From Siccirubricoccus phaeus (lineage in GTDB: Bacteria > Pseudomonadota > Alphaproteobacteria > Acetobacterales > Acetobacteraceae), in NCBI RefSeq assembly GCF_008360935.1, contig NZ_SRXO01000011.1, forward strand, positions 1-64,000: a stretch of DNA of 64,000 bases, in the 5' to 3' direction. Made by a program: the position numbers and the translations under genes. The notes beneath the pieces were generated by a model. The model did not search any database, was not told the origin of the DNA, and saw only the letters and a list, made by a program, of their open reading frames with translations. Positions 1 through 64,000 of this stretch are shown in pieces; position 1 is the stretch's first letter; every line of letters starts with the position of its first letter.

Positions 1-111
1 GAGCAGCGAACTATCGGCACCACCTGGCGCAAGGTCGGCGCCATCCTCGACCTCGTCAGCCCAACCGAATGCGCCAACTATCTCGCCAACTCAGGATATG
101 CTTCCGCCTAA
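1..111 (+). mobile_element. IS630-family transposase, C-terminal end (partial)
   Basis: The first 36 codons before a TAA stop read as the tail of an IS630-family transposase, with the pattern W-R-x-V-G-x-I-L-D-L followed by S-P-x-E-C-A-N-Y and a closing S-G-Y. This C-terminal pattern is familiar from alphaproteobacterial IS630 elements. The catalytic DDE part lies outside the window, so whether the element is intact cannot be judged. About 14 bp after the stop comes the sequence CATGCTCTAG, which also occurs at the edges of short palindromic elements elsewhere in this window, so the transposase may be related to what moved them (inference). Confidence 0.75.
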
Positions 112-126
112 ACACAGCATGCTCTA

Positions 127-197
127 GTGTCCTGCCCGCGAAGTTCGCTGGATTTCCGGCGAACGCAGCGGACAACCAGGCCACTGAAAACAAAAGC
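127..197 (+). repeat. 71-bp double-hairpin element, copy A
   Basis: One of four copies of a non-coding unit (others at 6723-6793 minus, 46063-46134 plus, 47738-47808 minus). It opens GTGTCCTGCCCGCGAAG and ends CCACTGAAAACAAAAGC. The middle forms a perfect stem GTTCGC..GCGAAC around a short loop, enclosed by TGTCC/GGACA. TA dinucleotides lie directly outside both ends (125-126 and 198-199), as expected for an insertion duplicating a TA target. It looks like a miniature inverted-repeat element without coding capacity. Confidence 0.75.
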
Positions 198-199
198 TA

Positions 200-242
200 G
201 TGGCCCGGGAACGAAGTCCGCAGGACTGCGGAATCGGGACAC
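200..242. repeat. GTGGCCC-type palindromic element (degenerate copy)
   Basis: This imperfect palindrome starts GTGGCCCGGGAACGAAGTCC and ends in GGGACAC. It directly follows the TA at 198-199. A perfect version lies at 6678-6720, where the same kind of unit again neighbours a 71-bp element, so the two units recur side by side. Confidence 0.6.
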
Positions 243-281
243 TGAAGCGGGTTCACCGAGCACAGGCGAGGTGAACCCGCT

Positions 282-282
<1 letters not shown>
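243..282. repeat. AGCGGG palindrome at the gyrB stop codon
   Basis: Perfect 12-bp arms AGCGGGTTCACC (246-257) and GGTGAACCCGCT (270-281) enclose a 12-nt loop. The right edge ...CGCTC is followed by TA at 283-284. In gyrB orientation that TA plus the first element base G makes the TAG stop. A relative lies at 17721-17764, and shorter relatives at 45905, 47811 and 47874. Its position just after gyrB would also let it act as a transcription terminator hairpin, although no U-run follows. Confidence 0.65.
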
Positions 283-2756
<2,474 letters not shown>

Positions 2757-2801
2757 CTACTCCTTGGGAATGCGGCGGGAAGGTCGATTGAATATAGGGA
2801 T

Positions 2802-3968
2802 TCAGCGGCCTTCCGGCACGGGTAAATCGCCATCCGGAACAAGTTCCCCGCCCCTGGCAAGGAAGCCTTCCGCCAAGCCCCGCAGCGGGCGGAACACCGC
2901 CGCGTCGGTGCCGGTGAGGAAGGCCTGGGCCGGCAGGGCGGCGAGCGCGGCGAACAGCGCCTCCCGCCGCTCGGCATCTAGATGCGCCGCCACCTCGTCC
3001 AGCAGCAGCAGCGGCGCGAAGCCGCGGGCGGCGGCGATCAGCGCCGCATGCGCCAGCACCACGGCAACCAGCAGCGCCTTCTGCTCCCCGGTGGAGCAGA
3101 GGGCGGCGGGGATCTCCTTCGGCGCATGGGTCATCAGCAGGTCGGCGCGATGGGGGCCGCTCAGCGTGGCGCCGGCGGCGGCGTCCCGCGCGCGGCTGGC
3201 GGCCCAGTCGGCGCGCAGCCCGTCCTCCACCGCCAGCGCCGGGCTGCCATCCAGCGCGGCGGCGACGGGGCAGGAGAGCGCCAGCCGCGCGGCAGGGAAG
3301 CCGCCGGTGACGCCGCCGGCCAGGGCGGCGTTCAGCCGCGCGATCAGACCCCGACGGGCGGCGGAAAGCGCCACGCCATGCCGGGCCATGGCGTCCTCCA
3401 GCCCCGCCAGCCAGGCGGGATCGGCCGCCCGGCCTTCCCGCCGCGCCTGGAGCAGCAGCCGGTTGCGCTGGGCCATGGCGTTCTCGTAGGCGGCGACCTC
3501 GCGCGCATGATGCGGCTCCAGCGCCCAGACCAGCCGGTCCAGGAAGCGCCGGCGGTCGCCGGCGCCGTCCTGGAACAGCCGGTCCATCTGCGGGGTCAGC
3601 CACACCGCGGCGACGCGCTCCGCCAGCTCAGCCTGGGTGCGCAACGGGGCGCCGTCCAGGCGGAAGCTGCGCCTCTCCGGCGGGCCACCCTCCGGCGTGC
3701 CGCTGCCGAGGTCGAAGCCGCCCCAGGGGCCCTCGAAGCGGCCGGCGGCGGCCCAGGGCAGAGGCGCCTCTCCGGCGCGGCGGCCCAGCTCCGCCGCGCG
3801 GGCGCCGCGCAGCCCGCGGCCGGGGCCGAGCAGGCTGATGGCCTCGAGGAGGTTGGTCTTGCCGGCGCCGTTCTCGCCGGTGATGACGGCGAGCTGCGCC
3901 CGGAACGGCACCGTCAGGGCGGGCCAGTTGCGGAAATCGCGCAGCATCAGGCGGGTGAGGCGGAGCAT
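2802..3968 (-). CDS. recF: DNA replication and repair protein RecF
   Basis: SMC-like ATPase (388 aa) that binds DNA gaps and helps load RecA. Visible are the Walker A motif GENGAGKT near residue 35, the signature L-S-G-P-H-R-A-D and the Walker B L-L-L-L-D-E-V-A-A-H-L-D near the C-terminus. The start is placed at MLRLTRLMLRDFRNW because this is where family similarity begins; an upstream ATG would add 17 residues lying in repeat DNA. In many bacteria recF follows dnaA-dnaN. Here the upstream neighbour is a GC-rich repeat and a zinc-ribbon gene, so recF-gyrB has been separated from dnaN. Confidence 0.96.
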   Translation of the reverse strand: MLRLTRLMLRDFRNWPALTVPFRAQLAVITGENGAGKTNLLEAISLLGPGRGLRGARAAELGRRAGEAPLPWAAAGRFEGPWGGFDLGSGTPEGGPPERRSFRLDGAPLRTQAELAERVAAVWLTPQMDRLFQDGAGDRRRFLDRLVWALEPHHAREVAAYENAMAQRNRLLLQARREGRAADPAWLAGLEDAMARHGVALSAARRGLIARLNAALAGGVTGGFPAARLALSCPVAAALDGSPALAVEDGLRADWAASRARDAAAGATLSGPHRADLLMTHAPKEIPAALCSTGEQKALLVAVVLAHAALIAAARGFAPLLLLDEVAAHLDAERREALFAALAALPAQAFLTGTDAAVFRPLRGLAEGFLARGGELVPDGDLPVPEGR

Positions 3969-3976
3969 CAGACGGT

Positions 3977-4063
3977 CGGGGCTCCGCCCCGGACCCCGGC
4001 AGGGGCTCTGCCCCTGCACCCCGCCGGGGCCAGGACCTGGCCCCGGACCCCGGTCCGGGTTTT
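3977..4063. repeat. GC-rich intergenic repeat (CCCCGGACCCCGG type)
   Basis: A run of nested short palindromes (GGGGCTCCGCCCC, CAGGGGCTCTGCCCCTG, GGCCAGGACCTGGCC) linked by GGACCCCGG. The same vocabulary recurs at 11337, 17450, 34488, 39262 and 42590. The remaining gap up to 4253 has no gene I can support; it ends with another GGGGGCGGCGCCCCC palindrome beside the stop of the next gene. Confidence 0.7.
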
Positions 4064-4253
4064 CCGGCCCTGGGATTCAGCCCGCCGGCCCAAGGCCCGG
4101 CGCAAAAGGGTCCCGGCAGCGGATCGGCGAGGGATTCGGCGTCCTGGCCAGGAGGTGGGCGCCGCTGCGGCGGAGAAGGCCCGCCGAGACGCGCCGCGGA
4201 CCCTTTCGAGACAGGCTTTCAGGCCGGGGGCCGGGGGCGGCGCCCCCAGAAGC

Positions 4254-4580
4254 TCACGTCTCCTCGTCGCGGTCCCCCTCGACCTCGATCTCCTCGCCGA
4301 TGGAATCCGCCTCGTCTTCCAGCTCCTCGGCATCCTCGACAGCCTCATCGGCCTCGACATCCTCGAGCTCGACATCATCCGCCTCGGCCTCCGGCACCAG
4401 GGCGCGCTTCTTCAGCTTGTCCTCGGCGGGCAGGGGACCGGCGGCGCGGCGCAGCCGCGGCTGCTCGGCCGGCTGCTCCGTGCCGCATTTCGGGCAGATC
4501 GCCGGGGCACGGGTCAGATCGTAGAATTTCGTGCCGCAGGCGACGCAGACGCGCTTGAGGCCCAGTTCGGGCTTGGCCAT
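4254..4580 (-). CDS. TIGR02300-type zinc-ribbon protein with acidic tail
   Basis: A 108-aa protein of unknown function widespread in Alphaproteobacteria and often found beside aroA, as here. The N-terminus carries a C-x-x-C...C-x-x-C zinc ribbon (CVACGTKFYDL, then CPKCGTE) within the first 35 residues. The rest is strikingly acidic, with long runs of E and D broken by A and V, so it is probably disordered. The start is taken at MAKPELGLKRVC; the longer frame upstream runs through a conserved hairpin and lacks family similarity. It is divergent from aroA across a 122-bp gap. Confidence 0.85.
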   Translation of the reverse strand: MAKPELGLKRVCVACGTKFYDLTRAPAICPKCGTEQPAEQPRLRRAAGPLPAEDKLKKRALVPEAEADDVELEDVEADEAVEDAEELEDEADSIGEEIEVEGDRDEET

Positions 4581-4603
4581 GGATGAGAAGCCTCGTCCAG
4601 AGA

Positions 4604-4647
4604 CCCGCCCGCGCAAAGGGTTGGTGTGGCGGCTTTGCGCGGGCGGG
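4604..4647. other. Hairpin with a G-quadruplex-like loop, copy 1
   Basis: A perfect 15-bp stem (4604-4618 with 4633-4647) encloses the 14-nt loop GGTTGGTGTGGCGG. The same loop on a different stem occurs at 51877-51922. The loop holds four GG tracts spaced TT, TGT and C. This copy sits between the divergent starts of the zinc-ribbon gene (4580) and aroA (4703), 55 bp before the aroA ATG, so it could lie in the aroA 5' leader. A terminator role is unlikely at a divergent promoter region. Confidence 0.7.
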
Positions 4648-4702
4648 AAATATAAGGTCCGGCGCATTGCCACGGGGCGGCCCCCCATGTCAAACGCGGC
4701 GC

Positions 4703-6052
4703 ATGGCCCATTCCGCGGAACCGCGCCCGATGCGCGCCCGCCGCCCTTCGGGCGGCCTTGCCGGCACCCACCGCGTGCCGGGCGACAAATCCATCAGCCA
4801 CCGCGCGCTGATGTTCGGGGCGCTGGCGATCGGCACCACCGAGATCACCGGCCTGCTGGAAGGCGAGGATGTGCTGCGCACCGCCGCCGCCATGCGCCAG
4901 CTCGGCGCCAGGGTGGAACAGCGCGGCCCCGGCGCCTGGCTCGTGGCCGGGCGCGGCGTCGGCGGGCTGACGGAGCCGGCGGATGTGCTGGACATGGGCA
5001 ATAGCGGCACCGCCGCCCGCCTGCTCTGCGGGCTGCTGGCCGGCCACCCGATCTTCGCGGTGATGACGGGCGACGCCTCGCTCCGCCGCCGCCCGATGCT
5101 GCGGGTCACCGAGCCTCTGGCGGCCACTGGCGCCAGCTTCTGGACGCGGGAGGGTGGCCGCCTGCCGCTGGCGGTACGGGGCGCGCTGGACCCGCTGCCG
5201 CTGGACTACCGCCTGCCCGTCGCCTCCGCCCAGGTGAAATCGGCCTGCCTGCTCGCCGGCCTCTGCGCCCGCGGGACGACGCGCATCCTCGAGCCGGAGC
5301 CGACCCGCGACCATACGGAAAACATGCTGCGGCATTTCGGCGCGACGGTCCGGGTGGCGGACAGCGCCCAGGGCCGCGTCATCGAGCTGGAGGGCCAGCC
5401 GGAGCTGACCGCCGCCCCCATCCTGGTCCCCGGCGACCCCTCCTCCGCCGCCTTCCTGCTGGCGGCGGCGCTGCTGGTGCCGGGCTCCTGCGTCACCATC
5501 GCCAATGTCGGGCTGAACCCGCTGCGCACCGGCCTCCTCGCCACGCTCAGGGAGATGGGCGCGAAGCTGACGGTGACCAATGCCCGTACCGAGGGCGGCG
5601 AGCCGGTCGGCGACCTCACCGCCGAATACGGCCCGCTCCAGGGCGTCGAGGTGCCGCCCGGCCGCGCCCCCGCGATGATCGACGAATACCCGATCCTCGC
5701 CGTGCTGGCCGCCGCCGCCCGCGGCGAGACGCGGATGCGGGGCCTCGCCGAGCTGCGGGTGAAGGAAAGCGACCGCCTGGCCGCGACCGCCGCCATGTTG
5801 GCGGCCAATGGCCTCGCCGCCCGGATCGAGGGCGACGACCTGATCGTCCCCGGCACCGGCGGGGAACTGCCGGGCGGCGGCACCGTGGCGACGCATATGG
5901 ACCACCGGCTGGCAATGAGCGCCCTGGTCATGGGCCTGGCCACCCACCGCCCCGTGACGGTGGACGATGCCGGCTTCATCGAAACGAGCTTCCCTGGCTT
6001 CGCCGCGCTGATGAATGCCATGGCGGGGGAACCCGCCATCGCCGCGCGGTGA
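4703..6052 (+). CDS. aroA: 3-phosphoshikimate 1-carboxyvinyltransferase (EPSP synthase)
   Basis: Catalyses transfer of the enolpyruvyl group of PEP to shikimate-3-phosphate in aromatic amino acid synthesis (449 aa). It resembles the CP4-type class II enzymes along its length: PGDKSISHR near residue 26, [36 protein letters not shown] and LRVKESDRL. At the site where CP4 has Ala100 within N-A-A-T, this protein has N-S-G-T with Gly102, the residue normal for glyphosate-sensitive enzymes. The start at [10 protein letters not shown] matches the CP4 N-terminus; a longer frame would run back through the loop hairpin. cmk overlaps its stop. Confidence 0.96.
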
Positions 6053-6678
6053 CGGGGCTGGTCATCGCCGTGGACGGTCCGGCCGCGGCGGGCAAGGGCA
6101 CCCTGGCCCGGCGCCTGGCCGCGGAACTGGGCCTGCCCTATCTGGATACCGGCCTGCTCTACCGCGCCACCGGCCGCCGCGTGCTGGACGCCGGCGCGGA
6201 CCCGCAGGACCCCGAGGCTGCCACCGCCGCCGCCCGCGCCCTGACCCCGGCCGACCTGCAACGTGCCGATCTGCGCGGGCCGGAGGCCGACCGCGCTTCC
6301 AGCGCCGTTGCCGCCATTCCCGCCGTCCGCGCCGCGCTGCTGGAGTGGCAGCGGGAATTCGGCCGCCGGCATGGCGCGGTGCTGGATGGGCGGGATATCG
6401 GCACCGTGGTCTTTCCGGAGGCGCCGGTGAAGCTCTTCGTCACCGCCAGCACGGCGGCGCGGGCGGAGCGCCGCTGGCGGGAGCTGCTGGGCCGCGGCGT
6501 CGCGGCCGAGCTGCCCGTCGTCGCCGCCGAAATGGCCGCCCGCGACGCCCAGGATTCCGCCCGCGCCGTGGCCCCGCTGCGCCCGGCGGAGGACGCGCTG
6601 GTGCTGGACACCACGGCGCTGGATGCCGAGGCGGCCTTCGCCGCCGCCCTGGCCCTGGTCCGGCGGAAGCTGCGCTAG
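6049..6678 (+). CDS. cmk: Cytidylate kinase
   Basis: Phosphorylates CMP and dCMP with ATP (209 aa, normal for the family). The P-loop is [10 protein letters not shown] at residues 9-18, followed by [11 protein letters not shown] and the R-D-I-G-T-V-V-F-P motif. The GTG start overlaps the aroA TGA (GTGA), so the two genes are translationally coupled. In many alphaproteobacteria rpsA follows; here it does not. The last codon and TAG stop lie inside a perfect palindrome (see the next entry). Confidence 0.96.
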
Positions 6679-6720
6679 TGGCCCGAGACCGAAGTCCGCA
6701 GGACTTCGGTCTCGGGCCAC
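6678..6720. repeat. Perfect GTGGCCC palindrome forming the cmk stop
   Basis: Arms GTGGCCCGAGACCGAAGTC and GACTTCGGTCTCGGGCCAC flank a 5-nt loop CGCAG; with the flanking GCTA/TAGC the pairing reaches 23 bp (6674-6724). TA lies on both sides (6676-6677, 6721-6722). The cmk TAG consists of that TA plus the first base of the element. The folded RNA would be a very strong hairpin at the gene end and could stop transcription or protect the 3' end. Confidence 0.8.
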
Positions 6721-6722
6721 TA

Positions 6723-6793
6723 GCTTTTGTTTTCAGTGGCCTGCTTCTCCGCTCCGTTCGCTGGAAATCCGGCGAACTTCGCGGGCAGGACAC
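6723..6793 (-). repeat. 71-bp double-hairpin element, copy B
   Basis: Reverse-complement copy of the element at 127-197, with the same length and the same inner stem GTTCGCTGG/CCGGCGAAC. It directly follows the GTGGCCC palindrome, mirroring the order around copy A. Confidence 0.75.
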
Positions 6794-7072
6794 TGAAAAC
6801 AACAGCCAGCGTCCTGACTCCGGACTCCGCAGGAATTCGGCGTCAGGCCACGGGCCTCGCGGCTGGCGCCGCTGCCGCGCTGCCGATTGCACCCCCGGGT
6901 GCGGGACTCCCACCGGGGTCGGGGGGTGGTCCGCTCCCCGGCGGGGCTTGGGGGGCAGCGCCCCCAATTCTTGCCCCAATTTCCCCCCCTGGCACCTCTG
7001 GTGGCGAAACAGGGCTTCCGTTCTCCATCCCGGATCGCCAATTGGGGCCCCGGAACCGCCGCGGATCACATC
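6794..7072. repeat. Degenerate palindrome and GC-rich repeat before the methyltransferase
   Basis: Positions 6809-6852 form an imperfect palindrome around TCCGCAGGA, similar in its centre to the element at 6678. From about 6885 there follows GC-rich repeat text (CCCCCGGGTGCGGG, GGGGGGCAGCGCCCCC) and then unremarkable sequence. The frame of the next gene is open through here, but the translation does not look like protein. Confidence 0.5.
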
Positions 7073-7858
7073 TTGCTCGAAGCCCGTTCACGCCTTGCCC
7101 ACCCCTTGCCGGACCCTGCCGCCCTGGCGCCGGACCGGCAGAGCCGGATCTGCGGCACGGCGCCGGTCCAGGCCCTGTTCCTCCGTCGCGCCGAGCAGGT
7201 GGCGCGGCTGTTCTACAGCCCGGAGCGCCGCGGCGTGGCCGGCCCGCTCTGCGCCTATCTCGCCCGCCGCCGCCGCCCCTACCGGGAGGTCCCGCCCGAG
7301 GAGCTGGAGCGCATCGCCGGCACCCAGCATCATGGCGGCATCTGCGCCATCGCCGCCCGCCGCCAGGCGGAGCCCCTCACCGGCGGCCTGCCGGAGTCCG
7401 TCCGCGCCGCCATGCTGCATCCGGTGCTGGACGGCATCGGCAACCCGCATAATCTCGGCGCCATCGCCCGCAGCGCCGCCTTCCTCGGCTGCCGCTCCCT
7501 CTTCCTCTCGGCCGATCCGCGCCAGGCGGAGCTGTCCGACGCCGCCTTCCGCACCGCGGAGGGCGGGCTGGAGCACCTGGCCGTGTACCGCCTGCCCGGC
7601 CTCGCCTCCCTGCCCGCGGCCCTTGGCCGCCCGGTGCTGACCGTCGCGGCCGTCGCCGCCGGCGGCCTGCCGCCGGAAGCCCTGCCGCGGGACCGCCCCA
7701 TCGCCCTGGTGCTGGGCAACGAGGAGCAGGGGCTGCGCCCCGAGACGCTGGCCACCTGCGAGGCGCGCATCACCCTCCCCGGCTCCGGCCTGGTGGAGAG
7801 CCTGAATGTCAGCGCCGCCGCCGCGGTGCTGCTCTACGCCCTGCGGCCGCGGGGCTGA
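7073..7858 (+). CDS. SpoU/TrmH-family RNA 2'-O-methyltransferase
   Basis: Probable rRNA or tRNA ribose methyltransferase using S-adenosylmethionine (261 aa from the chosen start). All three SPOUT motifs are present: motif 1 N-P-H-N-L-G-A-I-A-R-S-A, motif 2 I-A-L-V-L-G-N-E-E-Q-G-L, and motif 3 LPGSGLVESLNVSAAAAVLL at the C-terminus. An N-terminal substrate-binding domain precedes them (ICGTAPVQALF... GTQHHGGICAIA). The start is uncertain: there is no ATG between 6887 and the conserved region. I chose the TTG at 7073, just before conserved sequence; GTG at 7001 or ATG at 6887 would extend into repeat DNA. The exact RNA target cannot be told. Confidence 0.85.
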   Translation: MLEARSRLAHPLPDPAALAPDRQSRICGTAPVQALFLRRAEQVARLFYSPERRGVAGPLCAYLARRRRPYREVPPEELERIAGTQHHGGICAIAARRQAEPLTGGLPESVRAAMLHPVLDGIGNPHNLGAIARSAAFLGCRSLFLSADPRQAELSDAAFRTAEGGLEHLAVYRLPGLASLPAALGRPVLTVAAVAAGGLPPEALPRDRPIALVLGNEEQGLRPETLATCEARITLPGSGLVESLNVSAAAAVLLYALRPRG

Positions 7859-7863
7859 GCGGG

Positions 7864-8973
7864 GTGGTAGCGGCCGAGACGGGGCTGGACCTGGCCTGGG
7901 AGGGAAGCTCGGCGCGGCTCCGCCTGCCGGCGCGGCTGGAGCTGCCCGCAGTGGGCGAGGCCTGGCGCCACCTCCTCCCCCAGCTCGACCGGGCGAAGGC
8001 GCTGGTGATCGAGGCCAAGTCCCTCACCAGCCTGGACACCGCCGGCGCCGTGCTGCTGCTGCGGCTGGAACGGGCGGCGCCGACGGAATGGCAGGGGCTG
8101 GCGGAAGGCCCCGCCAAGGCCATGCTGGAACGCTGCCGCGCGGCGCTGGAGGGCGTGAAACCCCCCGCCCCCGACAACCCCCTGCCGCCCATCGCCGCCC
8201 TCGGCCGCTCGGTGGTGGAGGCGGTGCGCGGCCTCTTCACCCGCATCGGCTTCCTCGGCGAGGTGGTGGTCACCTTCCTCGGCCAGCTCCGCCGCCCGGG
8301 CCGCTTCCGCTTCGGGGAGCTGCTGCGCCACCTGGACGAGGCGGGGCTGCGCGCCTTCGGCCTCACCATCCTGCTCGGCACGCTGATCGGCATCATCCTC
8401 GCCTTCCAGTCCAGCATCCCGATGCGCCAATTCGGTGCCGAGATCTTCATCCCGAACCTCGTCGGCATCTCCCTGCTGCGCGAACTCGGGCCGCTGATGG
8501 CCGGCATCATCCTCGCCGGCCGCACCGGCTCCGCCTATGCCGCGGAGCTCGGCACGATGGTGGTGAATGAGGAGGTGGACGCGCTCGGCATCATCGGCAT
8601 CTCGCCGCTCGGCTGGCTGGTGCTGCCGCGGCTGGTCGCCGCCATCATGGTCATGCCCGTGCTCGCTTTGCTGATGGACCTCACCGGCCTGATCGGCATG
8701 GCGGTGGTGATGGCGAGCCTCGGCTTCACCCCGATCGCCGTCATCCACCAATTGCAGACGGCGGTGCAGCTCGGCGACCTCGCCGGCGGGCTGTTCAAGG
8801 CGGCGGCGTTCGGCGGCGCCATCGGCTTCGTCGGCTGCCGCGCCGGCCTCGCCGCCGGCCGCGGGCCGCGGGCGGTGGGCGATGCCGCCACCTCGGCGGT
8901 CGTCGCCGGCATCGTCGCCATCGTGGTGCTGGACGGCATCTTCGCCATCCTCTTCTTCCGGCTGGGCTGGTAG
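7864..8973 (+). CDS. MlaE-type lipid ABC transporter permease with fused STAS domain
   Basis: Inner-membrane permease of an MCE-type phospholipid transporter (369 aa). Residues 1-100 form a STAS-like domain (LVIEAKSLTSLDTAGAVLLL), which in E. coli is the separate MlaB protein; here it is fused to the permease. The MlaE domain follows, with I-S-L-L-R-E-L-G-P-L-M-A-G-I-I-L-A-G-R and G-T-M-V-V-N-E-E-V-D-A-L motifs and about five membrane segments. It starts at GTG, 5 bp after the preceding stop. The ATPase gene follows after 2 bp, so this is the first gene of a four-gene transporter operon. Confidence 0.9.
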   Translation: MVAAETGLDLAWEGSSARLRLPARLELPAVGEAWRHLLPQLDRAKALVIEAKSLTSLDTAGAVLLLRLERAAPTEWQGLAEGPAKAMLERCRAALEGVKPPAPDNPLPPIAALGRSVVEAVRGLFTRIGFLGEVVVTFLGQLRRPGRFRFGELLRHLDEAGLRAFGLTILLGTLIGIILAFQSSIPMRQFGAEIFIPNLVGISLLRELGPLMAGIILAGRTGSAYAAELGTMVVNEEVDALGIIGISPLGWLVLPRLVAAIMVMPVLALLMDLTGLIGMAVVMASLGFTPIAVIHQLQTAVQLGDLAGGLFKAAAFGGAIGFVGCRAGLAAGRGPRAVGDAATSAVVAGIVAIVVLDGIFAILFFRLGW

Positions 8974-8975
8974 CC

Positions 8976-9734
8976 ATGGCGGCGGAAAGCGTCATCCAGG
9001 TGGAGGATCTGAAGGCTGCCTTCGGCGGGCGGACGATCTTCGAGAACGTCTCCTTCGAGGTGAAGCGCGGCGAGATCTTCGTCATCCTCGGCGGCTCCGG
9101 CAGCGGCAAGTCCACGCTGCTGAAGCACATGATCGGCCTGTACCGGGCTTCCGCCGGGAAGGTGGTCATCCTCGGCCAGGAGGTCGGGGCGGTGGAGGGC
9201 GCGGCGCGGCGGGCCCTGCTGCGGCGCATCGGCGTCATGTGGCAATCCGGCGCGCTGTTCGGCTCGCTCGACCTGTTGGGGAACGTCATGGTGCCGCTCG
9301 AGGAGCATAGCGACCTGCCGGAGGACGCCCGGCGGGAGGTGGCGCAGGTGAAGCTCGGCCTCGTCGGCCTCGGCGATGCCGCGCGGCGGCTGCCGGCGGA
9401 GATCTCCGGCGGCATGGCCAAGCGCGCCGGCATCGCCCGGGCCATGGCGCTCGACCCGCCCATCCTGTTCCTGGACGAGCCCTCGGCCGGCCTCGACCCC
9501 ATCACCTCGGCGGGGCTCGACCGGCTGATCAAGCAATTGGCGAAGGAAATGGGCACGACCTTCGTCGTGGTGACGCATGAGCTGCAGTCGATCCTCGCTA
9601 TCGGCGACCGCTGCATCATGCTGGACAAGGCGGCGAAGGGGGTGATCGCCACCGGCGACCCGCGCAGGCTGCGCGAGGAGAGCACCCACCCCACCGTGCG
9701 CGCCTTCTTCCGGCGGGAGGCGATGGAAGAGTGA
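8976..9734 (+). CDS. MlaF-type lipid ABC transporter ATPase
   Basis: ATP-binding subunit of the MCE transporter (252 aa). Motifs: Walker A GGSGSGKST, Q-loop in MWQSGALFGSLD, signature ISGGMAKRAGIARA (the ISGGM form is typical of MlaF), Walker B ILFLDEPSAGLDP, and the switch histidine in VVVTHEL. The stop overlaps the GTG start of the MCE gene by 4 bp. Confidence 0.93.
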   Translation: MAAESVIQVEDLKAAFGGRTIFENVSFEVKRGEIFVILGGSGSGKSTLLKHMIGLYRASAGKVVILGQEVGAVEGAARRALLRRIGVMWQSGALFGSLDLLGNVMVPLEEHSDLPEDARREVAQVKLGLVGLGDAARRLPAEISGGMAKRAGIARAMALDPPILFLDEPSAGLDPITSAGLDRLIKQLAKEMGTTFVVVTHELQSILAIGDRCIMLDKAAKGVIATGDPRRLREESTHPTVRAFFRREAMEE

Positions 9735-10735
9735 ACCGCAGCCTGTATTTCCGCGTCGGGGCGCTGGTGCTGGCCGGGGCCGGCCTGCTGATCGGCTTCG
9801 TGCTGTTCTTCACCGCCAACCGCTTCGGCACCAGCACCACGGTGTACGAGACCTATATCCGCGAATCGGTGCAGGGGCTGGAGGTGGGGGCGCCGGTCCG
9901 CTACCGCGGCGTGCGCATCGGCCGGATCTCGGAGATCGGCCTCGTCTCCTCCGAATACCGCCGGCCGCAGGGGGACAGTTTCGGGGCCGCCTTCCAGCTC
10001 GTCTTCGTCCGCTTCCTGGTGGACAGCAGCCGGATTGGCGAGACGCCGAACATCGAGGAGGCGGTGAAGCAGGGGCTGCGCGTGCGCATGGCGTCCCAGG
10101 GCATCACCGGCGTGAATTACCTGGAGGTGGATTTCGTGGAGCCCGAGCGATACCCGCCGCGCCAGGTGCCCTGGGCGCCGCGCAACCCCTACATCCCCGC
10201 CATTCCTTCCACCGTCGCCCAGGTGCAGACTGCGGCGGAGGATCTGCTGGCGCGGCTGCGCGACGCCGACCTGCCGGGCAAGCTCTCGGGGCTGGTGGAG
10301 GCGCTGGAAGGCCAGTTGAAGGACGGCGACCTGGCCCAGACCCTGCGCGAGGCCTCGGCGCTGCTGAAGAGCCTGCGGGAGACGACGGAGCGCGCCGACC
10401 TGCCGGGCACCACGGCGGAGCTGCGCGGCGTGGCGGGCGATGCCAGGGCGCTGCTGGGGGCGCCGGAGCTGCGGCGGAGCCTGGCCAATCTGGAAGCCGT
10501 CTCGGCCGAGGCGCGGCGCGTCGTCGGCCGGTTGCCCGGCACGCTGAACTCGGTGGATGCGACGCTGCGCGGGGCGCGCAGCACCACCACGGATGTGCAG
10601 GCGGAGCTGGCGCCGATCCTGCGGGATCTGCGGGCGGCGGTCAGCAATCTGCGGGATACGACGGAGCAGCTCCGCCGCTCGCCCTCCCAGCTTCTGCTCG
10701 GGGCGCCGCCGCCGGCGCCGGAGGCGCGGCGATGA
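9731..10735 (+). CDS. MlaD-type MCE substrate-binding protein
   Basis: Periplasmic lipid-binding component anchored by one N-terminal membrane helix (residues 7-28, GALVLAGAGLLIGFVLFF). A single MCE domain follows (LEVGAPVRYRGVRIGRI ... GLRVRMASQGITGVNYLEV). The C-terminal half is a long alpha-helical region with repeated L-x-x-A/L-L patterns, expected to form the tunnel-like helical barrel of MCE proteins. It is longer than E. coli MlaD (about 180 aa) and closer to other alphaproteobacterial MCE proteins. It overlaps both neighbours by 4 bp. Confidence 0.9.
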   Translation: MNRSLYFRVGALVLAGAGLLIGFVLFFTANRFGTSTTVYETYIRESVQGLEVGAPVRYRGVRIGRISEIGLVSSEYRRPQGDSFGAAFQLVFVRFLVDSSRIGETPNIEEAVKQGLRVRMASQGITGVNYLEVDFVEPERYPPRQVPWAPRNPYIPAIPSTVAQVQTAAEDLLARLRDADLPGKLSGLVEALEGQLKDGDLAQTLREASALLKSLRETTERADLPGTTAELRGVAGDARALLGAPELRRSLANLEAVSAEARRVVGRLPGTLNSVDATLRGARSTTTDVQAELAPILRDLRAAVSNLRDTTEQLRRSPSQLLLGAPPPAPEARR

Positions 10736-11334
10736 GGCGGCGCCTGCTGCTGGCGCTGCTGGCCCTGCCGGGCTGCAGCCTGCTGCCGGAACGGCCCTAC
10801 CAGGAGGTGCAGCGCTTCACCCTGGCGCCGGCGATGGCGCCGGCCGCCGCGGCGCCGGCGCGGCGCGGGCCGGTGCTGCTGCTGCGCACCATGCGGGCGG
10901 CGCCGGGGCTGGACGGCCGCGGGCTGCGGGTGATGCAGCCGGACGGCCAGGTGGTGGTGGAGCCCTGGGCGGAATGGGTGGCGCCGCCGGCCGATTTGGC
11001 GGAGGAGGCGCTGCGCCGGCGATTGGAGGCGAGCGGCCGCTTCACCGCCGTCACCGCCCCCGGCTCCCGCCTGCGGGCGGAGCTGGTGCTGGAGGCGGAG
11101 CTGGTGGGGCTGGAAGCGGTGCCGGCGGAAGGGGTGGCGCGGGCGCGGCTGGCCGGGCTGCTGCTGGCGGAAAGCGGCGATCCGAGGCGGGTGCTGGGAC
11201 AGTTCACCGTGGCAGGGCAGGCGCCGCTGGGCGGCGCGGGCGCGGCGGCGGAGGCGGCGGCGATGACGGCGGCGCTGGGCGATGCGCTGGGGAAGATGGA
11301 GGTGGCGGTGGTAGGGGCGATGGGGCGGCGGTAG
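10732..11334 (+). CDS. ABC-type transport auxiliary lipoprotein (PqiC-like)
   Basis: A 200-aa lipoprotein with a lipobox A-L-P-G-C at residues 12-16, so the mature protein starts at Cys16. The body matches the PqiC/ABC auxiliary lipoprotein pattern (R-F-T-L-A-P, V-L-L-L-R-T-M-R-A-A-P-G-L, R-L-R-A-E-L-V-L-E-A-E-L). By analogy with PqiC it probably contacts the MCE tunnel from the outer-membrane side. It is the last gene of the transporter operon; no MlaA or MlaC homologue lies nearby. Confidence 0.82.
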   Translation: MRRRLLLALLALPGCSLLPERPYQEVQRFTLAPAMAPAAAAPARRGPVLLLRTMRAAPGLDGRGLRVMQPDGQVVVEPWAEWVAPPADLAEEALRRRLEASGRFTAVTAPGSRLRAELVLEAELVGLEAVPAEGVARARLAGLLLAESGDPRRVLGQFTVAGQAPLGGAGAAAEAAAMTAALGDALGKMEVAVVGAMGRR

Positions 11335-11336
11335 GC

Positions 11337-11416
11337 GATGGGGGCTTTGCCCCCTGGCCCCGGGGGGCAAAGCTCGTCGGCGGCAGTGCCGCCAGGCCCC
11401 CGGGGCCAGGACCTGG
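11337..11416. repeat. GC-rich intergenic repeat abutting an Hsp20 remnant
   Basis: Contains GGGGGCTTTGCCCCC, TGGCGGCACTGCCGCCA-like arms and the GGGGCCAGGACCTGG block also seen at 4036 and 17510. Its right end meets the point where Hsp20 similarity begins, so the repeat may have replaced the front of that gene. Confidence 0.65.
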
Positions 11417-11562
11417 TCACCTATCTGCGCCGCTTCGCCCTGCCCTTCGAGGCCGAGGCGGACAAGGTGGAGGCGCGCTTCGACAAGGGGGTGCTGCACC
11501 TCACCATCCCCCGCTCCGCCGCCAACAGGCTCGGCCGCCGCATCGAGGTAAAAGCCGCCTGA
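11417..11562 (+). pseudogene. Hsp20/alpha-crystallin small heat-shock protein, C-terminal remnant
   Basis: About 47 codons ending in TGA read as the tail of an IbpA/Hsp20 protein: YLRRFALPFEAEADKVEARF followed by the G-V-L-H-L-T-I-P motif and the terminal I-E-V-K-A-A. In intact Hsp20 proteins about 100 residues precede this region; here the frame upstream runs into GC-rich repeat DNA with no start, so the gene is truncated. It could be expressed only by read-through from the transporter operon. Confidence 0.7.
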
Positions 11563-11677
11563 ACCCACGGGTCCCAACCTCTCGCCAGGGTCCGGGGACC
11601 GGTCCGGTCCCGGCGGGGATCGCATGCGTCCGATGGGGGCAGAGCCCCCCTGCCGAGGCCCCGGGGCGGAGCCCCGC
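11563..11677. repeat. GC-rich repeat between Hsp20 remnant and CDF gene
   Basis: Begins with AACCCACGGGTCCCAACC, which resembles the reverse of the 35-nt core described at 20251 and 39356, then carries GGACCGGTCC and GGGGGCAGAGCCCCC palindromes up to the stop of the convergent CDF gene. Confidence 0.55.
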
Positions 11678-12898
11678 TTACAGCGTCCCCGCCGCCGCCA
11701 GCCGGCAGGGATGCGCCGGATCCCCGGCTTCCACCTGCAGCGTCGCATGGACGATGCCGAAGCGCTGCCGCAGCGCCGCCTCCAGCCCCGCCAGGAAGGC
11801 ATCGTCCGGCCCGCAGCCGGGCCGCACCAGATGCGCCGTCAGCGCCGTCTCCGTGGTGGAGAGCGCCCAGATGTGCAGGTCGTGCACCTCCGCCACCCCC
11901 GGTGCGGCGCGCAGCAGCGCCGCCACCGCCGCCGGGTCGATGCCCGGCGGCACCGCATCCATCGCCAGGTCCACCGATTCCCGCAGCAGCCCCCAGCTTC
12001 CCAGCAGGATGACGCCGGCGATGACCAGGCCGAGCACGGGGTCCACCCAGGCCCAGCCGGTCCAGCCGATCAGCAGCGCCCCCGCCACCACGCCGGCGGA
12101 GACGCCGGCATCCGCCAGCATGTGCAGATAGGCGCCGCGGCGGTTGAGGTCTTCCGCCCTTCCGCGGGCGAAGAGCAGGGCGGTGCCGCCATTCACCAGG
12201 ATGCCGGCCGCCGCCACCCAGAGCATCCAGCCCGTGGCGACCGGCATCGGTTCCGCCAGGCGGTGCAGCGATTCCGCGCCGATGGCGCCGACGGCGACCA
12301 GCAGCAGCACGGCATTGCCGAGGGCGGCGAGGATGGTGCCGCGGCGGAAGCCGTAGGTGCGGCGGCCGGCCGGCGCCCGCTGCGCCAGCCGCGCCGCGCC
12401 CCAGGCCAGCAGCAGGCCGAGCACGTCCGAGAGGTTGTGCGCCGCATCCGCCAGCAGCGCCATGGAGGCGGCGAGCAGCCCCGCCGTCGCTTCCACCAGC
12501 ACGAAGCCGAGGTTGAGGGCGGTGCCGAGGGCAAAGCCCTGTTCCCCGGGCCGGGCGTGGTGGTGGTGGGTGTGGCCGCCATGGTCGTGGGCATCGTGTT
12601 CGTGGCCGGCATGGGCGCGGCCGCCATGGTCATGCGCACCGGGTGCGTGGCCGGCATGGTCATGCCCGCCATGGCCTCGCGCTCCATGCGCGGGATCGGC
12701 ATGGGCGTGGCCGCCATGGCCGGGCGCCCCATGCGCGGGATCGGCATGCGCATGATCGCCATGGCCGGGCGCCCCATGCGCGCCATCGGCATGCGCATTG
12801 CCGCCATGGCCGTGCGGCTCATTGGCATCGCCCTGCGCCGGCGCGCGCGCCGCCGCGGGCGCCGCATGGGCCTGGTGGTGGCGGGGATCCTGCGGCAT
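11678..12898 (-). CDS. Cation diffusion facilitator (zinc/cobalt-type) with His-rich N-terminus
   Basis: Inner-membrane divalent-metal/proton antiporter (406 aa). The first 120 residues are a His/Gly/Asp-rich segment made of about 15-residue repeats (HGGHAHADPAHGAPG type), likely a metal-buffering loop. Then come six membrane helices, with the metal site in helix II (LADAAHNLSDV: H and D) and the helix V partner (HMLADAGVS: H and D). The cytoplasmic C-terminal domain has V-H-D-L-H-I-W-A-L. This fits the CzcD/ZitB/DmeF branch. The start at MPQDPRHHQAH was chosen over an ATG 12 codons upstream. It is convergent with the lipid-transporter operon. Confidence 0.92.
   Translation of the reverse strand: MPQDPRHHQAHAAPAAARAPAQGDANEPHGHGGNAHADGAHGAPGHGDHAHADPAHGAPGHGGHAHADPAHGARGHGGHDHAGHAPGAHDHGGRAHAGHEHDAHDHGGHTHHHHARPGEQGFALGTALNLGFVLVEATAGLLAASMALLADAAHNLSDVLGLLLAWGAARLAQRAPAGRRTYGFRRGTILAALGNAVLLLVAVGAIGAESLHRLAEPMPVATGWMLWVAAAGILVNGGTALLFARGRAEDLNRRGAYLHMLADAGVSAGVVAGALLIGWTGWAWVDPVLGLVIAGVILLGSWGLLRESVDLAMDAVPPGIDPAAVAALLRAAPGVAEVHDLHIWALSTTETALTAHLVRPGCGPDDAFLAGLEAALRQRFGIVHATLQVEAGDPAHPCRLAAAGTL
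12691..12825. repeat. 45-bp tandem repeat inside the CDF gene
   Basis: Units begin at 12691, 12736 and 12781 with C-G-G-G/C-C-A-T-C-G-G-C, a period of exactly 45 bp (15 codons), and weaker units continue on the left side. The period keeps the reading frame, so copy-number change would only lengthen or shorten the His-rich segment. Confidence 0.75.
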
Positions 12899-12979
12899 GG
12901 CCCCTTCCCTGCGCCGCGGCTGCCGGCCGTGCAAGCGAAAAGCCCTGCCGGCGGGCGCTCCAGGACGCGCAAAGCAAAA

Positions 12980-13003
12980 GCCCCGGGGGCGAACCCCCGG
13001 GGC
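12980..13003 (-). terminator. Intrinsic terminator of the Bax-inhibitor-1 gene
   Basis: On the minus strand a 10-bp stem GCCCCGGGGG/CCCCCGGGGC with a 4-nt TTCG loop is followed by CTTTTGCTTTG. The UUCG tetraloop and the T-rich tract make this the most convincing rho-independent terminator in the window. It lies 27 bp past the stop of the gene at 13031. Confidence 0.8.
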
Positions 13004-13030
13004 CTCTGCTGACCTACCTTCCGGTCCGGC

Positions 13031-13825
13031 TCACTCGCTGCCCTGGCGAACGCCGACGAGCTGCAGCATGAACTGGAACAGGTTGATGAAGTTCAAGTAC
13101 AGCGCCAGCGCATCCATCACGCTGCGCTTGCCCGCCTCCTGCGTGCCCTCGGCATAGGCGTATTCGATGTAGTCCGCCTTGATCCGCTGCGTGTCATACG
13201 CCGTCAGGCCCAGGAAGACGAAGACGCCGATGACGCTGATGGCGAAGGCCAGCGCCGAGGACTGCATGAAGATGTTCACCAGCCCGGCGATCAGGATGCC
13301 GATCAGCCCCATGATCAGGAAGCTGCCCATCCGCGTCAGGTCGGCCTTGGTGGTGTAGCCGTAGAGGCTCACCGCCGCGTACATGCCGGCCGTGGCGAAG
13401 AAGGTGCTGGCGATGGAAGCGCCGGTGTAGCGCCAGGCGAGGTTGCTGAGGCTCGCGCCCATGCAGGCGGCGAACAGCCAGAACAGCGTCTGCGCCGTAC
13501 CCTTGCTCAGCCGGTTGTAGCCGAAGCTCAGCACCAGGATGAAGGCCAGCGGCGAGAGCGCGGCGACCCAGAACAGGATCGTCGGCTGCATCGCGACGCG
13601 ACCGTTCGGCAGGCGCACCGCCTGGTAGAACAGCTCCTGGATCGCCGGGACGGTGACGACGAGCAGCGCCACGATGCCGGTGAGCAGCAGCCCCGATGCC
13701 ATCCAATTGTAGACCCGGAGCATGTATGCCCGGAGCCCGGCATCGACGGCGGCCGCGTCGGCGGTCGCGACCCGACCCCAGCCTGGCGCACCCGTCTGGA
13801 ATCGATAGTCGGGTTGAAGGGCCAT
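13031..13825 (-). CDS. Bax inhibitor-1 / YccA family membrane protein
   Basis: A 264-aa integral membrane protein with about seven hydrophobic segments, beginning at WMASGLLLTGIVALLVV. The BI-1 family pattern is clear: ILFWVAALSPLAFIL, TLFWLFAACMGASLSN, the Y-D-T-Q-R-I-K acidic motif between the last helices (FLGLTAYDTQRIK), and the C-terminal ALYLNFINLFQFMLQL. The family includes proton- or calcium-leak channels and YccA, which modulates FtsH; which role applies here cannot be told. It is single, with its own promoter region in the 200 bp upstream. Confidence 0.92.
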   Translation of the reverse strand: MALQPDYRFQTGAPGWGRVATADAAAVDAGLRAYMLRVYNWMASGLLLTGIVALLVVTVPAIQELFYQAVRLPNGRVAMQPTILFWVAALSPLAFILVLSFGYNRLSKGTAQTLFWLFAACMGASLSNLAWRYTGASIASTFFATAGMYAAVSLYGYTTKADLTRMGSFLIMGLIGILIAGLVNIFMQSSALAFAISVIGVFVFLGLTAYDTQRIKADYIEYAYAEGTQEAGKRSVMDALALYLNFINLFQFMLQLVGVRQGSE

Positions 13826-14032
13826 AGGTGTCTCAAGCCTCCGCGAATTGGGGGTGCGGCCCCGCGATTGGGGCCAGATCCCAGTGAGCCTTATATGGAG
13901 AAACCGTAATCCGCTTCAATGGCAATCCGGCCCCTGGGCGGCGGTTTCCTCATCGGCAGCGATCTCACCCAAGCTGCGTTGAGCTGGGGTTTAACACGCC
14001 GGATGTCCCGTTGAGAAACATCTCCGCGCGTA

Positions 14033-14090
14033 ACTGGTCTTCTCGCGCGATTCACGCTTCCGGGCGTTCCGCCCTCCGGCGATCGCGCTC
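14033..14090. repeat. CGATC-type palindromic element at a gene stop
   Basis: The sequence TCGCGCGATTCACG...CCGGCGATCGCGCTC is bounded by TA at 14031-14032 and 14091-14092. A relative with the same ends lies at 47914-47974. In the orientation of the minus-strand permease gene, TA plus the first element base G forms its TAG stop. The rest of the gap from 13826 to 14032 holds only the upstream region of the Bax-inhibitor gene. Confidence 0.65.
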
Positions 14091-16600
14091 TATTCGTTCC
14101 GCAGCAGCGGCCCCGGCCGCGCCGCCAGCGCCAGCCAGCCCCCGGCCTGCCCGGCAAGCAGGGTCAGCGCCAGGCAGCCGGCGATGCTGGCCGCCAGGGT
14201 GCCCGGCAGCAGCACCCACTCCGCCCGCATGACGTAGCGGACCACGCCCCAGGCAGCGAGGCTGCCGGCCACCCCCGCCAGCGCGCCGGCCAGCAGGCCG
14301 ATCAGCCCGTATTCCACCGCCCAGGCGGCGCGGATCTGGCCGCGCGTGGCGCCGATGGTCTTCAGCACCACCGCATCCCGCACCCGCTGGCGCTGCCCGG
14401 CGGCGATGGCGCCCAGCAGCACCAACGCGCCGGCCAGCAAGGTGATCCCGCCCGTCGCGGAAAGCGCGACGCCGATGCGGGAGAGCAGCCCGGCCACCGC
14501 CTCCAGCGCGTCCCGCACCCGGATGCCGGAGATGTTGGGGAAGGCGTCGGTCAGCCGGTGCAGCACCAGCGCATCCTGGGCCGGATCGCCGCGCAGGGTG
14601 GCGATATGGGTGTGCGGCGCCGCCTCCAGTAGGCCGGGGGAGGCGATGAGGGTGAAATTCATCCCCAGCCCGCGCCATTCCACCGCGCGGAGATTGGCCA
14701 CCCGCATCTCGATATCGCGGCCGAGGATATTGAGGGTGAGGGTATCCCCTACCCCCACCCCCCAGCCGGCGGCGAGGCCGGCATCGAGGGAGAGCAAGGG
14801 CGGGCCGCGGTAATCGGCGGGCCACCAGGCGCCGGCGGTCAGCCTGGTGCCCTCCGGCCGGGCGGCGGCATAGGTCAGGCCGCGATCGCCGCGCAGCGCC
14901 CAGGCGGTCTCCGGCGTGCTGCGCGCCAGCTCCACCGGCACGCCCTTCACCGCGGCGATGCGGGCGCGCAGGCTCGGCACCCGGCGCACCTCCGTCACGC
15001 CGGGCAGGCTCTGCGCCAGGGCGTCGAAGCGGGCGGCCTGGTCCGGCTGGATGTCGATGAAGAAGAAATTCGGCGCCCGGGCCGGCATCTCCCCGGCGAG
15101 CTGGCGGCGGAGATTGCCCTCGATCTGGGCGATGGCCGTGAGGGTCGTCAGGCCGATGCCGAGCGCCACCACCAGCACCGGCGTCGGCGCCGCCGGGCGG
15201 TGCAGATTGGCGAGGCCGAGCCGCAGCGCCGGGGCGCGCAGATGGGCGAGGCGCCGGGCCAGCCGCATCAGCCCCGCCGCGCCGCCGCGGAACAGCAGCA
15301 GCGCGGCCAGGGCGGCGGCGCAGAACCAGGCGGCGAACAGCCTCTCCCCGGCCGTCGCGACGATGAGGGCGATGAGGGCGAGGCCGGCGGCGAGGGTCAG
15401 CGCCAGCGCGCCCGGCCCCGGCCGGCCGGCGGCGGGCTGCACCGCATCCCGGAACAGCGCGGCGCCGGAAATGCGCGCGGCGCGGCCGAGCGGCCAGAGG
15501 GCGAAGGCCAGCGCCGTCAGCAGGCCATAGAGCCCGGCCAGCGCCAGCGGCGCCGGGTAGGGGGCGAGGCGCGGCGGCACCGGCAGGGTGCCGGAAAGCG
15601 CCTGCGCCGCTACCCAGGTGAGGCCGAAGCCCGCCACCAGCCCGATGAGCGTGCCCAGCAGCGCCAGCGCCAGCACCTGCAGCAGATAGGTGAGGAAGAT
15701 GGTGCCGGAGGCAGCGCCGAGGCAGCGCAGCGTGGCGATGCTCTTCGCCCGCGCCTCCAGCCAGGCGCGCACCCCCGTGGCGACGCCGATGCCGCCGACC
15801 AGCAGCGCCGTCAGCCCGGCGAGCGTCAGGAAGGCGGCGGCGCGGTCGAGGAAGCGGTTCACCCCGGGCTCCGCCGCCGCGGCGGTGCGGAGCCGCCAGG
15901 AGGCCTCCGGAAAGGCGGCGCGCAGCGCCGTGGCGAAGGCGGGGACGGCGGTGCCGGGGGGCAGGCGGAAGCGGAGGTCGTGCTGCACCAGGCTGCCGGG
16001 CTGCAGCAGGGCGGCGCGGTCCAGCGCCTCCCGGGTCAGCAGGGCGCGGGGGCCGAAGATGGCGGGGGTGGCGACCTTGTCCGGCTCCTCCGCCACCACG
16101 GCGGCATAGCGCAATTCGGCCTCGCCCAGGCGGACCGTATCGCCGAGGGCGAGGCCGAGGCGTTCCGCCACCAGCGGATCGAGCGCGACCTCGCCGGGGC
16201 CGAGGGGCGCGGGCGGCTCCAGCCGGAGGGCGCCGTAGAGCGGGTAGGCGGCATCCACCGCCTTCACCTCCACCAGCAGCCGCTCCCCGGAGGGCGCGAC
16301 CAGCATGCTGCGCAGGGTGAGGATGGTGGAGGCGGTGGCGCCGCGCGCCTCCGCCCAGGCGAGCTCGGGGCCAGGCGGCTGGGCGCCGCTGCGTAATTCC
16401 AGGTCGCCGCCCAGCAGCCTGGCGCCGTCCGCGGCGAGGCCGGCGGCGATGCCGGCCCGCAAGGTGCCGACCGCGGCAATGGCCGCCACGCCCAGCGCCA
16501 GGCAAGCAAGCACGATGCCAAGCGCCCGGACCCCGCCGCGCAGATCGCGCCGCGCCAGGCGAAGGCCGAGCGAAAGCTGCGCCAAAGGCCCCAACCTCAC
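14090..16600 (-). CDS. FtsX-type ABC transporter permease (YbbP-like)
   Basis: A large inner-membrane protein (about 836 aa) with two FtsX/MacB-like halves and roughly ten membrane helices: one at the N-terminus (ALGIVLACLALGVAAIAAVG), three in the first FtsX domain, several in the middle, and three at the end (GALVLLGAIAAGQRQRVRDA ... IAGCLALTLLAGQAGGWLAL). Periplasmic domains lie after helix 1 and after the middle block. This architecture matches the YbbA-YbbP permeases linked to lipid or lysophospholipid handling. No ATPase gene is adjacent, whereas ybbA often neighbours ybbP. The start is uncertain: the GTG at 16600 or the TTG two codons later, both near an AGGTGAGG sequence. Confidence 0.85.
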   Translation of the reverse strand: MRLGPLAQLSLGLRLARRDLRGGVRALGIVLACLALGVAAIAAVGTLRAGIAAGLAADGARLLGGDLELRSGAQPPGPELAWAEARGATASTILTLRSMLVAPSGERLLVEVKAVDAAYPLYGALRLEPPAPLGPGEVALDPLVAERLGLALGDTVRLGEAELRYAAVVAEEPDKVATPAIFGPRALLTREALDRAALLQPGSLVQHDLRFRLPPGTAVPAFATALRAAFPEASWRLRTAAAAEPGVNRFLDRAAAFLTLAGLTALLVGGIGVATGVRAWLEARAKSIATLRCLGAASGTIFLTYLLQVLALALLGTLIGLVAGFGLTWVAAQALSGTLPVPPRLAPYPAPLALAGLYGLLTALAFALWPLGRAARISGAALFRDAVQPAAGRPGPGALALTLAAGLALIALIVATAGERLFAAWFCAAALAALLLFRGGAAGLMRLARRLAHLRAPALRLGLANLHRPAAPTPVLVVALGIGLTTLTAIAQIEGNLRRQLAGEMPARAPNFFFIDIQPDQAARFDALAQSLPGVTEVRRVPSLRARIAAVKGVPVELARSTPETAWALRGDRGLTYAAARPEGTRLTAGAWWPADYRGPPLLSLDAGLAAGWGVGVGDTLTLNILGRDIEMRVANLRAVEWRGLGMNFTLIASPGLLEAAPHTHIATLRGDPAQDALVLHRLTDAFPNISGIRVRDALEAVAGLLSRIGVALSATGGITLLAGALVLLGAIAAGQRQRVRDAVVLKTIGATRGQIRAAWAVEYGLIGLLAGALAGVAGSLAAWGVVRYVMRAEWVLLPGTLAASIAGCLALTLLAGQAGGWLALAARPGPLLRNE

Positions 16601-16729
16601 CTCCGCCCCAATTCGCGCCCCAATTTCGGGATGGTCATCAGATGGCCCGGCCCCGCCGGGGTAAAAGCCCCGATGGCACCACAGCGCGTCGCGAAGCGTT
16701 ACGGTGCCTCGCCGCAAGGGACCCGCCTG

Positions 16730-17449
16730 ATGGACAGCGAAATCCTCGTCGCCCTCGCCGCCCTCATCGCCATGGAGGTGGTGCTGGGTATCGACAACCT
16801 GGTCTTCATCGCCATCCTGTCCAACCGGCTGCCGGAAGCGCAGCGGGTGCCGGCGCGGCGGGTCGGCCTTGGCCTCGCCGTGCTGCTGCGCTTCGCCATG
16901 CTGGCCGGCGCCAGCTGGCTGCTGACCCTGACGCGGCCCTGGTTCGAGGTGCTGGGGATGGAGATCTCCGGCAAGGACGTGATCCTGATCGTCGGCGGGC
17001 TGTTCCTCATCGGCAAGGCGACCGTCGAGATCCACCATCGCGTGGACCCGACGAGCCAGGCGGAGAGCAAGGCGGCCGACGCCGCCCTCGCCCTGTTCTG
17101 GCCGACCGTGTTCCAGATCCTGCTGCTGGACCTGGTCTTCTCGGTGGACAGCATCCTGGCGGCGGTGGCGCTGACGCGGGAATTCTGGGTCATCGCCACG
17201 GCGATCGTCGTCGCCGTGCTGGCGATGCTGCTCTCCATGGACGCGCTCTCCCGCTTCATGGAGCGCAACCCGACGGTGGTGATGCTGGCGCTGGCCTTCC
17301 TGGTGATGATCGGGATGGTGCTGGTGGCGGAAGGCTGCGGCGTGGAAGTGCCGAAGGGGTTCGTCTACGTGGCCATGGCCTTCGCCGCCGGGGTGGAGGG
17401 GCTGAACCTGCTGGCGCGGCGGGCCAGGGATCGTGGGGCGAAGGAGTGA
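16730..17449 (+). CDS. TerC family membrane protein
   Basis: A 239-aa membrane protein with about seven helices. Family motifs are E-V-V-L-G-I-D-N-L-V-F-I near residue 16 and V-F-S-V-D-S-I near residue 139, both with the conserved acidic residue in the membrane. TerC proteins are linked to tellurite resistance and, for some members, to manganese export and loading of exported metalloproteins. The ATG at 16730 begins the conserved region; upstream in-frame ATGs lie in sequence without similarity. The leader contains GGCACC (16674) and GGTGCC (16703) arms that could pair, but I recognise no riboswitch. Confidence 0.88.
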   Translation: MDSEILVALAALIAMEVVLGIDNLVFIAILSNRLPEAQRVPARRVGLGLAVLLRFAMLAGASWLLTLTRPWFEVLGMEISGKDVILIVGGLFLIGKATVEIHHRVDPTSQAESKAADAALALFWPTVFQILLLDLVFSVDSILAAVALTREFWVIATAIVVAVLAMLLSMDALSRFMERNPTVVMLALAFLVMIGMVLVAEGCGVEVPKGFVYVAMAFAAGVEGLNLLARRARDRGAKE

Positions 17450-17545
17450 GCGGGGGCGCCAGCCCCCGGCCCCGGCAGGAGGCTCCGCCTTCTGCACCCT
17501 CCGCCGGGGCCAGGACCTGGGCCCGGACCCCGGTCTGCGTTTGGG
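17450..17545. repeat. GC-rich repeat after terC
   Basis: Starts at the terC stop with GGGGGCGCCAGCCCCC and ends with GGACCCCGGTCTGCGTTTGG, similar to the left part of the element at 39262. Unremarkable sequence follows to about 17620. Confidence 0.6.
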
Positions 17546-17619
17546 CCTGACGGCCGGGCCTGCCGACGGCGCCGGGCAGCCCCGCCCCGTTCTCCGCCGC
17601 GGGCGCCGCCACGACCAGC

Positions 17620-17838
17620 AGGGCCGGCGAGAAGACCCGGATCCGGACATTCCTGAGCCGGCGATTCGCCGCCTGAGCGTGCCCGCCGGCGCTGGGTACC
17701 CGCAGGCCGTGAATCGCCGGCTGGAGCGGTTTCCTCTCGCCTGTGCTCGGTCAACCCGCTCCAGCTTTTTATCCTGTCGCATTTTATTCTGCGGCATTTT
17801 CCGAGCCGTCCGGCGATTCCGCCGAACTTGACATGCTC
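17620..17838. repeat. Composite of three palindromic elements
   Basis: In order: a unit containing CCTGAGC...CAGGC and CCGGCGATTCGCCG (relative at 45981-46062); CTGGAGCGG (17721)/CCGCTCCAG (17756), a reverse relative of the element at 246-281 sharing the loop GAGCACAGGCGA; and a unit CGCATTTT...CCGGCGATTCCGCC...ATGCTC (relatives at 45841-45902 and 46143-46192). The last is followed by TA at 17839-17840, which supplies the stop codon of the minus-strand SDR gene. Confidence 0.65.
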
Positions 17839-18623
17839 TAATCTTCGCCCGGCCCGGCCTCCTTCGCCGGCAGGCGCAGGAAGACCGCGTTGCGCAGCCC
17901 CGCCGGCATCGCCCCGGCCAGCAGCGACGCCCAATAGAGCGGCCAGGGATAGGCAATGCGCAGCCGCCCCGCCGCGATCCCCCGCAGCGTCCGCCGCGCC
18001 GCCGCCTCCGCCGACATCAGCAGCGGCATGGGAAAGGCATTCCGCGCGGTCATCGGCGTGCGGACATAGCCGGGGCAGATGGCGTGCAGCCGGATGCCGC
18101 GCCGGCGCTCGGTGGCGTCCAGCGCCTCCGCCCAGCGCTGCACCGCGGCCTTGGCAGCGCAATAGGCCGGCGCCCCCGGCGCGGCGACGAAGGCGGCCAG
18201 CGAGGCGACCACCGCCACCCGCCCCCGCACCCCATCCGCCCCCGGCGCCTGCCCCGCCATGGCGGCGATGGCCGGCAGGGCGGTGTTCAGCACGCCGGTC
18301 ACATTCGTCTCGAACACCGCGCGGGTCACCGCCATGGGCTCTACCGCGCCGCCGGTACCGGCGGAAATGCCGGCATTGGCGATGACCAGGTCCAGCGGCC
18401 CGGCGCTGGCGATCCAGCCGGCCATCGCCGCCTGGTCCCGCACATCCAGCACCGCCGGGCGCACCGTGGCGCCGCGCGCCTCGGCCGCCGCCGTCACCGC
18501 CTGCAGCCGCGCCCGGTCCCGGCCGGAAAGGTGCAGCGTGACCCCCGGCGCCGCGCATTCCAGCGCCAGCGCCCGGCCGAGGCCGGAGGAGGCGCCGGTG
18601 ATCAGCACATGTCGCCAGCGCAT
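17838..18623 (-). CDS. Short-chain dehydrogenase/reductase
   Basis: A 261-aa classical SDR. The Rossmann motif is TGASSGLG at residues 9-16, followed by N-A-G in LVIANAGIS. The catalytic triad is visible as S in VVASLAAF and the Y-x-x-x-K motif in AYCAAKAAV. The C-terminal stretch WPLYWASLLAGAMPAGL is hydrophobic, as in membrane-associated SDRs. Substrate unknown. The start MRWRHVLITGAS has an AGG nine bases upstream; an ATG three codons earlier is also possible. It is divergent from yicC with a 51-bp gap. Confidence 0.85.
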   Translation of the reverse strand: MRWRHVLITGASSGLGRALALECAAPGVTLHLSGRDRARLQAVTAAAEARGATVRPAVLDVRDQAAMAGWIASAGPLDLVIANAGISAGTGGAVEPMAVTRAVFETNVTGVLNTALPAIAAMAGQAPGADGVRGRVAVVASLAAFVAAPGAPAYCAAKAAVQRWAEALDATERRRGIRLHAICPGYVRTPMTARNAFPMPLLMSAEAAARRTLRGIAAGRLRIAYPWPLYWASLLAGAMPAGLRNAVFLRLPAKEAGPGED

Positions 18624-18674
18624 CGCTTGCATCCTGCCCCGCTGCGCGGGAGAAGCCCCGGCATGGGCACCCTT

Positions 18675-19562
18675 ATGAGCATGACCGGCTTCGCGCGCGA
18701 GAGCGGGCACCTCCCCGACGGCACCGCCTATGTCTGGGAGATCCGCAGCGTGAACGGAAGGGGGCTCGACCTGCGGCTGCGCCTGCCGAACGGGCAGGAG
18801 GCGCTGGAGCCGGCGCTGCGCGAGGCGACGGCGAAGCGGCTGAAGCGAGGCAACGTCTCCGCCACGCTGAGCCTGAAGCGGGAGGAACGGCCGCGCCTGG
18901 CGCCCGATCCGCAGGCGCTGGAGCAGGCGCTTGCCCTGGCGCTGGAACTCGCCCGCCGCATTCCCGGCGCCCCGCCGCCGCGGGCGGAGGCGCTGCTCGC
19001 CCTGCCCGGCGTGATGCGCGCCGAGGCCAGCGAGCCGGACGAGGCGCAGGTGGAGGCCGGGCGCGCCGCCCTGGCCCGGGCCTATGAGGCGGCGCTCGGC
19101 GGGCTGGTGCGGGCGCGGCAGGATGAGGGGGCGAAGCTGCTTTCCATCCTCGCCGCTTTGCTGGACGAGATCACCGCCTATCAGGAGAAGGCGGCGGCCG
19201 AGGCGGCGCTGCAATCCGAGGCGCAGCGCGTCCGGCTGCTGGAGCAGCTCGCCACGCTGCTGGGGGAAGGCGGCGTCGGCCGCATCCCGGAGGAGAGGCT
19301 GGCCCAGGAAGTGGCGCTGCTCGCGCAGAAATCCGATGTGCGGGAGGAGCTGGACCGGCTGGCCGCGCATCTCGAGGCGGCGCGGGCGCTGCTGCGGGCG
19401 GGCGAGGGGGCGGGGCGGAAGCTGGATTTCCTGACCCAGGAATTCGTGCGGGAGGCCAATACCCTCTGTTCCAAATCCGCCTCCGTGCCGCTGACGCGGA
19501 TCGGGCTCGACCTCAAGGCCGCGATCGAGCGGCTGAAGGAGCAGGCGGCGAATGTCGAGTAG
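18675..19562 (+). CDS. YicC family endoribonuclease-like protein
   Basis: A 295-aa protein beginning with the hallmark MSMTGFAR, with S-V-N-G-R-G-L-D near residue 30 and the conserved C-terminus G-R-K-L-D-F-L-T-Q-E-F-x-R-E-x-N-T-L-C-S-K. E. coli YicC has endoribonuclease activity and promotes decay of the small RNA RyhB. The gene overlaps gmk by 11 bp; the yicC-gmk pairing is common in bacteria. An ATG four codons upstream (18663) is an alternative start. Confidence 0.92.
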   Translation: MSMTGFARESGHLPDGTAYVWEIRSVNGRGLDLRLRLPNGQEALEPALREATAKRLKRGNVSATLSLKREERPRLAPDPQALEQALALALELARRIPGAPPPRAEALLALPGVMRAEASEPDEAQVEAGRAALARAYEAALGGLVRARQDEGAKLLSILAALLDEITAYQEKAAAEAALQSEAQRVRLLEQLATLLGEGGVGRIPEERLAQEVALLAQKSDVREELDRLAAHLEAARALLRAGEGAGRKLDFLTQEFVREANTLCSKSASVPLTRIGLDLKAAIERLKEQAANVE

Positions 19563-20187
19563 CATCCACCGGCGGCGCGGGCTGTGCCTGGTGCTGGCGG
19601 CGGCGCCGGGCGGGGGGAAGACCAGCATCTCCCGCTGCCTGCTGGCGGAGGAGCCCGGGCTGGCGCTTTCCATCAGCGCCACCACCCGCGCGCCGCGCCC
19701 GGGGGAGCGCGAGGGGGTGCACTACTTCTTCCGCACCGCCGAGCAATTCGCCGCCGGCGTGGCGGCGGGGGAGTTCCTGGAGCACGCCACCTTCCTCGGC
19801 CGGTCCTACGGCACGCCGCGGGCGCCGGTGGAGGCGGCGCTGGCGGCGGGGCGGGACGTGCTGTTCGACATCGAATGGCAGGGCCACCAGCTGCTGAAGG
19901 CGGCGATGCCGGAGGATGTGGTGGGCGTCTTCCTGCTGCCGCCGAGCCTCGCCGAGCTGGAACGAAGGCTGCGCAACCGCGGCCAGGATGACGAGGCGGA
20001 GATCGGCCGGCGCCTGGCGGTGGCGAAGGAGGAGATGCGCCACTGGGACGAGTTCGAGCATGTGCTGGTGAATGACGATTTCGCCGCGACGGTGGCGGCG
20101 GTGAGGGCCATTCTGCACGCCGCGCGGACGCGGCGGACGCGGCAGCCGGGGCTGGCGGAATTCGTGGCGGGGTTGGTGGGAGTTTGA
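19552..20187 (+). CDS. gmk: Guanylate kinase
   Basis: Phosphorylates GMP to GDP (211 aa, normal size). The P-loop is APGGGKTS at residues 18-25; the first position of the canonical GxxGxGK loop is not Gly, as in several alphaproteobacterial homologues. The GMP-binding region follows: S-A-T-T-R-A-P-R-P-G-E, E-G-V-H-Y-F-F and E-F-L-E-H-A. The F-D-I-E-W-Q-G motif corresponds to the usual D-I-D-W-Q-G. Translation is probably coupled to yicC. Confidence 0.95.
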   Translation: MSSSIHRRRGLCLVLAAAPGGGKTSISRCLLAEEPGLALSISATTRAPRPGEREGVHYFFRTAEQFAAGVAAGEFLEHATFLGRSYGTPRAPVEAALAAGRDVLFDIEWQGHQLLKAAMPEDVVGVFLLPPSLAELERRLRNRGQDDEAEIGRRLAVAKEEMRHWDEFEHVLVNDDFAATVAAVRAILHAARTRRTRQPGLAEFVAGLVGV

Positions 20188-20350
20188 GGGGGAGCTCCGC
20201 TCCCCCTCAAACTCCCCTTCGCCAAAGGCCGTAGGGCCTTTGGAAACCATGAGTTTCAGACCCGAGGGTTCAACCTGCCGACTCAAGGGTTCCGAGGGCC
20301 TTTCGGCCCTTGGCGGGTGGGGGTTCGGGGGAGGGCGGAGCCCTTCCCCG
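20188..20350. repeat. GC-rich element with 35-nt core, copy 1
   Basis: Outer palindromes (GGGGGAGCTCCGCTCCCCC, CCAAAGGCCGTAGGGCCTTTGG) surround a core at 20251-20285 that starts GAGTTTCAGACCCGAGGG and ends TGCCGACTCA. On its right, GGGCCTTTCGGCCC mirrors the left arm. Copies of the core lie at 25701, 34595 and 39356. The element fills the gap between the convergent genes gmk and hrpB. Confidence 0.7.
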
Positions 20351-20351
20351 A

Positions 20352-22937
20352 TCACCGCCTCGGCGGATCCGCCTGCGCCGTCGCCGGATCCTCCGGCCAA
20401 TTGTGCTTCGGGTAGCGCCCGCGCATGTCCTTCCGCGCATCCAGCCAGCCGCCCTTCCAGAACCCTGCGAGGTCGCCCGTGACCGCGATGGGCCGCCCGG
20501 CCGGCGACAGCAGCGCCACCTGCAAGGGCACCCGCCCTTCCGCCAGCTTCGGCAGCGCGGCCATGCCGTAGAGGTGCTGCGCCCGCGCCTCCAGCGTCGG
20601 CACTTCCCGCGCATAGTCGATGGCGGCGCTGCGGCCGGCGGGCAGGGGCAGGCGGGCGGGCAGGGCGGCGTCCAGCCGTTGGCGCTGCGGCCATTCCAGC
20701 GCCCCCAGCAGCAAATCCGGCAGGTTCAGCGCCGCAAGCTCCGTCAGCCGCGACAGGCCGTGCAGATGCGGCGCCAGCCAGGACTGCACCCCGGCGATCA
20801 GCGCGGCATCGGAGACGTCCGGCCAATCCGGCCCCTCCACCTGCCGCATCCAGCCGATCCGCGCCTGCACCTGCCGCGCCGTATCGCCCCAGGGCAGGTC
20901 GCGCAGCCCGCGCTCCGCCACTGCCGAAGCCAGCGCCGCGGCGATCGCCGCCGGATCGGCCTGGGGCAAAGGCTGCTCCTCCAGCACCAGCGGGCCGAAG
21001 CGCAGGCGCCGCCTCGCCTGCACGGCGCCGGAACGGGCATCGAAGGCGGCCGCTTCCTCGCGGATGAAGCGCGCCGGGAAGCGCGCCTCCAGCACCGCGC
21101 GGTCGAGCGGCGCGGCCATGCGGATGCGCGCCTCGGTCCCCTGCAACTCCAGATCCGCCACCGCCAGCAGCGGGGATTTCGCCAGCTTGTCGTTGGCCGG
21201 CAGCCGCGCCCCCTGGCCGCTCGCCAGCCGGAAGGCCCCGGCCATGACGCCGCGGATGGCGGCGATCCGGTCCGGGAAGCCGGCGGCCAGCAGGGCGCCC
21301 GGATCGCCCTCGGGCCAGGTATTGCCATGCACCCCCAGCCGCCGCCGGTGCAGCGTCGCGGCGCGGCGGATGCGGTGCACCGTGGCGCGGTCGGCGGCAG
21401 CCACCGTCCGATCGGCGGAGCGCCCCTGGGCGCGGAGCCGTGAATCGGCCGGTATCGACACATGATCATCGGCACCATGCAGCAGGTCCAGCCGCAGGGA
21501 GATGTCGCTCGGCGCCTCTCGCCCCCTGATCGGGTCCCGCTCCTCCAGCAGCGCGGCGAGGTCGGCGGCCATCGCCTTCTCCCCCTCCGTTTCCGCCGCC
21601 GCCAGCATGCGGGCCAGCCGCGGATGGGTGCCGAGCCTGGCCATGCGCCGCCCCATCGGGGTGACGCGGCCCTCCGCATCCAGCGCATCCAGCTCCCGCA
21701 GCAATGCCCGGGCGGCGGCCATGGCGCCGGCGGGGGGCGGGTCCAGCCAGGCGAGCCCCTCCGGCGCCGCCCCCCAATTGGCCAGGTCGAGCGCCAGGCC
21801 GGACAGCTCGCTTTCCAGGATTTCCGGCCGGTCGGCCGGCGCCAGGCCGCGATGCAGCGCCTCCGACCACAGGCGGATGGCGACGCCAGGCGCGGTGCGG
21901 CCGGCGCGGCCGGCGCGCTGCTCGGCCGCGGCCTTGCTGATCCGCACCGTCACCAGCCGGGAGAGGCCGGTGGCCGGGTCCAGCCGCGGCGCCCGGCGGA
22001 AGCCGCCATCCACCACGATCCGCACGCCGGGGACGGTCAGCGAGGTCTCGGCGATGGAGGTGGCCAGCACCACCTTGCGCCGGTCGCTGGGGGAGAGGGC
22101 GCGGTCCTGCTCCGCCGGCGGCAACTCGCCATGCAGCGGCAGCACCTCCGCCTCGACGCCGGAGAGCCGTTCGGCGGTACGGCGGATCTCGCCCCAGCCG
22201 GGCAGGAAGGCCAGCACGTCGCCCGGGTGCTCGCGCAGCGCGGCGCGGATGGCGCCGGCCATGGCTTCCGGCAGGTCGCGCGGGTCGGCGATGTCCCGCG
22301 GCCGGTGGCTGACCGCGACGGGGAAGGCGCGGCCGAGGCTTTCGATGGTGGGCGCCGCCCCCGGCGGCAGCGCGCCGGCGGGCGCCGTGCCGGGCGCCGC
22401 CCCGCCCCGCCCCAGCAGCCCGGCGAAGGCGGCGCCGTCGATGGTCGCCGACATCGCCAGCAGCCGCAGCTCCGGCCTGAGCGCCGCCTGCAAATCGAGG
22501 CAGAGGGCCAGCGCCAGGTCGGTATCGAGGTTCCGCTCATGCGCCTCGTCGAACAGCACGGCGGCGACGCCTTCGAGCCCCGGATCCGATTGCAGCCGCC
22601 GCACCAGCAGCCCTTCCGTCACCACCTCGACGCGCGTAGCTGGCGAGATGGCGCGATCCAGCCGCGTGGCGAGGCCGATGGTCTGACCCGGCGCGCTCTC
22701 GCCGATCAGCTCCGCCATGCGCCGCGCCGCGGCCCGGGCGGCGACGCGGCGGGGCTCCAGCACGAGAATCTTGCCGCCCGCCGCCCAGGGCTCGTCGCGC
22801 AGCACCAGTGGCACCAGCGTGGTCTTGCCGGCGCCGGGCGGGGCCATGAGGACGGCGTTGGGCCCGGCGCGCAGGGCCTCGGTCAGCGCCGGCAGCGCCT
22901 CGGCGACGGGGAGGGCGGGGAGCATGGGCCTTGCCAT
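20352..22937 (-). CDS. hrpB: ATP-dependent helicase HrpB
   Basis: A DEAH-box helicase of 861 aa. Visible motifs: I (APPGAGKTT near residue 30), Ia (LVLEPRRVAARAAA), II as D-E-A-H (LFDEAHERNLDTDLAL), III S-A-T, V (T-S-I-A-E-T-S-L-T), and VI Q-R-A-G-R-A-G-R. The C-terminal HrpB-specific region includes TGDLAGFWKGGWLDARKDMR and KHNWPEDP. Its cellular role is poorly known. The start MARPMLPALPVAEALPAL replaces a longer frame whose first 41 codons lie in the neighbouring tandem repeat. Confidence 0.93.
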   Translation of the reverse strand: MARPMLPALPVAEALPALTEALRAGPNAVLMAPPGAGKTTLVPLVLRDEPWAAGGKILVLEPRRVAARAAARRMAELIGESAPGQTIGLATRLDRAISPATRVEVVTEGLLVRRLQSDPGLEGVAAVLFDEAHERNLDTDLALALCLDLQAALRPELRLLAMSATIDGAAFAGLLGRGGAAPGTAPAGALPPGAAPTIESLGRAFPVAVSHRPRDIADPRDLPEAMAGAIRAALREHPGDVLAFLPGWGEIRRTAERLSGVEAEVLPLHGELPPAEQDRALSPSDRRKVVLATSIAETSLTVPGVRIVVDGGFRRAPRLDPATGLSRLVTVRISKAAAEQRAGRAGRTAPGVAIRLWSEALHRGLAPADRPEILESELSGLALDLANWGAAPEGLAWLDPPPAGAMAAARALLRELDALDAEGRVTPMGRRMARLGTHPRLARMLAAAETEGEKAMAADLAALLEERDPIRGREAPSDISLRLDLLHGADDHVSIPADSRLRAQGRSADRTVAAADRATVHRIRRAATLHRRRLGVHGNTWPEGDPGALLAAGFPDRIAAIRGVMAGAFRLASGQGARLPANDKLAKSPLLAVADLELQGTEARIRMAAPLDRAVLEARFPARFIREEAAAFDARSGAVQARRRLRFGPLVLEEQPLPQADPAAIAAALASAVAERGLRDLPWGDTARQVQARIGWMRQVEGPDWPDVSDAALIAGVQSWLAPHLHGLSRLTELAALNLPDLLLGALEWPQRQRLDAALPARLPLPAGRSAAIDYAREVPTLEARAQHLYGMAALPKLAEGRVPLQVALLSPAGRPIAVTGDLAGFWKGGWLDARKDMRGRYPKHNWPEDPATAQADPPRR

Positions 22938-22991
22938 AGGCGGGTCGGCGGCGCTTGTCACACTGGCGCTTGTTGCGGTGGTGCCGCATCG

Positions 22992-23300
22992 GTGCCGGTC
23001 ACGCCGGCGTCCACGCGGCGGGGCTCGCGGCATGGGTGCCTGCCGCATCTGTGCTCCCACATCAGCGCTGGTCGCCGACGGTGCCGGTCACGCCGGCGTC
23101 TGCGCGGTAGGGCTCGCGGCATCGGCCGCCTGCCGCATCTGTGCTCCCACGTCAGCGCTGGTCGCCGGCGGTGCCGGTCACGCCGACGTTCACGTGGTGG
23201 GGCTCGCGGCATCGGTGCCTGCCGCATCTGTGCTCCCACCATCGCGCTGGTCGCCGCGGTGCCGGTCACGCGGCGTTCACGCGGTGAAGCCTGCTGCGCC
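22992..23300. repeat. Intergenic minisatellite, about 89-bp units
   Basis: Units begin GTGCCGGTCACG at 22992, 23081, 23171 and 23259, giving steps of 89, 90 and 88 bp; the fourth is partial. Each contains GGGCTCGCGGCAT and CTGCCGCATCTGTGCTCCCA. The unit is not a multiple of three, so it is not a coding repeat. It lies between the divergent starts of hrpB and the thiol reductase gene. From 23301 to 23569 I see no gene, only GC-rich sequence leading to the next start. Confidence 0.85.
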
Positions 23301-23569
23301 GATGCCGCATCGGCCTCCCCTGCCCTGGCGGTTTTGCACCGGCCCGTTGGGTTGGCGCTTGCCAGGCCGGCCTTGGGCATCGTCACGCCGGCCTTCGTCG
23401 CCTTGGCGCCCAGCGCGCCTTCGTCGGCGGGCGCTTCCACATTCGCCCTTGCCGCCCTCTGCACCTCCTCCCGGCGCCACATTGCGGCCCTGCCGTTGCG
23501 CGACGCACCCTGCCATCGCCCACCCCACCCTTGCTTTCGCCGAGGGGCGACCCGTTCTATGCCTCCGCC

Positions 23570-25636
23570 ATGCGCCGCCTTCTCCTCGCCCTGCTGCTTC
23601 TGCTCCTCGCGGCGCCGGCTGTCCTGGCGGCGGAAAGCGAGGCGGTCCGCTCCCCCCGCGCCACCGCCACCCTGGTCGCCGCCCCCGCCGCCGTGGCGCC
23701 GGGGGAGGAATTCCAGCTCGGCCTCCGTCTCCGCCTGGCCCCGGGCTGGCACAGCTACTGGCGCAATGCCGGCGATGCCGGGGCGCCGCCGGAGATCCTC
23801 CTCTCCCTCCCCGCCTCCCCCGTCCAATGGCCGGCGCCGGAGCGCATCCCCTTCGGCCCCCTGGTCAATTTCGGCTATACGGGCGAGGTGGTGCTGCCCG
23901 TCCGCGCCACCGCCCCTGCCACCCTCGCCCCCGGCGACACCCTGACCGTCACCGCCGAGGCCAATTGGCTGGTCTGCGAGCAGCTTTGCGTCCCGGAGGA
24001 TGGCCGCTTCCATCTGGAGATCCCGGTGGCCGCCACCGGCCGCCCCGATCCGGCTCTCGCCCCTCTTTTCACCGCCGCCGAGGCTGCCGCCCCCCGCCCC
24101 TCCCCCTGGCCCGCCCGGGCCGCCATCGCCGGCGCCCGCGGCAGCCTGGTGCTGGAGGGCGAGGGCCTCGCCCCCGGGGCCATCCGCGACGCCTTCTTCT
24201 TCCCCAATGAAAGCGGCGTGCTGGACAATGCCGCGCCGCAGCCCCTCGGCCTCGGCGCCGGCCGGCTGACCCTCGGCCTCACCGCCGCTAATCCCGCCCC
24301 TGGCCCCGCCCCGGCGCGGCTGGAGGGCGTGGTGGTGCTGCAGGATGCCGCCGGGGTGCGCGCCGCCTATCAGGTCTCGGCCCCGATCGGCGGGGTGCCG
24401 GAGGCGCCGCCCGGCCAGGCCCTGCCCTTGGCCCGGGCGCTGCTATTTGCCCTGCTCGGCGGGCTGCTGCTGAACCTGATGCCCTGCGTCTTCCCCGTGC
24501 TGGCGATGAAGGCCATGGCGCTGGCCCGCCTTTCCGGCGCCGCGCGGGCGGAGGTCCGGGCGCATGCCGCCTCCTACACCGCCGGCGTGCTGGCGACCTT
24601 CCTCGCCCTGGCCGCCGGGCTGATCCTGCTGCGCGCCGCCGGGGTGGCGGCCGGCTGGGGGTTCCAATTCACCGCCCCGGCCTTCGTCGCGGTGCTGGCC
24701 TGGCTGATGCTGGCGGTGGGGCTGAACCTGTCCGGCGTCTATGCGCTGGGCGGCGCCGTCTCGGCCGGCGGGGCGCTGGCGGCGCGGGGCGGGCATCTCG
24801 GCAGCTTCGCCACCGGCGCGCTGGCGGTGCTGGTGGCGACTCCCTGCACCGCGCCCTTCATGGCCGCCGCCATCGGCGCCGCCCTTGCCCTGCCGGCGCC
24901 GCAGACCCTGGCGGTGTTCGCCGCGCTCGGCCTGGGGCTGGCGGCGCCCTATGCGCTGCTGGGGGTATTCCCCGGCCTCGCCCGGCGCCTGCCGCGGCCG
25001 GGCGCCTGGATGGAGAGGCTGCGCCAGGGCCTCGCCTTCCCGATGTACGGCGCCGCCGCCTGGCTGGCCTGGGTGCTGGCGCAGCAGGCGGGGCCGGAGG
25101 GGCTGGCGTTGCTGCTGGCGGGGGCGGTGCTGATCGGCTTCGCCGCCTGGGCGCTCGGCCTCGCCCAGCGCAGCGGGGCCGAGGGCCGCCGCGCCGGGCG
25201 GGTGCTGGCGGTGCTGGCCGGGCTCGGGGCGCTGGCCCTGCTGCCGGGCCTCGCCGCTGCGCCGCCGCCGCAAGCCGCGACGGAAGCCGGCGCCGAGCCC
25301 TGGTCCGCCGCCCGCGTCGCTGCGCTGCAGGCGGCGGGGCGGCCGGTTCTCGTCAACCTCACCGCCGCCTGGTGCATCACCTGCCAGGTGAATGAAAGGC
25401 TGGTGCTACGCGCGGCGCCGGTGCAGGCGGCGCTGGCGGGGCGCAACGCGGCCTATCTGAAGGGCGACTGGACCAATGGCGACCCCGCCATCACCGCGCT
25501 GCTGCGGGAGCAGGGGCGGGACGGGGTGCCGCTCTACCTGATCTATCCGGCGGGGGGCGGGGCGCCTGCGGTGCTGCCGCAGGTGCTGACGGAGGGGATC
25601 GTGCTGCGGGCCCTGGGGGAGGGCGTCGCGCCGTAA
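23570..25636 (+). CDS. ScsB/DsbD-like protein-disulfide reductase
   Basis: Moves electrons from cytoplasmic thioredoxin across the inner membrane to periplasmic thiol proteins (688 aa). A signal peptide (MRRLLLALLLLLLAAPAVLA) is followed by an N-terminal periplasmic domain with W-H-S-Y-W-R-N and Cys136/Cys140 in CEQLC, the ScsB/DsbD-alpha type pair. The central membrane domain of about eight helices carries Cys in N-L-M-P-C-V-F-P-V and A-T-P-C-T-A-P-F. The C-terminal thioredoxin-like domain has WCITC (Cys602, Cys605). All three redox pairs are therefore present. The ATG at the signal peptide is preferred over a TTG 13 codons earlier. Confidence 0.92.
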   Translation: MRRLLLALLLLLLAAPAVLAAESEAVRSPRATATLVAAPAAVAPGEEFQLGLRLRLAPGWHSYWRNAGDAGAPPEILLSLPASPVQWPAPERIPFGPLVNFGYTGEVVLPVRATAPATLAPGDTLTVTAEANWLVCEQLCVPEDGRFHLEIPVAATGRPDPALAPLFTAAEAAAPRPSPWPARAAIAGARGSLVLEGEGLAPGAIRDAFFFPNESGVLDNAAPQPLGLGAGRLTLGLTAANPAPGPAPARLEGVVVLQDAAGVRAAYQVSAPIGGVPEAPPGQALPLARALLFALLGGLLLNLMPCVFPVLAMKAMALARLSGAARAEVRAHAASYTAGVLATFLALAAGLILLRAAGVAAGWGFQFTAPAFVAVLAWLMLAVGLNLSGVYALGGAVSAGGALAARGGHLGSFATGALAVLVATPCTAPFMAAAIGAALALPAPQTLAVFAALGLGLAAPYALLGVFPGLARRLPRPGAWMERLRQGLAFPMYGAAAWLAWVLAQQAGPEGLALLLAGAVLIGFAAWALGLAQRSGAEGRRAGRVLAVLAGLGALALLPGLAAAPPPQAATEAGAEPWSAARVAALQAAGRPVLVNLTAAWCITCQVNERLVLRAAPVQAALAGRNAAYLKGDWTNGDPAITALLREQGRDGVPLYLIYPAGGGAPAVLPQVLTEGIVLRALGEGVAP

Positions 25637-25654
25637 GGCGCGCCTTACCGCGCG

Positions 25655-25805
25655 ACCTTCCCCCCACCCGCCAAAGGCCGAAGGGCCCCCTGGACCCCTT
25701 GAGTTTGGCGCTCCGACCGTCGCGCCCAAGACTCAGGGTTTCCAAAGGCCTTTCGGCCTTTGGCGGGGAGAGCCCGAGAGGGGCAGAGCCCCTCTCGGCA
25801 CCACC
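25655..25805. repeat. GC-rich element with 35-nt core, copy 2
   Basis: Inverted arms CGCCAAAGGCCGAAGGGCC (left) and GGCCTTTCGGCCTTTGGCG (right) flank a core at 25701-25735 with GAGTTTGGCGC and GCGCCCAAGACTCA. The outer GAGT/ACTC is the same as in copy 1, but the inner stem (TTGGCGC/GCGCCCAA) is different and still paired. The right end is GAGAGGGGCAGAGCCCCTCTC. Confidence 0.7.
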
Positions 25806-25878
25806 CCCGTTCATGTCATCATCCCGTCGTCGACTCTTCATTGCGGCGTCGCGGATCACGCGGTATCCGCCAACGGAC

Positions 25879-26883
25879 ATGGAAGCCGTGGCCCGCGCCC
25901 CGATCGACGCCCTCCCGCCCCGCCGCCTCCGGCGCAAATCGCCGATGCGCTTCCGCAACCGCTTGCCCGGCGGCAGGCTGTTCGAGGTGTTCGAGGAGCG
26001 GCCCCTCGGCGGCCGCCTCCGCGCCGTCCGCCGCATCCTTCTGGTTCTGCTCTGGACCCTCGTCGCCGTCCCCGTCCAGGCGCTGCTGATCCTGCTGCCG
26101 GGCCGGCCCAAGGTCGCCTTCGCGCGGATTTATCATCGCGTGCTTTGCGCCCTGATCGGCCTTCGCCTGCAGGTCGTCGGCACCCCCTCCCCGGCGCGTC
26201 CCGTGCTGTTCCTGCCCAACCATTCCTCCTGGCTGGACATCCTGGTGCTCGGCGCGGTGCTGGAAGCCTGCTTCGTGGCCAAGGGGGAGGTCGCGACCTG
26301 GCCGCTCGTCAGCTGGGTGGCGCGGCTCGGCCGCACCGTCTTCGTCACCCGCAGCCGCGGCACCACGGGGCGAGAGGCGGAGGAGATGCGCCGCCGCATG
26401 GCGGCCGGCGACAGCCTCATCCTCTTCGCCGAGGGCACCAGCAGCGACGGCACCCGCGTGCTGCCCTTCCGCAGCTCCTTCCTCGGCGTCGCCGACGCCG
26501 CCTGCCAGGTGCAGCCGGTCTCCGTGGTCTATGACCGGCTGGGCGGGCTGCCCGCCTGCCGGCGGGACCGGCCGCTGTTTGCCTGGTACGGGGACATGGA
26601 TATCGGCAGCCATTTCTGGCGCCTGGCGCGGCGCAGCGGCACCCGCGCCACGGTGCTGCTGCACCAGCCCTTCGCGCCGGAGACCCTGCCCAACCGCAAG
26701 GCCCTGGCGGCGGCAAGCTGGCGCATCGTCTCGGAAGGCGCCGCGGCGCTCAGGCAGAACCGCCCGGCCGCCCCTTTGCCTGCCCCTTTGCCTGCCCCTC
26801 TGGCCGCCCCCCTGGCCCATCCCCGGCCGCAGCCCGGCAGCCTGGGCGGGAACGGGGCGGGGCGCGACGAAACCGTCGCTTGA
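25879..26883 (+). CDS. plsC: 1-acyl-sn-glycerol-3-phosphate acyltransferase (PlsC family)
   Basis: Second acylation step of phosphatidic acid synthesis at the inner membrane (about 334 aa). A membrane helix (ILLVLLWTLVAVPVQALLIL) precedes the catalytic NHSSWLD (the HX4D motif). F-V-T-R-S-R-G and the substrate-binding F-A-E-G-T-S-S-D-G motif follow. The C-terminus has an unusual Pro/Ala/Leu tail with repeated PLPAP units. The start is a choice: MEAVARAP at 25879, with an in-frame ATG at 25813 as alternative; sequence before that is repeat DNA. It begins a cluster with miaB, phoH, ybeY and corC. The 260-bp gap to miaB shows nothing I can name. Confidence 0.87.
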   Translation: MEAVARAPIDALPPRRLRRKSPMRFRNRLPGGRLFEVFEERPLGGRLRAVRRILLVLLWTLVAVPVQALLILLPGRPKVAFARIYHRVLCALIGLRLQVVGTPSPARPVLFLPNHSSWLDILVLGAVLEACFVAKGEVATWPLVSWVARLGRTVFVTRSRGTTGREAEEMRRRMAAGDSLILFAEGTSSDGTRVLPFRSSFLGVADAACQVQPVSVVYDRLGGLPACRRDRPLFAWYGDMDIGSHFWRLARRSGTRATVLLHQPFAPETLPNRKALAAASWRIVSEGAAALRQNRPAAPLPAPLPAPLAAPLAHPRPQPGSLGGNGAGRDETVA

Positions 26884-27143
26884 CCTGGCCGGCCTCGCTG
26901 CCCGACCCTGCCCGCGTGAGACGATTCGCCCACCTCCCGGTGGTCCCATCCCAGGGCCTGGCCCCCAGGCGCCGGGGGAATTGGCCCACCGCATCAGCCC
27001 CTGGCGGCGCGCCATGGACGGGCCCCACCGTCCGGCGCGGGCCGCCCGGGCCGCGACCGGCTTGACCGCGCCGCCCGGCCTCCGCATCTCCCGCCTTTCG
27101 GCCGCCGCCGCCCGGCGCGTGGCCCGGCGGAGTTGACATCTGA

Positions 27144-28550
27144 ATGACCAGCCCAAGCCCCCAGGCGCCGAAGCGCCTCTTCATCCGCACCTGGGGCTGC
27201 CAGATGAATGTCTATGACAGCGCCCGCATGGCGGATGTGCTGGCGCCGCTCGGCTATGCCCCGGCCGCGGCGCCGGAGGGGGCCGACATGGTCATCCTCA
27301 ACACCTGCCATATCCGCGAGAAGGCCAGCGAGAAGCTGTTCTCCGAGCTCGGCAGGCTGCGCGAGCTGAAGAAGGCCAGGGAAGGGACGGGGGAGAAGCT
27401 GGTGCTCGCCGTCGCCGGCTGCGTCGCCCAGGCGGAAGGCGCGGAGATCACCGCCCGCGCCCCCTGGGTGGACATCGTCCTCGGCCCGCAGACCTACCAC
27501 AAGCTGCCGGAGATGGTCGCCCGCGCCAGCCGCGCTGCCGGCGCCGTCATCGAGACCGACTTCCCGGTCGAGGATAAATTCGACCACCTGCCCGAGGTCG
27601 CCGCCCCCCAGGGCGTCACCGCCTTCCTGACGGTGCAGGAGGGGTGCGACAAATTCTGTTCCTTCTGCGTCGTCCCCTATACCCGCGGCGCGGAATATTC
27701 CCGCCCGGTCGCCGCCGTGCTGGCGGAGGCCCGCCGCCTGGTCGCCGCCGGGGCGCGGGAGATCGCGCTGCTCGGGCAGAACGTGAATGCCTACCACGGT
27801 GAGGGGCCGGATGGCCGCGCCTGGGGCCTCGGCCGGCTGCTGCGGGAGATGGCGGACATCCCGGGCCTTGCCCGCCTGCGCTACACCACCTCCCACCCCC
27901 GCGACATGGATGACGATTTGATCGCCGCCCATGCCGAGCTGCCCATGCTGCTGCCCTTCCTGCACCTGCCGGTGCAGAGCGGCAGCGACCGGGTCCTCCA
28001 GGCCATGAATCGCGGCCATACCGCCGCCGATTTCCGCCGCATCGTGGAGAGGCTGCGGGCGGCGCGGCCGGATCTCGCCCTTTCCTCGGATTTCATCGTC
28101 GGCCATCCCGGCGAGACCACGGCCGATTTCGCGGCGACCCTGGCGCTGGTGCGGGAGGTGGAATTCCCCCTGGCCTACAGCTTCAAATATTCCCCCCGGC
28201 CTGGAACCCCGGCCGCCGGCGCGCCACATCAGGTGGCGGAGGCGGAGAAGGATGCGCGGCTGCAGGCGTTGCAGGCCCTGCTGCGGGACCAGCAGGCGGC
28301 GTTCAACCAGTCCCGTGTCGGGATGACCGTCCCGGTGCTGGTCTCCGGCCCCGGGCGGCACCCCGGCCAGGCGGCCGGCCGCTCCCCATGGCTGCAGCCG
28401 GTGCATCTGCCCGGCGATGCCAGGGCGCTGCTGGGGCGGGAGGTGCCGGTCGCCATCCTTGCCGCCCATCCCAATTCCCTCTCCGGCCTGCTGGCGGCCG
28501 GGGCGGGCCACCATAACGCCCAGCCCAGAGAGGAGCCCGCCCCCGCTTGA
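27144..28550 (+). CDS. miaB: tRNA-2-methylthio-N6-dimethylallyladenosine synthase
   Basis: Radical-SAM methylthiotransferase modifying A37 of tRNAs that read UNN codons (468 aa). The N-terminal domain has the first cluster cysteines in [11 protein letters not shown] and N-T-C-H-I-R. The radical-SAM triad is [21 protein letters not shown] domain closes the protein ([11 protein letters not shown]). Its stop overlaps the TTG start of phoH by 4 bp, so it leads the miaB-phoH-ybeY-corC operon. Confidence 0.96.
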
Positions 28551-29686
28551 ACCCCGCCGCCATCGCCCTCCGGCCCGGAGAGGGGCGCGCGATGCTGCGC
28601 CCTTCCCCACCCCTCCCCGAACAGCGCAGCGTGACGCTGCAATTCGACGACAACGCGTTGCTCCCCCTGCTCTATGGGGAACATGACCGCCATCTGGCGC
28701 GCATCGAGCAGCGATTGGGGATCAGGCTCGGCTCGCGCGGCAACCGGTTGACCATCGCGGGCCCCCAGGCCCCGACCGAGGTCGCGGAAGCCGCGCTGCG
28801 GGCGCTGTGGCGCAGGTTGGAAAAGGGCCAGGGCGTGACCACGGCGGATGTGGAGGCGGCGCTGCGCATGGCGGAGGGCGAGGCGGAGAACGACCCCCGC
28901 CTGCCGCTGCAGGACATGCCGGAGATCAGGACGCGGAAGGGCGCCATCGCCCCCCGCAGCCCGGCCCAGGCCGCCTACATCGAGATGCTGGCGCAGCAGG
29001 AGATGGTCTTCGGCATTGGCCCGGCCGGCACCGGCAAGACCTATCTGGCGGTCGCCCAGGGCGTCGCCCTGCTGCTGGCCGGACGGGTGGACCGCATCGT
29101 CCTCTCCCGCCCGGCGGTGGAGGCGGGGGAGCGCCTGGGCTTCCTGCCCGGCGACATGAAGGAGAAGGTGGACCCCTATCTCCGCCCCCTGTATGACGCG
29201 CTCCACGATATGATGCCGGCCGACCAGGTGGCGCGGAGGATCACCTCCGGCGAGATCGAGGTCGCTCCCCTGGCCTTCATGCGGGGACGCACGCTGGCGC
29301 ATTGCTACGCGATCCTCGACGAGGCGCAGAACACCACGCCGGCACAGATCAAGATGTTCCTGACCCGGATGGGCGAGGGGACACGCATGGTGATCACCGG
29401 CGACCCCACCCAGGTGGATCTGCCGGCAGGACAGAAAAGCGGGCTCGCCGAGGCCCTGCGCATCCTGGATGGGGTGCCGGGCATCGGGGTGGCCCGCTTC
29501 GACGAACGCGACGTGGTGCGCCACCCGTTGGTGGCGCGCATTGTCGCGGCTTATAGCCGCGCGGAGGAACGTGCGGCTTATAGCCGCGCGGAAGAGCGTG
29601 CGGCTTATGCGCGGGCCGATGCGGAGGCTGCGGAAACGCAGGCGGAGCGTCGGGGGAAGAAGGAACGCGATGGAACCGGGAAGTAG
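28547..29686 (+). CDS. PhoH-like protein (YbeZ type)
   Basis: A 379-aa ATPase of the PhoH family, thought to act with the YbeY nuclease in RNA metabolism. The P-loop is GPAGTGKT near residue 160, the second motif I-L-D-E-A-Q-N-T-T, and the T-G-D-P-T-Q-V-D-L sensor is clear. The N-terminus has the KH-like [11 protein letters not shown] segment. The TTG at 28547 overlaps the miaB stop; an ATG at 28592 is the alternative. The C-terminal tail carries a duplicated 9-residue unit AAYSRAEER and is charged. Confidence 0.92.
29551..29612. repeat. 27-bp in-frame duplication in the phoH tail
   Basis: GCTTATAGCCGCGCGGA occurs twice 27 bp apart, and a third, weaker unit (GCTTATGCGCGGGCC) follows. The repeat encodes AYSRAEERA. 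The two full copies differ at only two or three bases, so the duplication looks recent. Confidence 0.7.
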
Positions 29687-30212
29687 GTCACCCGGCGACG
29701 CCTGGGACGGGTCCCAGGCGGCAGCCGGGTTGTTTGGGGGTACTGCGCCGGAGGATGCCGGGCTGACGGTCTCGGTGGTCCTGGAGGCGCCTGGCTGGCG
29801 GCGGGCCTTGCCCAGGGTGGAAGCCCTGGCGCGGCGCGCCGCCACGGCCGCCCTGGCCGAAAGCGGCTCCACCGGCCATGTCACCGTGCTGCTGGCCGAT
29901 GACCGGGTGCTGAAGCGGCTGAACGCCGAGCATCGTGGCCAGGAGAAGCCGACCAACGTCCTCTCCTTCCCCGGCTACGGGCCGGAGCATCTGGGCGACA
30001 TCGCGCTGGCTCTCGGCGTGGTGGCGCGGGAGGCGAAGGCGGCCGGCAAGCGGCTCGCCGCGCATTTCGCCCATCTCGTCGCGCATGGCGCGCTGCACCT
30101 TGCCGGGCACGACCACCTGACCGCCGGCGATGCGCGGCGCATGGAACGCGCCGAGGCGCGCGCCCTGCACCGCCTCGGCCTGCCCAACCCCTGGCGGGGG
30201 GCGGGCGCATGA
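29670..30212 (+). CDS. ybeY: Endoribonuclease YbeY (rRNA maturation factor)
   Basis: Metal-dependent single-strand RNase for 16S rRNA 3' maturation and quality control (180 aa). The zinc site H-G-A-L-H-L-A-G-H-D-H is near the C-terminus (family form HGxLHLxGYDH). The R-x-L-N-x-x-x-R segment appears as L-K-R-L-N-A-E-H-R, and T-N-V-L-S-F-P is present. The start ATG lies inside the end of phoH (17-bp overlap), and the stop overlaps corC by 4 bp. About 40 low-similarity residues precede the domain. Confidence 0.93.
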   Translation: MEPGSRSPGDAWDGSQAAAGLFGGTAPEDAGLTVSVVLEAPGWRRALPRVEALARRAATAALAESGSTGHVTVLLADDRVLKRLNAEHRGQEKPTNVLSFPGYGPEHLGDIALALGVVAREAKAAGKRLAAHFAHLVAHGALHLAGHDHLTAGDARRMERAEARALHRLGLPNPWRGAGA

Positions 30213-31144
30213 GCCTCGCCAACGGCAATGGCGAGAGCCACCGGCGGGACGGCATCCTCTGGCGCCTGCAGGGGCTGCTCAGGAAGCGGGAGGCCGAGAG
30301 CGTCCGCGACCGCATGGAGGAGCTGATCGAGGAGGAGCCGCGCGAGTACAAGCCCGGCGGCCCCGACCAGGACGAGGATGACGATCTCAGCGCCCAGGAA
30401 CGCGCCCTGCTCGGCAACGTCCTCAAGCTGCGCGGCAAGACGGCGCTGGACGTGATGGTGCCGCGCGCCGACGTCATGGCGATGCCGGAGGATTTCACCC
30501 TGGAACAGGCGATCCGCCTGATCCAGCGGGACGGCCACAGCCGCTACCCGGTCTTCCGCGGCCAGCTCGACGAGATCGTCGGCATGGTCCACATCAAGGA
30601 CGTCTTCGCCAGCGTCGGCCGCGACGGGGCCTTCGACATGAAGGCGATCCTGCGCAAGCCGCTCTTCGTCGTGCCCTCCGTCCCGGTGCTGGACCTGCTG
30701 CTGCAGATGCGCACGGCGCGCATCCACATGGCGCTGGTGGTGGACGAGTATGGCGGCATCGACGGGCTCGTCACGATCGAGGACCTGGTCGAGACCATCG
30801 TCGGCGACATCTCCGACGAGCATGACGAGGACGTGCCGCCGCAGATGGTGGAGAAGCCGGACGGCACCATCGAGCTGGATGCGCGGACGCCGGTGGAGCT
30901 GTTCGAGAGCCGGATGGGCCCGGTGCTGACCGAGGAGGAGCGGGCCGCCGATATCGACACCATGGGCGGCCTGGTCTTCACCCTGGCCGGCCGCGTGCCG
31001 GCGAAGGGGGAGCTGGTCTCGCATTCCTCCGGCCTGGAATTCCGGGTGCTGGAGGCGGATCCGCGGCGCATCCGCAAGCTGCGGGTGCGGCGGCCAGGGG
31101 CGCAGGGAGCGCCAGGGGCGGGGCAGAAGCAGGCGGCGGAATAG
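30209..31144 (+). CDS. CorC/HlyC-type CBS-domain protein
   Basis: A 311-aa soluble protein: a charged N-terminus, the motif L-R-G-K-T-A-L-D-V-M-V-P-R-A-D-V, two CBS domains (residues about 80-200, including V-V-D-E-Y-G-G-I-D-G-L-V-T-I-E-D) and a C-terminal CorC_HlyC/transporter-associated domain (L-D-A-R-T-P-V-E-L-F). CorC-like proteins bind nucleotides and have been linked to magnesium/cobalt efflux. In many alphaproteobacteria lnt follows this gene; here it does not. Confidence 0.9.
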   Translation: MSLANGNGESHRRDGILWRLQGLLRKREAESVRDRMEELIEEEPREYKPGGPDQDEDDDLSAQERALLGNVLKLRGKTALDVMVPRADVMAMPEDFTLEQAIRLIQRDGHSRYPVFRGQLDEIVGMVHIKDVFASVGRDGAFDMKAILRKPLFVVPSVPVLDLLLQMRTARIHMALVVDEYGGIDGLVTIEDLVETIVGDISDEHDEDVPPQMVEKPDGTIELDARTPVELFESRMGPVLTEEERAADIDTMGGLVFTLAGRVPAKGELVSHSSGLEFRVLEADPRRIRKLRVRRPGAQGAPGAGQKQAAE

Positions 31145-31341
31145 GAGTCGGGGAATTTGACACCGGCCCCGACGCCGCGCGGGTAACGCCAGAACAATCA
31201 ATCGGTTAAGCAGCGGGCACAGCACTTGCTTCCGCCAGGGCGGTCGCCACCACGGCGGCCGTATCGGTAGCCATGACGGTCGCCATAACGGTCCGGCCCT
31301 GGCGAATCCGACAGCGCGGGACCCCTACGGAGCCAGGCTGC

Positions 31342-32457
31342 ATGAAGCTGTTTGCCACTGCCGGCGCGATCCTCGCGCTGGGCCTGCTGGGTGCGCCGGC
31401 CTGGGCCGCGCCGAGCTACGCCATCACCGATCTCGGCACGCTGGGCGGCACCAGCAGCCAGGGCCATGGCATCAACGCGTCCGAGCAGGTGACCGGCACC
31501 CGCCTCGTCACCGGCGTCGGCCCGGCGCATGCCTTCCGAACCGATGCGGCGGGGGCGATGGCCGATCTCGGCACCCTCGGCGGGACCAACAGCTACGGCC
31601 TCGGCGTCAACGCCGCCGGGCAGGTGGCGGGCTACAGCCAGGTCACCGGCGATGCCGCCTTCCGCGCCTTCCGGACCGATGCGGCGGGGGCGATGACCGA
31701 TCTCGGCACCCTTGGCGGGACCTACAGCGCCGGCCTCGGCATCAACGCCGCCGGCCTGGTGACCGGCTACAGCGATGTCGCCGGCAATGCCGCGGTGCAT
31801 GCCTTCCGGACCGATGCGGCCGGGGCAATGACGGATCTCGGCACCCTCGGCGGCAGCCGCAGCTATGGCGCCGGCATCAACGCCGCCGGTCAGGTCGCCG
31901 GCTACAGCAATGTCGCCGGCGACGCCGCGACGCATGCCTTCCGGACGGATGCGGCAGGGGCGATGACGGATCTCGGCACCCTCGGCGGGACCCATAGCTA
32001 CGGCCTCGGCCTCAACGCCGCCGGCCAGGTGACGGGCTACAGCCAGGTGGCCGGCAACGGCGCGGAGCATGCCTTCCTGACCGACGCGGCCGGGGTGATG
32101 ACGGATCTCGGCACCCTCGGCGGCGCCGACAGCTACGGCCGGAGCGTCAACGCCGCCGGCCAGGTGGTCGGCGAGAGCAGCACGGCCGGCGGCGCCATCC
32201 GCGCCTTCCTCTTTGCCGACGGGGTCATGTACGACCTGAACGACCTGATCGACAGCCTCGGCGGATGGCTGCTCTCGAATGCCAACGCCATCAATGATCT
32301 GGGCCAGATCGCCGGCTATGGCCTCTTCGGCGGCGAGGTCCACGCCTTCCTGCTGACCCCGCTGGACGAGGAGCCCACCGAGGTTCCGGAACCCGCCACG
32401 CTGGCGCTGTTCGGCCTGGCCCTGGCCGGGTTGGCCGGGCTGCGTCGCCACGCCTGA
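31342..32457 (+). CDS. HAF-repeat exported protein with PEP-CTERM sorting signal
   Basis: A 371-aa secreted protein: a signal peptide (MKLFATAGAILALGLLGAPA), then six successive 45-residue HAF-type repeats of the form D-L-G-T-L-G-G-T-x-S-Y-G-x-G-x-N-A-A-G-Q-V-x-G-Y-S, and a final V-P-E-P-A-T followed by a hydrophobic helix and R-R at the end. PEP-CTERM proteins are normally processed by an exosortase (EpsH family) and linked to exopolysaccharide; no exosortase gene is in the window. At DNA level the repeats recur exactly every 135 bp (31431, 31566, 31701, 31836, 31971, 32106). The 197 bp upstream contain short GGTCGCCA repeats. Confidence 0.88.
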   Translation: MKLFATAGAILALGLLGAPAWAAPSYAITDLGTLGGTSSQGHGINASEQVTGTRLVTGVGPAHAFRTDAAGAMADLGTLGGTNSYGLGVNAAGQVAGYSQVTGDAAFRAFRTDAAGAMTDLGTLGGTYSAGLGINAAGLVTGYSDVAGNAAVHAFRTDAAGAMTDLGTLGGSRSYGAGINAAGQVAGYSNVAGDAATHAFRTDAAGAMTDLGTLGGTHSYGLGLNAAGQVTGYSQVAGNGAEHAFLTDAAGVMTDLGTLGGADSYGRSVNAAGQVVGESSTAGGAIRAFLFADGVMYDLNDLIDSLGGWLLSNANAINDLGQIAGYGLFGGEVHAFLLTPLDEEPTEVPEPATLALFGLALAGLAGLRRHA

Positions 32458-32600
32458 TTCCGGGGGGCCGGTTCTCCGGCCGGCCTGCAGCCGCGCAGGC
32501 CGCCCGCGCCCGGTGGCGCGACAGGCTGGCCGGAGATTGGCGCCCGGCGTCCGAGCGGCCCTGGGTGCGCCGCGCCCGGGGCGGGAGGGCTTGCCCCCGG

Positions 32601-33572
32601 CTATTCGTCCCGCCGCGGCCGGGCCAGCAATCGCTCCATGGCCGCCGGCACGGTCAGCTCCCCCGCCACCAGCGCCGCCACCGCCTCGCAGATCGGCAGC
32701 TCCACCCCGGCCGCCGCGGCGCGCGCCACCAGCGCCGGGGCGGTGGCGACGCCTTCCGCCACGCTCACCTTTCCCGCCAGCGCCTGGGCGATGCTCTCCC
32801 CCCGCCCCAGCGCCAGCCCCAGCGCGGTGTTGCGGCTGGTGGGGCCGGTCGCGGTCAGCAGCAGGTCGCCCATGCCGGACAGGCCGGAAGCGGTTTCCGC
32901 CTTCCCACCCAGCGCCACCACCAGCCTGGCCAGCTCCGCCAGCCCGCGCGTCACCAGCGCCGCCCGGGCATTCTCCCCGAGGCCGGCGCCGATCACCGCC
33001 CCGGCAGCGATGGCGATGACGTTCTTCGCCGCCCCGCCCACCTGTACGCCCACCGGATCCTCGCTGCCATAGAGCCGGAAGGCGGGGGTGCCGAGCGCCG
33101 CCGCCACCTCTGCCCGCAACGCCGCATCGGTGCTAGCCACCACCGCGGCGGCGGGCAGGCCGGCCGCCACCTCGGCGGCGAAATTCGGGCCGGAGAGCAT
33201 GGCGGCGGGAAGGCCCAGATGGGTCTCCGCCAGCACTTCCAGCGGCAGGCGCAGCGTCCCGCGTTCCACCCCCTTGGCGGCGACCAGCGCCGGCGGCAGA
33301 GCCAGGCCGGCGATGACGCCGCGCAGATGCTGCGCCGGCACGGCGAGCACCGCGAACCCCGCCCCTTGCAGCGCCGCCGCCGCGTCCGCCTCCGGCCGCA
33401 CCCCTGCCGGCAGCGCCACCCCCGGCAGATGCCGCGCATTCTCCCGCGCGGCCGCCATGGCCGCGACGCGCGCCGGGTCGCGGCCCCAGAGGGCGATTTC
33501 CGCCCCCGCCCGCGCCGCCTGCACGGAAAGCGCCGTGCCCCAGGCGCCGGCGCCGAGCACCGCGATGCGCAT
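32601..33572 (-). CDS. gpsA: Glycerol-3-phosphate dehydrogenase [NAD(P)+]
   Basis: Makes sn-glycerol-3-phosphate from dihydroxyacetone phosphate for phospholipid synthesis (323 aa). The NAD-binding GAGAWGTAL is at residues 7-15; the substrate domain has S-G-P-N-F-A-A-E-V, G-G-A-A-K-N-V-I-A-I-A-A-G, and the catalytic region G-L-S-G-M-G-D-L-L-L-T with S-R-N. The ATG directly follows the rlmJ stop codon without a gap, so the two form an operon. Confidence 0.96.
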   Translation of the reverse strand: MRIAVLGAGAWGTALSVQAARAGAEIALWGRDPARVAAMAAARENARHLPGVALPAGVRPEADAAAALQGAGFAVLAVPAQHLRGVIAGLALPPALVAAKGVERGTLRLPLEVLAETHLGLPAAMLSGPNFAAEVAAGLPAAAVVASTDAALRAEVAAALGTPAFRLYGSEDPVGVQVGGAAKNVIAIAAGAVIGAGLGENARAALVTRGLAELARLVVALGGKAETASGLSGMGDLLLTATGPTSRNTALGLALGRGESIAQALAGKVSVAEGVATAPALVARAAAAGVELPICEAVAALVAGELTVPAAMERLLARPRRDE

Positions 33573-34400
33573 CTATTCCTCCGCCAGCCGGGTCATGGCC
33601 CAGCCCTGCCCGGCCTCGCCCAGCCCCAGCCGTTCCAGCAGCGCGGCGAGGATGGCGCTGCCCTCCGCCTCGAAGCGGAAGGGCGGGTTGGCCACCAGCA
33701 GCCCGCTGCCATTCAGCCGGTCCGCCGCCACCGGCTCCCGCAGCCAGAGCTCCGCCGCCACCAGGTCGCGCAGCCCGGCCGCCTGCAGCGCGTGGTGGAA
33801 GGCGCGGATGGGGGCGCGGTGCTTCACCGGGTACCAGCAGGCCACCGGCAGGCCACGGCAGCGCTTCGCCAGCAGCGCCAGGGCATCCGTCATGCGGTCG
33901 AATTCCCCCTCCTGCTCGAAGGGCGGGTCGATGAGGATGAGGCCGCGCTTTTCCGGGAAGGGGGTCAGGGCGCGCAGCGCCTCCCACCCGTCGCGCCTGT
34001 GCACCGCCACCTGCGGGTCGCTGCGGAAGCGGGCGCGGAGCTGGGCGTGGTCCTCCGGGTGCAGCTCGCAGGCCATCAGCCGGTCTTGCGGCCGCAGCAG
34101 GGCGCGGGTGAGGGCAGGGGAGCCGGGGTAGCGCGCCGGGGCGCCGAAGCCGCGGCAGAGGGCGACGTAATCGGCCAGCGGCCCCTCGGCGACGTCCAGC
34201 AACCGGCCGATGCCGGCGCGCCATTCCCCGGTGCGCTCGGCTTCCGGCGCGGCCAGCTCATAGCCGCCGGTGCCGGCATGGGTGTCCAGCACGGCGAAGG
34301 GGGCGGGCTTGGCCGAGAGGGCCTGCAGCAGCCGGACGAGCAAAGCGTGCTTCAGGCAGTCCGCGGCGTTCCCGGCGTGGAAGGCGTGGCGGTAATTCAC
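33573..34400 (-). CDS. rlmJ: 23S rRNA (adenine(2030)-N6)-methyltransferase RlmJ
   Basis: Methylates A2030 of 23S rRNA (275 aa). The N-terminus N-Y-R-H-A-F-H-A-G-N-A-A-D-C-L-K-H is the family hallmark; the SAM motif is L-D-T-H-A-G-T-G-G-Y and the catalytic motif I-L-I-D-P-P-F-E (D-P-P-F/Y type). The GTG start is placed at the hallmark because everything upstream is repeat DNA. Its stop abuts gpsA. Confidence 0.94.
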   Translation of the reverse strand: MNYRHAFHAGNAADCLKHALLVRLLQALSAKPAPFAVLDTHAGTGGYELAAPEAERTGEWRAGIGRLLDVAEGPLADYVALCRGFGAPARYPGSPALTRALLRPQDRLMACELHPEDHAQLRARFRSDPQVAVHRRDGWEALRALTPFPEKRGLILIDPPFEQEGEFDRMTDALALLAKRCRGLPVACWYPVKHRAPIRAFHHALQAAGLRDLVAAELWLREPVAADRLNGSGLLVANPPFRFEAEGSAILAALLERLGLGEAGQGWAMTRLAEE

Positions 34401-34487
34401 GCCCCGCCGGTAGCCCCGTGACGGGGCGCCGGCAATGGCCTGGCGATGCCCGCGGCGGGAGTTTTGGGGAAGTCCTAACGAAAACGG

Positions 34488-34740
34488 GAAGAAAGGTCGG
34501 GGGCTTTGCTCCCAAACCCCCACCAGGGGCTCTGCCCCTGACCCCGCCGGGGAGGCGCGGTGAAGGCAGCGCCTTCACCCCCGGACCCCGGCGGGAGTTT
34601 TGCACCGGTGGGTTCAGCCAGCAAACTTATGGCGGGGTCCGGGGGAAGCCTTCCCCCCGGCGGAGGTGCAGGAGGCAGCGCCTCCTGCTGGGGGTTTGGG
34701 GGCAACGCCCCCAATCCTTCCGTGTTTTTCCGCCGGCCAG
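34488..34740. repeat. GC-rich element with 35-nt core, copy 3
   Basis: The gap from 34401 to 34742 is almost wholly this element. Nested palindromes (GGGGCTCTGCCCC, GAAGGCAGCGCCTTC, GGAGGCAGCGCCTCC, GGGGGCAACGCCCCC) flank a core at 34595-34629 that begins GAGTTTTGCACCGGTGGG and ends GCAAACTTA. GGACCCCGG on the left and GGGGTCC on the right complete the inverted arrangement. Confidence 0.7.
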
Positions 34741-34742
34741 CC

Positions 34743-35477
34743 TCAGCCCCGGCCGTGGGAGACCACCGCCCCATGCCGCGCCTCCCCCGGCAGGCAGAGT
34801 GCGGCGATTCCCGGCGCCACCTCCGCCGGCTGGGTCAGCCCGGCTGGGTTCTCGCCCGGCATTGCCGTGGCGCGGAGCTGGGTGGCGACCGAGCCGGGGT
34901 CGAAGAGGTTCACCCGCAGCCTGGTATTCGCCGTCTCCGCCGCCCAGGCGAGCGCCAAATGAAGCTGCCCCGCCTTGCCGAAGCCGTAGAGGCCCCAATA
35001 GGCGCGCGGCGCCGCCGCCACCGCATCGGTCAGCACCACGGCGCGGCCGGCGGCGGCGGCGCGCAGCGGCGGGTCGCAGGTGCGGATCAGCCGCCAGGTG
35101 GCCGAGAGGTTCACCGCCACCGCCTCCTGCCAGTCCCGCGGCATGATGTGGGCGACGGGCGTCAGCTTGGCCAGCAGGCCCGCTGCATGCACCAGGATGT
35201 CCAGCCGCCCGAAGCGGTTGAGGATGGAGGGGCCGAGCAGGTCGAGCTTCTCGCCATCCTTCACCAGGTCCAGCGGGAAGAGCGTCGCCTGCCCGCCCGC
35301 TGCGCGGATCCGGTCGTCCAGCTCCTCCAGCGCGCCCTGGGTGCGGGCGGTCAGCACGCAATGCGCGCCGAGCCGGGCGAGTTCCAGCGCCGTCGCGGCG
35401 CCGATGCCGCGGGAGGCGCCGGTGATCAGCGCGACCGAGCCTTCGAGCGGGCGCAGGGCGCCTTCCGTGGCGGTCAT
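34743..35477 (-). CDS. YciK-like short-chain dehydrogenase with altered active site
   Basis: A 244-aa SDR-fold protein: the TGASRGIG nucleotide motif near residue 20, L-D-L-V-K-D, V-H-A-A-G and the Y-G-F-G-K motif (Y-x-x-x-K). Counting back 13 residues from the Tyr, where classical SDRs have the catalytic Ser, gives Asp in V-L-T-D-A-V-A; the homologous YciK region reads T-S-S-S/V. The R-A-Y-W-G-L-Y segment matches YciK (R-A-N-W-G-A-Y). Activity as a dehydrogenase is therefore doubtful. It lies downstream of purF on the same strand after a 180-bp gap. Confidence 0.8.
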   Translation of the reverse strand: MTATEGALRPLEGSVALITGASRGIGAATALELARLGAHCVLTARTQGALEELDDRIRAAGGQATLFPLDLVKDGEKLDLLGPSILNRFGRLDILVHAAGLLAKLTPVAHIMPRDWQEAVAVNLSATWRLIRTCDPPLRAAAAGRAVVLTDAVAAAPRAYWGLYGFGKAGQLHLALAWAAETANTRLRVNLFDPGSVATQLRATAMPGENPAGLTQPAEVAPGIAALCLPGEARHGAVVSHGRG

Positions 35478-35657
35478 CGGCCGCCGGCCCCAGGGCGAGC
35501 GACGGGCGAGGCGCCGGCGACCCTTGCGGCGGCGCCTTCAGGCGGCGGCATGGCGTATCCTGTGGCTGTCATCCGGCCGTGCCCATGCCCGGCCGAGCGG
35601 GCCGCGCCGGCGGCCGGTACGGCGAACCCTTCCAACGCTGTCATCGCAACCGCCGCG

Positions 35658-37139
35658 CTACCCCGCCTGCAGCAGCGAAAGCTGCCGGTCATTGTTGTCC
35701 TGGCTGTCGGTCAGCGGAATGGCGTAGTCGCCGGTGAAGCAGGCATCGCAGTAGCGCGGCTTGGCCGGGTCCCGCCCCTTCTGGCCGAGGGCGCGGTACA
35801 GCCCGTCGATCGAGATATAGGCCAGGCTGTCCACGCCGATGATCTGCGCCATCTCTTCCAGATCGTGCTTCGCCGCCAGCAGCTTGCCGCGCTCCGGCGT
35901 GTCGATGCCGTAATAGCAGCTATGGGTGGTGGGCGGGGAGGAGATGCGCATATGCACCTCCTTGGCGCCGGCGGCGCGGACCATCTCGACGATCTTCTTG
36001 CTGGTGGTGCCGCGGACGATCGAATCGTCCACCAGGATCACCCTTTTGCCTTCCAGCATCGGCCTATTGGCGCTGTGCTTGAGCTTGACGCCCAGATGGC
36101 GGATCTGGTCGGTCGGCTCGATGAAGGTGCGGCCGACATAGTGGTTGCGGATGATGCCGAGCTCGAAAGGGATGCCGCTTTCCGCCGCATAGCCCATGGC
36201 GGCCGGCACCCCGCTGTCCGGCACCGGCACCACCACATCGGCCGGCACCGCGCTCTCCCGCGCCAGCTCGGCGCCGATGCGCTTGCGCGTCTCGTAGACC
36301 GGCGTGCCCTCCACCACGGAGTCGGGGCGGGCGAAGTAGATGTATTCGAAGATGCAGAAGCGGTCCTGGTGCTTGCCGAAGGGCTTGATGCTGTGCACGC
36401 CCTGGTCGTCGATGACGATGATCTCGCCCGGGTCGATGTCCCGCACGAATTCCGCGCTGACGATGTCGAGGGCGCAGGTCTCCGACGACAGCACCCAGGA
36501 GGGCGGCTGGCCATCCGTGCCGCCGAGCCGCCCCAGCACCAGCGGCCGCACGCCGAGCGGGTCCCGCGCGCCGATCAGCGCGCCATTGTGCAGCGCGACC
36601 AGCGAATAGGCGCCCTGCACCTGGCGCAGCGCGTCGATCAGCCGGTCCACCACGGTGGAGTAGAGGCTGATGGCGATGAGGTGGATGAACACCTCCGAGT
36701 CGGTCGTGCTCTGGAACAGGCAGCCGCGCTGCACCAGGGAACGGCGGAGGCCGAGCGCATTGGTAAGGTTGCCGTTATGCGCCACGGCGAAGCCGCCGAA
36801 GGCGAAATCGGCATAGAGCGGCTGGACGTTGCGCAGCGCCGTCTCGCCGGTGGTAGCGTAACGGTTGTGGCCAACCGCGGCGCGGCCCTTCAGCGTTGCC
36901 ATCACCTTGGGGTCGGAGAAGGTGTCGCCGACCAGCCCCTGGCCCTTATGGGCGTGGAAGATGCCGCCATCATCCAGGGCGACGATGCCCGCGGCTTCCT
37001 GCCCCCGGTGCTGCAGCGCATGCAGGCCGAGCGCGGTGAGGGCGGCGGCGTCGGTGGCGTTCCACACGCCGAAGACGCCGCATTCCTCGTGGAATTTATC
37101 GTCCTCGCCTGACCAGGGCTGGGTGGACATCTCGGGCAT
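35658..37139 (-). CDS. purF: Amidophosphoribosyltransferase
   Basis: First committed step of purine synthesis: PRPP plus glutamine gives 5-phosphoribosylamine (493 aa). The N-terminal nucleophile glutaminase domain starts at Cys20 in E-E-C-G-V-F-G-V, so a short propeptide of 19 residues is expected to be removed. H-R-G-Q-E-A-A-G and G-H-N-R-Y-A-T-T-G follow. The PRPP site is V-I-L-V-D-D-S-I-V-R-G-T-T. Near the end C-Y-Y-G-I-D-T-P matches Fe-S-type PurF. The start MPEMSTQPW has AGGAG at suitable spacing. cvpA lies 8 bp upstream. Confidence 0.96.
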   Translation of the reverse strand: MPEMSTQPWSGEDDKFHEECGVFGVWNATDAAALTALGLHALQHRGQEAAGIVALDDGGIFHAHKGQGLVGDTFSDPKVMATLKGRAAVGHNRYATTGETALRNVQPLYADFAFGGFAVAHNGNLTNALGLRRSLVQRGCLFQSTTDSEVFIHLIAISLYSTVVDRLIDALRQVQGAYSLVALHNGALIGARDPLGVRPLVLGRLGGTDGQPPSWVLSSETCALDIVSAEFVRDIDPGEIIVIDDQGVHSIKPFGKHQDRFCIFEYIYFARPDSVVEGTPVYETRKRIGAELARESAVPADVVVPVPDSGVPAAMGYAAESGIPFELGIIRNHYVGRTFIEPTDQIRHLGVKLKHSANRPMLEGKRVILVDDSIVRGTTSKKIVEMVRAAGAKEVHMRISSPPTTHSCYYGIDTPERGKLLAAKHDLEEMAQIIGVDSLAYISIDGLYRALGQKGRDPAKPRYCDACFTGDYAIPLTDSQDNNDRQLSLLQAG

Positions 37140-37147
37140 CGCTCTCC

Positions 37148-37708
37148 TCACGTCCGGTTCCGGGCCGGCGGGCGGATGAAGTCCTCGAGCGTCGGGACCC
37201 GCGGGTTGGGCGGCTCGGCGACACGGGGGCGGTATTCGGGCGGCAGATGCGCCACCAGCCAGCGCGCGCCGTCGACCACGAGCGGCAGCGAACGGGCGTC
37301 GCGTACCGGCTCCGGCCAGCGCTCGGCGGCGGGGAGGAGCATGCCGCCGATGATATAGGTGAGAATGACCAGAAAGGCACCCCGGGCGAGGCCGAAAAGC
37401 AGGCCGAGGGCGCGGTCCGTGCTGCCGAGGATACTGTCCTGCACGCGCCGGGCGATCAGGGCGATGAGGAGCTTCAGGACCAGCAGCACCACCAGGAACA
37501 CGCCGCCGGCCGCCAGCGCGTCCGCCAGCCAGGGCGGGTCCACCGATTCGGCCAGGAAGGGCACCACGCGCGGGCGCAGGATGAGGGCCAGGATGGCGGC
37601 GCCGATCCAGGCGCCGACCCCCAGAACCTCATGCACCAGCCCCCGCATGAAGGCGAGCCCCGCCGAGACGACGAGCACCGCCACCACCACGCCGTCCACC
37701 CAGGTCAT
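37148..37708 (-). CDS. cvpA: CvpA family membrane protein
   Basis: A 186-aa inner-membrane protein with four hydrophobic helices, starting M-T-W-V-D-G-V-V-V-A-V-L-V-V-S. The conserved R-G-L-V-H-E-V-L-G-V and D-R-A-L-G-L-L-F-G-L-A-R-G motifs mark the CvpA family (colicin V production, link to purine synthesis). cvpA directly before purF is the classical order. The tail from residue 160 is Pro/Arg-rich and cytoplasmic or periplasmic without clear motifs. Confidence 0.92.
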   Translation of the reverse strand: MTWVDGVVVAVLVVSAGLAFMRGLVHEVLGVGAWIGAAILALILRPRVVPFLAESVDPPWLADALAAGGVFLVVLLVLKLLIALIARRVQDSILGSTDRALGLLFGLARGAFLVILTYIIGGMLLPAAERWPEPVRDARSLPLVVDGARWLVAHLPPEYRPRVAEPPNPRVPTLEDFIRPPARNRT

Positions 37709-37811
37709 CGGCGGGGGTATAGCGGCGGCGGGGCGGCGGAGTCCACGCGGCGGGCGCCAGGCGTTGCGGACCGGCGGGAGTCCGCCGCGCTGCCTGCTGG
37801 GGCCGGGGCCT

Positions 37812-38025
37812 GCCGATTGGCCGCCCCGGCCCGCCGAAGGGGCCAGACAATGCCTGCCGATTCGCCGCCCAGGCCTGCCGAAGGGGGCAGGCAATGCCTG
37901 CCGCTTCGCCGCCCAGCCCGCCAAAGGGCCAGGCAATGCTTGGCGGCTCGCCGCCCAGCCCGCCGAAGGGCCAGGCAATGCTTGGCGGCTCGCCGCCCAG
38001 CCTGGGCCAGGCAATGCCCGGTGGC
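37812..38025. repeat. Intergenic minisatellite, 42-44-bp units
   Basis: Five units begin at 37812, 37856, 37900, 37942 and 37984 (steps 44, 44, 42, 42). Each holds a (T/C)CGCCGCCCAG block, G-C-C-G/A-A-A-G-G-G and the near-palindrome AGGCAATGCCT. The mixed 44/42 period is not coding. It fills the divergent gap between cvpA and the FIST gene; the last 110 bp (38026-38134) hold that gene's upstream region. Confidence 0.85.
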
Positions 38026-38134
38026 CGGCCTCATGGCGTCGCCCGCCAGAAATTCCGGCACAGCCTAACCGGGGATTTACCGCGTCCCCGCACCCTCTGC
38101 CGCGTTCCGCCCCGCAACACTGCCGGAGCGCCCG

Positions 38135-39268
38135 ATGCGGACGGCCACCCTCGCCTGGACGGCACCCTATGGCTGGGACGCGCCGGATGCCGCGGCCGAT
38201 GCCGATCTGGTGCTGTATTTCGGCGACCGCACCACCCTGGCCGATGGCGCCTGCCATGCCGCGCTGCGGGCGGCCGCCCCGGGCGCCCTGCTGCTCGGCT
38301 GTTCCGCTGCCGGGCATCTGGGGCCGGGCGGGCCGGCGGAAACCGGCGCCGTCGCCGCCGCGCTGCGCTTCGAGGGCACCGGGCTGCGCCTGGCCAGCCG
38401 GCCGGTCTCCGGCCCGGCGGACTCCGTGGCGGCCGGCGCGGCGCTGGGCGAGGCGCTGGCGGCGCCGGACCTCGCCGGCATCCTGCTTCTTGCCGACGGG
38501 CTGGCGGTGGCCGGGGCGGCGCTGGCCGCCGGGCTGAGCCGGGCGGTGGGGCCGGGCGTGCCGGTCACCGGCGGGCTCGCGGCGGATGGGGAGGCCTTCA
38601 GCCGCACCCTGGTCGCCGCCGACGCCCCGGCGCGGCCGGGCCTCGTCGCCGCGCTCGGCTTCTACGGCCCGCGCTGCCGCTTCGGCCACGCCCTGGCCGG
38701 GGGCTGGGACGGGTTCGGCCCGCTCCACCGCATCACCCGGGCCGAGCACGACGAAGTGATGGAGCTGGACGGGGAGGCGGCGCTGCCGGTTTATGCCGGC
38801 AGCCTGGGGCCGGACGCGGCCGCCCTGCCCGGGGCCGGGCTGCGCTTCCCGCTGCTGGTGTGGGACCCGGCGGCGCCGGGAGAGGCGGTGGTGCGCAGCG
38901 TGCTGGGGGTGGATCGCACCCGCGGCAGCTTGCGCTTTGCCGGGACGGTGCCGGAAGGCTGGCGGGCGCAATTGCTGCGCTTCCGGCAGAGCCGGCTGGA
39001 AGCCGCCGCCGCCACCGCGGCCCGGGCCGCCGGGCGGGGCGGCCAGGGCAGCCTGGCCCTGCTGACGAGCTGCATCGGCCGCAAGCTGGCGCCCGGCGCC
39101 CAGGCCTCGGCGGAGTTCGCCGCCATCGGCGCCGCCCTGGGCCCGCTGCAGCGGCGGATCGGCTTCTACGCCTATGGCCAATTCGCGCCCCATCCGGCGG
39201 CGGGCGGGGCGGCGCTGCACAATCAGAGCCTGGTCGTCACGCTGCTGGACGAGGATGTGCGGTGCTGA
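38135..39268 (+). CDS. FIST domain sensory protein
   Basis: A 377-aa soluble protein with FIST_N (residues 25-220; L-L-L-G-C-S-A-A-G-H and V-P-V-T-G-G-L-A-A-D) and FIST_C domains (residues 225-360; L-L-T-S-C-I-G-R and I-G-F-Y-A-Y-G-Q-F-A). FIST domains are proposed to sense small ligands, perhaps amino acids, and often act with signalling proteins. No kinase or cyclase gene is adjacent. The final residues L-D-E-D-V-R-C are conserved-looking. Confidence 0.85.
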   Translation: MRTATLAWTAPYGWDAPDAAADADLVLYFGDRTTLADGACHAALRAAAPGALLLGCSAAGHLGPGGPAETGAVAAALRFEGTGLRLASRPVSGPADSVAAGAALGEALAAPDLAGILLLADGLAVAGAALAAGLSRAVGPGVPVTGGLAADGEAFSRTLVAADAPARPGLVAALGFYGPRCRFGHALAGGWDGFGPLHRITRAEHDEVMELDGEAALPVYAGSLGPDAAALPGAGLRFPLLVWDPAAPGEAVVRSVLGVDRTRGSLRFAGTVPEGWRAQLLRFRQSRLEAAAATAARAAGRGGQGSLALLTSCIGRKLAPGAQASAEFAAIGAALGPLQRRIGFYAYGQFAPHPAAGGAALHNQSLVVTLLDEDVRC

Positions 39269-39417
39269 TTGGGGGCGCTGCCCCCAAACCCCCGGCAGAG
39301 GGCGCCGCCCTCTGCACTCCCGCCGGGGAGGATACTCCTCCCCGGACCCCGGTCTGAGTTTCAGACCCGTGGGTTGAACTTGCCGACTCATACCGGGGGC
39401 CGGGGGCGAAGCCCCCC
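39262..39417. repeat. GC-rich element with 35-nt core, copy 4
   Basis: Lies between the convergent FIST and P450 genes. Palindromes GGGGGCGCTGCCCCC, CAGAGGGCGCCGCCCTCTG and GGGGAGGATACTCCTCCCC precede the core 39356-39390, which starts GAGTTTCAGACCCGTGGG and ends GCCGACTCA, nearly identical to copy 1. It ends with GGGGGCGAAGCCCCC before the P450 stop. Confidence 0.72.
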
Positions 39418-40671
39418 TTAGACCGCCCCACCCGAAGCCCAGGCGATCCCCAGGCTTTCCGGAAACGGCCCGCCCCGCCGGTCGATCGGCGTTTCCAGCC
39501 GGATCCCCGGCCGCAACAGCACCCGCCGCACCATTTCCGGGATCAGCACTTCCGCGATATGCCCGCCCAGGCAGGCATGATGCCCCCAGCCGAAATGGAA
39601 GGCGCTGTGGATCGGCCGCATCGGGTCGAAGGCGTCGGGGTTGGCGAAGCGCGCCTCGTCGAAGCTGGCGCTGCCGATCAGCGGCAGCACATGCGTCCCG
39701 GCCGGGATTTCCGTCTCCCACGCCTGCCCGCGGCCGAACACATGCGCGGCGGCGGATTTGCGGAACAGGTAGTTGGACATCGGCGCGAAGCGCAGCGCTT
39801 CCCACACATGCCCGTCGAACAGCTTCGGGTCGGCGAGCTGCGCCGCGGCCACCGCCGCCGCCAGCCGCGGCGGCCGGCGCAGCAGCCATTCGATCACCTG
39901 CGCCGCGGCCTGGGAGGTGGTCTCCACCGCGCCGATCAGCAGCCCGCCGACATTCAGCAGCAGCTTCTCCGGCGGGAAGCCCACCGGCCCGGCGATGCGG
40001 GATTGCAGCAGCCGCGCCACGATGTCGTCGGGCAGGGATTTCCCCGCCCGCAGCGCCGCCGCCCGCTCCCGCAGCAGGCCGGCCAGGTAGTCCTTCATCT
40101 CCGTCAGGCTACGCTGCGCCTCGGCATGGATGCGGTCATGGTCGGCGCCGAGGTCCCAGGGGTAATTGTGGAACCCGTCCATCTGCGCCCAGTAGGACCA
40201 TTCCTGCAGCCTGGCGGCGTCGGACCCCGCGAAGCCGAAATACTCCTGGACCAGCCGCACCGGGATGTGGCGGGTGATGCCGGAGACGGCCTCGATCCGC
40301 TCCCCCGCCCCGTCCAGCACCTTGTCCGTCTCGGCGGCGACGAAGGCGCGGACGCGCGGCAGGTCGCGCCGGTCGAGCATCGCCGTCATCACGCTCTTGT
40401 CCAGCGCGTGGTCCGGCGTCTCGTCCTGCGCCAGCATGTAGACGTTCAGCGCATGCACATAGGGCTGCACGGTGAAGACGGTGGGCAGCCGCAGCACCTC
40501 GATCACGTCGTCGAAGCGCGCCACCAGCGTGCCGACCGGCGTCGCCAGCACCGGCCGGCGGGCGCGCAGCTCGGCGAAGAAGGGGCGCGGGTCCTCGCTG
40601 TTGACCCAGCCCCAGAGGAGGGGGAAGCGCTCCGCCTCCGGCGTCGCATCCAGGCGGTCCAGATAGCTCAT
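39418..40671 (-). CDS. Cytochrome P450
   Basis: A 417-aa soluble bacterial P450. The heme ligand is Cys367 in F-G-W-G-H-H-A-C-L-G-G, fitting F-x-x-G-x-x-x-C-x-G. The K-helix ExxR is E-A-L-R; the I-helix oxygen-activation motif is G-A-V-E-T-T, with the acid and Thr in place. A second conserved site is F-D-P-M-R. No signal peptide or membrane helix is seen, so it is cytosolic. The start codon overlaps the stop of the upstream di-heme cytochrome gene (ATGA), so they are translationally coupled. No ferredoxin or reductase gene is nearby; the substrate is unknown. Confidence 0.92.
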   Translation of the reverse strand: MSYLDRLDATPEAERFPLLWGWVNSEDPRPFFAELRARRPVLATPVGTLVARFDDVIEVLRLPTVFTVQPYVHALNVYMLAQDETPDHALDKSVMTAMLDRRDLPRVRAFVAAETDKVLDGAGERIEAVSGITRHIPVRLVQEYFGFAGSDAARLQEWSYWAQMDGFHNYPWDLGADHDRIHAEAQRSLTEMKDYLAGLLRERAAALRAGKSLPDDIVARLLQSRIAGPVGFPPEKLLLNVGGLLIGAVETTSQAAAQVIEWLLRRPPRLAAAVAAAQLADPKLFDGHVWEALRFAPMSNYLFRKSAAAHVFGRGQAWETEIPAGTHVLPLIGSASFDEARFANPDAFDPMRPIHSAFHFGWGHHACLGGHIAEVLIPEMVRRVLLRPGIRLETPIDRRGGPFPESLGIAWASGGAV

Positions 40672-42497
40672 CGCGGCGCCTCCCAGCGCAGGGGGTTCTT
40701 CAGGTACTCCACCACCGCCAGGCGCTGCGCCGGCGTCAGGGGGCGGCGCGGAAAGGCATGGCCCTGGTTGGAATTCGCCGGCTGCGCCGTGTCGAAGCGG
40801 AACAGGCCGGGTGCCTCGGTGGAGACGAAGCCGAGCTTCTCCACATCCAGCTCCGTGCCGCCCACCCAGAACACCTTGGGGCGCTCGGCGGGCGGGGACA
40901 GCAGATCGTAGATCGTCGGCACGGAGCCATTGTGCAGGAACGGCCCGGTGGCCCAGATGCCGAGCAGCGGCCCGGCCTTCAGGCTTTCCAATTGCGTGGC
41001 CGGCAGGGTCCAGGCTTCCGGCCCCAGCCGGGCCAGCCGGCCATCGGTGATGGCGCAGGCGTTGCGCACCTCGAAGGCGCCGGCAGGGCGGGGGATCTGC
41101 GCGGCCATGCGGCGGGTCACGCCGCCGGGGCAGGCGCGGGCCTCGCCGGTATCCAGCAATTGCCGGCGCGTCAGCCCGGCCGCCGCGGTGCCGGTCTCCA
41201 CCACCTGCCTCACCGTGCCGAGGAAATAGCTGGCCGCCGGCACCTCCGCCTGGTTGTCGAACAGGTCGGCCAGCGGCCCGGTGCGGATGCGCCAGCCCTG
41301 CAGCGCGTCCAGATAGCTGCGGTCGGTGCCGACCACGCGCTGCGGCACCGCGCTGATGGTGATGAATTGCTCGCCGTCCAGGGATTGCCGCGGATCGGTC
41401 AACCGGTAGGGCGGCATGTTGTGGCAGCCCTGGCAATTTCGCTGGAACAGCCGCGCCCCTTCCGTCCAGCGGGCGCGGTCGATGGCGCCGAAGCGCGCTT
41501 CCGGCCAGGCGGGCGGCTCCAGGTCGCGCAGCCAGTCCTCCAGCGCCGCCAGCGCCTGGAAGTAGACGGAGGAGCCGAAGCGCCCTGGCGTGCCCGGGGC
41601 GGCGAGGCTGGCCTCGCCGAAGACCCCCAGCACCTCCCCGGCATTCCGGCCGACCGGGGAGCTGGCGATCGGCACCCATTGCACCCAGTCCTGCCGCGGC
41701 GCGGTCCAGAGGAAGGGGTAGGAGACCGGGGCACGGGGCGGCCGGCGATTGGCCTCCGTCACCTCCGCCGGGGCGGCGAGGTGCAGCACGGCGATGCTGT
41801 TGATGATCTGCCCCAGCGCATCGACGCGGGAGAAGCCCGAGGCATGCGCCGGGCGCTGCACCGCGGCATGCCGGGCGCTGGCGGCGGCGAAGGCGGCATA
41901 GGGCTCGGCGAGCACCGCCGGGGTGGTGCCGAGGCGGAGCGCGAAACCGGCGAAGCGGGTGCGGTCGCGCTGCGTGGCCTGCACCGCTGCGTCCAGATCG
42001 GCGACGAAGCGGTCGAAGTCGAAGCGGGCCGGCGCGCCCTCGATGCGCAGGCGGGTGCGGCCGAAACTCACCTCCCCGGTATGGCAGGCGGCGCAGGTCA
42101 GGCCGAGCCAGGGGCCGGTGAGCGGCGCCGGCTCGGGGTCGATGGCGAAGCCGATGGGCAGCTTGTCCGGGTTCAGCCCGGTGCCGGCATCCGGCGCGAA
42201 GAACAGCCCGTAGCGGGCGAGATTCGCCGGCGCGGCGAAGCGGCCTTCGCCATCGGTGCGGTCCAGCGCGGTGAACCAGGCGCGGGGGATGAGGCGGGAG
42301 CCCTGGGCGGAGAAATGGAAGCGGGCGGCTAGCTCCGGCGACCAGCCCTGCGGCAGGGTCTCCGCCTGTTCCTCCGGCAGGGACCAGGGGACCTGGCTGG
42401 GGGCGGGGGGCGGCGGGTTCCAGGGGAGCACGTTGCAGGCGCCGAGCAGCAAGGCCGCGGCCAGCCCCACCCATTTCGCAGCCTGCTGCCTGCGCAT
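40668..42497 (-). CDS. Di-heme cytochrome c lipoprotein (CcP/RoxA-like)
   Basis: A 609-aa exported protein. The lipobox L-L-G-A-C gives Cys21 as the lipidated residue. Two c-type heme sites are present: CAACH (Cys135, Cys138, His139) and CQGCH (Cys355, Cys358, His359). The C-terminal W-A-T-G-P-F-L-H-N-G-S-V-P-T-I-Y-D-L-L motif is shared by di-heme peroxidase-like proteins and the rubber oxygenase RoxA. Size (about 600 aa) is nearer RoxA than a classical 340-aa cytochrome c peroxidase. Peroxidase, oxygenase or electron-carrier roles are all open. The start is placed at MRRQQAAKW, which gives a proper signal sequence; an in-frame ATG lies 11 codons upstream. Confidence 0.87.
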   Translation of the reverse strand: MRRQQAAKWVGLAAALLLGACNVLPWNPPPPAPSQVPWSLPEEQAETLPQGWSPELAARFHFSAQGSRLIPRAWFTALDRTDGEGRFAAPANLARYGLFFAPDAGTGLNPDKLPIGFAIDPEPAPLTGPWLGLTCAACHTGEVSFGRTRLRIEGAPARFDFDRFVADLDAAVQATQRDRTRFAGFALRLGTTPAVLAEPYAAFAAASARHAAVQRPAHASGFSRVDALGQIINSIAVLHLAAPAEVTEANRRPPRAPVSYPFLWTAPRQDWVQWVPIASSPVGRNAGEVLGVFGEASLAAPGTPGRFGSSVYFQALAALEDWLRDLEPPAWPEARFGAIDRARWTEGARLFQRNCQGCHNMPPYRLTDPRQSLDGEQFITISAVPQRVVGTDRSYLDALQGWRIRTGPLADLFDNQAEVPAASYFLGTVRQVVETGTAAAGLTRRQLLDTGEARACPGGVTRRMAAQIPRPAGAFEVRNACAITDGRLARLGPEAWTLPATQLESLKAGPLLGIWATGPFLHNGSVPTIYDLLSPPAERPKVFWVGGTELDVEKLGFVSTEAPGLFRFDTAQPANSNQGHAFPRRPLTPAQRLAVVEYLKNPLRWEAPR

Positions 42498-42589
42498 GAC
42501 GCTCTCCTGCCGTTCCCCGGCGGCGGGCAAGCTAGGCTTTTGGTTGCGGGGGTGACAAGGCGGGAGCGCACCGAGGCGTGATGCAGGTC

Positions 42590-42720
42590 ACAAAGGGGGC
42601 TTCGCCGGGGCTCTGCCTCTGGACCCCGGCAGGGGGCGCTGCCCCCGTTGGCGGCAGTGCCGCCAACCTCCCGCCGGGGGGAAGGCTTCCCCCCGGACCC
42701 TGCCGTGAGTCTGCCGGTTG
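42590..42720. repeat. GC-rich repeat upstream of the nitronate monooxygenase gene
   Basis: Contains GGGGGCGCTGCCCCC, TTGGCGGCAGTGCCGCCAA and GGGGGGAAGGCTTCCCCCC arms and ends TGCCGTGAGTCTGCCGG. It belongs to the same vocabulary as the elements at 34488 and 39262 but lacks a clear full core. It lies between divergent genes. Confidence 0.6.
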
Positions 42721-42770
42721 GACCGGGTGCGGCTCTGGCGCAGGGCGGCGGGCCGGGCCAGCATGGGGGC

Positions 42771-43733
42771 ATGCGCGCCTCGCTCGAAACCCGTGTCACC
42801 CGCCTGCTCGGCATCCGCTACCCCATCGTGCAGGGAGGGCTGGCGAGAGTAGCCACCGCCGAACTCGCCGCCGCGGTCTCGGAAGCCGGCGGGCTCGGCC
42901 AGATCGCCAGCGCCGGCCTCGCCGGCCCGGAGGCGCTGCGCGCCGAAATCCGCCGCTGCCGGGCGCTGACGGAGAAGCCCTTCGCGGTGAACTTCCCGAT
43001 CGGCCGGCAGGACATCTGGCCCGGGCTGGAAGCGACGCTGGAGGAAGGCGTGCGCATCATCGCGCTGACCGCCGGCAACCCTGCGCCCTACATCAAGCGT
43101 TGCCAGGAGGTGGGGGCGAAGACCCTGGTGCTGACCGCCGGGCCGGAACTGGCGCGGAAGGCCGAGGCCGCCGGCGCCGACATGGTGGCGACCGTCGGCT
43201 ATGAGGGTGGCGGGCATCTCGGCCGCTCGGATGAGACGACCATGGTCATGGTCCCCCGCACCGTGGCGGCGGTGAGGATTCCGGTGCTGGCCTCGGGCGG
43301 CATCGCCACCGGGGCGGGGCTGCTGGCGGCGCTGGCGCTCGGCGCCGAGGGGGTGGAAATGGGCACCCGCTTCGTCGCCGCGGCCGAGGCGAAGGCCCAC
43401 CCCGCCTACAAGCAGGCCCTCGCCGCGGCGCAGCCGGGCGAGACCATGATCATCAAGAAGACCCTCGGCATGCCCGGCCGCGTGCTCATCAGCCCCTATG
43501 CCGAGCGCATCGTCGCGGCCGAGGCGGCCGGCGCGCCGAAGGAGGAGATCGTGGCGATGATCGCCGGCACCGCCAATGCCCGCGGCACCGATGAGGGCGA
43601 CCTCGCCGGCAGCTATGTCTGGGCCGGGCAATGCGTCGGGTTGATCGACCGGGTAGAGCCGGCCGGCGCCATCGTCGAATGCATGGTGGCGGAGGCCGAG
43701 GCGGGCCTGGCGCGGCTGCGGGCGATGTTCTGA
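42771..43733 (+). CDS. Nitronate monooxygenase / FabK-like FMN protein
   Basis: A 320-aa TIM-barrel flavoprotein. Family features: P-I-V-Q-G-G-L-A-R-V-A near residue 17, G-G-L-G-Q-I-A-S-A, A-V-N-F-P-I, a phosphate-binding L-A-S-G-G-I-A-T-G-A-G, and G-A-E-G-V-E-M-G-T-R-F. The G-Y-E-G-G-G-H motif has the conserved His of this superfamily. It could be a nitronate monooxygenase (2-nitropropane dioxygenase) or act in another FMN-dependent oxidation; substrate not deducible. The ATG at 42771 begins the conserved part; the frame upstream lies in repeat. Confidence 0.86.
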   Translation: MRASLETRVTRLLGIRYPIVQGGLARVATAELAAAVSEAGGLGQIASAGLAGPEALRAEIRRCRALTEKPFAVNFPIGRQDIWPGLEATLEEGVRIIALTAGNPAPYIKRCQEVGAKTLVLTAGPELARKAEAAGADMVATVGYEGGGHLGRSDETTMVMVPRTVAAVRIPVLASGGIATGAGLLAALALGAEGVEMGTRFVAAAEAKAHPAYKQALAAAQPGETMIIKKTLGMPGRVLISPYAERIVAAEAAGAPKEEIVAMIAGTANARGTDEGDLAGSYVWAGQCVGLIDRVEPAGAIVECMVAEAEAGLARLRAMF

Positions 43734-43803
43734 CCTTCTCGCCCACCATCGGAAGGAAAGTCCGCCCTCCCGCCGCCACCGATCCGAGGGGAGCGGCGGC
43801 GCT

Positions 43804-44150
43804 GCCGCCAACCGGGGCGGGCGAAGCCATGCCTCCATCTCCTGCTCCCGCTTGCCGGGCCTGATGGCGCTGCCGCCAACCGGGGTGGGCGAAGCCATGC
43901 CTCGTCTCCTACTCCCGACTGCCGGGCCTGATGGCGCTGCCGCCAACCGGGGTGGGCGAGGCATGCCTTCCGCCTCCTGCTCCCGCTTGCCGGGCCTGAT
44001 GGCGCTACCGCCAACCGGGGCGGGCGAGGCATGCCTCCGTCTCCTGCTCCCGCTTGCCGGGCCTGATGGCGCTGCCGCCAACCGGAGCGGGCGAAGCCAT
44101 GCCTCGTCTCCTGCTCCCGCTCGCGGGGACTGGCGGCGCTACCCATCGGA
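43804..44150. repeat. Intergenic minisatellite, 67/68-bp units
   Basis: Five units begin G/A-C-C-G-C-C-A-A-C-C-G-G at 43804, 43872, 43939, 44007 and 44074 (steps 68, 67, 68, 67). Each includes GGGCGA(AGC)CATGCCT, TCTCCTGCTCCCGCTTGCCG and GGGCCTGATGGCGCT. The alternating 67/68 period excludes a coding repeat. The gap 43734-44218 holds only this array and the hairpin that follows. Confidence 0.88.
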
Positions 44151-44172
44151 GTGCACGCGGCAGCGCCCCTCT

Positions 44173-44196
44173 CCCTCCCCCGCTTGCGGGGGAGGG
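44173..44196. repeat. CCCTCCCCCG hairpin before the amidase gene
   Basis: Ten-base arms CCCTCCCCCG/CGGGGGAGGG with loop CTTG, followed by GCCGGGGTGGG. The same arms occur at 51806-51829 (loop CCAG) and near 51669. This is a common intergenic palindrome of high-GC proteobacteria. It lies about 20 bp upstream of the amidase start. Confidence 0.65.
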
Positions 44197-44218
44197 CCGG
44201 GGTGGGAGAGGGTGGGGC

Positions 44219-45679
44219 ATGACGGACCCCGCCAGCCACTCCCACCCCGTTGGCGCCAGCGCCGGCAACCTCGCGCCAGCGGGGGCGGAGGCCGACCCGG
44301 CCCTTCTCCCCGCCACCACCCTGGCCGGCCTCTACGCCACCGGCGCCCTCTCGCCGGAAGCGGCGCTGGAGGCGGTGCTGGCCCGCACCGCCCGGCTGAA
44401 CCCGCGCCTCAACGCCATCATCTCCCTGGACGAGGCCGGCGCCCGCGGCGCCGCCCGGGCCAGCGCCGCCCGCTGGCGCGCCGGCACCCCGCTCTCCCCG
44501 CTGGATGGCGTACCGATCACGGTGAAGGACAACATCGCCGTCGCCGGCCTGCCCTGCGCCTGGGGCTCGCCCGTCTTCCGCGACTTCGTCCCGGACCGCG
44601 ACGAACTGCCGGTGGCGCGCTGCCGGGCGGCGGGGATGGTCATTCTCGGCAAGACCAACGTCCCGGAATTCACCCTGCAGGGCTATACCGACAACACCCT
44701 GTTCGGCCCCACCCGCAACCCCTGGGACCTGGCGCTGACGCCCGGCGGCTCCTCCGGCGGCGCGGTGGCGGCGGTGGCGGCGGGGCTGGGGCCGCTGGCG
44801 CTGGGGACGGATGGCGGTGGCTCCATCCGCCGGCCGTCCTCCCATACCGGGCTCATCGGCCTGAAGCCGACGCCGGGCCGGGTGCCGCGCTGCGACGGGC
44901 TGCCCGCCATCCTGCTGGATCTGGAGCAGATCGGCCCCATCGCCCGCACCACTGCCGATCTGGTGGCGCTGCTGCGCGTGCTGGCCCCGGCCGATCCGCG
45001 CGACCCGGCCTCCCGCGCCTTGCCGCCCTTCGCCGTGCCGGCGGTGCCGGGGCGGCAGCGCATCCTCTTCCTGCCGCGGCTCGGCGCGCATCCGGTGGAG
45101 CCGGTCATCGCCGCGGCCACCGCGGCGGCGGCGGCAGGCTTCCGCGCCCTCGGCCATCTGGTGGAGGAAGCCGAGGCGCCTTTCACCGTGGAGGAGACGC
45201 TGGCGATCTTCGGCCCGGTCAGCCAGGCCGGCCTCGCCTGGCTGCTGGCGGCGCGGGGCGGGGCGCCGGCCGCGCCCATGCTGCAGCAGATGGCAGAGGC
45301 CGGCCGCGCCCTGCCGGCGACGGCGCTGTTCGGCGCGGTGGATGCCATCGCCGGCTTCCGCCGCCGCTTCGCCGCGCTGTTCGGCGCCTGGGATCTGATC
45401 CTCACCCCGGCCGCCGCGGCGCTGTCCTGGCCGGCGGCGCAGATCGCCCCGTCCACCATCGCCGGGCAGGCGGTGGGGCCGCGGGGCCATGCCATCTTCA
45501 CCAATTTCGCCAATATCGCCGGGCTGCCGGGGATCGCGCTGCCCATCGCCCCATCGTCCTCTGGCCTGCCCATCGGGGTGCAGCTTGTCGGCCCGGCCGG
45601 GGCGGATGGGCTGCTCTGCGCCATGGCGGGGCAGTGGGAGGCGGCGCAGCCCTGGGCTGGGCGCTGGCCAGCGCTCTGA
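44219..45679 (+). CDS. Amidase signature family enzyme
   Basis: A 486-aa hydrolase of the amidase signature family. The catalytic Lys lies in P-I-T-V-K-D-N-I-A-V near residue 100. The Gly/Ser signature P-G-G-S-S-G-G-A-V-A-A-V-A-A-G carries the cis-Ser, and the nucleophile Ser is in G-T-D-G-G-G-S-I-R-R. The family splits amide or ester bonds of many substrates; it could not be GatA without gatB/gatC neighbours. The start M-T-D-P-A-S-H is chosen because upstream frame sequence is minisatellite. Confidence 0.9.
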   Translation: MTDPASHSHPVGASAGNLAPAGAEADPALLPATTLAGLYATGALSPEAALEAVLARTARLNPRLNAIISLDEAGARGAARASAARWRAGTPLSPLDGVPITVKDNIAVAGLPCAWGSPVFRDFVPDRDELPVARCRAAGMVILGKTNVPEFTLQGYTDNTLFGPTRNPWDLALTPGGSSGGAVAAVAAGLGPLALGTDGGGSIRRPSSHTGLIGLKPTPGRVPRCDGLPAILLDLEQIGPIARTTADLVALLRVLAPADPRDPASRALPPFAVPAVPGRQRILFLPRLGAHPVEPVIAAATAAAAAGFRALGHLVEEAEAPFTVEETLAIFGPVSQAGLAWLLAARGGAPAAPMLQQMAEAGRALPATALFGAVDAIAGFRRRFAALFGAWDLILTPAAAALSWPAAQIAPSTIAGQAVGPRGHAIFTNFANIAGLPGIALPIAPSSSGLPIGVQLVGPAGADGLLCAMAGQWEAAQPWAGRWPAL

Positions 45680-45840
45680 GAGGCGGCAGCGCCGGCGCCC
45701 GGCGCGAGTTGGCCGGTGCAACCCACGGATCCGAACCACTGGGACTGGGGTCAGGCGCCCGTTACTGGCGGCACCGCGCCGACGACGACGAAGCCGCTGG
45801 CCCGGCCGGTCCCACTTCACCCCCGATACCGCTTGCGCTA

Positions 45841-45902
45841 GAGCATTTTTCAAATCCGGCGGAATCGCCGGACGACTCGGAAAATGCGATCAAACAAGGG
45901 GC
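45841..45902 (-). repeat. GCATTTT-type palindromic element, copy 1
   Basis: Reads GAGCATTTTTCAAATCCGGC and then GGAATCGCCGG...GGAAAATGCG, flanked by TA on both sides (45839-45840, 45903-45904). The reverse complement matches 17780-17838 and 46143-46192. It is the first of five elements packed between the amidase and the AlgX-like gene (45680-46207); no gene is seen in this 528-bp gap. Confidence 0.68.
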
Positions 45903-45904
45903 TA

Positions 45905-45943
45905 GAGCGGCTTGGCGCTGACTCATGCCAGCGTGAAGCCGCC
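45905..45943. repeat. GAGCGG palindromic element, degenerate right end
   Basis: GAGCGGCTTGGCGCTG pairs with CAGCGTGAAGCCGC. It directly follows the TA at 45903-45904 shared with the previous element. Relatives: 47811-47857 and 47874-47911. Confidence 0.6.
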
Positions 45944-46012
45944 TTGGACCCATATCGGCCCGACCATATCGGGCGGATACGGGTCCAGGGATTCTTGCGC
46001 CGGCGATACGCG

Positions 46013-46049
46013 GCCTGAGCATGCCCATCGGAACTGGGCATGCTCAGGC
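46013..46049. repeat. 15-bp perfect hairpin GCCTGAGCATGCCCA
   Basis: Arms 46013-46027 and 46035-46049 are exact reverse complements with a 7-nt loop TCGGAAC. It is preceded by GCCGGCGATACGCGG and followed by CTGATCGCCGGCC, which together resemble 17640-17725, so it is the centre of a larger mirrored unit. Confidence 0.65.
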
Positions 46050-46062
46050 TGATCGCCGGCCA

Positions 46063-46134
46063 GTGTCCTGCTCCGCGAAGGTCGTTGGATTACCGGCGAA
46101 CGCAGCGGACAAGCAGGCCACTGAAAATAGAAGC
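46063..46134 (+). repeat. 71-bp double-hairpin element, copy C
   Basis: GTGTCCTGCTCCGCGAAG ... GGCCACTGAAAATAGAAGC. It is one base longer than copies A, B and D, and the inner stem is slightly decayed (GTCGTTGG/CCGGCGAAC). Confidence 0.7.
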
Positions 46135-46142
46135 CGGTGTCC

Positions 46143-46192
46143 TCTCGTATTTTCCCAGTCGCCTCGGCGATCCCGCCCAGCTTGAAATACTC
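46143..46192 (+). repeat. GCATTTT-type palindromic element, copy 2
   Basis: CTCGTATTTTCCCAGTCGCC ... GCTTGAAATACTC followed by TA at 46193-46194. It ends 15 bp before the start codon of the AlgX-like gene, so the element lies in its promoter or leader. Confidence 0.6.
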
Positions 46193-46207
46193 TAGCATCC
46201 GAGCCTC

Positions 46208-47626
46208 ATGCCCATCGACCCTTCCCCCACCCCCGGCCTGATCGGCATGGTGGATGTGCTGACCCCGCCCGGCACCGTGCATGGCTGGGCCCGGCTGCAG
46301 GGCGGGGAGGCGGTGGTCACCGTCATCCTCCGCCGCGGCGGGGCGGAGCTTGGCCGCACCCCGGCCGAGCTGCCGCGCCCGGACCTGGCCCAGCACCAGC
46401 TCGGGGATTGCGCCTTCCGCCTCGACCTGCCCGAGCCCCTGACGGCGGCGGAATTGGCCTCCGGCCAGGTGACGGTCAGCGCGGAGGCCCCGGGCCTGGC
46501 CCCGGTGGTGCTGCCCCTCAGCCCCTCCCTCCGCCCGCCGGAGGCCAGCCGCCCGGCCGCCGCCGCCGTGGTGGCGGCGCTGGAAGCGATGGACGCCCAC
46601 GCCCTGGCGGAATGGCGCCTGGCCGCGCCGCATGGCGGCATGGCGGAACACATGCTGCAGGTGATGACCACCGCCTTCGCCTCCGCCTGGGCGCAGCGTG
46701 GCCTGCTGGATGAAAGCCGGCCGGAGGAGGAGCGCATCGCCTGGCTGCCCCTGCCGGTCGGCCTCGTCTCCGGCGACGGGGCGGCGATGCTGGGAAAAGG
46801 CGGCTGGCTGTTCCTGACCGGCGGGCCGAACCGGGTGCTGGATCTCTTCCCGCCGGTGGCCAGCCCGGCCTCCGAGGCGGCGAATGTCGCCGCCTGGGCC
46901 ACGCTCTGCCGCGCCCGGCAGGAGGTGTGCGCGCAGCGGCGGATCGGCTTCCGCCAGCTCATCATTCCGGAGAAGCTTTCCCTGCTGCCGGACTACCTGC
47001 CGCTGGCGGTCGAGACCCCCTCCTGCCTGCTGGCGGGGCTGGAGGCGGAATTGGCCGGGCTGGGCGGCGCCTATCTCTCCGGGCTGGACCTGCTGCGAGA
47101 GGGGGGGAAGGAGGGGCGGCGGGAGGCGATGTACCGCCGGCTGGACAGCCACCTCTCCCCGGAGGGGGCCTGGCGGCTGGCGGCTTCGGTGGCGGCGAGC
47201 CTCGGCCTGCCGCCGCTGGACCCGGCGCCGGAATTCCTGCCGCGCGGGCGCCTTGGGGGCGGCGACCTGACCCTGCGCTTCTTCGGCGTGCCGATGGCCG
47301 AGCCGGTGGCGGAGGCCGAGGCGGCGGCGCTGGCGCGGCCGGAGCTGGTGCTGGACGCCCCGGCGCCGCAGGGGGCGCATCTCGGCACGCGGCGGGCCTG
47401 GCGGAACGCGGCGGCCAAGGGAGGGGGACGGCTGCTGGTCTGCGGCAATTCCTTCGCCGCGCCGGATGGGCAGGAGGGGCTGTGCTGGTGGCTGGCGCAG
47501 TATGTGGAGGAGGTCCACTTCCTCTGGTCCCCCGCGCTGGATTGGGCCGAGGTGGAGCGGGTGCGGCCGGACTGGGTGCTGTGCCAGACGGTGGAGCGGT
47601 ATCTGCCGGCGGTGCCGGGCGCCTGA
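46208..47626 (+). CDS. AlgX/AlgJ-like SGNH-fold protein with N-terminal beta-sandwich domain
   Basis: A 472-aa protein. Residues 10-105 form a domain (V-D-V-L-T-P-P-G-T-V-H-G-W-A-R ... L-G-D-C-A-F-R-L-D-L) resembling modules attached to polysaccharide enzymes. From about residue 195 it follows the AlgX/AlgJ pattern: G-K-G-G-W-L-F-L, F-R-Q-L-I-I-P-E-K-L-S-L-L-P-D-Y, the catalytic D-S-H-L-S-P-E-G-A (Asp/His pair), and the nucleophile region L-V-C-G-N-S-F-A, where the usual G-D-S is G-N-S. The final W-V-L-C-Q-T-V-E-R-Y-L also fits. Known AlgX and AlgJ O-acetylate alginate in the periplasm, but no signal peptide is seen here, and no alginate genes are near. Function is inferred only. Confidence 0.68.
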   Translation: MPIDPSPTPGLIGMVDVLTPPGTVHGWARLQGGEAVVTVILRRGGAELGRTPAELPRPDLAQHQLGDCAFRLDLPEPLTAAELASGQVTVSAEAPGLAPVVLPLSPSLRPPEASRPAAAAVVAALEAMDAHALAEWRLAAPHGGMAEHMLQVMTTAFASAWAQRGLLDESRPEEERIAWLPLPVGLVSGDGAAMLGKGGWLFLTGGPNRVLDLFPPVASPASEAANVAAWATLCRARQEVCAQRRIGFRQLIIPEKLSLLPDYLPLAVETPSCLLAGLEAELAGLGGAYLSGLDLLREGGKEGRREAMYRRLDSHLSPEGAWRLAASVAASLGLPPLDPAPEFLPRGRLGGGDLTLRFFGVPMAEPVAEAEAAALARPELVLDAPAPQGAHLGTRRAWRNAAAKGGGRLLVCGNSFAAPDGQEGLCWWLAQYVEEVHFLWSPALDWAEVERVRPDWVLCQTVERYLPAVPGA

Positions 47627-47737
47627 TCCCTCCTGACGCTGCTGGCGCAGCGCCCACGGCCCACGCCGGCGGGAAGGCGCCAGGCGCCCGGAGCGTGATC
47701 GGCTGAGTCGAATCAGCCGGAGCCGGGCAGGACACCA

Positions 47738-47808
47738 GCTTGTGTTTTCAGTGGCCGGCTTGTCCGCTGCGTTCGCCGGAAATCCAGCGAGCTTCGCGGG
47801 CAGGACAT
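47738..47808 (-). repeat. 71-bp double-hairpin element, copy D
   Basis: Reverse copy: GCTTGTGTTTTCAGTGGCC ... GCGGGCAGGACAT, inner stem GTTCGCCGG/CCAGCGAGC, followed by TA at 47809-47810. Just before it, 47690-47725 holds a decayed relative of the element at 47914. The whole gap 47627-47984 is occupied by such elements and contains no gene. Confidence 0.72.
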
Positions 47809-47810
47809 TA

Positions 47811-47857
47811 GAGCAGATCGCCGGAGGGCGGCATCGCCCGGAGGCGTGAAGCTGCTC
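47811..47857. repeat. GAGC-type palindromic element between two TA sites
   Basis: GAGCAGATCGCCGGAGGGC ... GGCGTGAAGCTGCTC, with TA directly at 47809-47810 and 47858-47859. The outer arms GAGCAG/CTGCTC are paired. Confidence 0.62.
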
Positions 47858-47873
47858 TACCATCCATAAGCTA

Positions 47874-47911
47874 GAGCGGTTTCGCGCTGCACAGTCAGCG
47901 TGAAACCGCTC
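47874..47911. repeat. GAGCGGTTTC palindromic element between two TA sites
   Basis: Perfect 10-bp arms GAGCGGTTTC/GAAACCGCTC with inner CGCTG/CAGCG. TA lies at 47872-47873 and 47912-47913. This is the best-preserved short element in the window. Confidence 0.75.
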
Positions 47912-47913
47912 TA

Positions 47914-47974
47914 GCTCCTTGTTCGGTCGCGTGATTCACGGTTTCGGTCGATTCGACCTCAACCGATCACGCTC
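47914..47974. repeat. CGATC-type palindromic element, second copy
   Basis: GCTCCTTGTTCGGTCGCGTG ... CGACCTCAACCGATCACGCTC, flanked by TA at 47912-47913 and 47975-47976. It shares its left TA with the previous element and matches 14033-14090. The OmpA-like gene stops 9 bp beyond the right TA. Confidence 0.68.
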
Positions 47975-47984
47975 TAGCCCTCGC

Positions 47985-48395
47985 TCAGGGCAGCACCACC
48001 ACCGTCACGCTCCGCTCCTCCGGCACCGCGCCGCGGGCGAAGGCGGCACGGCGCGCTTCCGCTCGCACCCGGTCGCGCTCCACGCCCAGCTTCGCCAGCG
48101 CCTCCGCCACCGCGCCGGCCCGGCGCGCGGCCAGTTGCAGCCCGGTCTGCGCCCCGCCCTCCTGCCCGCCGGCATGGCCCAGCACGCAGATATTCCGCTC
48201 CGGCACCTGCTTCGCCCGCTCCGCCGCGGCGGTCAGGCCGGCCCGCGCGGCATCCTCCGGCGCCGCCGCGCCGCGCGGAAAGGGGATGGCGAAGACATCC
48301 TCCTCCAGCCGCTCCGCGCCGACGCAGGAGAATTGCCGGGGTTGCGCCCCGGCCAGGCCGGGCAGCAGCAGGGCGAGCAGCAGGGCCGGGATCAC
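47985..48395 (-). CDS. Small OmpA-like periplasmic protein
   Basis: A 136-aa protein with a short signal peptide (I-P-A-L-L-L-A-L-L-L-P-G-L-A-G-A-Q) and a compact domain like the C-terminal OmpA peptidoglycan-binding fold: V-L-G-H-A-G-G-Q-E near residue 72 (the usual G-H-T/A-D), then A-x-x-L-x-x-x-R-A-x-A-V-A-E-A-L. The Asp normally contacting diaminopimelate is not obvious, so binding is uncertain. The GTG start overlaps the TGA of the JmjC gene. Confidence 0.65.
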   Translation of the reverse strand: MIPALLLALLLPGLAGAQPRQFSCVGAERLEEDVFAIPFPRGAAAPEDAARAGLTAAAERAKQVPERNICVLGHAGGQEGGAQTGLQLAARRAGAVAEALAKLGVERDRVRAEARRAAFARGAVPEERSVTVVVLP

Positions 48396-49615
48396 GCCGC
48401 CACCAGCAGGCCGGCCTCGCGCAGCCGGCCGAGCAGCGCGGCGGCATCCACCGCCGGGTGCGCCGCCCGCAGCTCACCCTCCGCCACATCCGGCCGGCCG
48501 AGGATCCAGCCGGCCGCCTCCGCCTCGGGCGGGCTCAGCGGCACCGCGCCGGCGGCGGTCTTCAGCACCCAATCGGCGCCGCGCCGCACCGGCTTCGCGC
48601 CGCCGGCCAGCACGCGGAACACCGCCGCCTCGCCCTCCTCCGCGCCCGCCGCGGCCGGCGCCGCCAGCCCGCGCGCCGCCAGCAGGTCGTTGCCGCCGCG
48701 CTGGTAGCGGTAGCCGGCGACGAATTGCTCCAGCACCGCCATCACCTGCGGCTCCCGGCAGAATTCCGCCAGGCGCTGGCCCAACTGCCCGGCCCGCGCC
48801 GTCAGCGCGAAGCGCGCCGCCGCCGAGCCGTCCTGCCGCGGCAGCGGCTTCCTGAACTCCAGATCGCGTACCGCGCGGTCCAGCAGGATGTTCATCAGGT
48901 CCACCCCATGCACCGCATGCACGCCATAGGCGACGTGGACCGAGGCCGGCGCCTCCGCCAGCGCGTCATGGTACCAGCCGCGCGGCAAATAGAGCAGGTC
49001 GCCGGCCTTGAGCAGCACCTTCTCCCGCAGCCTGCCCTTGGCCTGCTCATGCTGCGCCTGGCCCATGGCGCGGAAGGCGGGGTGGGGGATCGGCCAATCG
49101 GCCCGGCCCTCCCAGATGTTCCAGGTCTTCTCGCCCTCCACCTGCACCGCCCAGACGTCATGCGTGTCGAAATGCGCCGGGAAGGCCTTGTGGCTCTGCC
49201 AGGAGATGTAGACATTGGCCTGCGCCTTCCCGAGCCCCGCCCCTTCCAGCGCGGCGGAGATGGCGGCGAGGCCGGGGGTCAGGCTGTCCACATCGTTCAG
49301 CACCAGGCTGGCGCCGCGGGCGACCCACTCCTTCACCTTCGCCGGCTCGGGCTGCCAGACCTGGTCGTTGTCCCGGCTGGTGGCACGGCCGCAATACTGT
49401 TCCGGCGGAACCTTGTTGCCGTCCAGGACGAGCTGCAGCGAGTGGCCGGACCAGATATGCGTCATGTCCAGCAGCCGGTTGATCTGCCGCCAGGACAGCG
49501 CGCTGGCGAATTTCGCCGCGCCGCCCCGCACGTGCAAAGGCTGGCGGTCGTGGTATTCGGCGAAGAACCGGGCCGGCGTCATCGGCGCCAGCAGATCGTC
49601 CAGCGAGAGGGTCAT
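48392..49615 (-). CDS. JmjC/cupin-4 family 2-oxoglutarate oxygenase-like protein
   Basis: A 407-aa protein similar to the cupin_4/JmjC family (bacterial ribosomal protein hydroxylases such as YcfD/RoxA of E. coli belong here). The iron-binding H-x-D is in F-P-A-H-F-D-T-H-D-V-W, and the distal His is expected in P-R-G-W-Y-H-D-A or S-V-H-V-A-Y-G. The 2-oxoglutarate region is less clear. A C-terminal winged-helix-like part has L-S-P-P-E-A-E-A-A-G-W-I-L. Its start is 64 bp from the divergent glycosylase gene. The substrate is unknown. Confidence 0.85.
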   Translation of the reverse strand: MTLSLDDLLAPMTPARFFAEYHDRQPLHVRGGAAKFASALSWRQINRLLDMTHIWSGHSLQLVLDGNKVPPEQYCGRATSRDNDQVWQPEPAKVKEWVARGASLVLNDVDSLTPGLAAISAALEGAGLGKAQANVYISWQSHKAFPAHFDTHDVWAVQVEGEKTWNIWEGRADWPIPHPAFRAMGQAQHEQAKGRLREKVLLKAGDLLYLPRGWYHDALAEAPASVHVAYGVHAVHGVDLMNILLDRAVRDLEFRKPLPRQDGSAAARFALTARAGQLGQRLAEFCREPQVMAVLEQFVAGYRYQRGGNDLLAARGLAAPAAAGAEEGEAAVFRVLAGGAKPVRRGADWVLKTAAGAVPLSPPEAEAAGWILGRPDVAEGELRAAHPAVDAAALLGRLREAGLLVAA

Positions 49616-49679
49616 GGCAGGCCAGCATAGCTTATCGCGCCCCGGCCGGAGAGGGGCGGGGCACGCGGCGCCTTCGGTG

Positions 49680-50408
49680 ATGCCGCCAGGACACGCCCCG
49701 GCCGCCGGCCCCTGGCCCGGCGGCGCTGCGGCCGCCGCGGCGGGAAGCCCAGCGGGGAGCCAACTGGGAAGCCCAGCGGCGAGCCAAGTGGGAAAGTCAG
49801 CGGGAAGCCCGGTGGGCAGCCAGGCGGGCAACCAGGCGGAACGCGCGGCAGGCAGGCCGGGCCATGGCGCGGGCGCTGTCGCCGGTGCCCTGGATTCGCT
49901 GCCGCCGGCGCCGCGCCCGGTCCTGCCGGATGTGCTGGCGCCCGGGCTGCGGGTGGTCTTCGTGGGCAGCGCGGCGGGGGCGGTCTCCGCCGCGCGCGGC
50001 GCCTATTACGCCGGGCCGGGCAACCGCTTCTGGCCGATGTTGTGGGAGACCGGCCTGACCCCTCGCCTGCTGGCGCCCGGCGAATTCGCGGAGCTGCCGC
50101 GCTGGGGCATCGGCCTGACCGACCTGGCGAAGTACGAAAGCGGGGCGGATTCGGCCCTCTCCCGCACCGCCTATGACGCGGCAGGGCTGGCGGCCCGGCT
50201 GCGCGCGGCGGCGCCGCTTGTCGTCGCCTTCAACGGCCGCGCGCCCTGGCGGCACTTCATGGAGTCCGAGGCGGGCAGGGGCTTCGTCATGGCCTCCGGC
50301 CATGCGGGCTGCACCATGGTGGCGCTGCCCTCCACCTCCGGCGCCGCGCGGCGCTGGTGGGACCCCGCGCCCTGGCATGCCCTGGCCGCCCGGCTGCGCG
50401 CGGCATGA
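49680..50408 (+). CDS. Mismatch-specific uracil/thymine DNA glycosylase (Mug/TDG-like)
   Basis: A 242-aa protein; the catalytic domain starts near residue 78. Motif 1 reads V-F-V-G-S-A-A-G, where Mug and TDG have G-I-N-P-G with a catalytic Asn; the rest of the motif region (G-A-Y-Y-A-G-P-G-N-R-F-W) is well kept. The DNA-intercalation motif is A-L-P-S-T-S-G-A-A-R-R-W-W. This variant is common in alphaproteobacterial proteins annotated as mismatch-specific glycosylases. The first 75 residues are low complexity, including tetrapeptide repeats (PAGS/QLGS). No later ATG or GTG precedes the domain, so the start at 49680 is the best available. Confidence 0.82.
   Translation: MPPGHAPAAGPWPGGAAAAAAGSPAGSQLGSPAASQVGKSAGSPVGSQAGNQAERAAGRPGHGAGAVAGALDSLPPAPRPVLPDVLAPGLRVVFVGSAAGAVSAARGAYYAGPGNRFWPMLWETGLTPRLLAPGEFAELPRWGIGLTDLAKYESGADSALSRTAYDAAGLAARLRAAAPLVVAFNGRAPWRHFMESEAGRGFVMASGHAGCTMVALPSTSGAARRWWDPAPWHALAARLRAA
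49742..49837. repeat. 12-bp tandem repeat in the glycosylase N-terminus
   Basis: Eight units of 12 bp with the form GGGAAGCCCAGC or GGGGAGCCAACT, alternating, so the higher-order unit is 24 bp. In frame it encodes repeats of P-A-G-S and Q-L-G-S type. The frame is kept throughout. Confidence 0.8.
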
Positions 50409-50418
50409 GCCGGGCCGC

Positions 50419-51666
50419 ATGAGCCGTCCCGCCTGGGCCTGGGCCCTGTATGACTGGGCGAACAGCGCCTTCCCGACCGTGGTCTCCACCTTCGTCATCG
50501 CCGCCTATTTCGCCAAGGGCATCGCCCCGGACGAGGCCACCGGCCAGGCCTGGTGGGGCTGGATGCAGACGGTGGCGGGGCTGGCCATCGCGCTGCTTTC
50601 GCCTGTGCTGGGAGCCGTCGCTGATGCCGGTGGGCGGCGCCGGCTGATGCTGGCGCTGACCACCGCGGTGATGGTGGTGGCGACGGCCGGCATCTGGTTC
50701 GCCCGGCCGGTGCCCGAGGATGCGCTCTGGGCGCTCGCCTGCGTCGGCGTGGCGACGGTGGCCTTCGAGCTGGGGACGGTGTTCTACAACGCCATGCTGC
50801 CCCAGGTGGCGCCGCCGGAGCGGCTGGGGCGGGTCTCCGGCCTCGCCTGGGGCCTCGGCTATGCCGGCGGGCTGTGCTGCCTCGCCGTGGCGCTGGTGCT
50901 GCTGGTGCAGCCCAACCCTTCGCCGCTGGGCCTCGATCGCGCCGCGGCGGAGCATGTGCGGGCGACGGCGCTGCTGGTCGCGGCCTGGATCGTGCTCTTC
51001 GCCTGGCCGGTGCTGCTGGCCCTGCCGGACCCGAAGGGGGTGCGCCTGGCCTGGGGCGTGGCGGCGCGGGCCGGGCTGGCCGAGATCTGGGCGGTGCTGC
51101 GCCGGCTGCCTGCCAACCCCACCATGCTGCGCTTCCTGATCGCCCGGCTGTTCTACACGGACGGGCTGAACACGCTCTTCGCCTTCGGCGCCATCTATGC
51201 CGCGGGCGTCTTCGGCATGGGGTTCGAGGAGATCCTGCTCTTCGGCATCGCGCTGAACGTGACGGCGGGGCTGGGGGCGGCTGGCTTCGGCCTGGTGGAG
51301 GACCGGATCGGCTCCCGCCGCACCGTGCTGATCGCGCTGACCGCGATGATCCTGCTGGGCGCCGGGCTGCTGGTGGCGGAGGGCAAGGCGGCGTTCTGGG
51401 CGCTGGCGCTCGCGCTCGGCTGCTTCCTCGGCCCCGCCCAGGCGGCGAGCCGGGCGCTGATGGCGCGGCTGGCCCCGCCCGGGGAGGTGACGGCGCATTT
51501 CGGCCTCTTCGCGCTCTCCGGCCGCGTCACCGGCTTCCTCGGCCCCGCCGCGCTGGCAGCGGTGACGGCGGCGACGGGCAGCCAGCGGGCCGGGATGGCG
51601 ACGGTGCTGGTGTTCCTCTGCCTCGGCGCGGCGATCCTGGCGACGGTGCGGGTGAAGCGAGGCTGA
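50419..51666 (+). CDS. UMF1/Atg22-like MFS transporter
   Basis: A 415-aa membrane protein with about twelve helices. The start M-S-R-P-A-W-A-W-A-L-Y-D-W-A-N-S-A-F carries the Y-D-W-A-N-S-A-F hallmark of the UMF1/vacuole effluxer Atg22-like family. Other MFS features: V-A-D-A-G-G-R-R-R in the loop between helices 2 and 3 and E-D-R-I-G-S-R-R between helices 8 and 9. Atg22 in yeast exports amino acids; the bacterial substrate is unknown. It follows the glycosylase after 10 bp and may be co-transcribed. Confidence 0.9.
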   Translation: MSRPAWAWALYDWANSAFPTVVSTFVIAAYFAKGIAPDEATGQAWWGWMQTVAGLAIALLSPVLGAVADAGGRRRLMLALTTAVMVVATAGIWFARPVPEDALWALACVGVATVAFELGTVFYNAMLPQVAPPERLGRVSGLAWGLGYAGGLCCLAVALVLLVQPNPSPLGLDRAAAEHVRATALLVAAWIVLFAWPVLLALPDPKGVRLAWGVAARAGLAEIWAVLRRLPANPTMLRFLIARLFYTDGLNTLFAFGAIYAAGVFGMGFEEILLFGIALNVTAGLGAAGFGLVEDRIGSRRTVLIALTAMILLGAGLLVAEGKAAFWALALALGCFLGPAQAASRALMARLAPPGEVTAHFGLFALSGRVTGFLGPAALAAVTAATGSQRAGMATVLVFLCLGAAILATVRVKRG

Positions 51667-51830
51667 CTCCCTCCCCCGCCCTGCGGGGGGAGGGCCGGGG
51701 CCGGGGGCGGGGGTGTGATGCCGGTGGGGGGTGTGGTGCCGGGGCGGGGAGCTGGAGGTTGCCGCCCGGCCCCGCTGCCGCGCGTGGCAGCCACCCCCAC
51801 CCTGACCCTCCCCCGCCAGCGGGGGAGGGA
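51667..51830. repeat. CCCTCCCCCG hairpins after the MFS gene
   Basis: Two hairpins with arms CCCTCCCCCG/CGGGGGAGGG (near 51669-51695 and at 51806-51829), in between a G-rich stretch with G-runs and GGTGCCGG repeats. The twin arrangement resembles one repeat element with inverted ends. It separates the convergent MFS and CBS genes. Confidence 0.65.
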
Positions 51831-51876
51831 AGGCGGTCCTCCGACGGGGAGTCTGAGGGGGGCTGATTGCCCCCTT

Positions 51877-51922
51877 TCCGCCGGCGCGAAAGGGTTGGTG
51901 TGGCGGCTTTCGTGCCGGCGGA
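51877..51922. other. Hairpin with a G-quadruplex-like loop, copy 2
   Basis: A 16-bp stem (51877-51892 with 51907-51922), perfect except one G.T pair, encloses GGTTGGTGTGGCGG, the same 14-nt loop as at 4619-4632. Stem sequences differ between the copies beyond the first four loop-proximal pairs. It ends 5 bp from the stop of the minus-strand CBS gene, where it could act as a 3'-end structure. Confidence 0.7.
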
Positions 51923-51927
51923 CCCAA

Positions 51928-52626
51928 TCAAGCCGAATACAGATAGACCGGCAGCGGCTCCGTCAGGTCTCGGACGCCCTTCACCCCCGGCACCTGCTCC
52001 GCCAGCACCTTCAGCGCCCGCTTCGCCGCCTCATTGCGCATGAAGCCGTGGAACTCCACCACGCCCTCCTTCACCTCCACCAGCGTGTAGAAGCTGTCCG
52101 CCCAGGGCTCCTTCCGCATCGCCGCCAGCACGGCGCGGCGGATGCGGTCATCGTCCAGCGTCGCCTCCTCCTTCGGCGCCGCCACCAGCGCCCGCAGCAG
52201 ATCGGCGCGGGAGACGATGCCGCGCAGCCGTCCCTCCTCCACCACCAGCACGCGGCGGATGCCCTTCTCCTCCATCAGATGGGCGATCTGCGCGGCGGTC
52301 GCCGCCTCGTCCACCGTCACCACCTCCTGCGTCATCACATCGGCAGCCGTCGCGCCATGGGTGCGGGCGTAGCGGTCCGCCTGCGCCACCGGGTCCTGGA
52401 ACAGGCTGCGCAGCCAGCCCGGCTTCGCATCCTCCTGCCCCGCCAAGCGGCGGATCAGATCGGCTTCCGTCACGATGCCGAGCACGCCGCCGGCCTTGTC
52501 CAGCACCGGCACGGCGGAGATGCCGCGTTCCGCCAGCAGCCGGGCCACCGCCACCACGGAGGTTTCGGGCGGCACGCTCACCACATCCGGCGTCATCAGG
52601 TCCCGGGCGGTCAGTTGGGGGATCAT
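51928..52626 (-). CDS. CBS-domain pair with C-terminal BON domain
   Basis: A 232-aa protein. Two CBS domains (residues 7-60, A-R-D-L-M-T-P-D-V-V-S-V; residues 90-150, A-A-D-V-M-T-Q-E-V-V-T-V) are followed by a BON domain (residues 160-230, with V-E-V-K-E-G-V-V-E-F-H-G-F). CBS pairs bind adenine nucleotides and BON domains often bind membranes or phospholipids, so a regulatory role at the membrane is plausible. No signal peptide. It stands alone. Confidence 0.9.
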   Translation of the reverse strand: MIPQLTARDLMTPDVVSVPPETSVVAVARLLAERGISAVPVLDKAGGVLGIVTEADLIRRLAGQEDAKPGWLRSLFQDPVAQADRYARTHGATAADVMTQEVVTVDEAATAAQIAHLMEEKGIRRVLVVEEGRLRGIVSRADLLRALVAAPKEEATLDDDRIRRAVLAAMRKEPWADSFYTLVEVKEGVVEFHGFMRNEAAKRALKVLAEQVPGVKGVRDLTEPLPVYLYSA

Positions 52627-52769
52627 CAGGAATTCTCCCGCTGCTTCGAGGGAAAGCCTATCCGCCCCATCTCGGCGCCGCCTTGACCCACCGCAAGCTG
52701 CCGGGGGCTTCCCCCGGACGCGCCCGGCGCCTATCTCTCGGCATTATTCCACCGGGAGGATGTTCCAGC

Positions 52770-53762
52770 ATGACGCGCCTCACGCGCCGCACCACCTTCG
52801 GGCTCGCCGCCGGCATTGTCGCGCCCCTGGCCGCCCCCTTGGCCACGCCCCGGGCGGCGCGGGCGCAGGGGACGCAGCTTGCCATCGCCACCGGCACCAC
52901 GGGTGGCGTCTACTACCCGCTGGGCGGCGGCCTCGCGAACCTGCTCTCCCGCAACATCCCGGGCATGAGCGCGACGGTGGAGGTGACGGGCGGCTCCGTC
53001 GCCAACAACCAGCTCCTCGGCGCCGGGCGGGTGGGGCTGATCTTCAGCCAGGTGGATGCCAGCGTGGATGCGGTGAACGGCCAGGACCGCTTCCGCGGCC
53101 GGCCGGTGAAGGTGCGCGCCATCGCCGTGCTCTACACCAACCGCATGCAGGTGGTGACGACGGCCGCCGCCGGCATCAACAGCATGGCCGACCTCAAGGG
53201 CAAGCGGGTTTCCACCGGCGCGCCGGGCTCGGCGACGGAGGTGATGGCCTTCCGCCTGATCGAGGCGGCGGGGCTCGACCGCGACAAGGATTTCCGGGCG
53301 CGGGAGCGGCTTTCCCCGGCGGAGAGCACCAACGCCATCAAGGACGGCAAGCTGGACGCGTATTTCTTCGTCTCCGGCGTGCCGACCAGCGCCATCACCG
53401 ATCTCGGCGCCTCCCCCGGCATCACCCTGAAGATGGTCGACCATGCGGAGTACGTGCCGAAGATCACCGCGAAATACGGCCCGGTCTATTTTCCGGAGGT
53501 GATTCCGGCCGGCACCTATCCCGGGCAGAATGCGGACAACCACCAGATGTCCGTCGCGAATATCCTGGCGGTGCTGGACACCATGCCGAATGAGCTGGTG
53601 ACGAAGATCCTGGAGGTCACCTGGAACGGCCGGCAGGAGCTGGCGCAGGTGCATGCCGAAGGGCGGAATTTCGCCCTGGACAAGCAGAAGAGCGCCGCCG
53701 CCGGCGTGCCCTGGCACCCCGCGGCCGAGGCCTTCTGGAAGGCCCAGGGGGCGACGCTTTAA
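52770..53762 (+). CDS. TAXI-family TRAP transporter solute-binding protein
   Basis: A 330-aa exported protein. A Tat-like signal (T-R-R-T-T-F, then a hydrophobic stretch ending A-R-A-Q) precedes the TAXI pattern: L-A-I-A-T-G-T-T-G-G-V-Y-Y-P-L-G-G, G-L-I-F-S-Q-V-D, L-K-G-K-R-V-S-T-G-A-P-G-S and N-A-I-K-D-G-K-L-D-A-Y-F-F. GGGAGGA lies 10 bp before the ATG. The TRAP membrane subunits are not adjacent, so its partner must be elsewhere. Confidence 0.92.
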   Translation: MTRLTRRTTFGLAAGIVAPLAAPLATPRAARAQGTQLAIATGTTGGVYYPLGGGLANLLSRNIPGMSATVEVTGGSVANNQLLGAGRVGLIFSQVDASVDAVNGQDRFRGRPVKVRAIAVLYTNRMQVVTTAAAGINSMADLKGKRVSTGAPGSATEVMAFRLIEAAGLDRDKDFRARERLSPAESTNAIKDGKLDAYFFVSGVPTSAITDLGASPGITLKMVDHAEYVPKITAKYGPVYFPEVIPAGTYPGQNADNHQMSVANILAVLDTMPNELVTKILEVTWNGRQELAQVHAEGRNFALDKQKSAAAGVPWHPAAEAFWKAQGATL

Positions 53763-53867
53763 CCGGCGAAGTCGCTGCGCGCCTTCGCTTCGTGCCCTTA
53801 TTCTCCGTGCAGCCGCCGCGCGGCGTCATGCGGACCCAACTCGCGCACGAGCGGCGCCTTGCACGGT

Positions 53868-53937
53868 CTTCCGCGGCAAGGCCGCGGAAGGACAGCAGGC
53901 AGCGGCACGCGCGATGCAGCCGCTGACGCGGCTGCAT
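53868..53937. terminator. Tandem hairpins after the TAXI gene
   Basis: CTTCCGCGG/CCGCGGAAG (53868-53890, loop CAAGG) and ATGCAGCCGC/GCGGCTGCAT (53914-53937, loop TGAC) are perfect inverted repeats about 100 bp past the stop. No T-run follows either, so termination would be weak or factor-assisted. The rest of the gap to 54035 has no recognisable feature. Confidence 0.4.
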
Positions 53938-54035
53938 GGGCGACCCGGCGCCTGACGGCAGCATGCTCGGCCGCGCCTGACGCTTGACCTCCCGCGCCAT
54001 GGCCAACAGGCTGGCGGCAAAACGGAGGAAACGGG

Positions 54036-55016
54036 ATGCGCGCTTGGCATCGGGCGTTGATCGCCCTGGCATTGTTCTGTCCCCTGTTCGGCCCGTTTCG
54101 GGCCGGGGCGGCGGACCCGCCCTGGCCGACGCGGCCGGTGGTGCTCGTCGTCTCCTACCCGCCGGGCGCCATTACGGACACGGTGGGGCGGCGCGTCGCG
54201 GAGCGGCTGGGCGTGGCGCTGGGGCAGAACGTCGTCGTCGAGAATCGCGGCGGGGCGGGCGGCAATGTCGCGGCCGCGCATGTGGCGCGGCAGCGCGGGG
54301 ACGACCACATCCTGCTCTTCACCTCCTACGGCAACCTCATCATCGCCGCGGCGGCGGAGCAGAAGCTGGATTTCCACCCCTTCCGCGACCTCACGCCGGT
54401 GACGATGATCGGGCCGATGAGCGTGGTGCTGCTGGTGCGGCCCGGCCTGCCGGCCGAGGATCTGCGCGGCTTCCTGGCGCATGCGCGAGCCAATCCCGGG
54501 CGGGTGAATTTCGCCAGCGTCGGCGTCGGCAGCTCCTACCATCTGCTGATCGAGCAGCTGCAGGCCTATGGCGGGCTCAGCTTCACCCATGTGCCCTATC
54601 GCGGCGGCATGGCGGGGATGACGGATCTGCTCGGCGGGCGGGTGGATGCGACGCTGGCGACGGTGCTCTTCGCCCGGCCCTTCCTGAGCGACGGCCGCGC
54701 CCGCGGCATTGCCATCGCCAATGCCGAAAGGTCGCCGGCGCTGCCGGAGCTGCCGACGGTGGCGGAGGCGGTGCCGGGCGCGCAGTTGACGGACGGGCTG
54801 GCGGTGCTGGGCCCGCCGACGCTGCCGCCGCCGGTGGTGGCGCGGCTGAACGCGGCGCTGAACGCCATCATCAGCGAGCCCGCGATGCGCGACTGGCTGA
54901 CCGGCGAGGGCGTCACCCCCCGCCCCGGCCCGCCGGAGGCGCTGTCCACCGAGATGCAGACCGCCGCCGGCCCGCTGCAGCGCCTGCTGGCGGAGGCCGG
55001 CATCAAGCTGGAATAG
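54036..55016 (+). CDS. Bug-family (TctC) solute-binding protein
   Basis: A 326-aa periplasmic binding protein of the tripartite tricarboxylate transporter family. A signal peptide (A-L-I-A-L-A-L-F-C-P-L-F ... A-G-A-A-D) is followed by W-P-T-R-P-V-V-L-V-V-S-Y-P-P-G-A, V-V-V-E-N-R-G-G-A-G-G-N, and the V-P-Y-R-G-G motif. The ligand is not deducible. No TctA/TctB genes are adjacent, as is usual for Bug proteins in Acetobacteraceae and Burkholderiales. Confidence 0.92.
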   Translation: MRAWHRALIALALFCPLFGPFRAGAADPPWPTRPVVLVVSYPPGAITDTVGRRVAERLGVALGQNVVVENRGGAGGNVAAAHVARQRGDDHILLFTSYGNLIIAAAAEQKLDFHPFRDLTPVTMIGPMSVVLLVRPGLPAEDLRGFLAHARANPGRVNFASVGVGSSYHLLIEQLQAYGGLSFTHVPYRGGMAGMTDLLGGRVDATLATVLFARPFLSDGRARGIAIANAERSPALPELPTVAEAVPGAQLTDGLAVLGPPTLPPPVVARLNAALNAIISEPAMRDWLTGEGVTPRPGPPEALSTEMQTAAGPLQRLLAEAGIKLE

Positions 55017-55169
55017 AGGCGAACCCCTCCGCCCGTTGCGGCCCGGTTGTCCCGAAGCGGCTTTGCCGCCTCGGCCGTGCCGGGCGCTGACCGGAAAGGG
55101 CGCCGGGCACCTTCCGGTCAGCGCCTGCCTCGACCGCGGGGCGCATCATGCGTCAAGGGGTGCGTTGCG

Positions 55170-56894
55170 TCAGACAGGTGTTCTGCCCGCGAGCGCCCTC
55201 GCCTCGGCACGGCGCGGCTGCAGCGCGCCGCGGATGGCGATGGCAAGATCCGTGAGGCCGTAGGGCTTGGGCAATACCACGACGCCCGCGGCATCCGCAT
55301 CCTGCCGCGCCGCGTCGGCATGGCCGCTCGTGAGCAGCACCGGCAGGCCGGGTCGCCGGCGTCGCACCTCGTCGGCGAGCCCCACCCCGTTCATGCCGCC
55401 CGGCATCATGATGTCCGAGAACACCAGATCGATGGCGCGCCCATTCGCCAGCGCGCCGAGCGCGGCGGCGGCGCTGGCAGCGCGCGTCACCCCGAAGCCG
55501 AGTTCGCCGAGCAATTGCTCCACGAGCGCGGCGACCTCGTCATCATCCTCGACGAGCAGCACATGCCCGGCCGGCCGCCTCGGGCGCTCCGGCCCGGCCT
55601 CGTCCGAGGCGGGCTTCGGGTCCGGCGCGGCGGGGATGTGCGCCGCGCGCGGCAGCAGCAGCGCGACCGTCGTGCCGCGTCCGACCTCGCTGTCGATCCG
55701 CACCGTCCCGCCGGACTGGCGGGCGAAGCCATAGACCTGCGCCAGCCCGAGCCCCGAGCCCTTGCCGACCTCCTTCGTCGTGAAGAACGGCTCGAAGACG
55801 CGCGCCTGCACCTCCGGCGGCATGCCGGTTCCGTTGTCGATCACTTCGAGGCGGACGAAATCCCCCTGCAGCCCGTCCTCGGCCGGGCCGGAGGCGTTCG
55901 TCGCGCGCAGCAGGATCGTCCCGCCCGAAGGCATCGCATCGCGGGCGTTGACGGCAAGGTTCAGCAGGGCGAGTTCCAGCTCGCCAGGATCGATCTCGAC
56001 CGGCCACAGATCCGCCGCGAGCTCGAGCGAGACGTCCACATCCCCCCGCAGGCTGCGGTCCAGCAGCTCCCGCATGCCGCCGACCTGGCGCACGAGATCG
56101 ACAGGCTCGGCGCGGAGCGCCTGGCGGCGCGAGAAGGCCAGCAATTGCCGGGTGAGCGCCGCCCCGCGCGCCGCCGCCTGCCGCATGCCGTCCATGATGC
56201 GCCGCCGCTCGCCAGGGTCGCTCCGGCGCTCGAGCATCTCGAGGCCGGCCGCGATCACCATCAGCAGGTTGTTGAAGTCGTGCGCCACCCCACCGGTGAG
56301 CTGGCCCAGCACCTCGATCCGCTGCGCCTGGCGCAGCGCGTCCTCGGCCCGCTCGCGCTCGGCCATCTCGCCGCGCAGCGCCCGGTTCGCCGCCTCCAGC
56401 TCCGCCGTCCGGGCGGCGACCAGCCCCTCCAGGTCGGCGGCGGCGCGCTCCCGCTCCGCCAGGTAGCCGCGCACCTCGTATTGCCGCCGGCGGGCGCGGA
56501 TGGCGGCGAAGATCGCGCTCGCCAGGGTGATCGGCTGCACCGGCCGTTCGAGCAGCGAGACATTGCCCAGCCACCGCACCAGGCGTTCCCGTGCCGCCGC
56601 CGCGGCGGACCGCCCGTCCCGGCCGGTCAGGACGACGAAGGGCATGTCCGACCAGGGCGGCTGGCGCGCGACCCAGGCTTCCAGCGTGGCGGCCGCGCCG
56701 CCCAGCACCGCCTCCTCGGCGACGAAGGCGGCCTCGGCCCCGGCCTCCAGGCCGGCGACGAGCTCGGCGAGGGAGCCGCAGAGCTGGGCCCGGAGGCCCG
56801 CGCGGCGGAGCAGCGCGGCCACCACCGGGCCGTCACGCCCCAGCGGGGCGAGAACGAGCACAAGTGGAGCATGCGGGTCAGGCGGCGCCGTCAC
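55170..56894 (-). CDS. Hybrid histidine kinase with N-terminal receiver-like and C-terminal receiver domains
   Basis: A 574-aa cytoplasmic protein. Residues 10-125 resemble a receiver domain but lack the usual acidic cluster. A coiled coil (about 140-200, E-R-E-R-A-A-A-D-L-E) leads to the HisKA motif with the phospho-acceptor in G-G-V-A-H-D-F-N-N-L-L. The HATPase domain has N-L-A-V-N-A-R-D-A-M and G-x-G-L-G-L. The C-terminal receiver has V-E-D-D-D-E, phospho-Asp in V-F-S-D-I-M-M-P, and the Lys in L-P-K-P-Y. GTG at 56894 follows GGGAGGAG; an ATG at 56915 is the alternative. It overlaps the KaiC-like gene, so the two are coupled. Confidence 0.9.
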   Translation of the reverse strand: MTAPPDPHAPLVLVLAPLGRDGPVVAALLRRAGLRAQLCGSLAELVAGLEAGAEAAFVAEEAVLGGAAATLEAWVARQPPWSDMPFVVLTGRDGRSAAAAARERLVRWLGNVSLLERPVQPITLASAIFAAIRARRRQYEVRGYLAERERAAADLEGLVAARTAELEAANRALRGEMAERERAEDALRQAQRIEVLGQLTGGVAHDFNNLLMVIAAGLEMLERRSDPGERRRIMDGMRQAAARGAALTRQLLAFSRRQALRAEPVDLVRQVGGMRELLDRSLRGDVDVSLELAADLWPVEIDPGELELALLNLAVNARDAMPSGGTILLRATNASGPAEDGLQGDFVRLEVIDNGTGMPPEVQARVFEPFFTTKEVGKGSGLGLAQVYGFARQSGGTVRIDSEVGRGTTVALLLPRAAHIPAAPDPKPASDEAGPERPRRPAGHVLLVEDDDEVAALVEQLLGELGFGVTRAASAAAALGALANGRAIDLVFSDIMMPGGMNGVGLADEVRRRRPGLPVLLTSGHADAARQDADAAGVVVLPKPYGLTDLAIAIRGALQPRRAEARALAGRTPV

Positions 56895-58461
56895 CGTGCT
56901 CCTCCCTGTCGTCATCCCCGAGCAGCGGCGAGGCCGGGCCCCGGTAGCGCGGCGTGCCCGAGAACACCCCGCTGAACTCCCGCAGCGGCGGCCCGACGGC
57001 AACGCCCTGCGCGCTGAGGCGGAATTCGCGGATGGTGTGCTCGTGGTGACCGCTGCGCTTCTTGACCACCGAGAGCGCGCGCCGCACTTCGCCCTCGAAC
57101 TCGAAGTAGCGCAGCATCAGCACCGCGTCGCTGAGATAGCTGAGGTCGACCGGGGATTGCATCGGCCCGACCAGGCCGTGCTGGGCGAGCACCAGTATCG
57201 TCACCACGCCCATCTGGCCGAGATAGCTCAGCAGCTCGTGCATCTGCAGGACCAGGAAGCGCTCATCCGGCATGGCCTGCAGATAGCCGTTGAGGCTGTC
57301 GATCACCACGATCCGCGCGCTCTCGGCCTCCACGGAGTGCCGGACCAGGCTGGCGAATTCGCCCGGCGAGAGCTCGGCCGGGTCGACCTGCTGGATCCGG
57401 ACCAGGCCGGCATCCACGGCCGCCTGCAAGGGCAGGCCGAGCGTCCTGGCCCTCGCCTCCATCGTGCCGCGCCCCTCGTCGAAGGCGTAGATCACGGCGC
57501 GCTCACCCCGATCGGCCGCGGCGACGGCATAGGTGAGCGCCAGCGACGACTTGCCGACACCCGCCGCGCCCAGCAGCAGCGCGTTGGTGCCGCGCTCCAG
57601 CCCGCCGCCCAGCATGGCGTCAAGCTCGGCGCTGCCGCTCGGCGCGAACTCGCCGGCAAAGGCCCGGTGGTGCTCGGCCGCGACGAGGCGCGGATAGACC
57701 TCAAGCCCGCCGGTGCGGATGGCGAAGTCGTGGAAGCCGCCCCGGAAGGCGATGCCCCGCATCTTGACCACCCGCAGACGCCGCCGCTCCGCCCCATACT
57801 CGATGGCGAGCTGCTCCAGCAGGATGACGCCATGGGCGATGGAATGAAGCTGGAGGTCGTCGGCATGCGAGGTGAGGTCGTCGAGGACGATGACCGTGCA
57901 GCGGCGGCCGGCGAAGAAATGCTTCAGCGCGAGGATCTGCCGGCGGTACCGCAGCGGATCCTGGGCCAGGAGACGCAGCTCGGAAAGGCTGTCGAACACC
58001 ACGCGCGAGGGATCGAGCGCCGCGACGCGCTCGAAGATCATCCGCGTCGTCTCGCCCAGCTCCAGCTCGGACGGGTGGAAGACGGTCAGCTCGCGCTCGG
58101 GATCGAGGGAGGCCTCGGCTGGCACCAGCTCGAAGACCTGCACGCCGTCGAGCGACCAGCCATGCCGCTGCGCGACGAGGCGAAGCTCCCGCTCGGTCTC
58201 CGAGAGCGAGACGTAGAGCGTAGCCTCGCCGCGGCGGGCGCCTTCGAGCAGGAATTGCAGGGCGAGCGTGGTCTTGCCGGTGCCGGGCCGGCCTTCGAGC
58301 AGGTAGAGCCGATCGGCGTCCAGGCCGCCGCCCAGGATGTCGTCGAGCCCAGCATTCCCCGTAGAGACGCGCGGCGGGCCACCCTCGGCCGCCGCCGCCC
58401 CGTCGACGTGATCGCCCATCTGGAGCTCCCACGGGCCAGATGCCACCGGAATGGTGTGCAA
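56878..58461 (-). CDS. KaiC-like double-domain RecA ATPase
   Basis: A 527-aa protein with two KaiC/RadA-type ATPase domains: Walker A at 57-65 (GRPGTGKTT) and 298-306 (GAAGVGKSS). Walker B-like V-V-F-D-S-L-S near 154 and V-V-I-D-S-L-N near 385 are repeated. In CI the KaiC Glu pair reads S-E, in CII D-E. At the autophosphorylation site KaiC has S-T; here the equivalent is S441-Y442 in L-S-Y-L-S-D-A. The C-terminal segment (R-Y-x-E-x-x-G-E, G-H-H-E-H-T-I-R-E-F, F-S-G-T-P) follows KaiC closely. No kaiA or kaiB is present. ATG 14 codons later (58419) is another start. Confidence 0.9.
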   Translation of the reverse strand: MHTIPVASGPWELQMGDHVDGAAAAEGGPPRVSTGNAGLDDILGGGLDADRLYLLEGRPGTGKTTLALQFLLEGARRGEATLYVSLSETERELRLVAQRHGWSLDGVQVFELVPAEASLDPERELTVFHPSELELGETTRMIFERVAALDPSRVVFDSLSELRLLAQDPLRYRRQILALKHFFAGRRCTVIVLDDLTSHADDLQLHSIAHGVILLEQLAIEYGAERRRLRVVKMRGIAFRGGFHDFAIRTGGLEVYPRLVAAEHHRAFAGEFAPSGSAELDAMLGGGLERGTNALLLGAAGVGKSSLALTYAVAAADRGERAVIYAFDEGRGTMEARARTLGLPLQAAVDAGLVRIQQVDPAELSPGEFASLVRHSVEAESARIVVIDSLNGYLQAMPDERFLVLQMHELLSYLGQMGVVTILVLAQHGLVGPMQSPVDLSYLSDAVLMLRYFEFEGEVRRALSVVKKRSGHHEHTIREFRLSAQGVAVGPPLREFSGVFSGTPRYRGPASPLLGDDDREEHGDGAA

Positions 58462-58537
58462 TTTGGCGGTTTGATGCGGTTATTCTATGCCGCACCCACC
58501 ATCCGCGCCAAGCTGAGGGCTCAGCGCCTCAGGGCAT

Positions 58538-58561
58538 CCAAGGCACCGCGCGGTGCCTTGG
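58538..58561. terminator. Perfect palindrome after the ThDP enzyme gene
   Basis: CCAAGGCACCGC and its exact complement GCGGTGCCTTGG are joined without a loop, 8 bp after the stop of the minus-strand gene at 58570. A smaller CTGAGG/CCTCAG hairpin follows. With no T-run it could be a factor-assisted terminator or a binding site for a dimeric regulator of the KaiC-like gene, whose start lies 77 bp away. Confidence 0.5.
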
Positions 58562-58569
58562 GAAAGGCA

Positions 58570-60234
58570 TCAAGCCTCGCCGTAATGGATGCGCCGATAC
58601 GGCCGCGACACCACCGTGTCGTCCGTATGCACGTCCCACAGCCCGGCGGTGTTCGCCGCCTGGTGCTCGGCGAACAGCCCAGGCATCCGGCCAAGCTGGT
58701 TCACCGTGGTGCCGCGCACGCCGAAGCCGTTAGCCACGCCCGCCAGGTCGCCGCGGCCATGGATCACCGTCTCGGGGCTCAGCCCGCCGGCGCGGAATTT
58801 GTGGATCTCGGCGCCATAGCCGCCATCGTTGATGATCGCCATCAACAGGCGGATGCCCTGGCGGCGGATGGTTTCCAGCTCCTGGATATGCATCAGCAGG
58901 GAGCCGTCGCCCTCGATCAGCAGCACCTTGCCGTCGCCCCGCGCCGCGGCGACGCCGATCGCCGCCGGCAAGCCGTTGCCGATGGCGCCGAAATCGCTGA
59001 CCACATGGTATTTCTCGGCGGCGCGGCCGCGCAGATGCGTCATCGCAATGCCGAAATAGTGGCCGCCGCCGATCACCACATCCCAATCCTTCGGCACGGC
59101 GGCGTCCAACTCCACCATCGCCTTGCGCGGATCGACGGTGCCGGGGGCGATGGCGAATTCCTTGCGGTCCGGCACGTCCTCGGCGATGCCCTTCGCCACC
59201 GCGGCGGTGCGGTAGCCTTCCTTCTTCACCCCGCGCGCCTGCAGCGCCGCCGTCACCGCCTCCACGCCGGATTTGGCATCGGCCAGGATGTGCAGGTCCG
59301 CGGTGCGCAGCCCCTGCCACAGCCCGCGCGGGTGGATGTCGATCTGCACGGTCTGGGCGCCGGGGTAGAGATAGCCGCTCTCGGTCGTGTAGGCGCCGAG
59401 CCCGACGCCGACGCCGATGACGAGGTCGCTTTCCGCGAAGAGCTCCCGCGCATAGTCGCTGGAATAGGCGCCGGCGATGTCGAGGGCGTAGGGGTTGCCG
59501 TCGAACAGCCCCTTGCCCTGTAGCGACGTGGCGAGCAGCGCGCCGCTCTGCTCCGCCAGCGCCTCCATCGCCGCCTTGGCGCCGGACAGCTTGGCGCCGC
59601 GGCCGCCGATCAGGATGGGCTTCTGCGCCTCGGCGATCATGCCCACCAGCCGTTCCACCAGCGCCGGATCCGGCATCGGCCGCTGCCGGGTCGGCAGCAC
59701 GTCGGCGGAGGGGATGTAGTCCGGGGTGAAGGGGAAGGGCTGCTTCTGCAGGTCCATCGGCACGGAAAGCACCACCGGCCGGCTTTCGAGCTGGGCGATG
59801 TGGAAGGCTTCCCGCACATTGTCCAGCGCGCGGTCCATGCTGCGGATCGGGATGTAGTGCGCGCCGGTGCCCTGGGCGAGCGGCGCCATGTCGATCTGCT
59901 GGATGTAGTAGGGCGCCGTCATCGGCGAATCGCCGGCGAAGACCACCAGCGGCACATAGGCCCGCGCGGCGATGGACAGCGCCGTCATGATCTGGGTGAA
60001 GCCCGGACCGCAGGTGGTGGAGGCGACGCCGACCTTGCCGGTGGCGCGGGCATAGCCATCCGCCATGGCGACGGCGCAGTGCTCGTGCCGCGCATGGATC
60101 ACCTGCATGCCGGGGAGGCGCGACATCGCCTCCGACCAGTACATGTTGGCGTCGCCCATCAGGGTGAAGAGCACCTCGCAGCCCTCGGCCTGGAAGGCCT
60201 GGGCCAGCATGTCGGACAGCTTCAGCTTGGACAT
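58570..60234 (-). CDS. Thiamine-diphosphate-dependent enzyme (acetolactate synthase/oxalyl-CoA decarboxylase superfamily)
   Basis: A 554-aa enzyme with PYR, central and PP domains. The catalytic Glu of the PYR domain is in A-R-H-E-H-C-A-V-A-M-A-D-G-Y-A-R. The central domain has P-I-L-I-G-G-R-G. The ThDP motif G-D-G-S...N-D-G-G-Y-G (E-G-D-G-S-L-L-M to I-I-N-D-G-G-Y-G-A) is complete. The specific reaction cannot be fixed: acetolactate synthase, oxalyl-CoA decarboxylase and benzoylformate decarboxylase share this plan. coxG-like gene lies 1 bp upstream, so they form an operon. Confidence 0.87.
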   Translation of the reverse strand: MSKLKLSDMLAQAFQAEGCEVLFTLMGDANMYWSEAMSRLPGMQVIHARHEHCAVAMADGYARATGKVGVASTTCGPGFTQIMTALSIAARAYVPLVVFAGDSPMTAPYYIQQIDMAPLAQGTGAHYIPIRSMDRALDNVREAFHIAQLESRPVVLSVPMDLQKQPFPFTPDYIPSADVLPTRQRPMPDPALVERLVGMIAEAQKPILIGGRGAKLSGAKAAMEALAEQSGALLATSLQGKGLFDGNPYALDIAGAYSSDYARELFAESDLVIGVGVGLGAYTTESGYLYPGAQTVQIDIHPRGLWQGLRTADLHILADAKSGVEAVTAALQARGVKKEGYRTAAVAKGIAEDVPDRKEFAIAPGTVDPRKAMVELDAAVPKDWDVVIGGGHYFGIAMTHLRGRAAEKYHVVSDFGAIGNGLPAAIGVAAARGDGKVLLIEGDGSLLMHIQELETIRRQGIRLLMAIINDGGYGAEIHKFRAGGLSPETVIHGRGDLAGVANGFGVRGTTVNQLGRMPGLFAEHQAANTAGLWDVHTDDTVVSRPYRRIHYGEA

Positions 60235-60235
60235 C

Positions 60236-60934
60236 TCACGGTTTCCTTGTTGTGCCGAACAGGCTGCGAAGCCAGGAGAGCAGCGCCTGCCAGAGCAGTC
60301 TCGTGGCGCTCAGCTCCCGCACCGGGGCGGCGCTGGGCCGCGGCGGCGGGGGTGGGGGTGAGGCGGCGGCGGCCGGGGCGGCACCGGGTGCCGCGCCAAA
60401 AGCGGCATTGGGCGCTGCGCCGCCGGCGCCCGGGGCGTCGGCCGCCGAGGCAGGCTCGGCAGCAGGCGCGGCGGTCTGCCGCTCCGCCACCAGCTTCGCC
60501 ATGTTGGCGGAGAAATCCGCCAGCAGCGCCCGCGCCAGATGGACGCCGCCGGCATTGGCGAAGGTCTCCAGCGGCCCGGTCACGGTGAAGCTGCCGGCGA
60601 CCAGCAGCAGGGTGCTGGCGCCATCCGCCTTCGCCTCGATGCTGCCGGAGGAGAGGGCGCGGGAGGCGCCGCGCTGGTCGATCCCCCGCCCCTCGATGGC
60701 GCAGCGATGCGCGGCGTCGTCGAAGGCCAGGGTCGCCTCGCCACGGAACACCGCCGCGGTCGGACCGAATTTCACCCGGATGGAGCCGCGCCAGGTATTG
60801 TCCCCCTGGCCATCACCCTGGTCCGGCGCCAGGCTGGCGCCCGGGATGCAGCTGGCCACCAGCGAAGGGTCGCGCAGCAGCGGCCAGACTTCGGCAAGCG
60901 GCGCGGGGATGCGCGTCTGTTCGGAAATTTCCAT
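60236..60934 (-). CDS. CoxG/SRPBCC family protein
   Basis: A 232-aa protein. Residues 1-145 are an SRPBCC (START-like) domain of the CoxG family: E-I-S-E-Q-T-R-I-P-A-P-L-A-E-V-W-P-L-L-R-D, I-P-G-A-S-L and G-S-F-T-V-T-G-P. A Pro/Ala-rich linker follows, then a short hydrophobic C-terminal segment L-L-W-Q-A-L-L-S-W-L-R-S-L-F, likely a membrane anchor. CoxG recruits or matures carbon monoxide dehydrogenases in some species; here it sits with a ThDP enzyme instead. It is divergent from rnhB across 285 bp without other genes. Confidence 0.82.
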   Translation of the reverse strand: MEISEQTRIPAPLAEVWPLLRDPSLVASCIPGASLAPDQGDGQGDNTWRGSIRVKFGPTAAVFRGEATLAFDDAAHRCAIEGRGIDQRGASRALSSGSIEAKADGASTLLLVAGSFTVTGPLETFANAGGVHLARALLADFSANMAKLVAERQTAAPAAEPASAADAPGAGGAAPNAAFGAAPGAAPAAAASPPPPPPRPSAAPVRELSATRLLWQALLSWLRSLFGTTRKP

Positions 60935-61219
60935 GCGGCGTTCCCTGCCCGGCTTCCGGCCCGGCGGCAGGGACGCGGCCGGCCTGGCGACGGACATGGC
61001 CGCGGCACGCCAGGGAAGGCGGCCCCGCCCTGCCCTTGCGGCCAGCGCGGCCATCCCCGCTGCCCTTCCGGATCGCGCCTGCCGTGGCGGGCCCGGCCCC
61101 TAGCCTGCGCAACCTCGGCGGCAGGCGCAAGGGAGGGGGATGCGGAAGGCGGCACGCGCGGCAGGAAAAGGCTTCGCAGCCACGGCCCGCCCCGGCTATG
61201 CAAGGGGGAGATGCCACCC

Positions 61220-61882
61220 ATGCCCATTCCCTTCCCGGCCGCGGAGGCCGCCCGTCACCCGCCCCTCATCGGTTGCGACGAGGTGGGGCGCGGCGCGCTC
61301 TGCGGCCCGGTGGTGGTGGCCGCCGTTTTCTTCGACCCCTGCGCCCTGCCCCCCGCCCTGCTGGAGGCGCTGGACGACAGCAAGCGGCTGACGCGGGAGC
61401 AGCGGGAGGCGGTGGCGGATGCCCTGCCGGCCCATGCCAGGCTGGCCTTCGCCGCCGGCGCCGTCGCCGCCATCGATACCGTGAACATCCGCCAGGCCAG
61501 CCTGGACGCCATGGCGCGGGCGGTGCGGCGGCTTGGCCTTGCCGCCCCGGTCGCCGTGGATGGGCAGGACGTCCCGCCCCTGCTGGCCGGGCGCTGCCGC
61601 GCCGTGGTGGGCGGGGACGGGAAGGTGCCGCAGATCGCCGCCGCCTCCATCCTGGCCAAGGTGCTGCGGGACAGGATGATGGCGCGGCTGCATGCGCGCT
61701 ACCCGGATTACGGCTGGGTGACGAATGTCGGCTACAGCACCGCCACCCATCTGGCCGCGCTGCAAAGCTGCGGACCCAGCCCGCATCACCGCCGCAGCTT
61801 CGCCCCGGTGGCCGCCGCCGCCATCCGGCTCCGCCTCGCCCCCCGCCTTCCGGACCCGATGAGGGAGTACCGCGTGCCATGA
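61220..61882 (+). CDS. rnhB: Ribonuclease HII
   Basis: Removes single ribonucleotides from DNA (220 aa). The active-site motif I-G-C-D-E-V-G-R-G holds Asp and Glu; the third acidic residue is in V-A-V-D-G-Q-D and the fourth in K-V-L-R-D-R-M. The C-terminal Y-G-W-x-T-N-V-G-Y-S-T and S-P-H-H-R-R-S-F-A-P-V motifs are typical. ATG at 61220 has GGGGGAG nine bases upstream; an ATG at 61211 abuts this site. Confidence 0.95.
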   Translation: MPIPFPAAEAARHPPLIGCDEVGRGALCGPVVVAAVFFDPCALPPALLEALDDSKRLTREQREAVADALPAHARLAFAAGAVAAIDTVNIRQASLDAMARAVRRLGLAAPVAVDGQDVPPLLAGRCRAVVGGDGKVPQIAAASILAKVLRDRMMARLHARYPDYGWVTNVGYSTATHLAALQSCGPSPHHRRSFAPVAAAAIRLRLAPRLPDPMREYRVP

Positions 61883-62094
61883 CCCTGCCCCCCGCCCCCA
61901 GGCTGCGCCTGCCCTGCGGCACCGCCCTGCTGCTGGCCATGCTGGGAGGGGTGGCGGGCTGTGCCTCCCCGGATGCGGAACCGCCGCCCTGGTACCGCCC
62001 CGGCCTCGGCAGCCAGGTGCCGCTGGAGCGCTACCACGTGCCGGATGATGGCAGCCGGGACCGGCTGGCGACGCTGCGCCTGACGGCGGGCTGA
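61879..62094 (+). CDS. Small lipoprotein of unknown function
   Basis: A 71-aa protein whose ATG overlaps the rnhB stop (ATGA). The signal sequence L-L-L-A-M-L-G-G-V-A-G-C gives a lipobox V-A-G-C with Cys28. The mature part (about 44 aa) is hydrophilic with P-P-P-W-Y-R-P-G-L-G-S-Q. No family is recognised. Confidence 0.65.
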   Translation: MTLPPAPRLRLPCGTALLLAMLGGVAGCASPDAEPPPWYRPGLGSQVPLERYHVPDDGSRDRLATLRLTAG

Positions 62095-62408
62095 GGCGGC
62101 GGCCGGCGGCCCTGGCTGCCCGCTGCGGCGCCGGCCTGCGGCCTGACCACGGCCTCGCGGCGCGCTGGCGCCTTGCCGCGGCTTCGGCATCGTCGAAGGC
62201 GCCTGTCGTCGAGCGCCATGATCCGGTCTTCGCATCGAGGATGCGCCGAAGGGGCGCCGCGCTTCGCGTGGCCGCGTCCCTGGCACGAGAGCGGACCATG
62301 GCCCGGGCTTGCCGTGCGCTCGACGCGACCGGCACGGGGCCGGCTCCGGACAGCCCCGGCCCCGCCAACGGTTTCCGCTCCCGCCCCGCCTGCTCTATGC
62401 ACCCGGCC
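62095..62408. other. Intergenic stretch without recognised gene
   Basis: This 314-bp gap is GC-rich with several GGCGCC and CGCGGC motifs but no convincing reading frame, repeat or hairpin. It ends with the upstream region of the methyltransferase gene. ATG at 62397, in frame, could be an earlier start for that gene. Confidence 0.5.
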
Positions 62409-63653
62409 ATGACCGACGCCACCGATGCCCGCCTCGCCGCCCAGTACGAGGCCTACCCCTACCCCGAGCGCGACCCGCGCGACGAGGCGAAGCGGCTGAT
62501 CGTCGGCAGCCCCAGCCATCTGCTGGAGGTGGATCACTGGGTCTTCGGCGCGCGCCGCCCCGCCAGCCAGCCCCTCCGCGCCCTGGTCGCCGGCGGCGGC
62601 ACGGGGGACGGCACCATCATGCTCGCCCAGCACCTCGCCGCCGCCGGCCGCCCGGGCGAGGTCACCTGGCTGGACCGCAGCGCCGCCGCCCGCCGCATCG
62701 CCGAGGCCCGCGCCGCCGCCCGCAGGCTGGAGAATATCCGCTTCGTCGAGGGCTCCCTGCTGGAACTGCCCGAGAGCGGCCTCGGCCCCTTCGACTACAT
62801 CGATTGCTGCGGCGTGCTGCACCACCTGCCGGACCCGCTGGCGGGGCTGCGTGCCCTGGCCTCCGTGCTGGCGCCCGGCGGCGGGCTCGGCCTCATGGTC
62901 TATGCCCCGCATGGCCGCACCGGCGTCTATATGCTGCAGGACGCGCTCCGCCTGCTGGCCCCGCCCGGCGAACCCCCGGCGCAGCGGGTGGAGGCGGCGC
63001 GGCGCCTGTGGAAGCAGGCGCCGGAGACCGCCTGGCTGCGCCGTAACCCCTGGCTGACCGACCACATCTCCGGCGGCGATGCCGGCCTGTATGATCTGCT
63101 GCTGAACCCGCGCGACGTCGCCTTCACCGTGCCGGCCTTCGCGGCGCTGCTGGCCGAGGCCGGCCTGCGCCCCGCCTGCTGGGTGGAGCCGGCGCGCTAC
63201 GACCCGGACCTCTACCTGACGGACCCGAAGCTGCGCGCCCGCACCGCCACGCTTTCGCCGCTGCAGCGCGCCGCGCTGGCGGAGGCCGTCACCGGCAATA
63301 TGGGCATCCACATCGTCTATGCCGTCCGCGCCGAGGACCCCGAGCCGGCCCGCCCCTGGGAGGATCCGGAGGCCATCCCGGTGCTGCGGCAGATGGACGG
63401 CCCGGCGCTGGCCAAGGGCCTGCCGCGCGACGGCACCCTGCCCGTCGCCTTCGACGGGCTGCGCGTCATCCGCCCCATGCCGCGCCTGGCCGGCGCCATC
63501 CTGCAGCGGGTGGATGGCAGGCGGCGGCTGGGCGAGATCGCCGACGAGCTGGCGGCGAACGGAACGCCGCGCGAGACGTTCTGGCGCGACATGGCAGCGC
63601 TGCGGAGCACGATGGAGGGGCTGAACCGGCTGCTTCTGGCGGCGCCCGCGTGA
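62409..63653 (+). CDS. SAM-dependent methyltransferase with C-terminal PqqD-like domain
   Basis: A 414-aa protein. The N-terminal Y-P-Y-P-E-R-D-P-R leads to a class I methyltransferase: motif I V-A-G-G-G-T-G-D-G-T, acidic W-L-D-R-S, and D-Y-I-D-C-C-G-V-L-H-H-L. Residues 340-410 (R-P-M-P-R-L-A-G-A-I-L-Q-R-V-D-G-R-R-R-L-G-E-I-A-D-E-L) resemble a PqqD-like or winged-helix add-on that may hold the substrate. The target is unknown. Its stop overlaps the next gene's GTG. Confidence 0.83.
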   Translation: MTDATDARLAAQYEAYPYPERDPRDEAKRLIVGSPSHLLEVDHWVFGARRPASQPLRALVAGGGTGDGTIMLAQHLAAAGRPGEVTWLDRSAAARRIAEARAAARRLENIRFVEGSLLELPESGLGPFDYIDCCGVLHHLPDPLAGLRALASVLAPGGGLGLMVYAPHGRTGVYMLQDALRLLAPPGEPPAQRVEAARRLWKQAPETAWLRRNPWLTDHISGGDAGLYDLLLNPRDVAFTVPAFAALLAEAGLRPACWVEPARYDPDLYLTDPKLRARTATLSPLQRAALAEAVTGNMGIHIVYAVRAEDPEPARPWEDPEAIPVLRQMDGPALAKGLPRDGTLPVAFDGLRVIRPMPRLAGAILQRVDGRRRLGEIADELAANGTPRETFWRDMAALRSTMEGLNRLLLAAPA

Positions 63654-64000
63654 CGGCGCCACGCGCCGGCCTGGCGGGGCTGCAGGCCGCCATCCTCATC
63701 TTCGGCGCGGCGGTGCGGCCGGATGGCTCGCCCAGCCCGACGCTGCGCCGGCGCGTCGCCGCGGCGCATCGCTTCGGCGAGGCGATGCTGGTGCCGCCGC
63801 TCTACGTGCCGAGCGGCGCCAGGGGCCGCCATGGCGCGGCGGAAAGCCGGGTGATGGCGGCGCTGCTGCGGGAAGCGGGGGTGCCGGCGGAGCGGATCCG
63901 GGAAGAGCCGACGGGCACCGACACGCTGTCCTCCGTCCTCGCCATGGCGGCGCTGCTGCGGACGCATTCCGGGCCGGTCTATGCCGCGACCAGCCGCTTC
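63650..64000 (+). CDS. YdcF/DUF218 family protein, N-terminal part
   Basis: The first 117 codons of a gene cut by the window end. DUF218 pattern: A-I-L-I-F-G-A-A-V-R-P-D-G-S-P-S at the front, then L-R-R-R-V-A-A-A, Y-V-P-S-G-A-R-G-R-H-G-A-A-E-S-R-V-M, and E-E-P-T-G-T-D-T-L-S-S-V. The family includes ElyC and SanA, linked to cell-envelope integrity. No membrane helix precedes the domain. The GTG overlaps the methyltransferase TGA. Confidence 0.82.
   Translation, partial: MTAPRAGLAGLQAAILIFGAAVRPDGSPSPTLRRRVAAAHRFGEAMLVPPLYVPSGARGRHGAAESRVMAALLREAGVPAERIREEPTGTDTLSSVLAMAALLRTHSGPVYAATSRF

Follow-up and report, generated by a model that had tools for sequence, protein, structure and literature searches.

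Two neighbouring genes on the minus strand of the window, which is the whole stretch of 64,000 nucleotides that was analysed, encode a di-haem cytochrome c (P0001) and a cytochrome P450 (P0002). Their features, all on the minus strand, are as follows.

40668..42497 (-): di-haem cytochrome c, RoxA/FadCcp-like, P0001, 609 aa (NCBIfam/Pfam and fold); proposed exported lipid dioxygenase
39418..40671 (-): cytochrome P450, P0002, 417 aa (PF00067); proposed second enzyme
40668..40671 (-): cytochrome stop and P450 start overlap as ATGA, also in two genus relatives (sequence)
40679..40683 (-): GGAGG within the cytochrome gene, a Shine-Dalgarno-like site for the P450 (sequence)
42435..42446 (-): lipobox LGAC, residues 18-21 (LLLGAC21) (sequence)
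42081..42095 (-): first c-haem site CAACH, residues 135-139 (sequence)
41676..41681 (-): Q273-W274, position of PA2077 Q250-W251 (inter-haem Trp), by motif and not superposition (PMC4496055)
41619..41621 (-): F293, proposed equivalent of RoxA F317/PA2077 F269, from order and spacing
41421..41435 (-): second c-haem site CQGCH, residues 355-359 (sequence)
40917..40934 (-): HNGSVP, residues 522-527 (Pfam RoxA-like_Cyt-c)
40758..40760 (-): H580, which aligns with RoxA H641 and is proposed as the second haem's distal axial ligand
39919..39924 (-): P450 I-helix acid-alcohol pair E250-T251 (alignment)
39571..39573 (-): P450 haem-thiolate Cys367 (alignment)

The original prediction had described an ATGA overlap, a lipobox at Cys21, two c-haem sites and HNGSVP in the cytochrome, and a P450 lacking an export signal. 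The overlap lies at 40668-40671 and the cytochrome features are all present in the 609-aa translation. The P450 also conforms: the highest 12-residue hydropathy within the N-terminal 60 residues is 1.57, against 2.36 for the cytochrome, on what is a crude measure and not a signal-peptide predictor. Because the GGAGG stands 7 nt upstream of the P450 start, translation of the P450 may also begin independently, besides being coupled to that of the cytochrome. The interval 40668-42497, to which the pair had been assigned, spans the cytochrome alone, and the P450 lies just outside it.

P0001 matches the NCBIfam model NF040606, named 'di-heme-cytochrome C peroxidase', with 481.1 bits (cut-off 150) over residues 52-600, and it matches Pfam PF21419, RoxA-like. 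A PF21419 search of 14 control genomes gave solely one sub-cut-off match, in E. coli. The NCBIfam models of RoxA, RoxB and RoxC score 46.4-56.8 bits on P0001, below their cut-offs of 900-1000, and no match to CCP_MauG (PF03150) is listed at E 0.001. By fold, the best counterpart is the rubber oxygenase RoxA (4b2n; Z 16.0, rmsd 3.5, 392 aligned), followed by a next best Z of 11.0, with MauG/CcP folds at Z about 10 or less; Foldseek gives E 2.8e-10 for RoxA (TM by query 0.47, rmsd 10.2 across 685 columns). The proposed RoxA likeness of the first enzyme holds at the level of fold; the cut-offs of the rubber-dioxygenase models are not reached. RoxA and P0001 share the overall fold, two c-haems, HNGSVP and a C-terminal axial His, but they are only 16-21% identical, the stretch from HNGSVP to the axial His is longer in RoxA, and we know of no P450 partner of RoxA. 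From the HNG His to the axial His, the spacing is 58 in P0001, 58 in PA2077 of Pseudomonas aeruginosa and 124 in RoxA (PMC4496055, Table 1). In P450-adjacent di-haem rows (37/39 scored) this spacing is 55-72, and in 21 other rows it is 56-89. Spacing and fold are common to the whole di-haem family, so neither marks its P450-linked part.

The residues expected at the two haems are strongly conserved in the 38 aligned di-haem rows. CQGCH, HNGS and H580 are each kept in 38/38, and C135, C138 and H139 in 37, the remaining row being gapped. Q273 is Q in 37 rows, the W274 position is W in 29 and Y in 8, and E288 is Glu in 35 and Gln in 3. In the sequence alignment, E288 and F293 both fall in the segment near the first haem and are candidate distal residues. 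RoxA was the best match of P0001 in the single-sequence PDB search, over 55 residues, and profile searches matched over separate stretches; since none of these searches aligned the distal-haem segment, the equivalence of F293 with RoxA F317 remains a motif argument.

P0002 scores 66.3 bits against PF00067 (cut-off 22.8) and contains ExxR (residues 291-294) and FxxGxHxCxG. Its closest solved structures are the CYP142 steroid C26-monooxygenases. The E-T acid-alcohol pair is intact in 39/39 di-haem-type P450s. In 13 of the 27 COX-type P450s (COX for cyclooxygenase-like, see below) Ser takes the alcohol position and in 5 Asn does, and in DyP-type P450s the acid position is Pro in 3/5, so the O2-activating pair is not constant across the P450 clade. 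As far as is known, CYP74-type hydroperoxide P450s lack the I-helix acid-alcohol pair; a CYP74-like identity was considered for P0002 and dropped on this motif, E250-T251 being present.

The earlier statement that no ferredoxin or reductase is nearby holds for the two families tested. None of the genome's 17 Fer2 (PF00111) places is on the window's contig and none of its 52 Pyr_redox_2 (PF07992) places is inside the window; the sole PF07992 place on that contig is ~49 kb away from the P450. Of the two other P450s in this genome, one has Fer2 and PF07992 genes both within about 2.5 kb. With the genome's own two adrenodoxin-like ferredoxins as tblastn queries (positive controls were found), no such ferredoxin was detected in 80 P450 loci or the window; a ferredoxin of another type gave a weak tblastn match in locus L063. 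The di-haem protein as electron donor to the P450 was also considered and dropped, the cytochrome being exported and the P450 having no signal.

The two genes are conserved together in different genera and phyla. The pair is present in 3/3 genomes of the genus searched (this one included), each time with the 4-base overlap, and it recurs in many other genera, among them Xanthobacter (X. autotrophicus) and Methylobacterium. Partners of the P450 were called by blastp with a handful of queries at the best 80 of 134 P450 relatives from a genome scan. A RoxA-like di-haem gene lies within 2.5 kb in 37 of these 80, and in 31 of the 37 it is directly upstream of the P450 on the same strand. Another 24 have a cyclooxygenase (COX)-like gene, a relative of Rhizobium PF03098 proteins, directly downstream; one has a DyP-like pair, and 18 have none of the partners. 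No locus among the 80 combines di-haem and PF03098-type genes at any flank distance. The P450 clade swaps the di-haem protein for COX-like proteins or a DyP-like pair; in two cyanobacteria a lipoxygenase is present. Locus L120 is cut by a contig end just upstream of the match, L104 is genome G525 again, and L057 is apparently G057. Locus L114, which comes as two ORF fragments, counts among the 37 and stands in the trees, but is left out of the Mantel test and the N-terminus counts given below.

Genomes without an adjacent partner often encode one elsewhere. Twelve of the 18 have a di-haem protein outside the fetched flanks (E < 1e-120) and no COX-like protein at 1e-20; four have a COX-like protein (E < 1e-180) and no di-haem protein at 1e-20; and one of the remaining two has a lipoxygenase beside the P450. 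As background, an even draw of 385 genomes from the source's class contained the di-haem protein in 14 at 1e-40 and the COX-like protein in 2 at 1e-100. Fisher p for unlinked co-occurrence against this background is 5e-12 (di-haem) and 4e-5 (COX-like), uncorrected for relatedness; the background searches scored fewer candidates per genome, and 4 of the 18 partnerless genomes are outside the class. The P450 occurs in 6/385 class genomes, beside a di-haem gene in three and with a DyP-like pair in three; the 2 class genomes carrying a COX-like gene are both outside these six.

Taken from the side of the cytochrome, the association is looser. Such a P450 is missing beside the gene in 11/14 di-haem-bearing class genomes (two of these loci are on contigs under 7.5 kb) and in 9/9 same-family loci of other genera with a di-haem gene, one of these genomes apparently carrying the P450 elsewhere; the di-haem family is therefore wider than the pair. 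In the trees, the di-haem proteins adjacent to a P450 do not group as a single clade; the placement of the Adonisia di-haem row is unsure, as are the places of distant P450 rows on long branches. The di-haem cytochromes of the P450 pairs have an N-terminus of the exported or membrane-anchored kind by a crude script. P450 and cytochrome distances are correlated (Mantel r 0.81, 36 pairs, 0/2000 permutations), a signal not separated from shared species history.

The alternative partners point mostly to fatty acids. The YRWH tyrosyl-radical motif (catalytic Tyr and proximal His) is present in 25/25 PF03098-type partners, and the one partner searched against the PDB, that of R. etli, found COX-2 first (5e-57), with the best non-COX peroxidase at 2e-19; by these sequence features the PF03098-type partners are COX/DOX-like. 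In the two cyanobacterial members, the lipoxygenase is downstream of the P450, and one of them carries a COX-like gene and a catalase-related one besides. Fatty acids are oxygenated by cyclooxygenase-like proteins, by lipoxygenases and by the P. aeruginosa di-haem oleate dioxygenase; DyP-like partners are not known to be lipid dioxygenases. The neighbour-cluster script also yields wrong-strand ORFs, and evidence was restricted to clusters with a Pfam-confirmed member: a neighbour family common to 16 COX-type loci, whose single scanned member is a fatty-acid desaturase. An oleate hydratase lies ~3 kb from the Bradyrhizobium pair. Two further observations rest on matches below Pfam's cut-offs, namely a gene annotated patatin-like beside the di-haem gene of S. 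fredii and catalase-related genes adjoining di-haem relatives in 3/14 class genomes.

We consider it fairly probable (about 0.6) that the gene pair is a module for making oxylipins in two steps, with an exported di-haem dioxygenase that forms a lipid hydroperoxide and a cytosolic P450 that converts it. The di-haem lipoprotein would be exported and anchored on the periplasmic side, where, by analogy with PA2077, it would oxygenate an unsaturated fatty acid, or an acyl lipid of similar kind, with O2. The hydroperoxide would then pass into the cytosol, and the P450 would convert it, most likely via the substrate's own O-O bond, in the manner of an isomerase or a diol or epoxy-alcohol synthase. 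Hydroperoxide-driven chemistry is proposed because no ferredoxin or ferredoxin-reductase-type gene of the tested families is nearby; we infer the fatty-acid substrate, the hydroperoxide product, the transport and the P450 reaction alike. The pairing counts, the unlinked co-occurrence, the lipid and catalase-related genes nearby, the lipoxygenase and COX-like partners, the RoxA-like fold and the PA2077-like spacing speak for the module. Against it stand the E-T pair kept in all di-haem-type P450s and typical of O2-activating monooxygenases, the transfer step that an exported and a cytosolic enzyme require, the breadth and scattered placement of the di-haem proteins, the absence of the P450 from the six-genome overlap with COX-like class genomes, and the DyP-like partners.

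The closest described system is that of P. aeruginosa, where PA2077 is a di-haem oleate 10S-dioxygenase, PA2077/PA2078 form the oleate diol synthase (FadCcp), and both enzymes are reported as mainly periplasmic (PMC4496055, PMC6377657). Like the window pair, it is a two-gene operon with an exported di-haem RoxA-like protein that has two CxxCH and HNGSVP; the HNG-to-axial-His spacing is 60 in PA2078, and Q-W precedes the distal site in PA2077 (PMC4496055), a likeness known from motifs, spacing and the publication. The second enzyme differs, being another periplasmic di-haem protein there (PMC6377657) and a cytosolic P450 here. In Nostoc, a catalase-related hydroperoxide lyase acts after a COX-like linoleate 10S-dioxygenase (PMC13049297, citing Brash 2014), so that, as proposed for the window, a second haem enzyme acts on the hydroperoxide of a haem dioxygenase; that enzyme is catalase-related rather than a P450, and catalase-related genes also stand beside some di-haem relatives. 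Neither the di-haem/P450 pair nor the partner swap is described in the titles and abstract openings of the literature matches listed.

Other explanations share parts of this evidence. The same first step could be followed by an ordinary monooxygenase, in which the P450 hydroxylates the oxygenated lipid with O2 and electrons from ferredoxins and reductases encoded elsewhere. The intact acid-alcohol pair, the CYP142 matches and the genome's 17 Fer2 and 52 PF07992 places outside the window all suit this explanation, which we nevertheless hold to be unlikely, given that no adrenodoxin-like ferredoxin appears across the 80 P450 loci and that the pair is not constant in the clade. It is quite improbable that the genes form a stress-defence pair rather than a biosynthetic one, in which the di-haem protein detoxifies peroxides, or modifies proteins as a MauG-like peroxidase, and the P450 clears oxidised lipid. 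The family name, E288 as a possible distal acid, and the toxicity of PA2077 overexpression, which PA2078 co-expression abolishes (PMC4496055), fit such a role, but the PF03150 match is lacking at E 0.001, MauG/CcP folds rank under RoxA, and a peroxidase role leaves the exchange with COX-like proteins unexplained.

The original prediction named as possible that the exported enzyme cleaves or oxidises a large hydrophobic substrate outside the cell and that the P450 acts on the imported product; as a RoxA-like reaction this would be cleavage of polyisoprene, a terpene or another large hydrophobic compound. No other fold match comes near that of RoxA, and HNGSVP is common to both proteins; the RoxA/B/C scores, the spacing of 58 and not 124, and swap partners mostly from fatty-acid dioxygenase families make this explanation very improbable. 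The two-step, two-compartment oxidation of that prediction fits best; cleavage of a polymer, terpene or alkane is not supported. The pair is not restricted to one strain, and a different conserved P450 partner, which the prediction had named as counting against it, exists in part of the clade; most swap partners come from lipid-dioxygenase families, so the two-step idea is redirected, not ended.

The probable products of the pair are oxidised lipids (oxylipins), formed in two steps. Oxylipin roles and routes in prokaryotes are described as little known (PMC5155153), and a P450 clade marking lipid-dioxygenase partners in Proteobacteria, Actinomycetes, Cyanobacteria and others offers a handle for finding such pathways, as well as a testable substrate class for proteins whose only name is 'di-heme-cytochrome C peroxidase'. 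At somewhat under even odds, we further suggest that one P450 clade supplies the second enzyme to lipid-oxygenating proteins of several unrelated kinds, namely RoxA-type di-haem and COX-like proteins and probably also lipoxygenase and the DyP-like pair, and that here it works in a split-compartment oxylipin relay, in which a hydroperoxide formed on the periplasmic side is remodelled in the cytosol, perhaps as a signal. The clade would then correspond, in bacteria and in free-standing form, to the linoleate diol synthases of fungi (DOX-CYP fusions), in which a haem dioxygenase is followed by a P450 with the HxCxG motif, as in the bacterial clade (PMC13049297). The fungal enzymes are fusions, whereas the bacterial genes are separate and the window's dioxygenase is a non-homologous, exported c-type di-haem protein. 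It has been proposed that a bacterial P450, formerly joined to a protein of the cyclooxygenase family, gave rise to the P450 halves of the fungal enzymes (PMC13049297), an idea that the bacterial clade makes testable. The YRWH of the fungal diol synthases is also found in the PF03098-type partners of the bacterial clade (PMC13049297).

The pair consists of two genes, both defined from the sequence and its translation:

40668-42497, minus strand: di-haem c-type cytochrome, 609 aa
39418-40671, minus strand: P450, 417 aa, with the usual P450 motifs

In the window sequence, the two genes share four bases, ATGA, which the original prediction took as a sign of joint synthesis; the overlap itself stands, and as the P450 has its own GGAGG 7 nt 5' of its start, coupled translation is permitted rather than proven. 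The features predicted for the cytochrome, namely a lipobox with Cys21, two c-haem sites (CAACH and CQGCH) and HNGSVP, are all present in its translation, which scores 481 bits against NCBIfam 'di-heme-cytochrome C peroxidase' and also matches Pfam RoxA-like. By hydropathy, the P450 N-terminus has no strongly hydrophobic stretch. The genome measures 6.55 Mb, and its closest named relatives among the matches listed are Siccirubricoccus soli and S. deserti. Upstream of the pair is a divergent gene for a nitronate monooxygenase/FabK-like flavoprotein (42648-43733, plus strand), kept in both genus relatives, and downstream a convergent gene for a FIST-domain protein (38135-39268, plus strand); tandem arrays occupy 43798-44140 (about 5 repeats of a GC-rich 67-base unit) and 37808-38002 (4.5 repeats of a 42-base unit).

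All three Siccirubricoccus genomes searched, the window's own included, contain the pair with its ATGA overlap (3/3); compared with the window, the P450s of the two relatives are 91-92% identical and the cytochromes 73-83%. Relatives of the di-haem protein were found at 1e-20 in 10 of 200 genomes of the order, and at nine loci examined in other genera of the family no P450 of this clade stood beside the di-haem gene (0/9). In an even draw from the class at 1e-40, the P450 clade was present in 6/385 genomes, adjoining a di-haem gene in three and a DyP-like gene plus an uncharacterised 500-aa partner in three. The di-haem family was present in 14/385 (even draw, 1e-40): beside a P450 of this clade in 3, beside a catalase-related gene in 3 and beside neither in 8, as judged with the queries used and with two of these eight loci on contigs under 7.5 kb. 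These counts indicate that a haem partner usually accompanies the P450, and that the di-haem protein is also found without this P450.

A scan of genome contigs with the P450 alignment returned 134 relatives, of which the best 80 were analysed, partners being called by blastp with known queries within 2.5 kb of the P450. Among these best 80 of 134, a RoxA-like di-haem gene was present in 37, so the pairing, whose spread across genera had been left to a survey, recurs well beyond Siccirubricoccus. In 24 loci the gene found was instead related to the PF03098 (animal haem peroxidase) proteins of Rhizobium, one locus had a DyP-like pair, and 18 had no match to any of the three query types; di-haem and PF03098-type genes never shared a locus. 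The di-haem gene lies upstream on the same strand in 34/37 loci, at 130 nt or less or overlapping in 31 of these 34 and separated from the P450 by a regulator-like gene in three Methylobacterium loci; in the remaining 3 of the 37 it is downstream or divergent. All 24 PF03098-type genes are downstream of the P450, on the same strand and within 250 nt. On the P450 tree (89 rows), 2 changes suffice to account for the di-haem/PF03098 label, and a branch with full support sets the five DyP-type rows apart. The di-haem type is present in, among other hosts, Pseudomonadota, Cyanobacteriota, Bacteroidota and Verrucomicrobiota; for Bacteroidota and Verrucomicrobiota the sources are metagenome bins, in which contamination is possible. 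On the di-haem tree (75 rows), the window protein groups with full support in a set of 13 proteins, each of them P450-adjacent, and P450-adjacent proteins overall are scattered over several places.

A DyP-like protein and a protein of about 500 aa accompany distant members of the P450 clade (relatives' loci L028:4919-7917, L122:2368-5224 and L033-L035), the latter protein giving no Pfam match in the members scanned. At L107:5221-5865, immediately upstream of the P450 gene, a small protein is encoded whose N-terminus is signal-like and which has no Pfam match; six further loci of the COX-type (cyclooxygenase-like) branch in Alphaproteobacteria encode relatives, making a 7-locus cluster.

Whole-genome searches of the 18 genomes lacking an adjacent partner gave a strong di-haem relative elsewhere in twelve (E < 1e-120), with no PF03098-type match at 1e-20 in these, and a strong PF03098-type match in four (E < 1e-180), in none of which a di-haem match reached 1e-20; of the other two, L087 (Nostoc) gave weak partial di-haem matches only, and L076 a weak PF03098-type match only. 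Set against the class background (di-haem 14/385, PF03098-type 2/385), for which fewer candidates were scored per genome, this unlinked co-occurrence is far above chance, relatedness not being corrected for and 4/18 genomes belonging to other classes. The L120 locus ends at a contig end.

The AlphaFold2 model of the di-haem protein, built from 33 sequences (pLDDT 83.6, pTM 0.84), matches RoxA, the di-haem rubber oxygenase (PDB 4b2n), at Z 16.0 over 392 residues, the next fold matches being hydrazine synthase, CcP and MauG at 11.0 or less; superposed rigidly by Foldseek, the two structures fit loosely (TM 0.47, rmsd 10.2). The HNGSVP His and the axial His are 58 residues apart in the window protein and in PA2077, the P. 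aeruginosa di-haem oleate dioxygenase, and 60 apart in PA2078, its second di-haem enzyme (PMC4496055, Table 1), whereas in RoxA the spacing is 124; this likeness to PA2077 extends to the wider di-haem family. Q273-W274 correspond to PA2077 Q250-W251, and F293 is probably equivalent to RoxA F317 and PA2077 F269. Phe occupies the latter position in 27/36 scored P450-adjacent proteins versus 5/15 scored others, a difference due partly to relatedness. With a simple script in place of a signal-peptide predictor, a hydrophobic segment near the N-terminus was seen in 36/37 P450-adjacent di-haem proteins, the remaining one being a fragment, and a lipobox-like pattern in 13 of the 37.

E250-T251 is kept in 39/39 di-haem-type P450 rows, so the window P450 could still use O2 and electrons. 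The COX-type rows keep Glu (27/27), with Ser (13 rows) or Asn (5 rows) in place of Thr, and 3/5 DyP-type rows have Pro at the acid position; judged by these residues, some of the clade seems less tied to O2/electron chemistry. As predicted, no ferredoxin or reductase of the two families tested is nearby: the window holds none of the genome's 17 Fer2 and none of its 52 PF07992 places. Relatives of its two adrenodoxin-like ferredoxins were found in none of the 80 P450 loci (best 80 of 134), positive controls having worked, and L063 gave a weak match to a ferredoxin of another type. Another of the genome's three P450s (contig C6, 46625-49920) is close to both Fer2 and PF07992 genes, which together make up a conventional P450 electron-transfer set.

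YRWH, which PMC4496055 names as the site of the tyrosyl radical in fungal linoleate diol synthase, is kept in 25/25 PF03098-type partners, and the Rhizobium etli partner matches COX-2 at 5e-57, far above peroxidases. In Actinomycetes, one neighbour family is common to 16 COX-type loci, its only scanned member (L115:4725-5726) being a fatty-acid desaturase; in Bradyrhizobium, an oleate hydratase lies about 3 kb from the pair. DyP-like partners alone give no pointer to lipids. Along the S. fredii NGR234 plasmid, a catalase gene is followed by a hypothetical gene, the di-haem gene and one with a patatin-like annotation, the catalase and patatin Pfam scores being below cut-off. Catalase-related genes (blastp; below or near the Pfam threshold) directly adjoin di-haem relatives at L155:2581-3753, L156:4488-5627 and L157:4750-5889; the lipoprotein-like N-termini of the L156 and L157 proteins suggest that they may share the di-haem protein's compartment. 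In Nostoc, a hydroperoxide lyase related to catalase is the partner of a COX-like 10S-dioxygenase (PMC13049297). Taken together, the P450-side and catalase-related-side neighbours place the di-haem protein in the same two positions as fatty-acid dioxygenases elsewhere.

Beyond the pairing, fold and partner swap observed here, we infer a substrate, a product, its transport and a P450 chemistry. The exported di-haem protein would probably add oxygen to an unsaturated acyl chain; the resulting hydroperoxide, or its alcohol, probably passes into the cytosol, where the P450 is likely to remodel it. The pair would thereby make a defined oxylipin or keep down a toxic hydroperoxide. PA2077 overexpression in P. 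aeruginosa is toxic and PA2078 co-expression abolishes the toxicity (PMC4496055), and PA2077/PA2078 products act as signals (PMC6377657, PMC5155153). Of the systems already known, the P. aeruginosa diol synthase, fungal fusions of haem dioxygenase and P450 (DOX-CYP) and the Nostoc dioxygenase/lyase pair come nearest; among the matches listed from the open literature, with subscription papers mostly outside, no title or abstract start described the di-haem/P450 pair or the partner swap.

In L087 and L098, a lipoxygenase gene lies downstream of the P450 (PF00305, 42.5 and 37.1 bits; cut-off 23.6). In L098 (Cyanobacteria bacterium UBA11370), one of the four with a strong PF03098-type match, the COX-like gene is 3 kb away from the P450, which with the lipoxygenase makes two kinds of dioxygenase gene. 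At 6001-13272 of this locus, genes for the P450, the lipoxygenase (PF00305), the COX-like dioxygenase and a catalase-related protein (match below the Pfam cut-off) are consecutive, forming a compact candidate oxylipin cluster.
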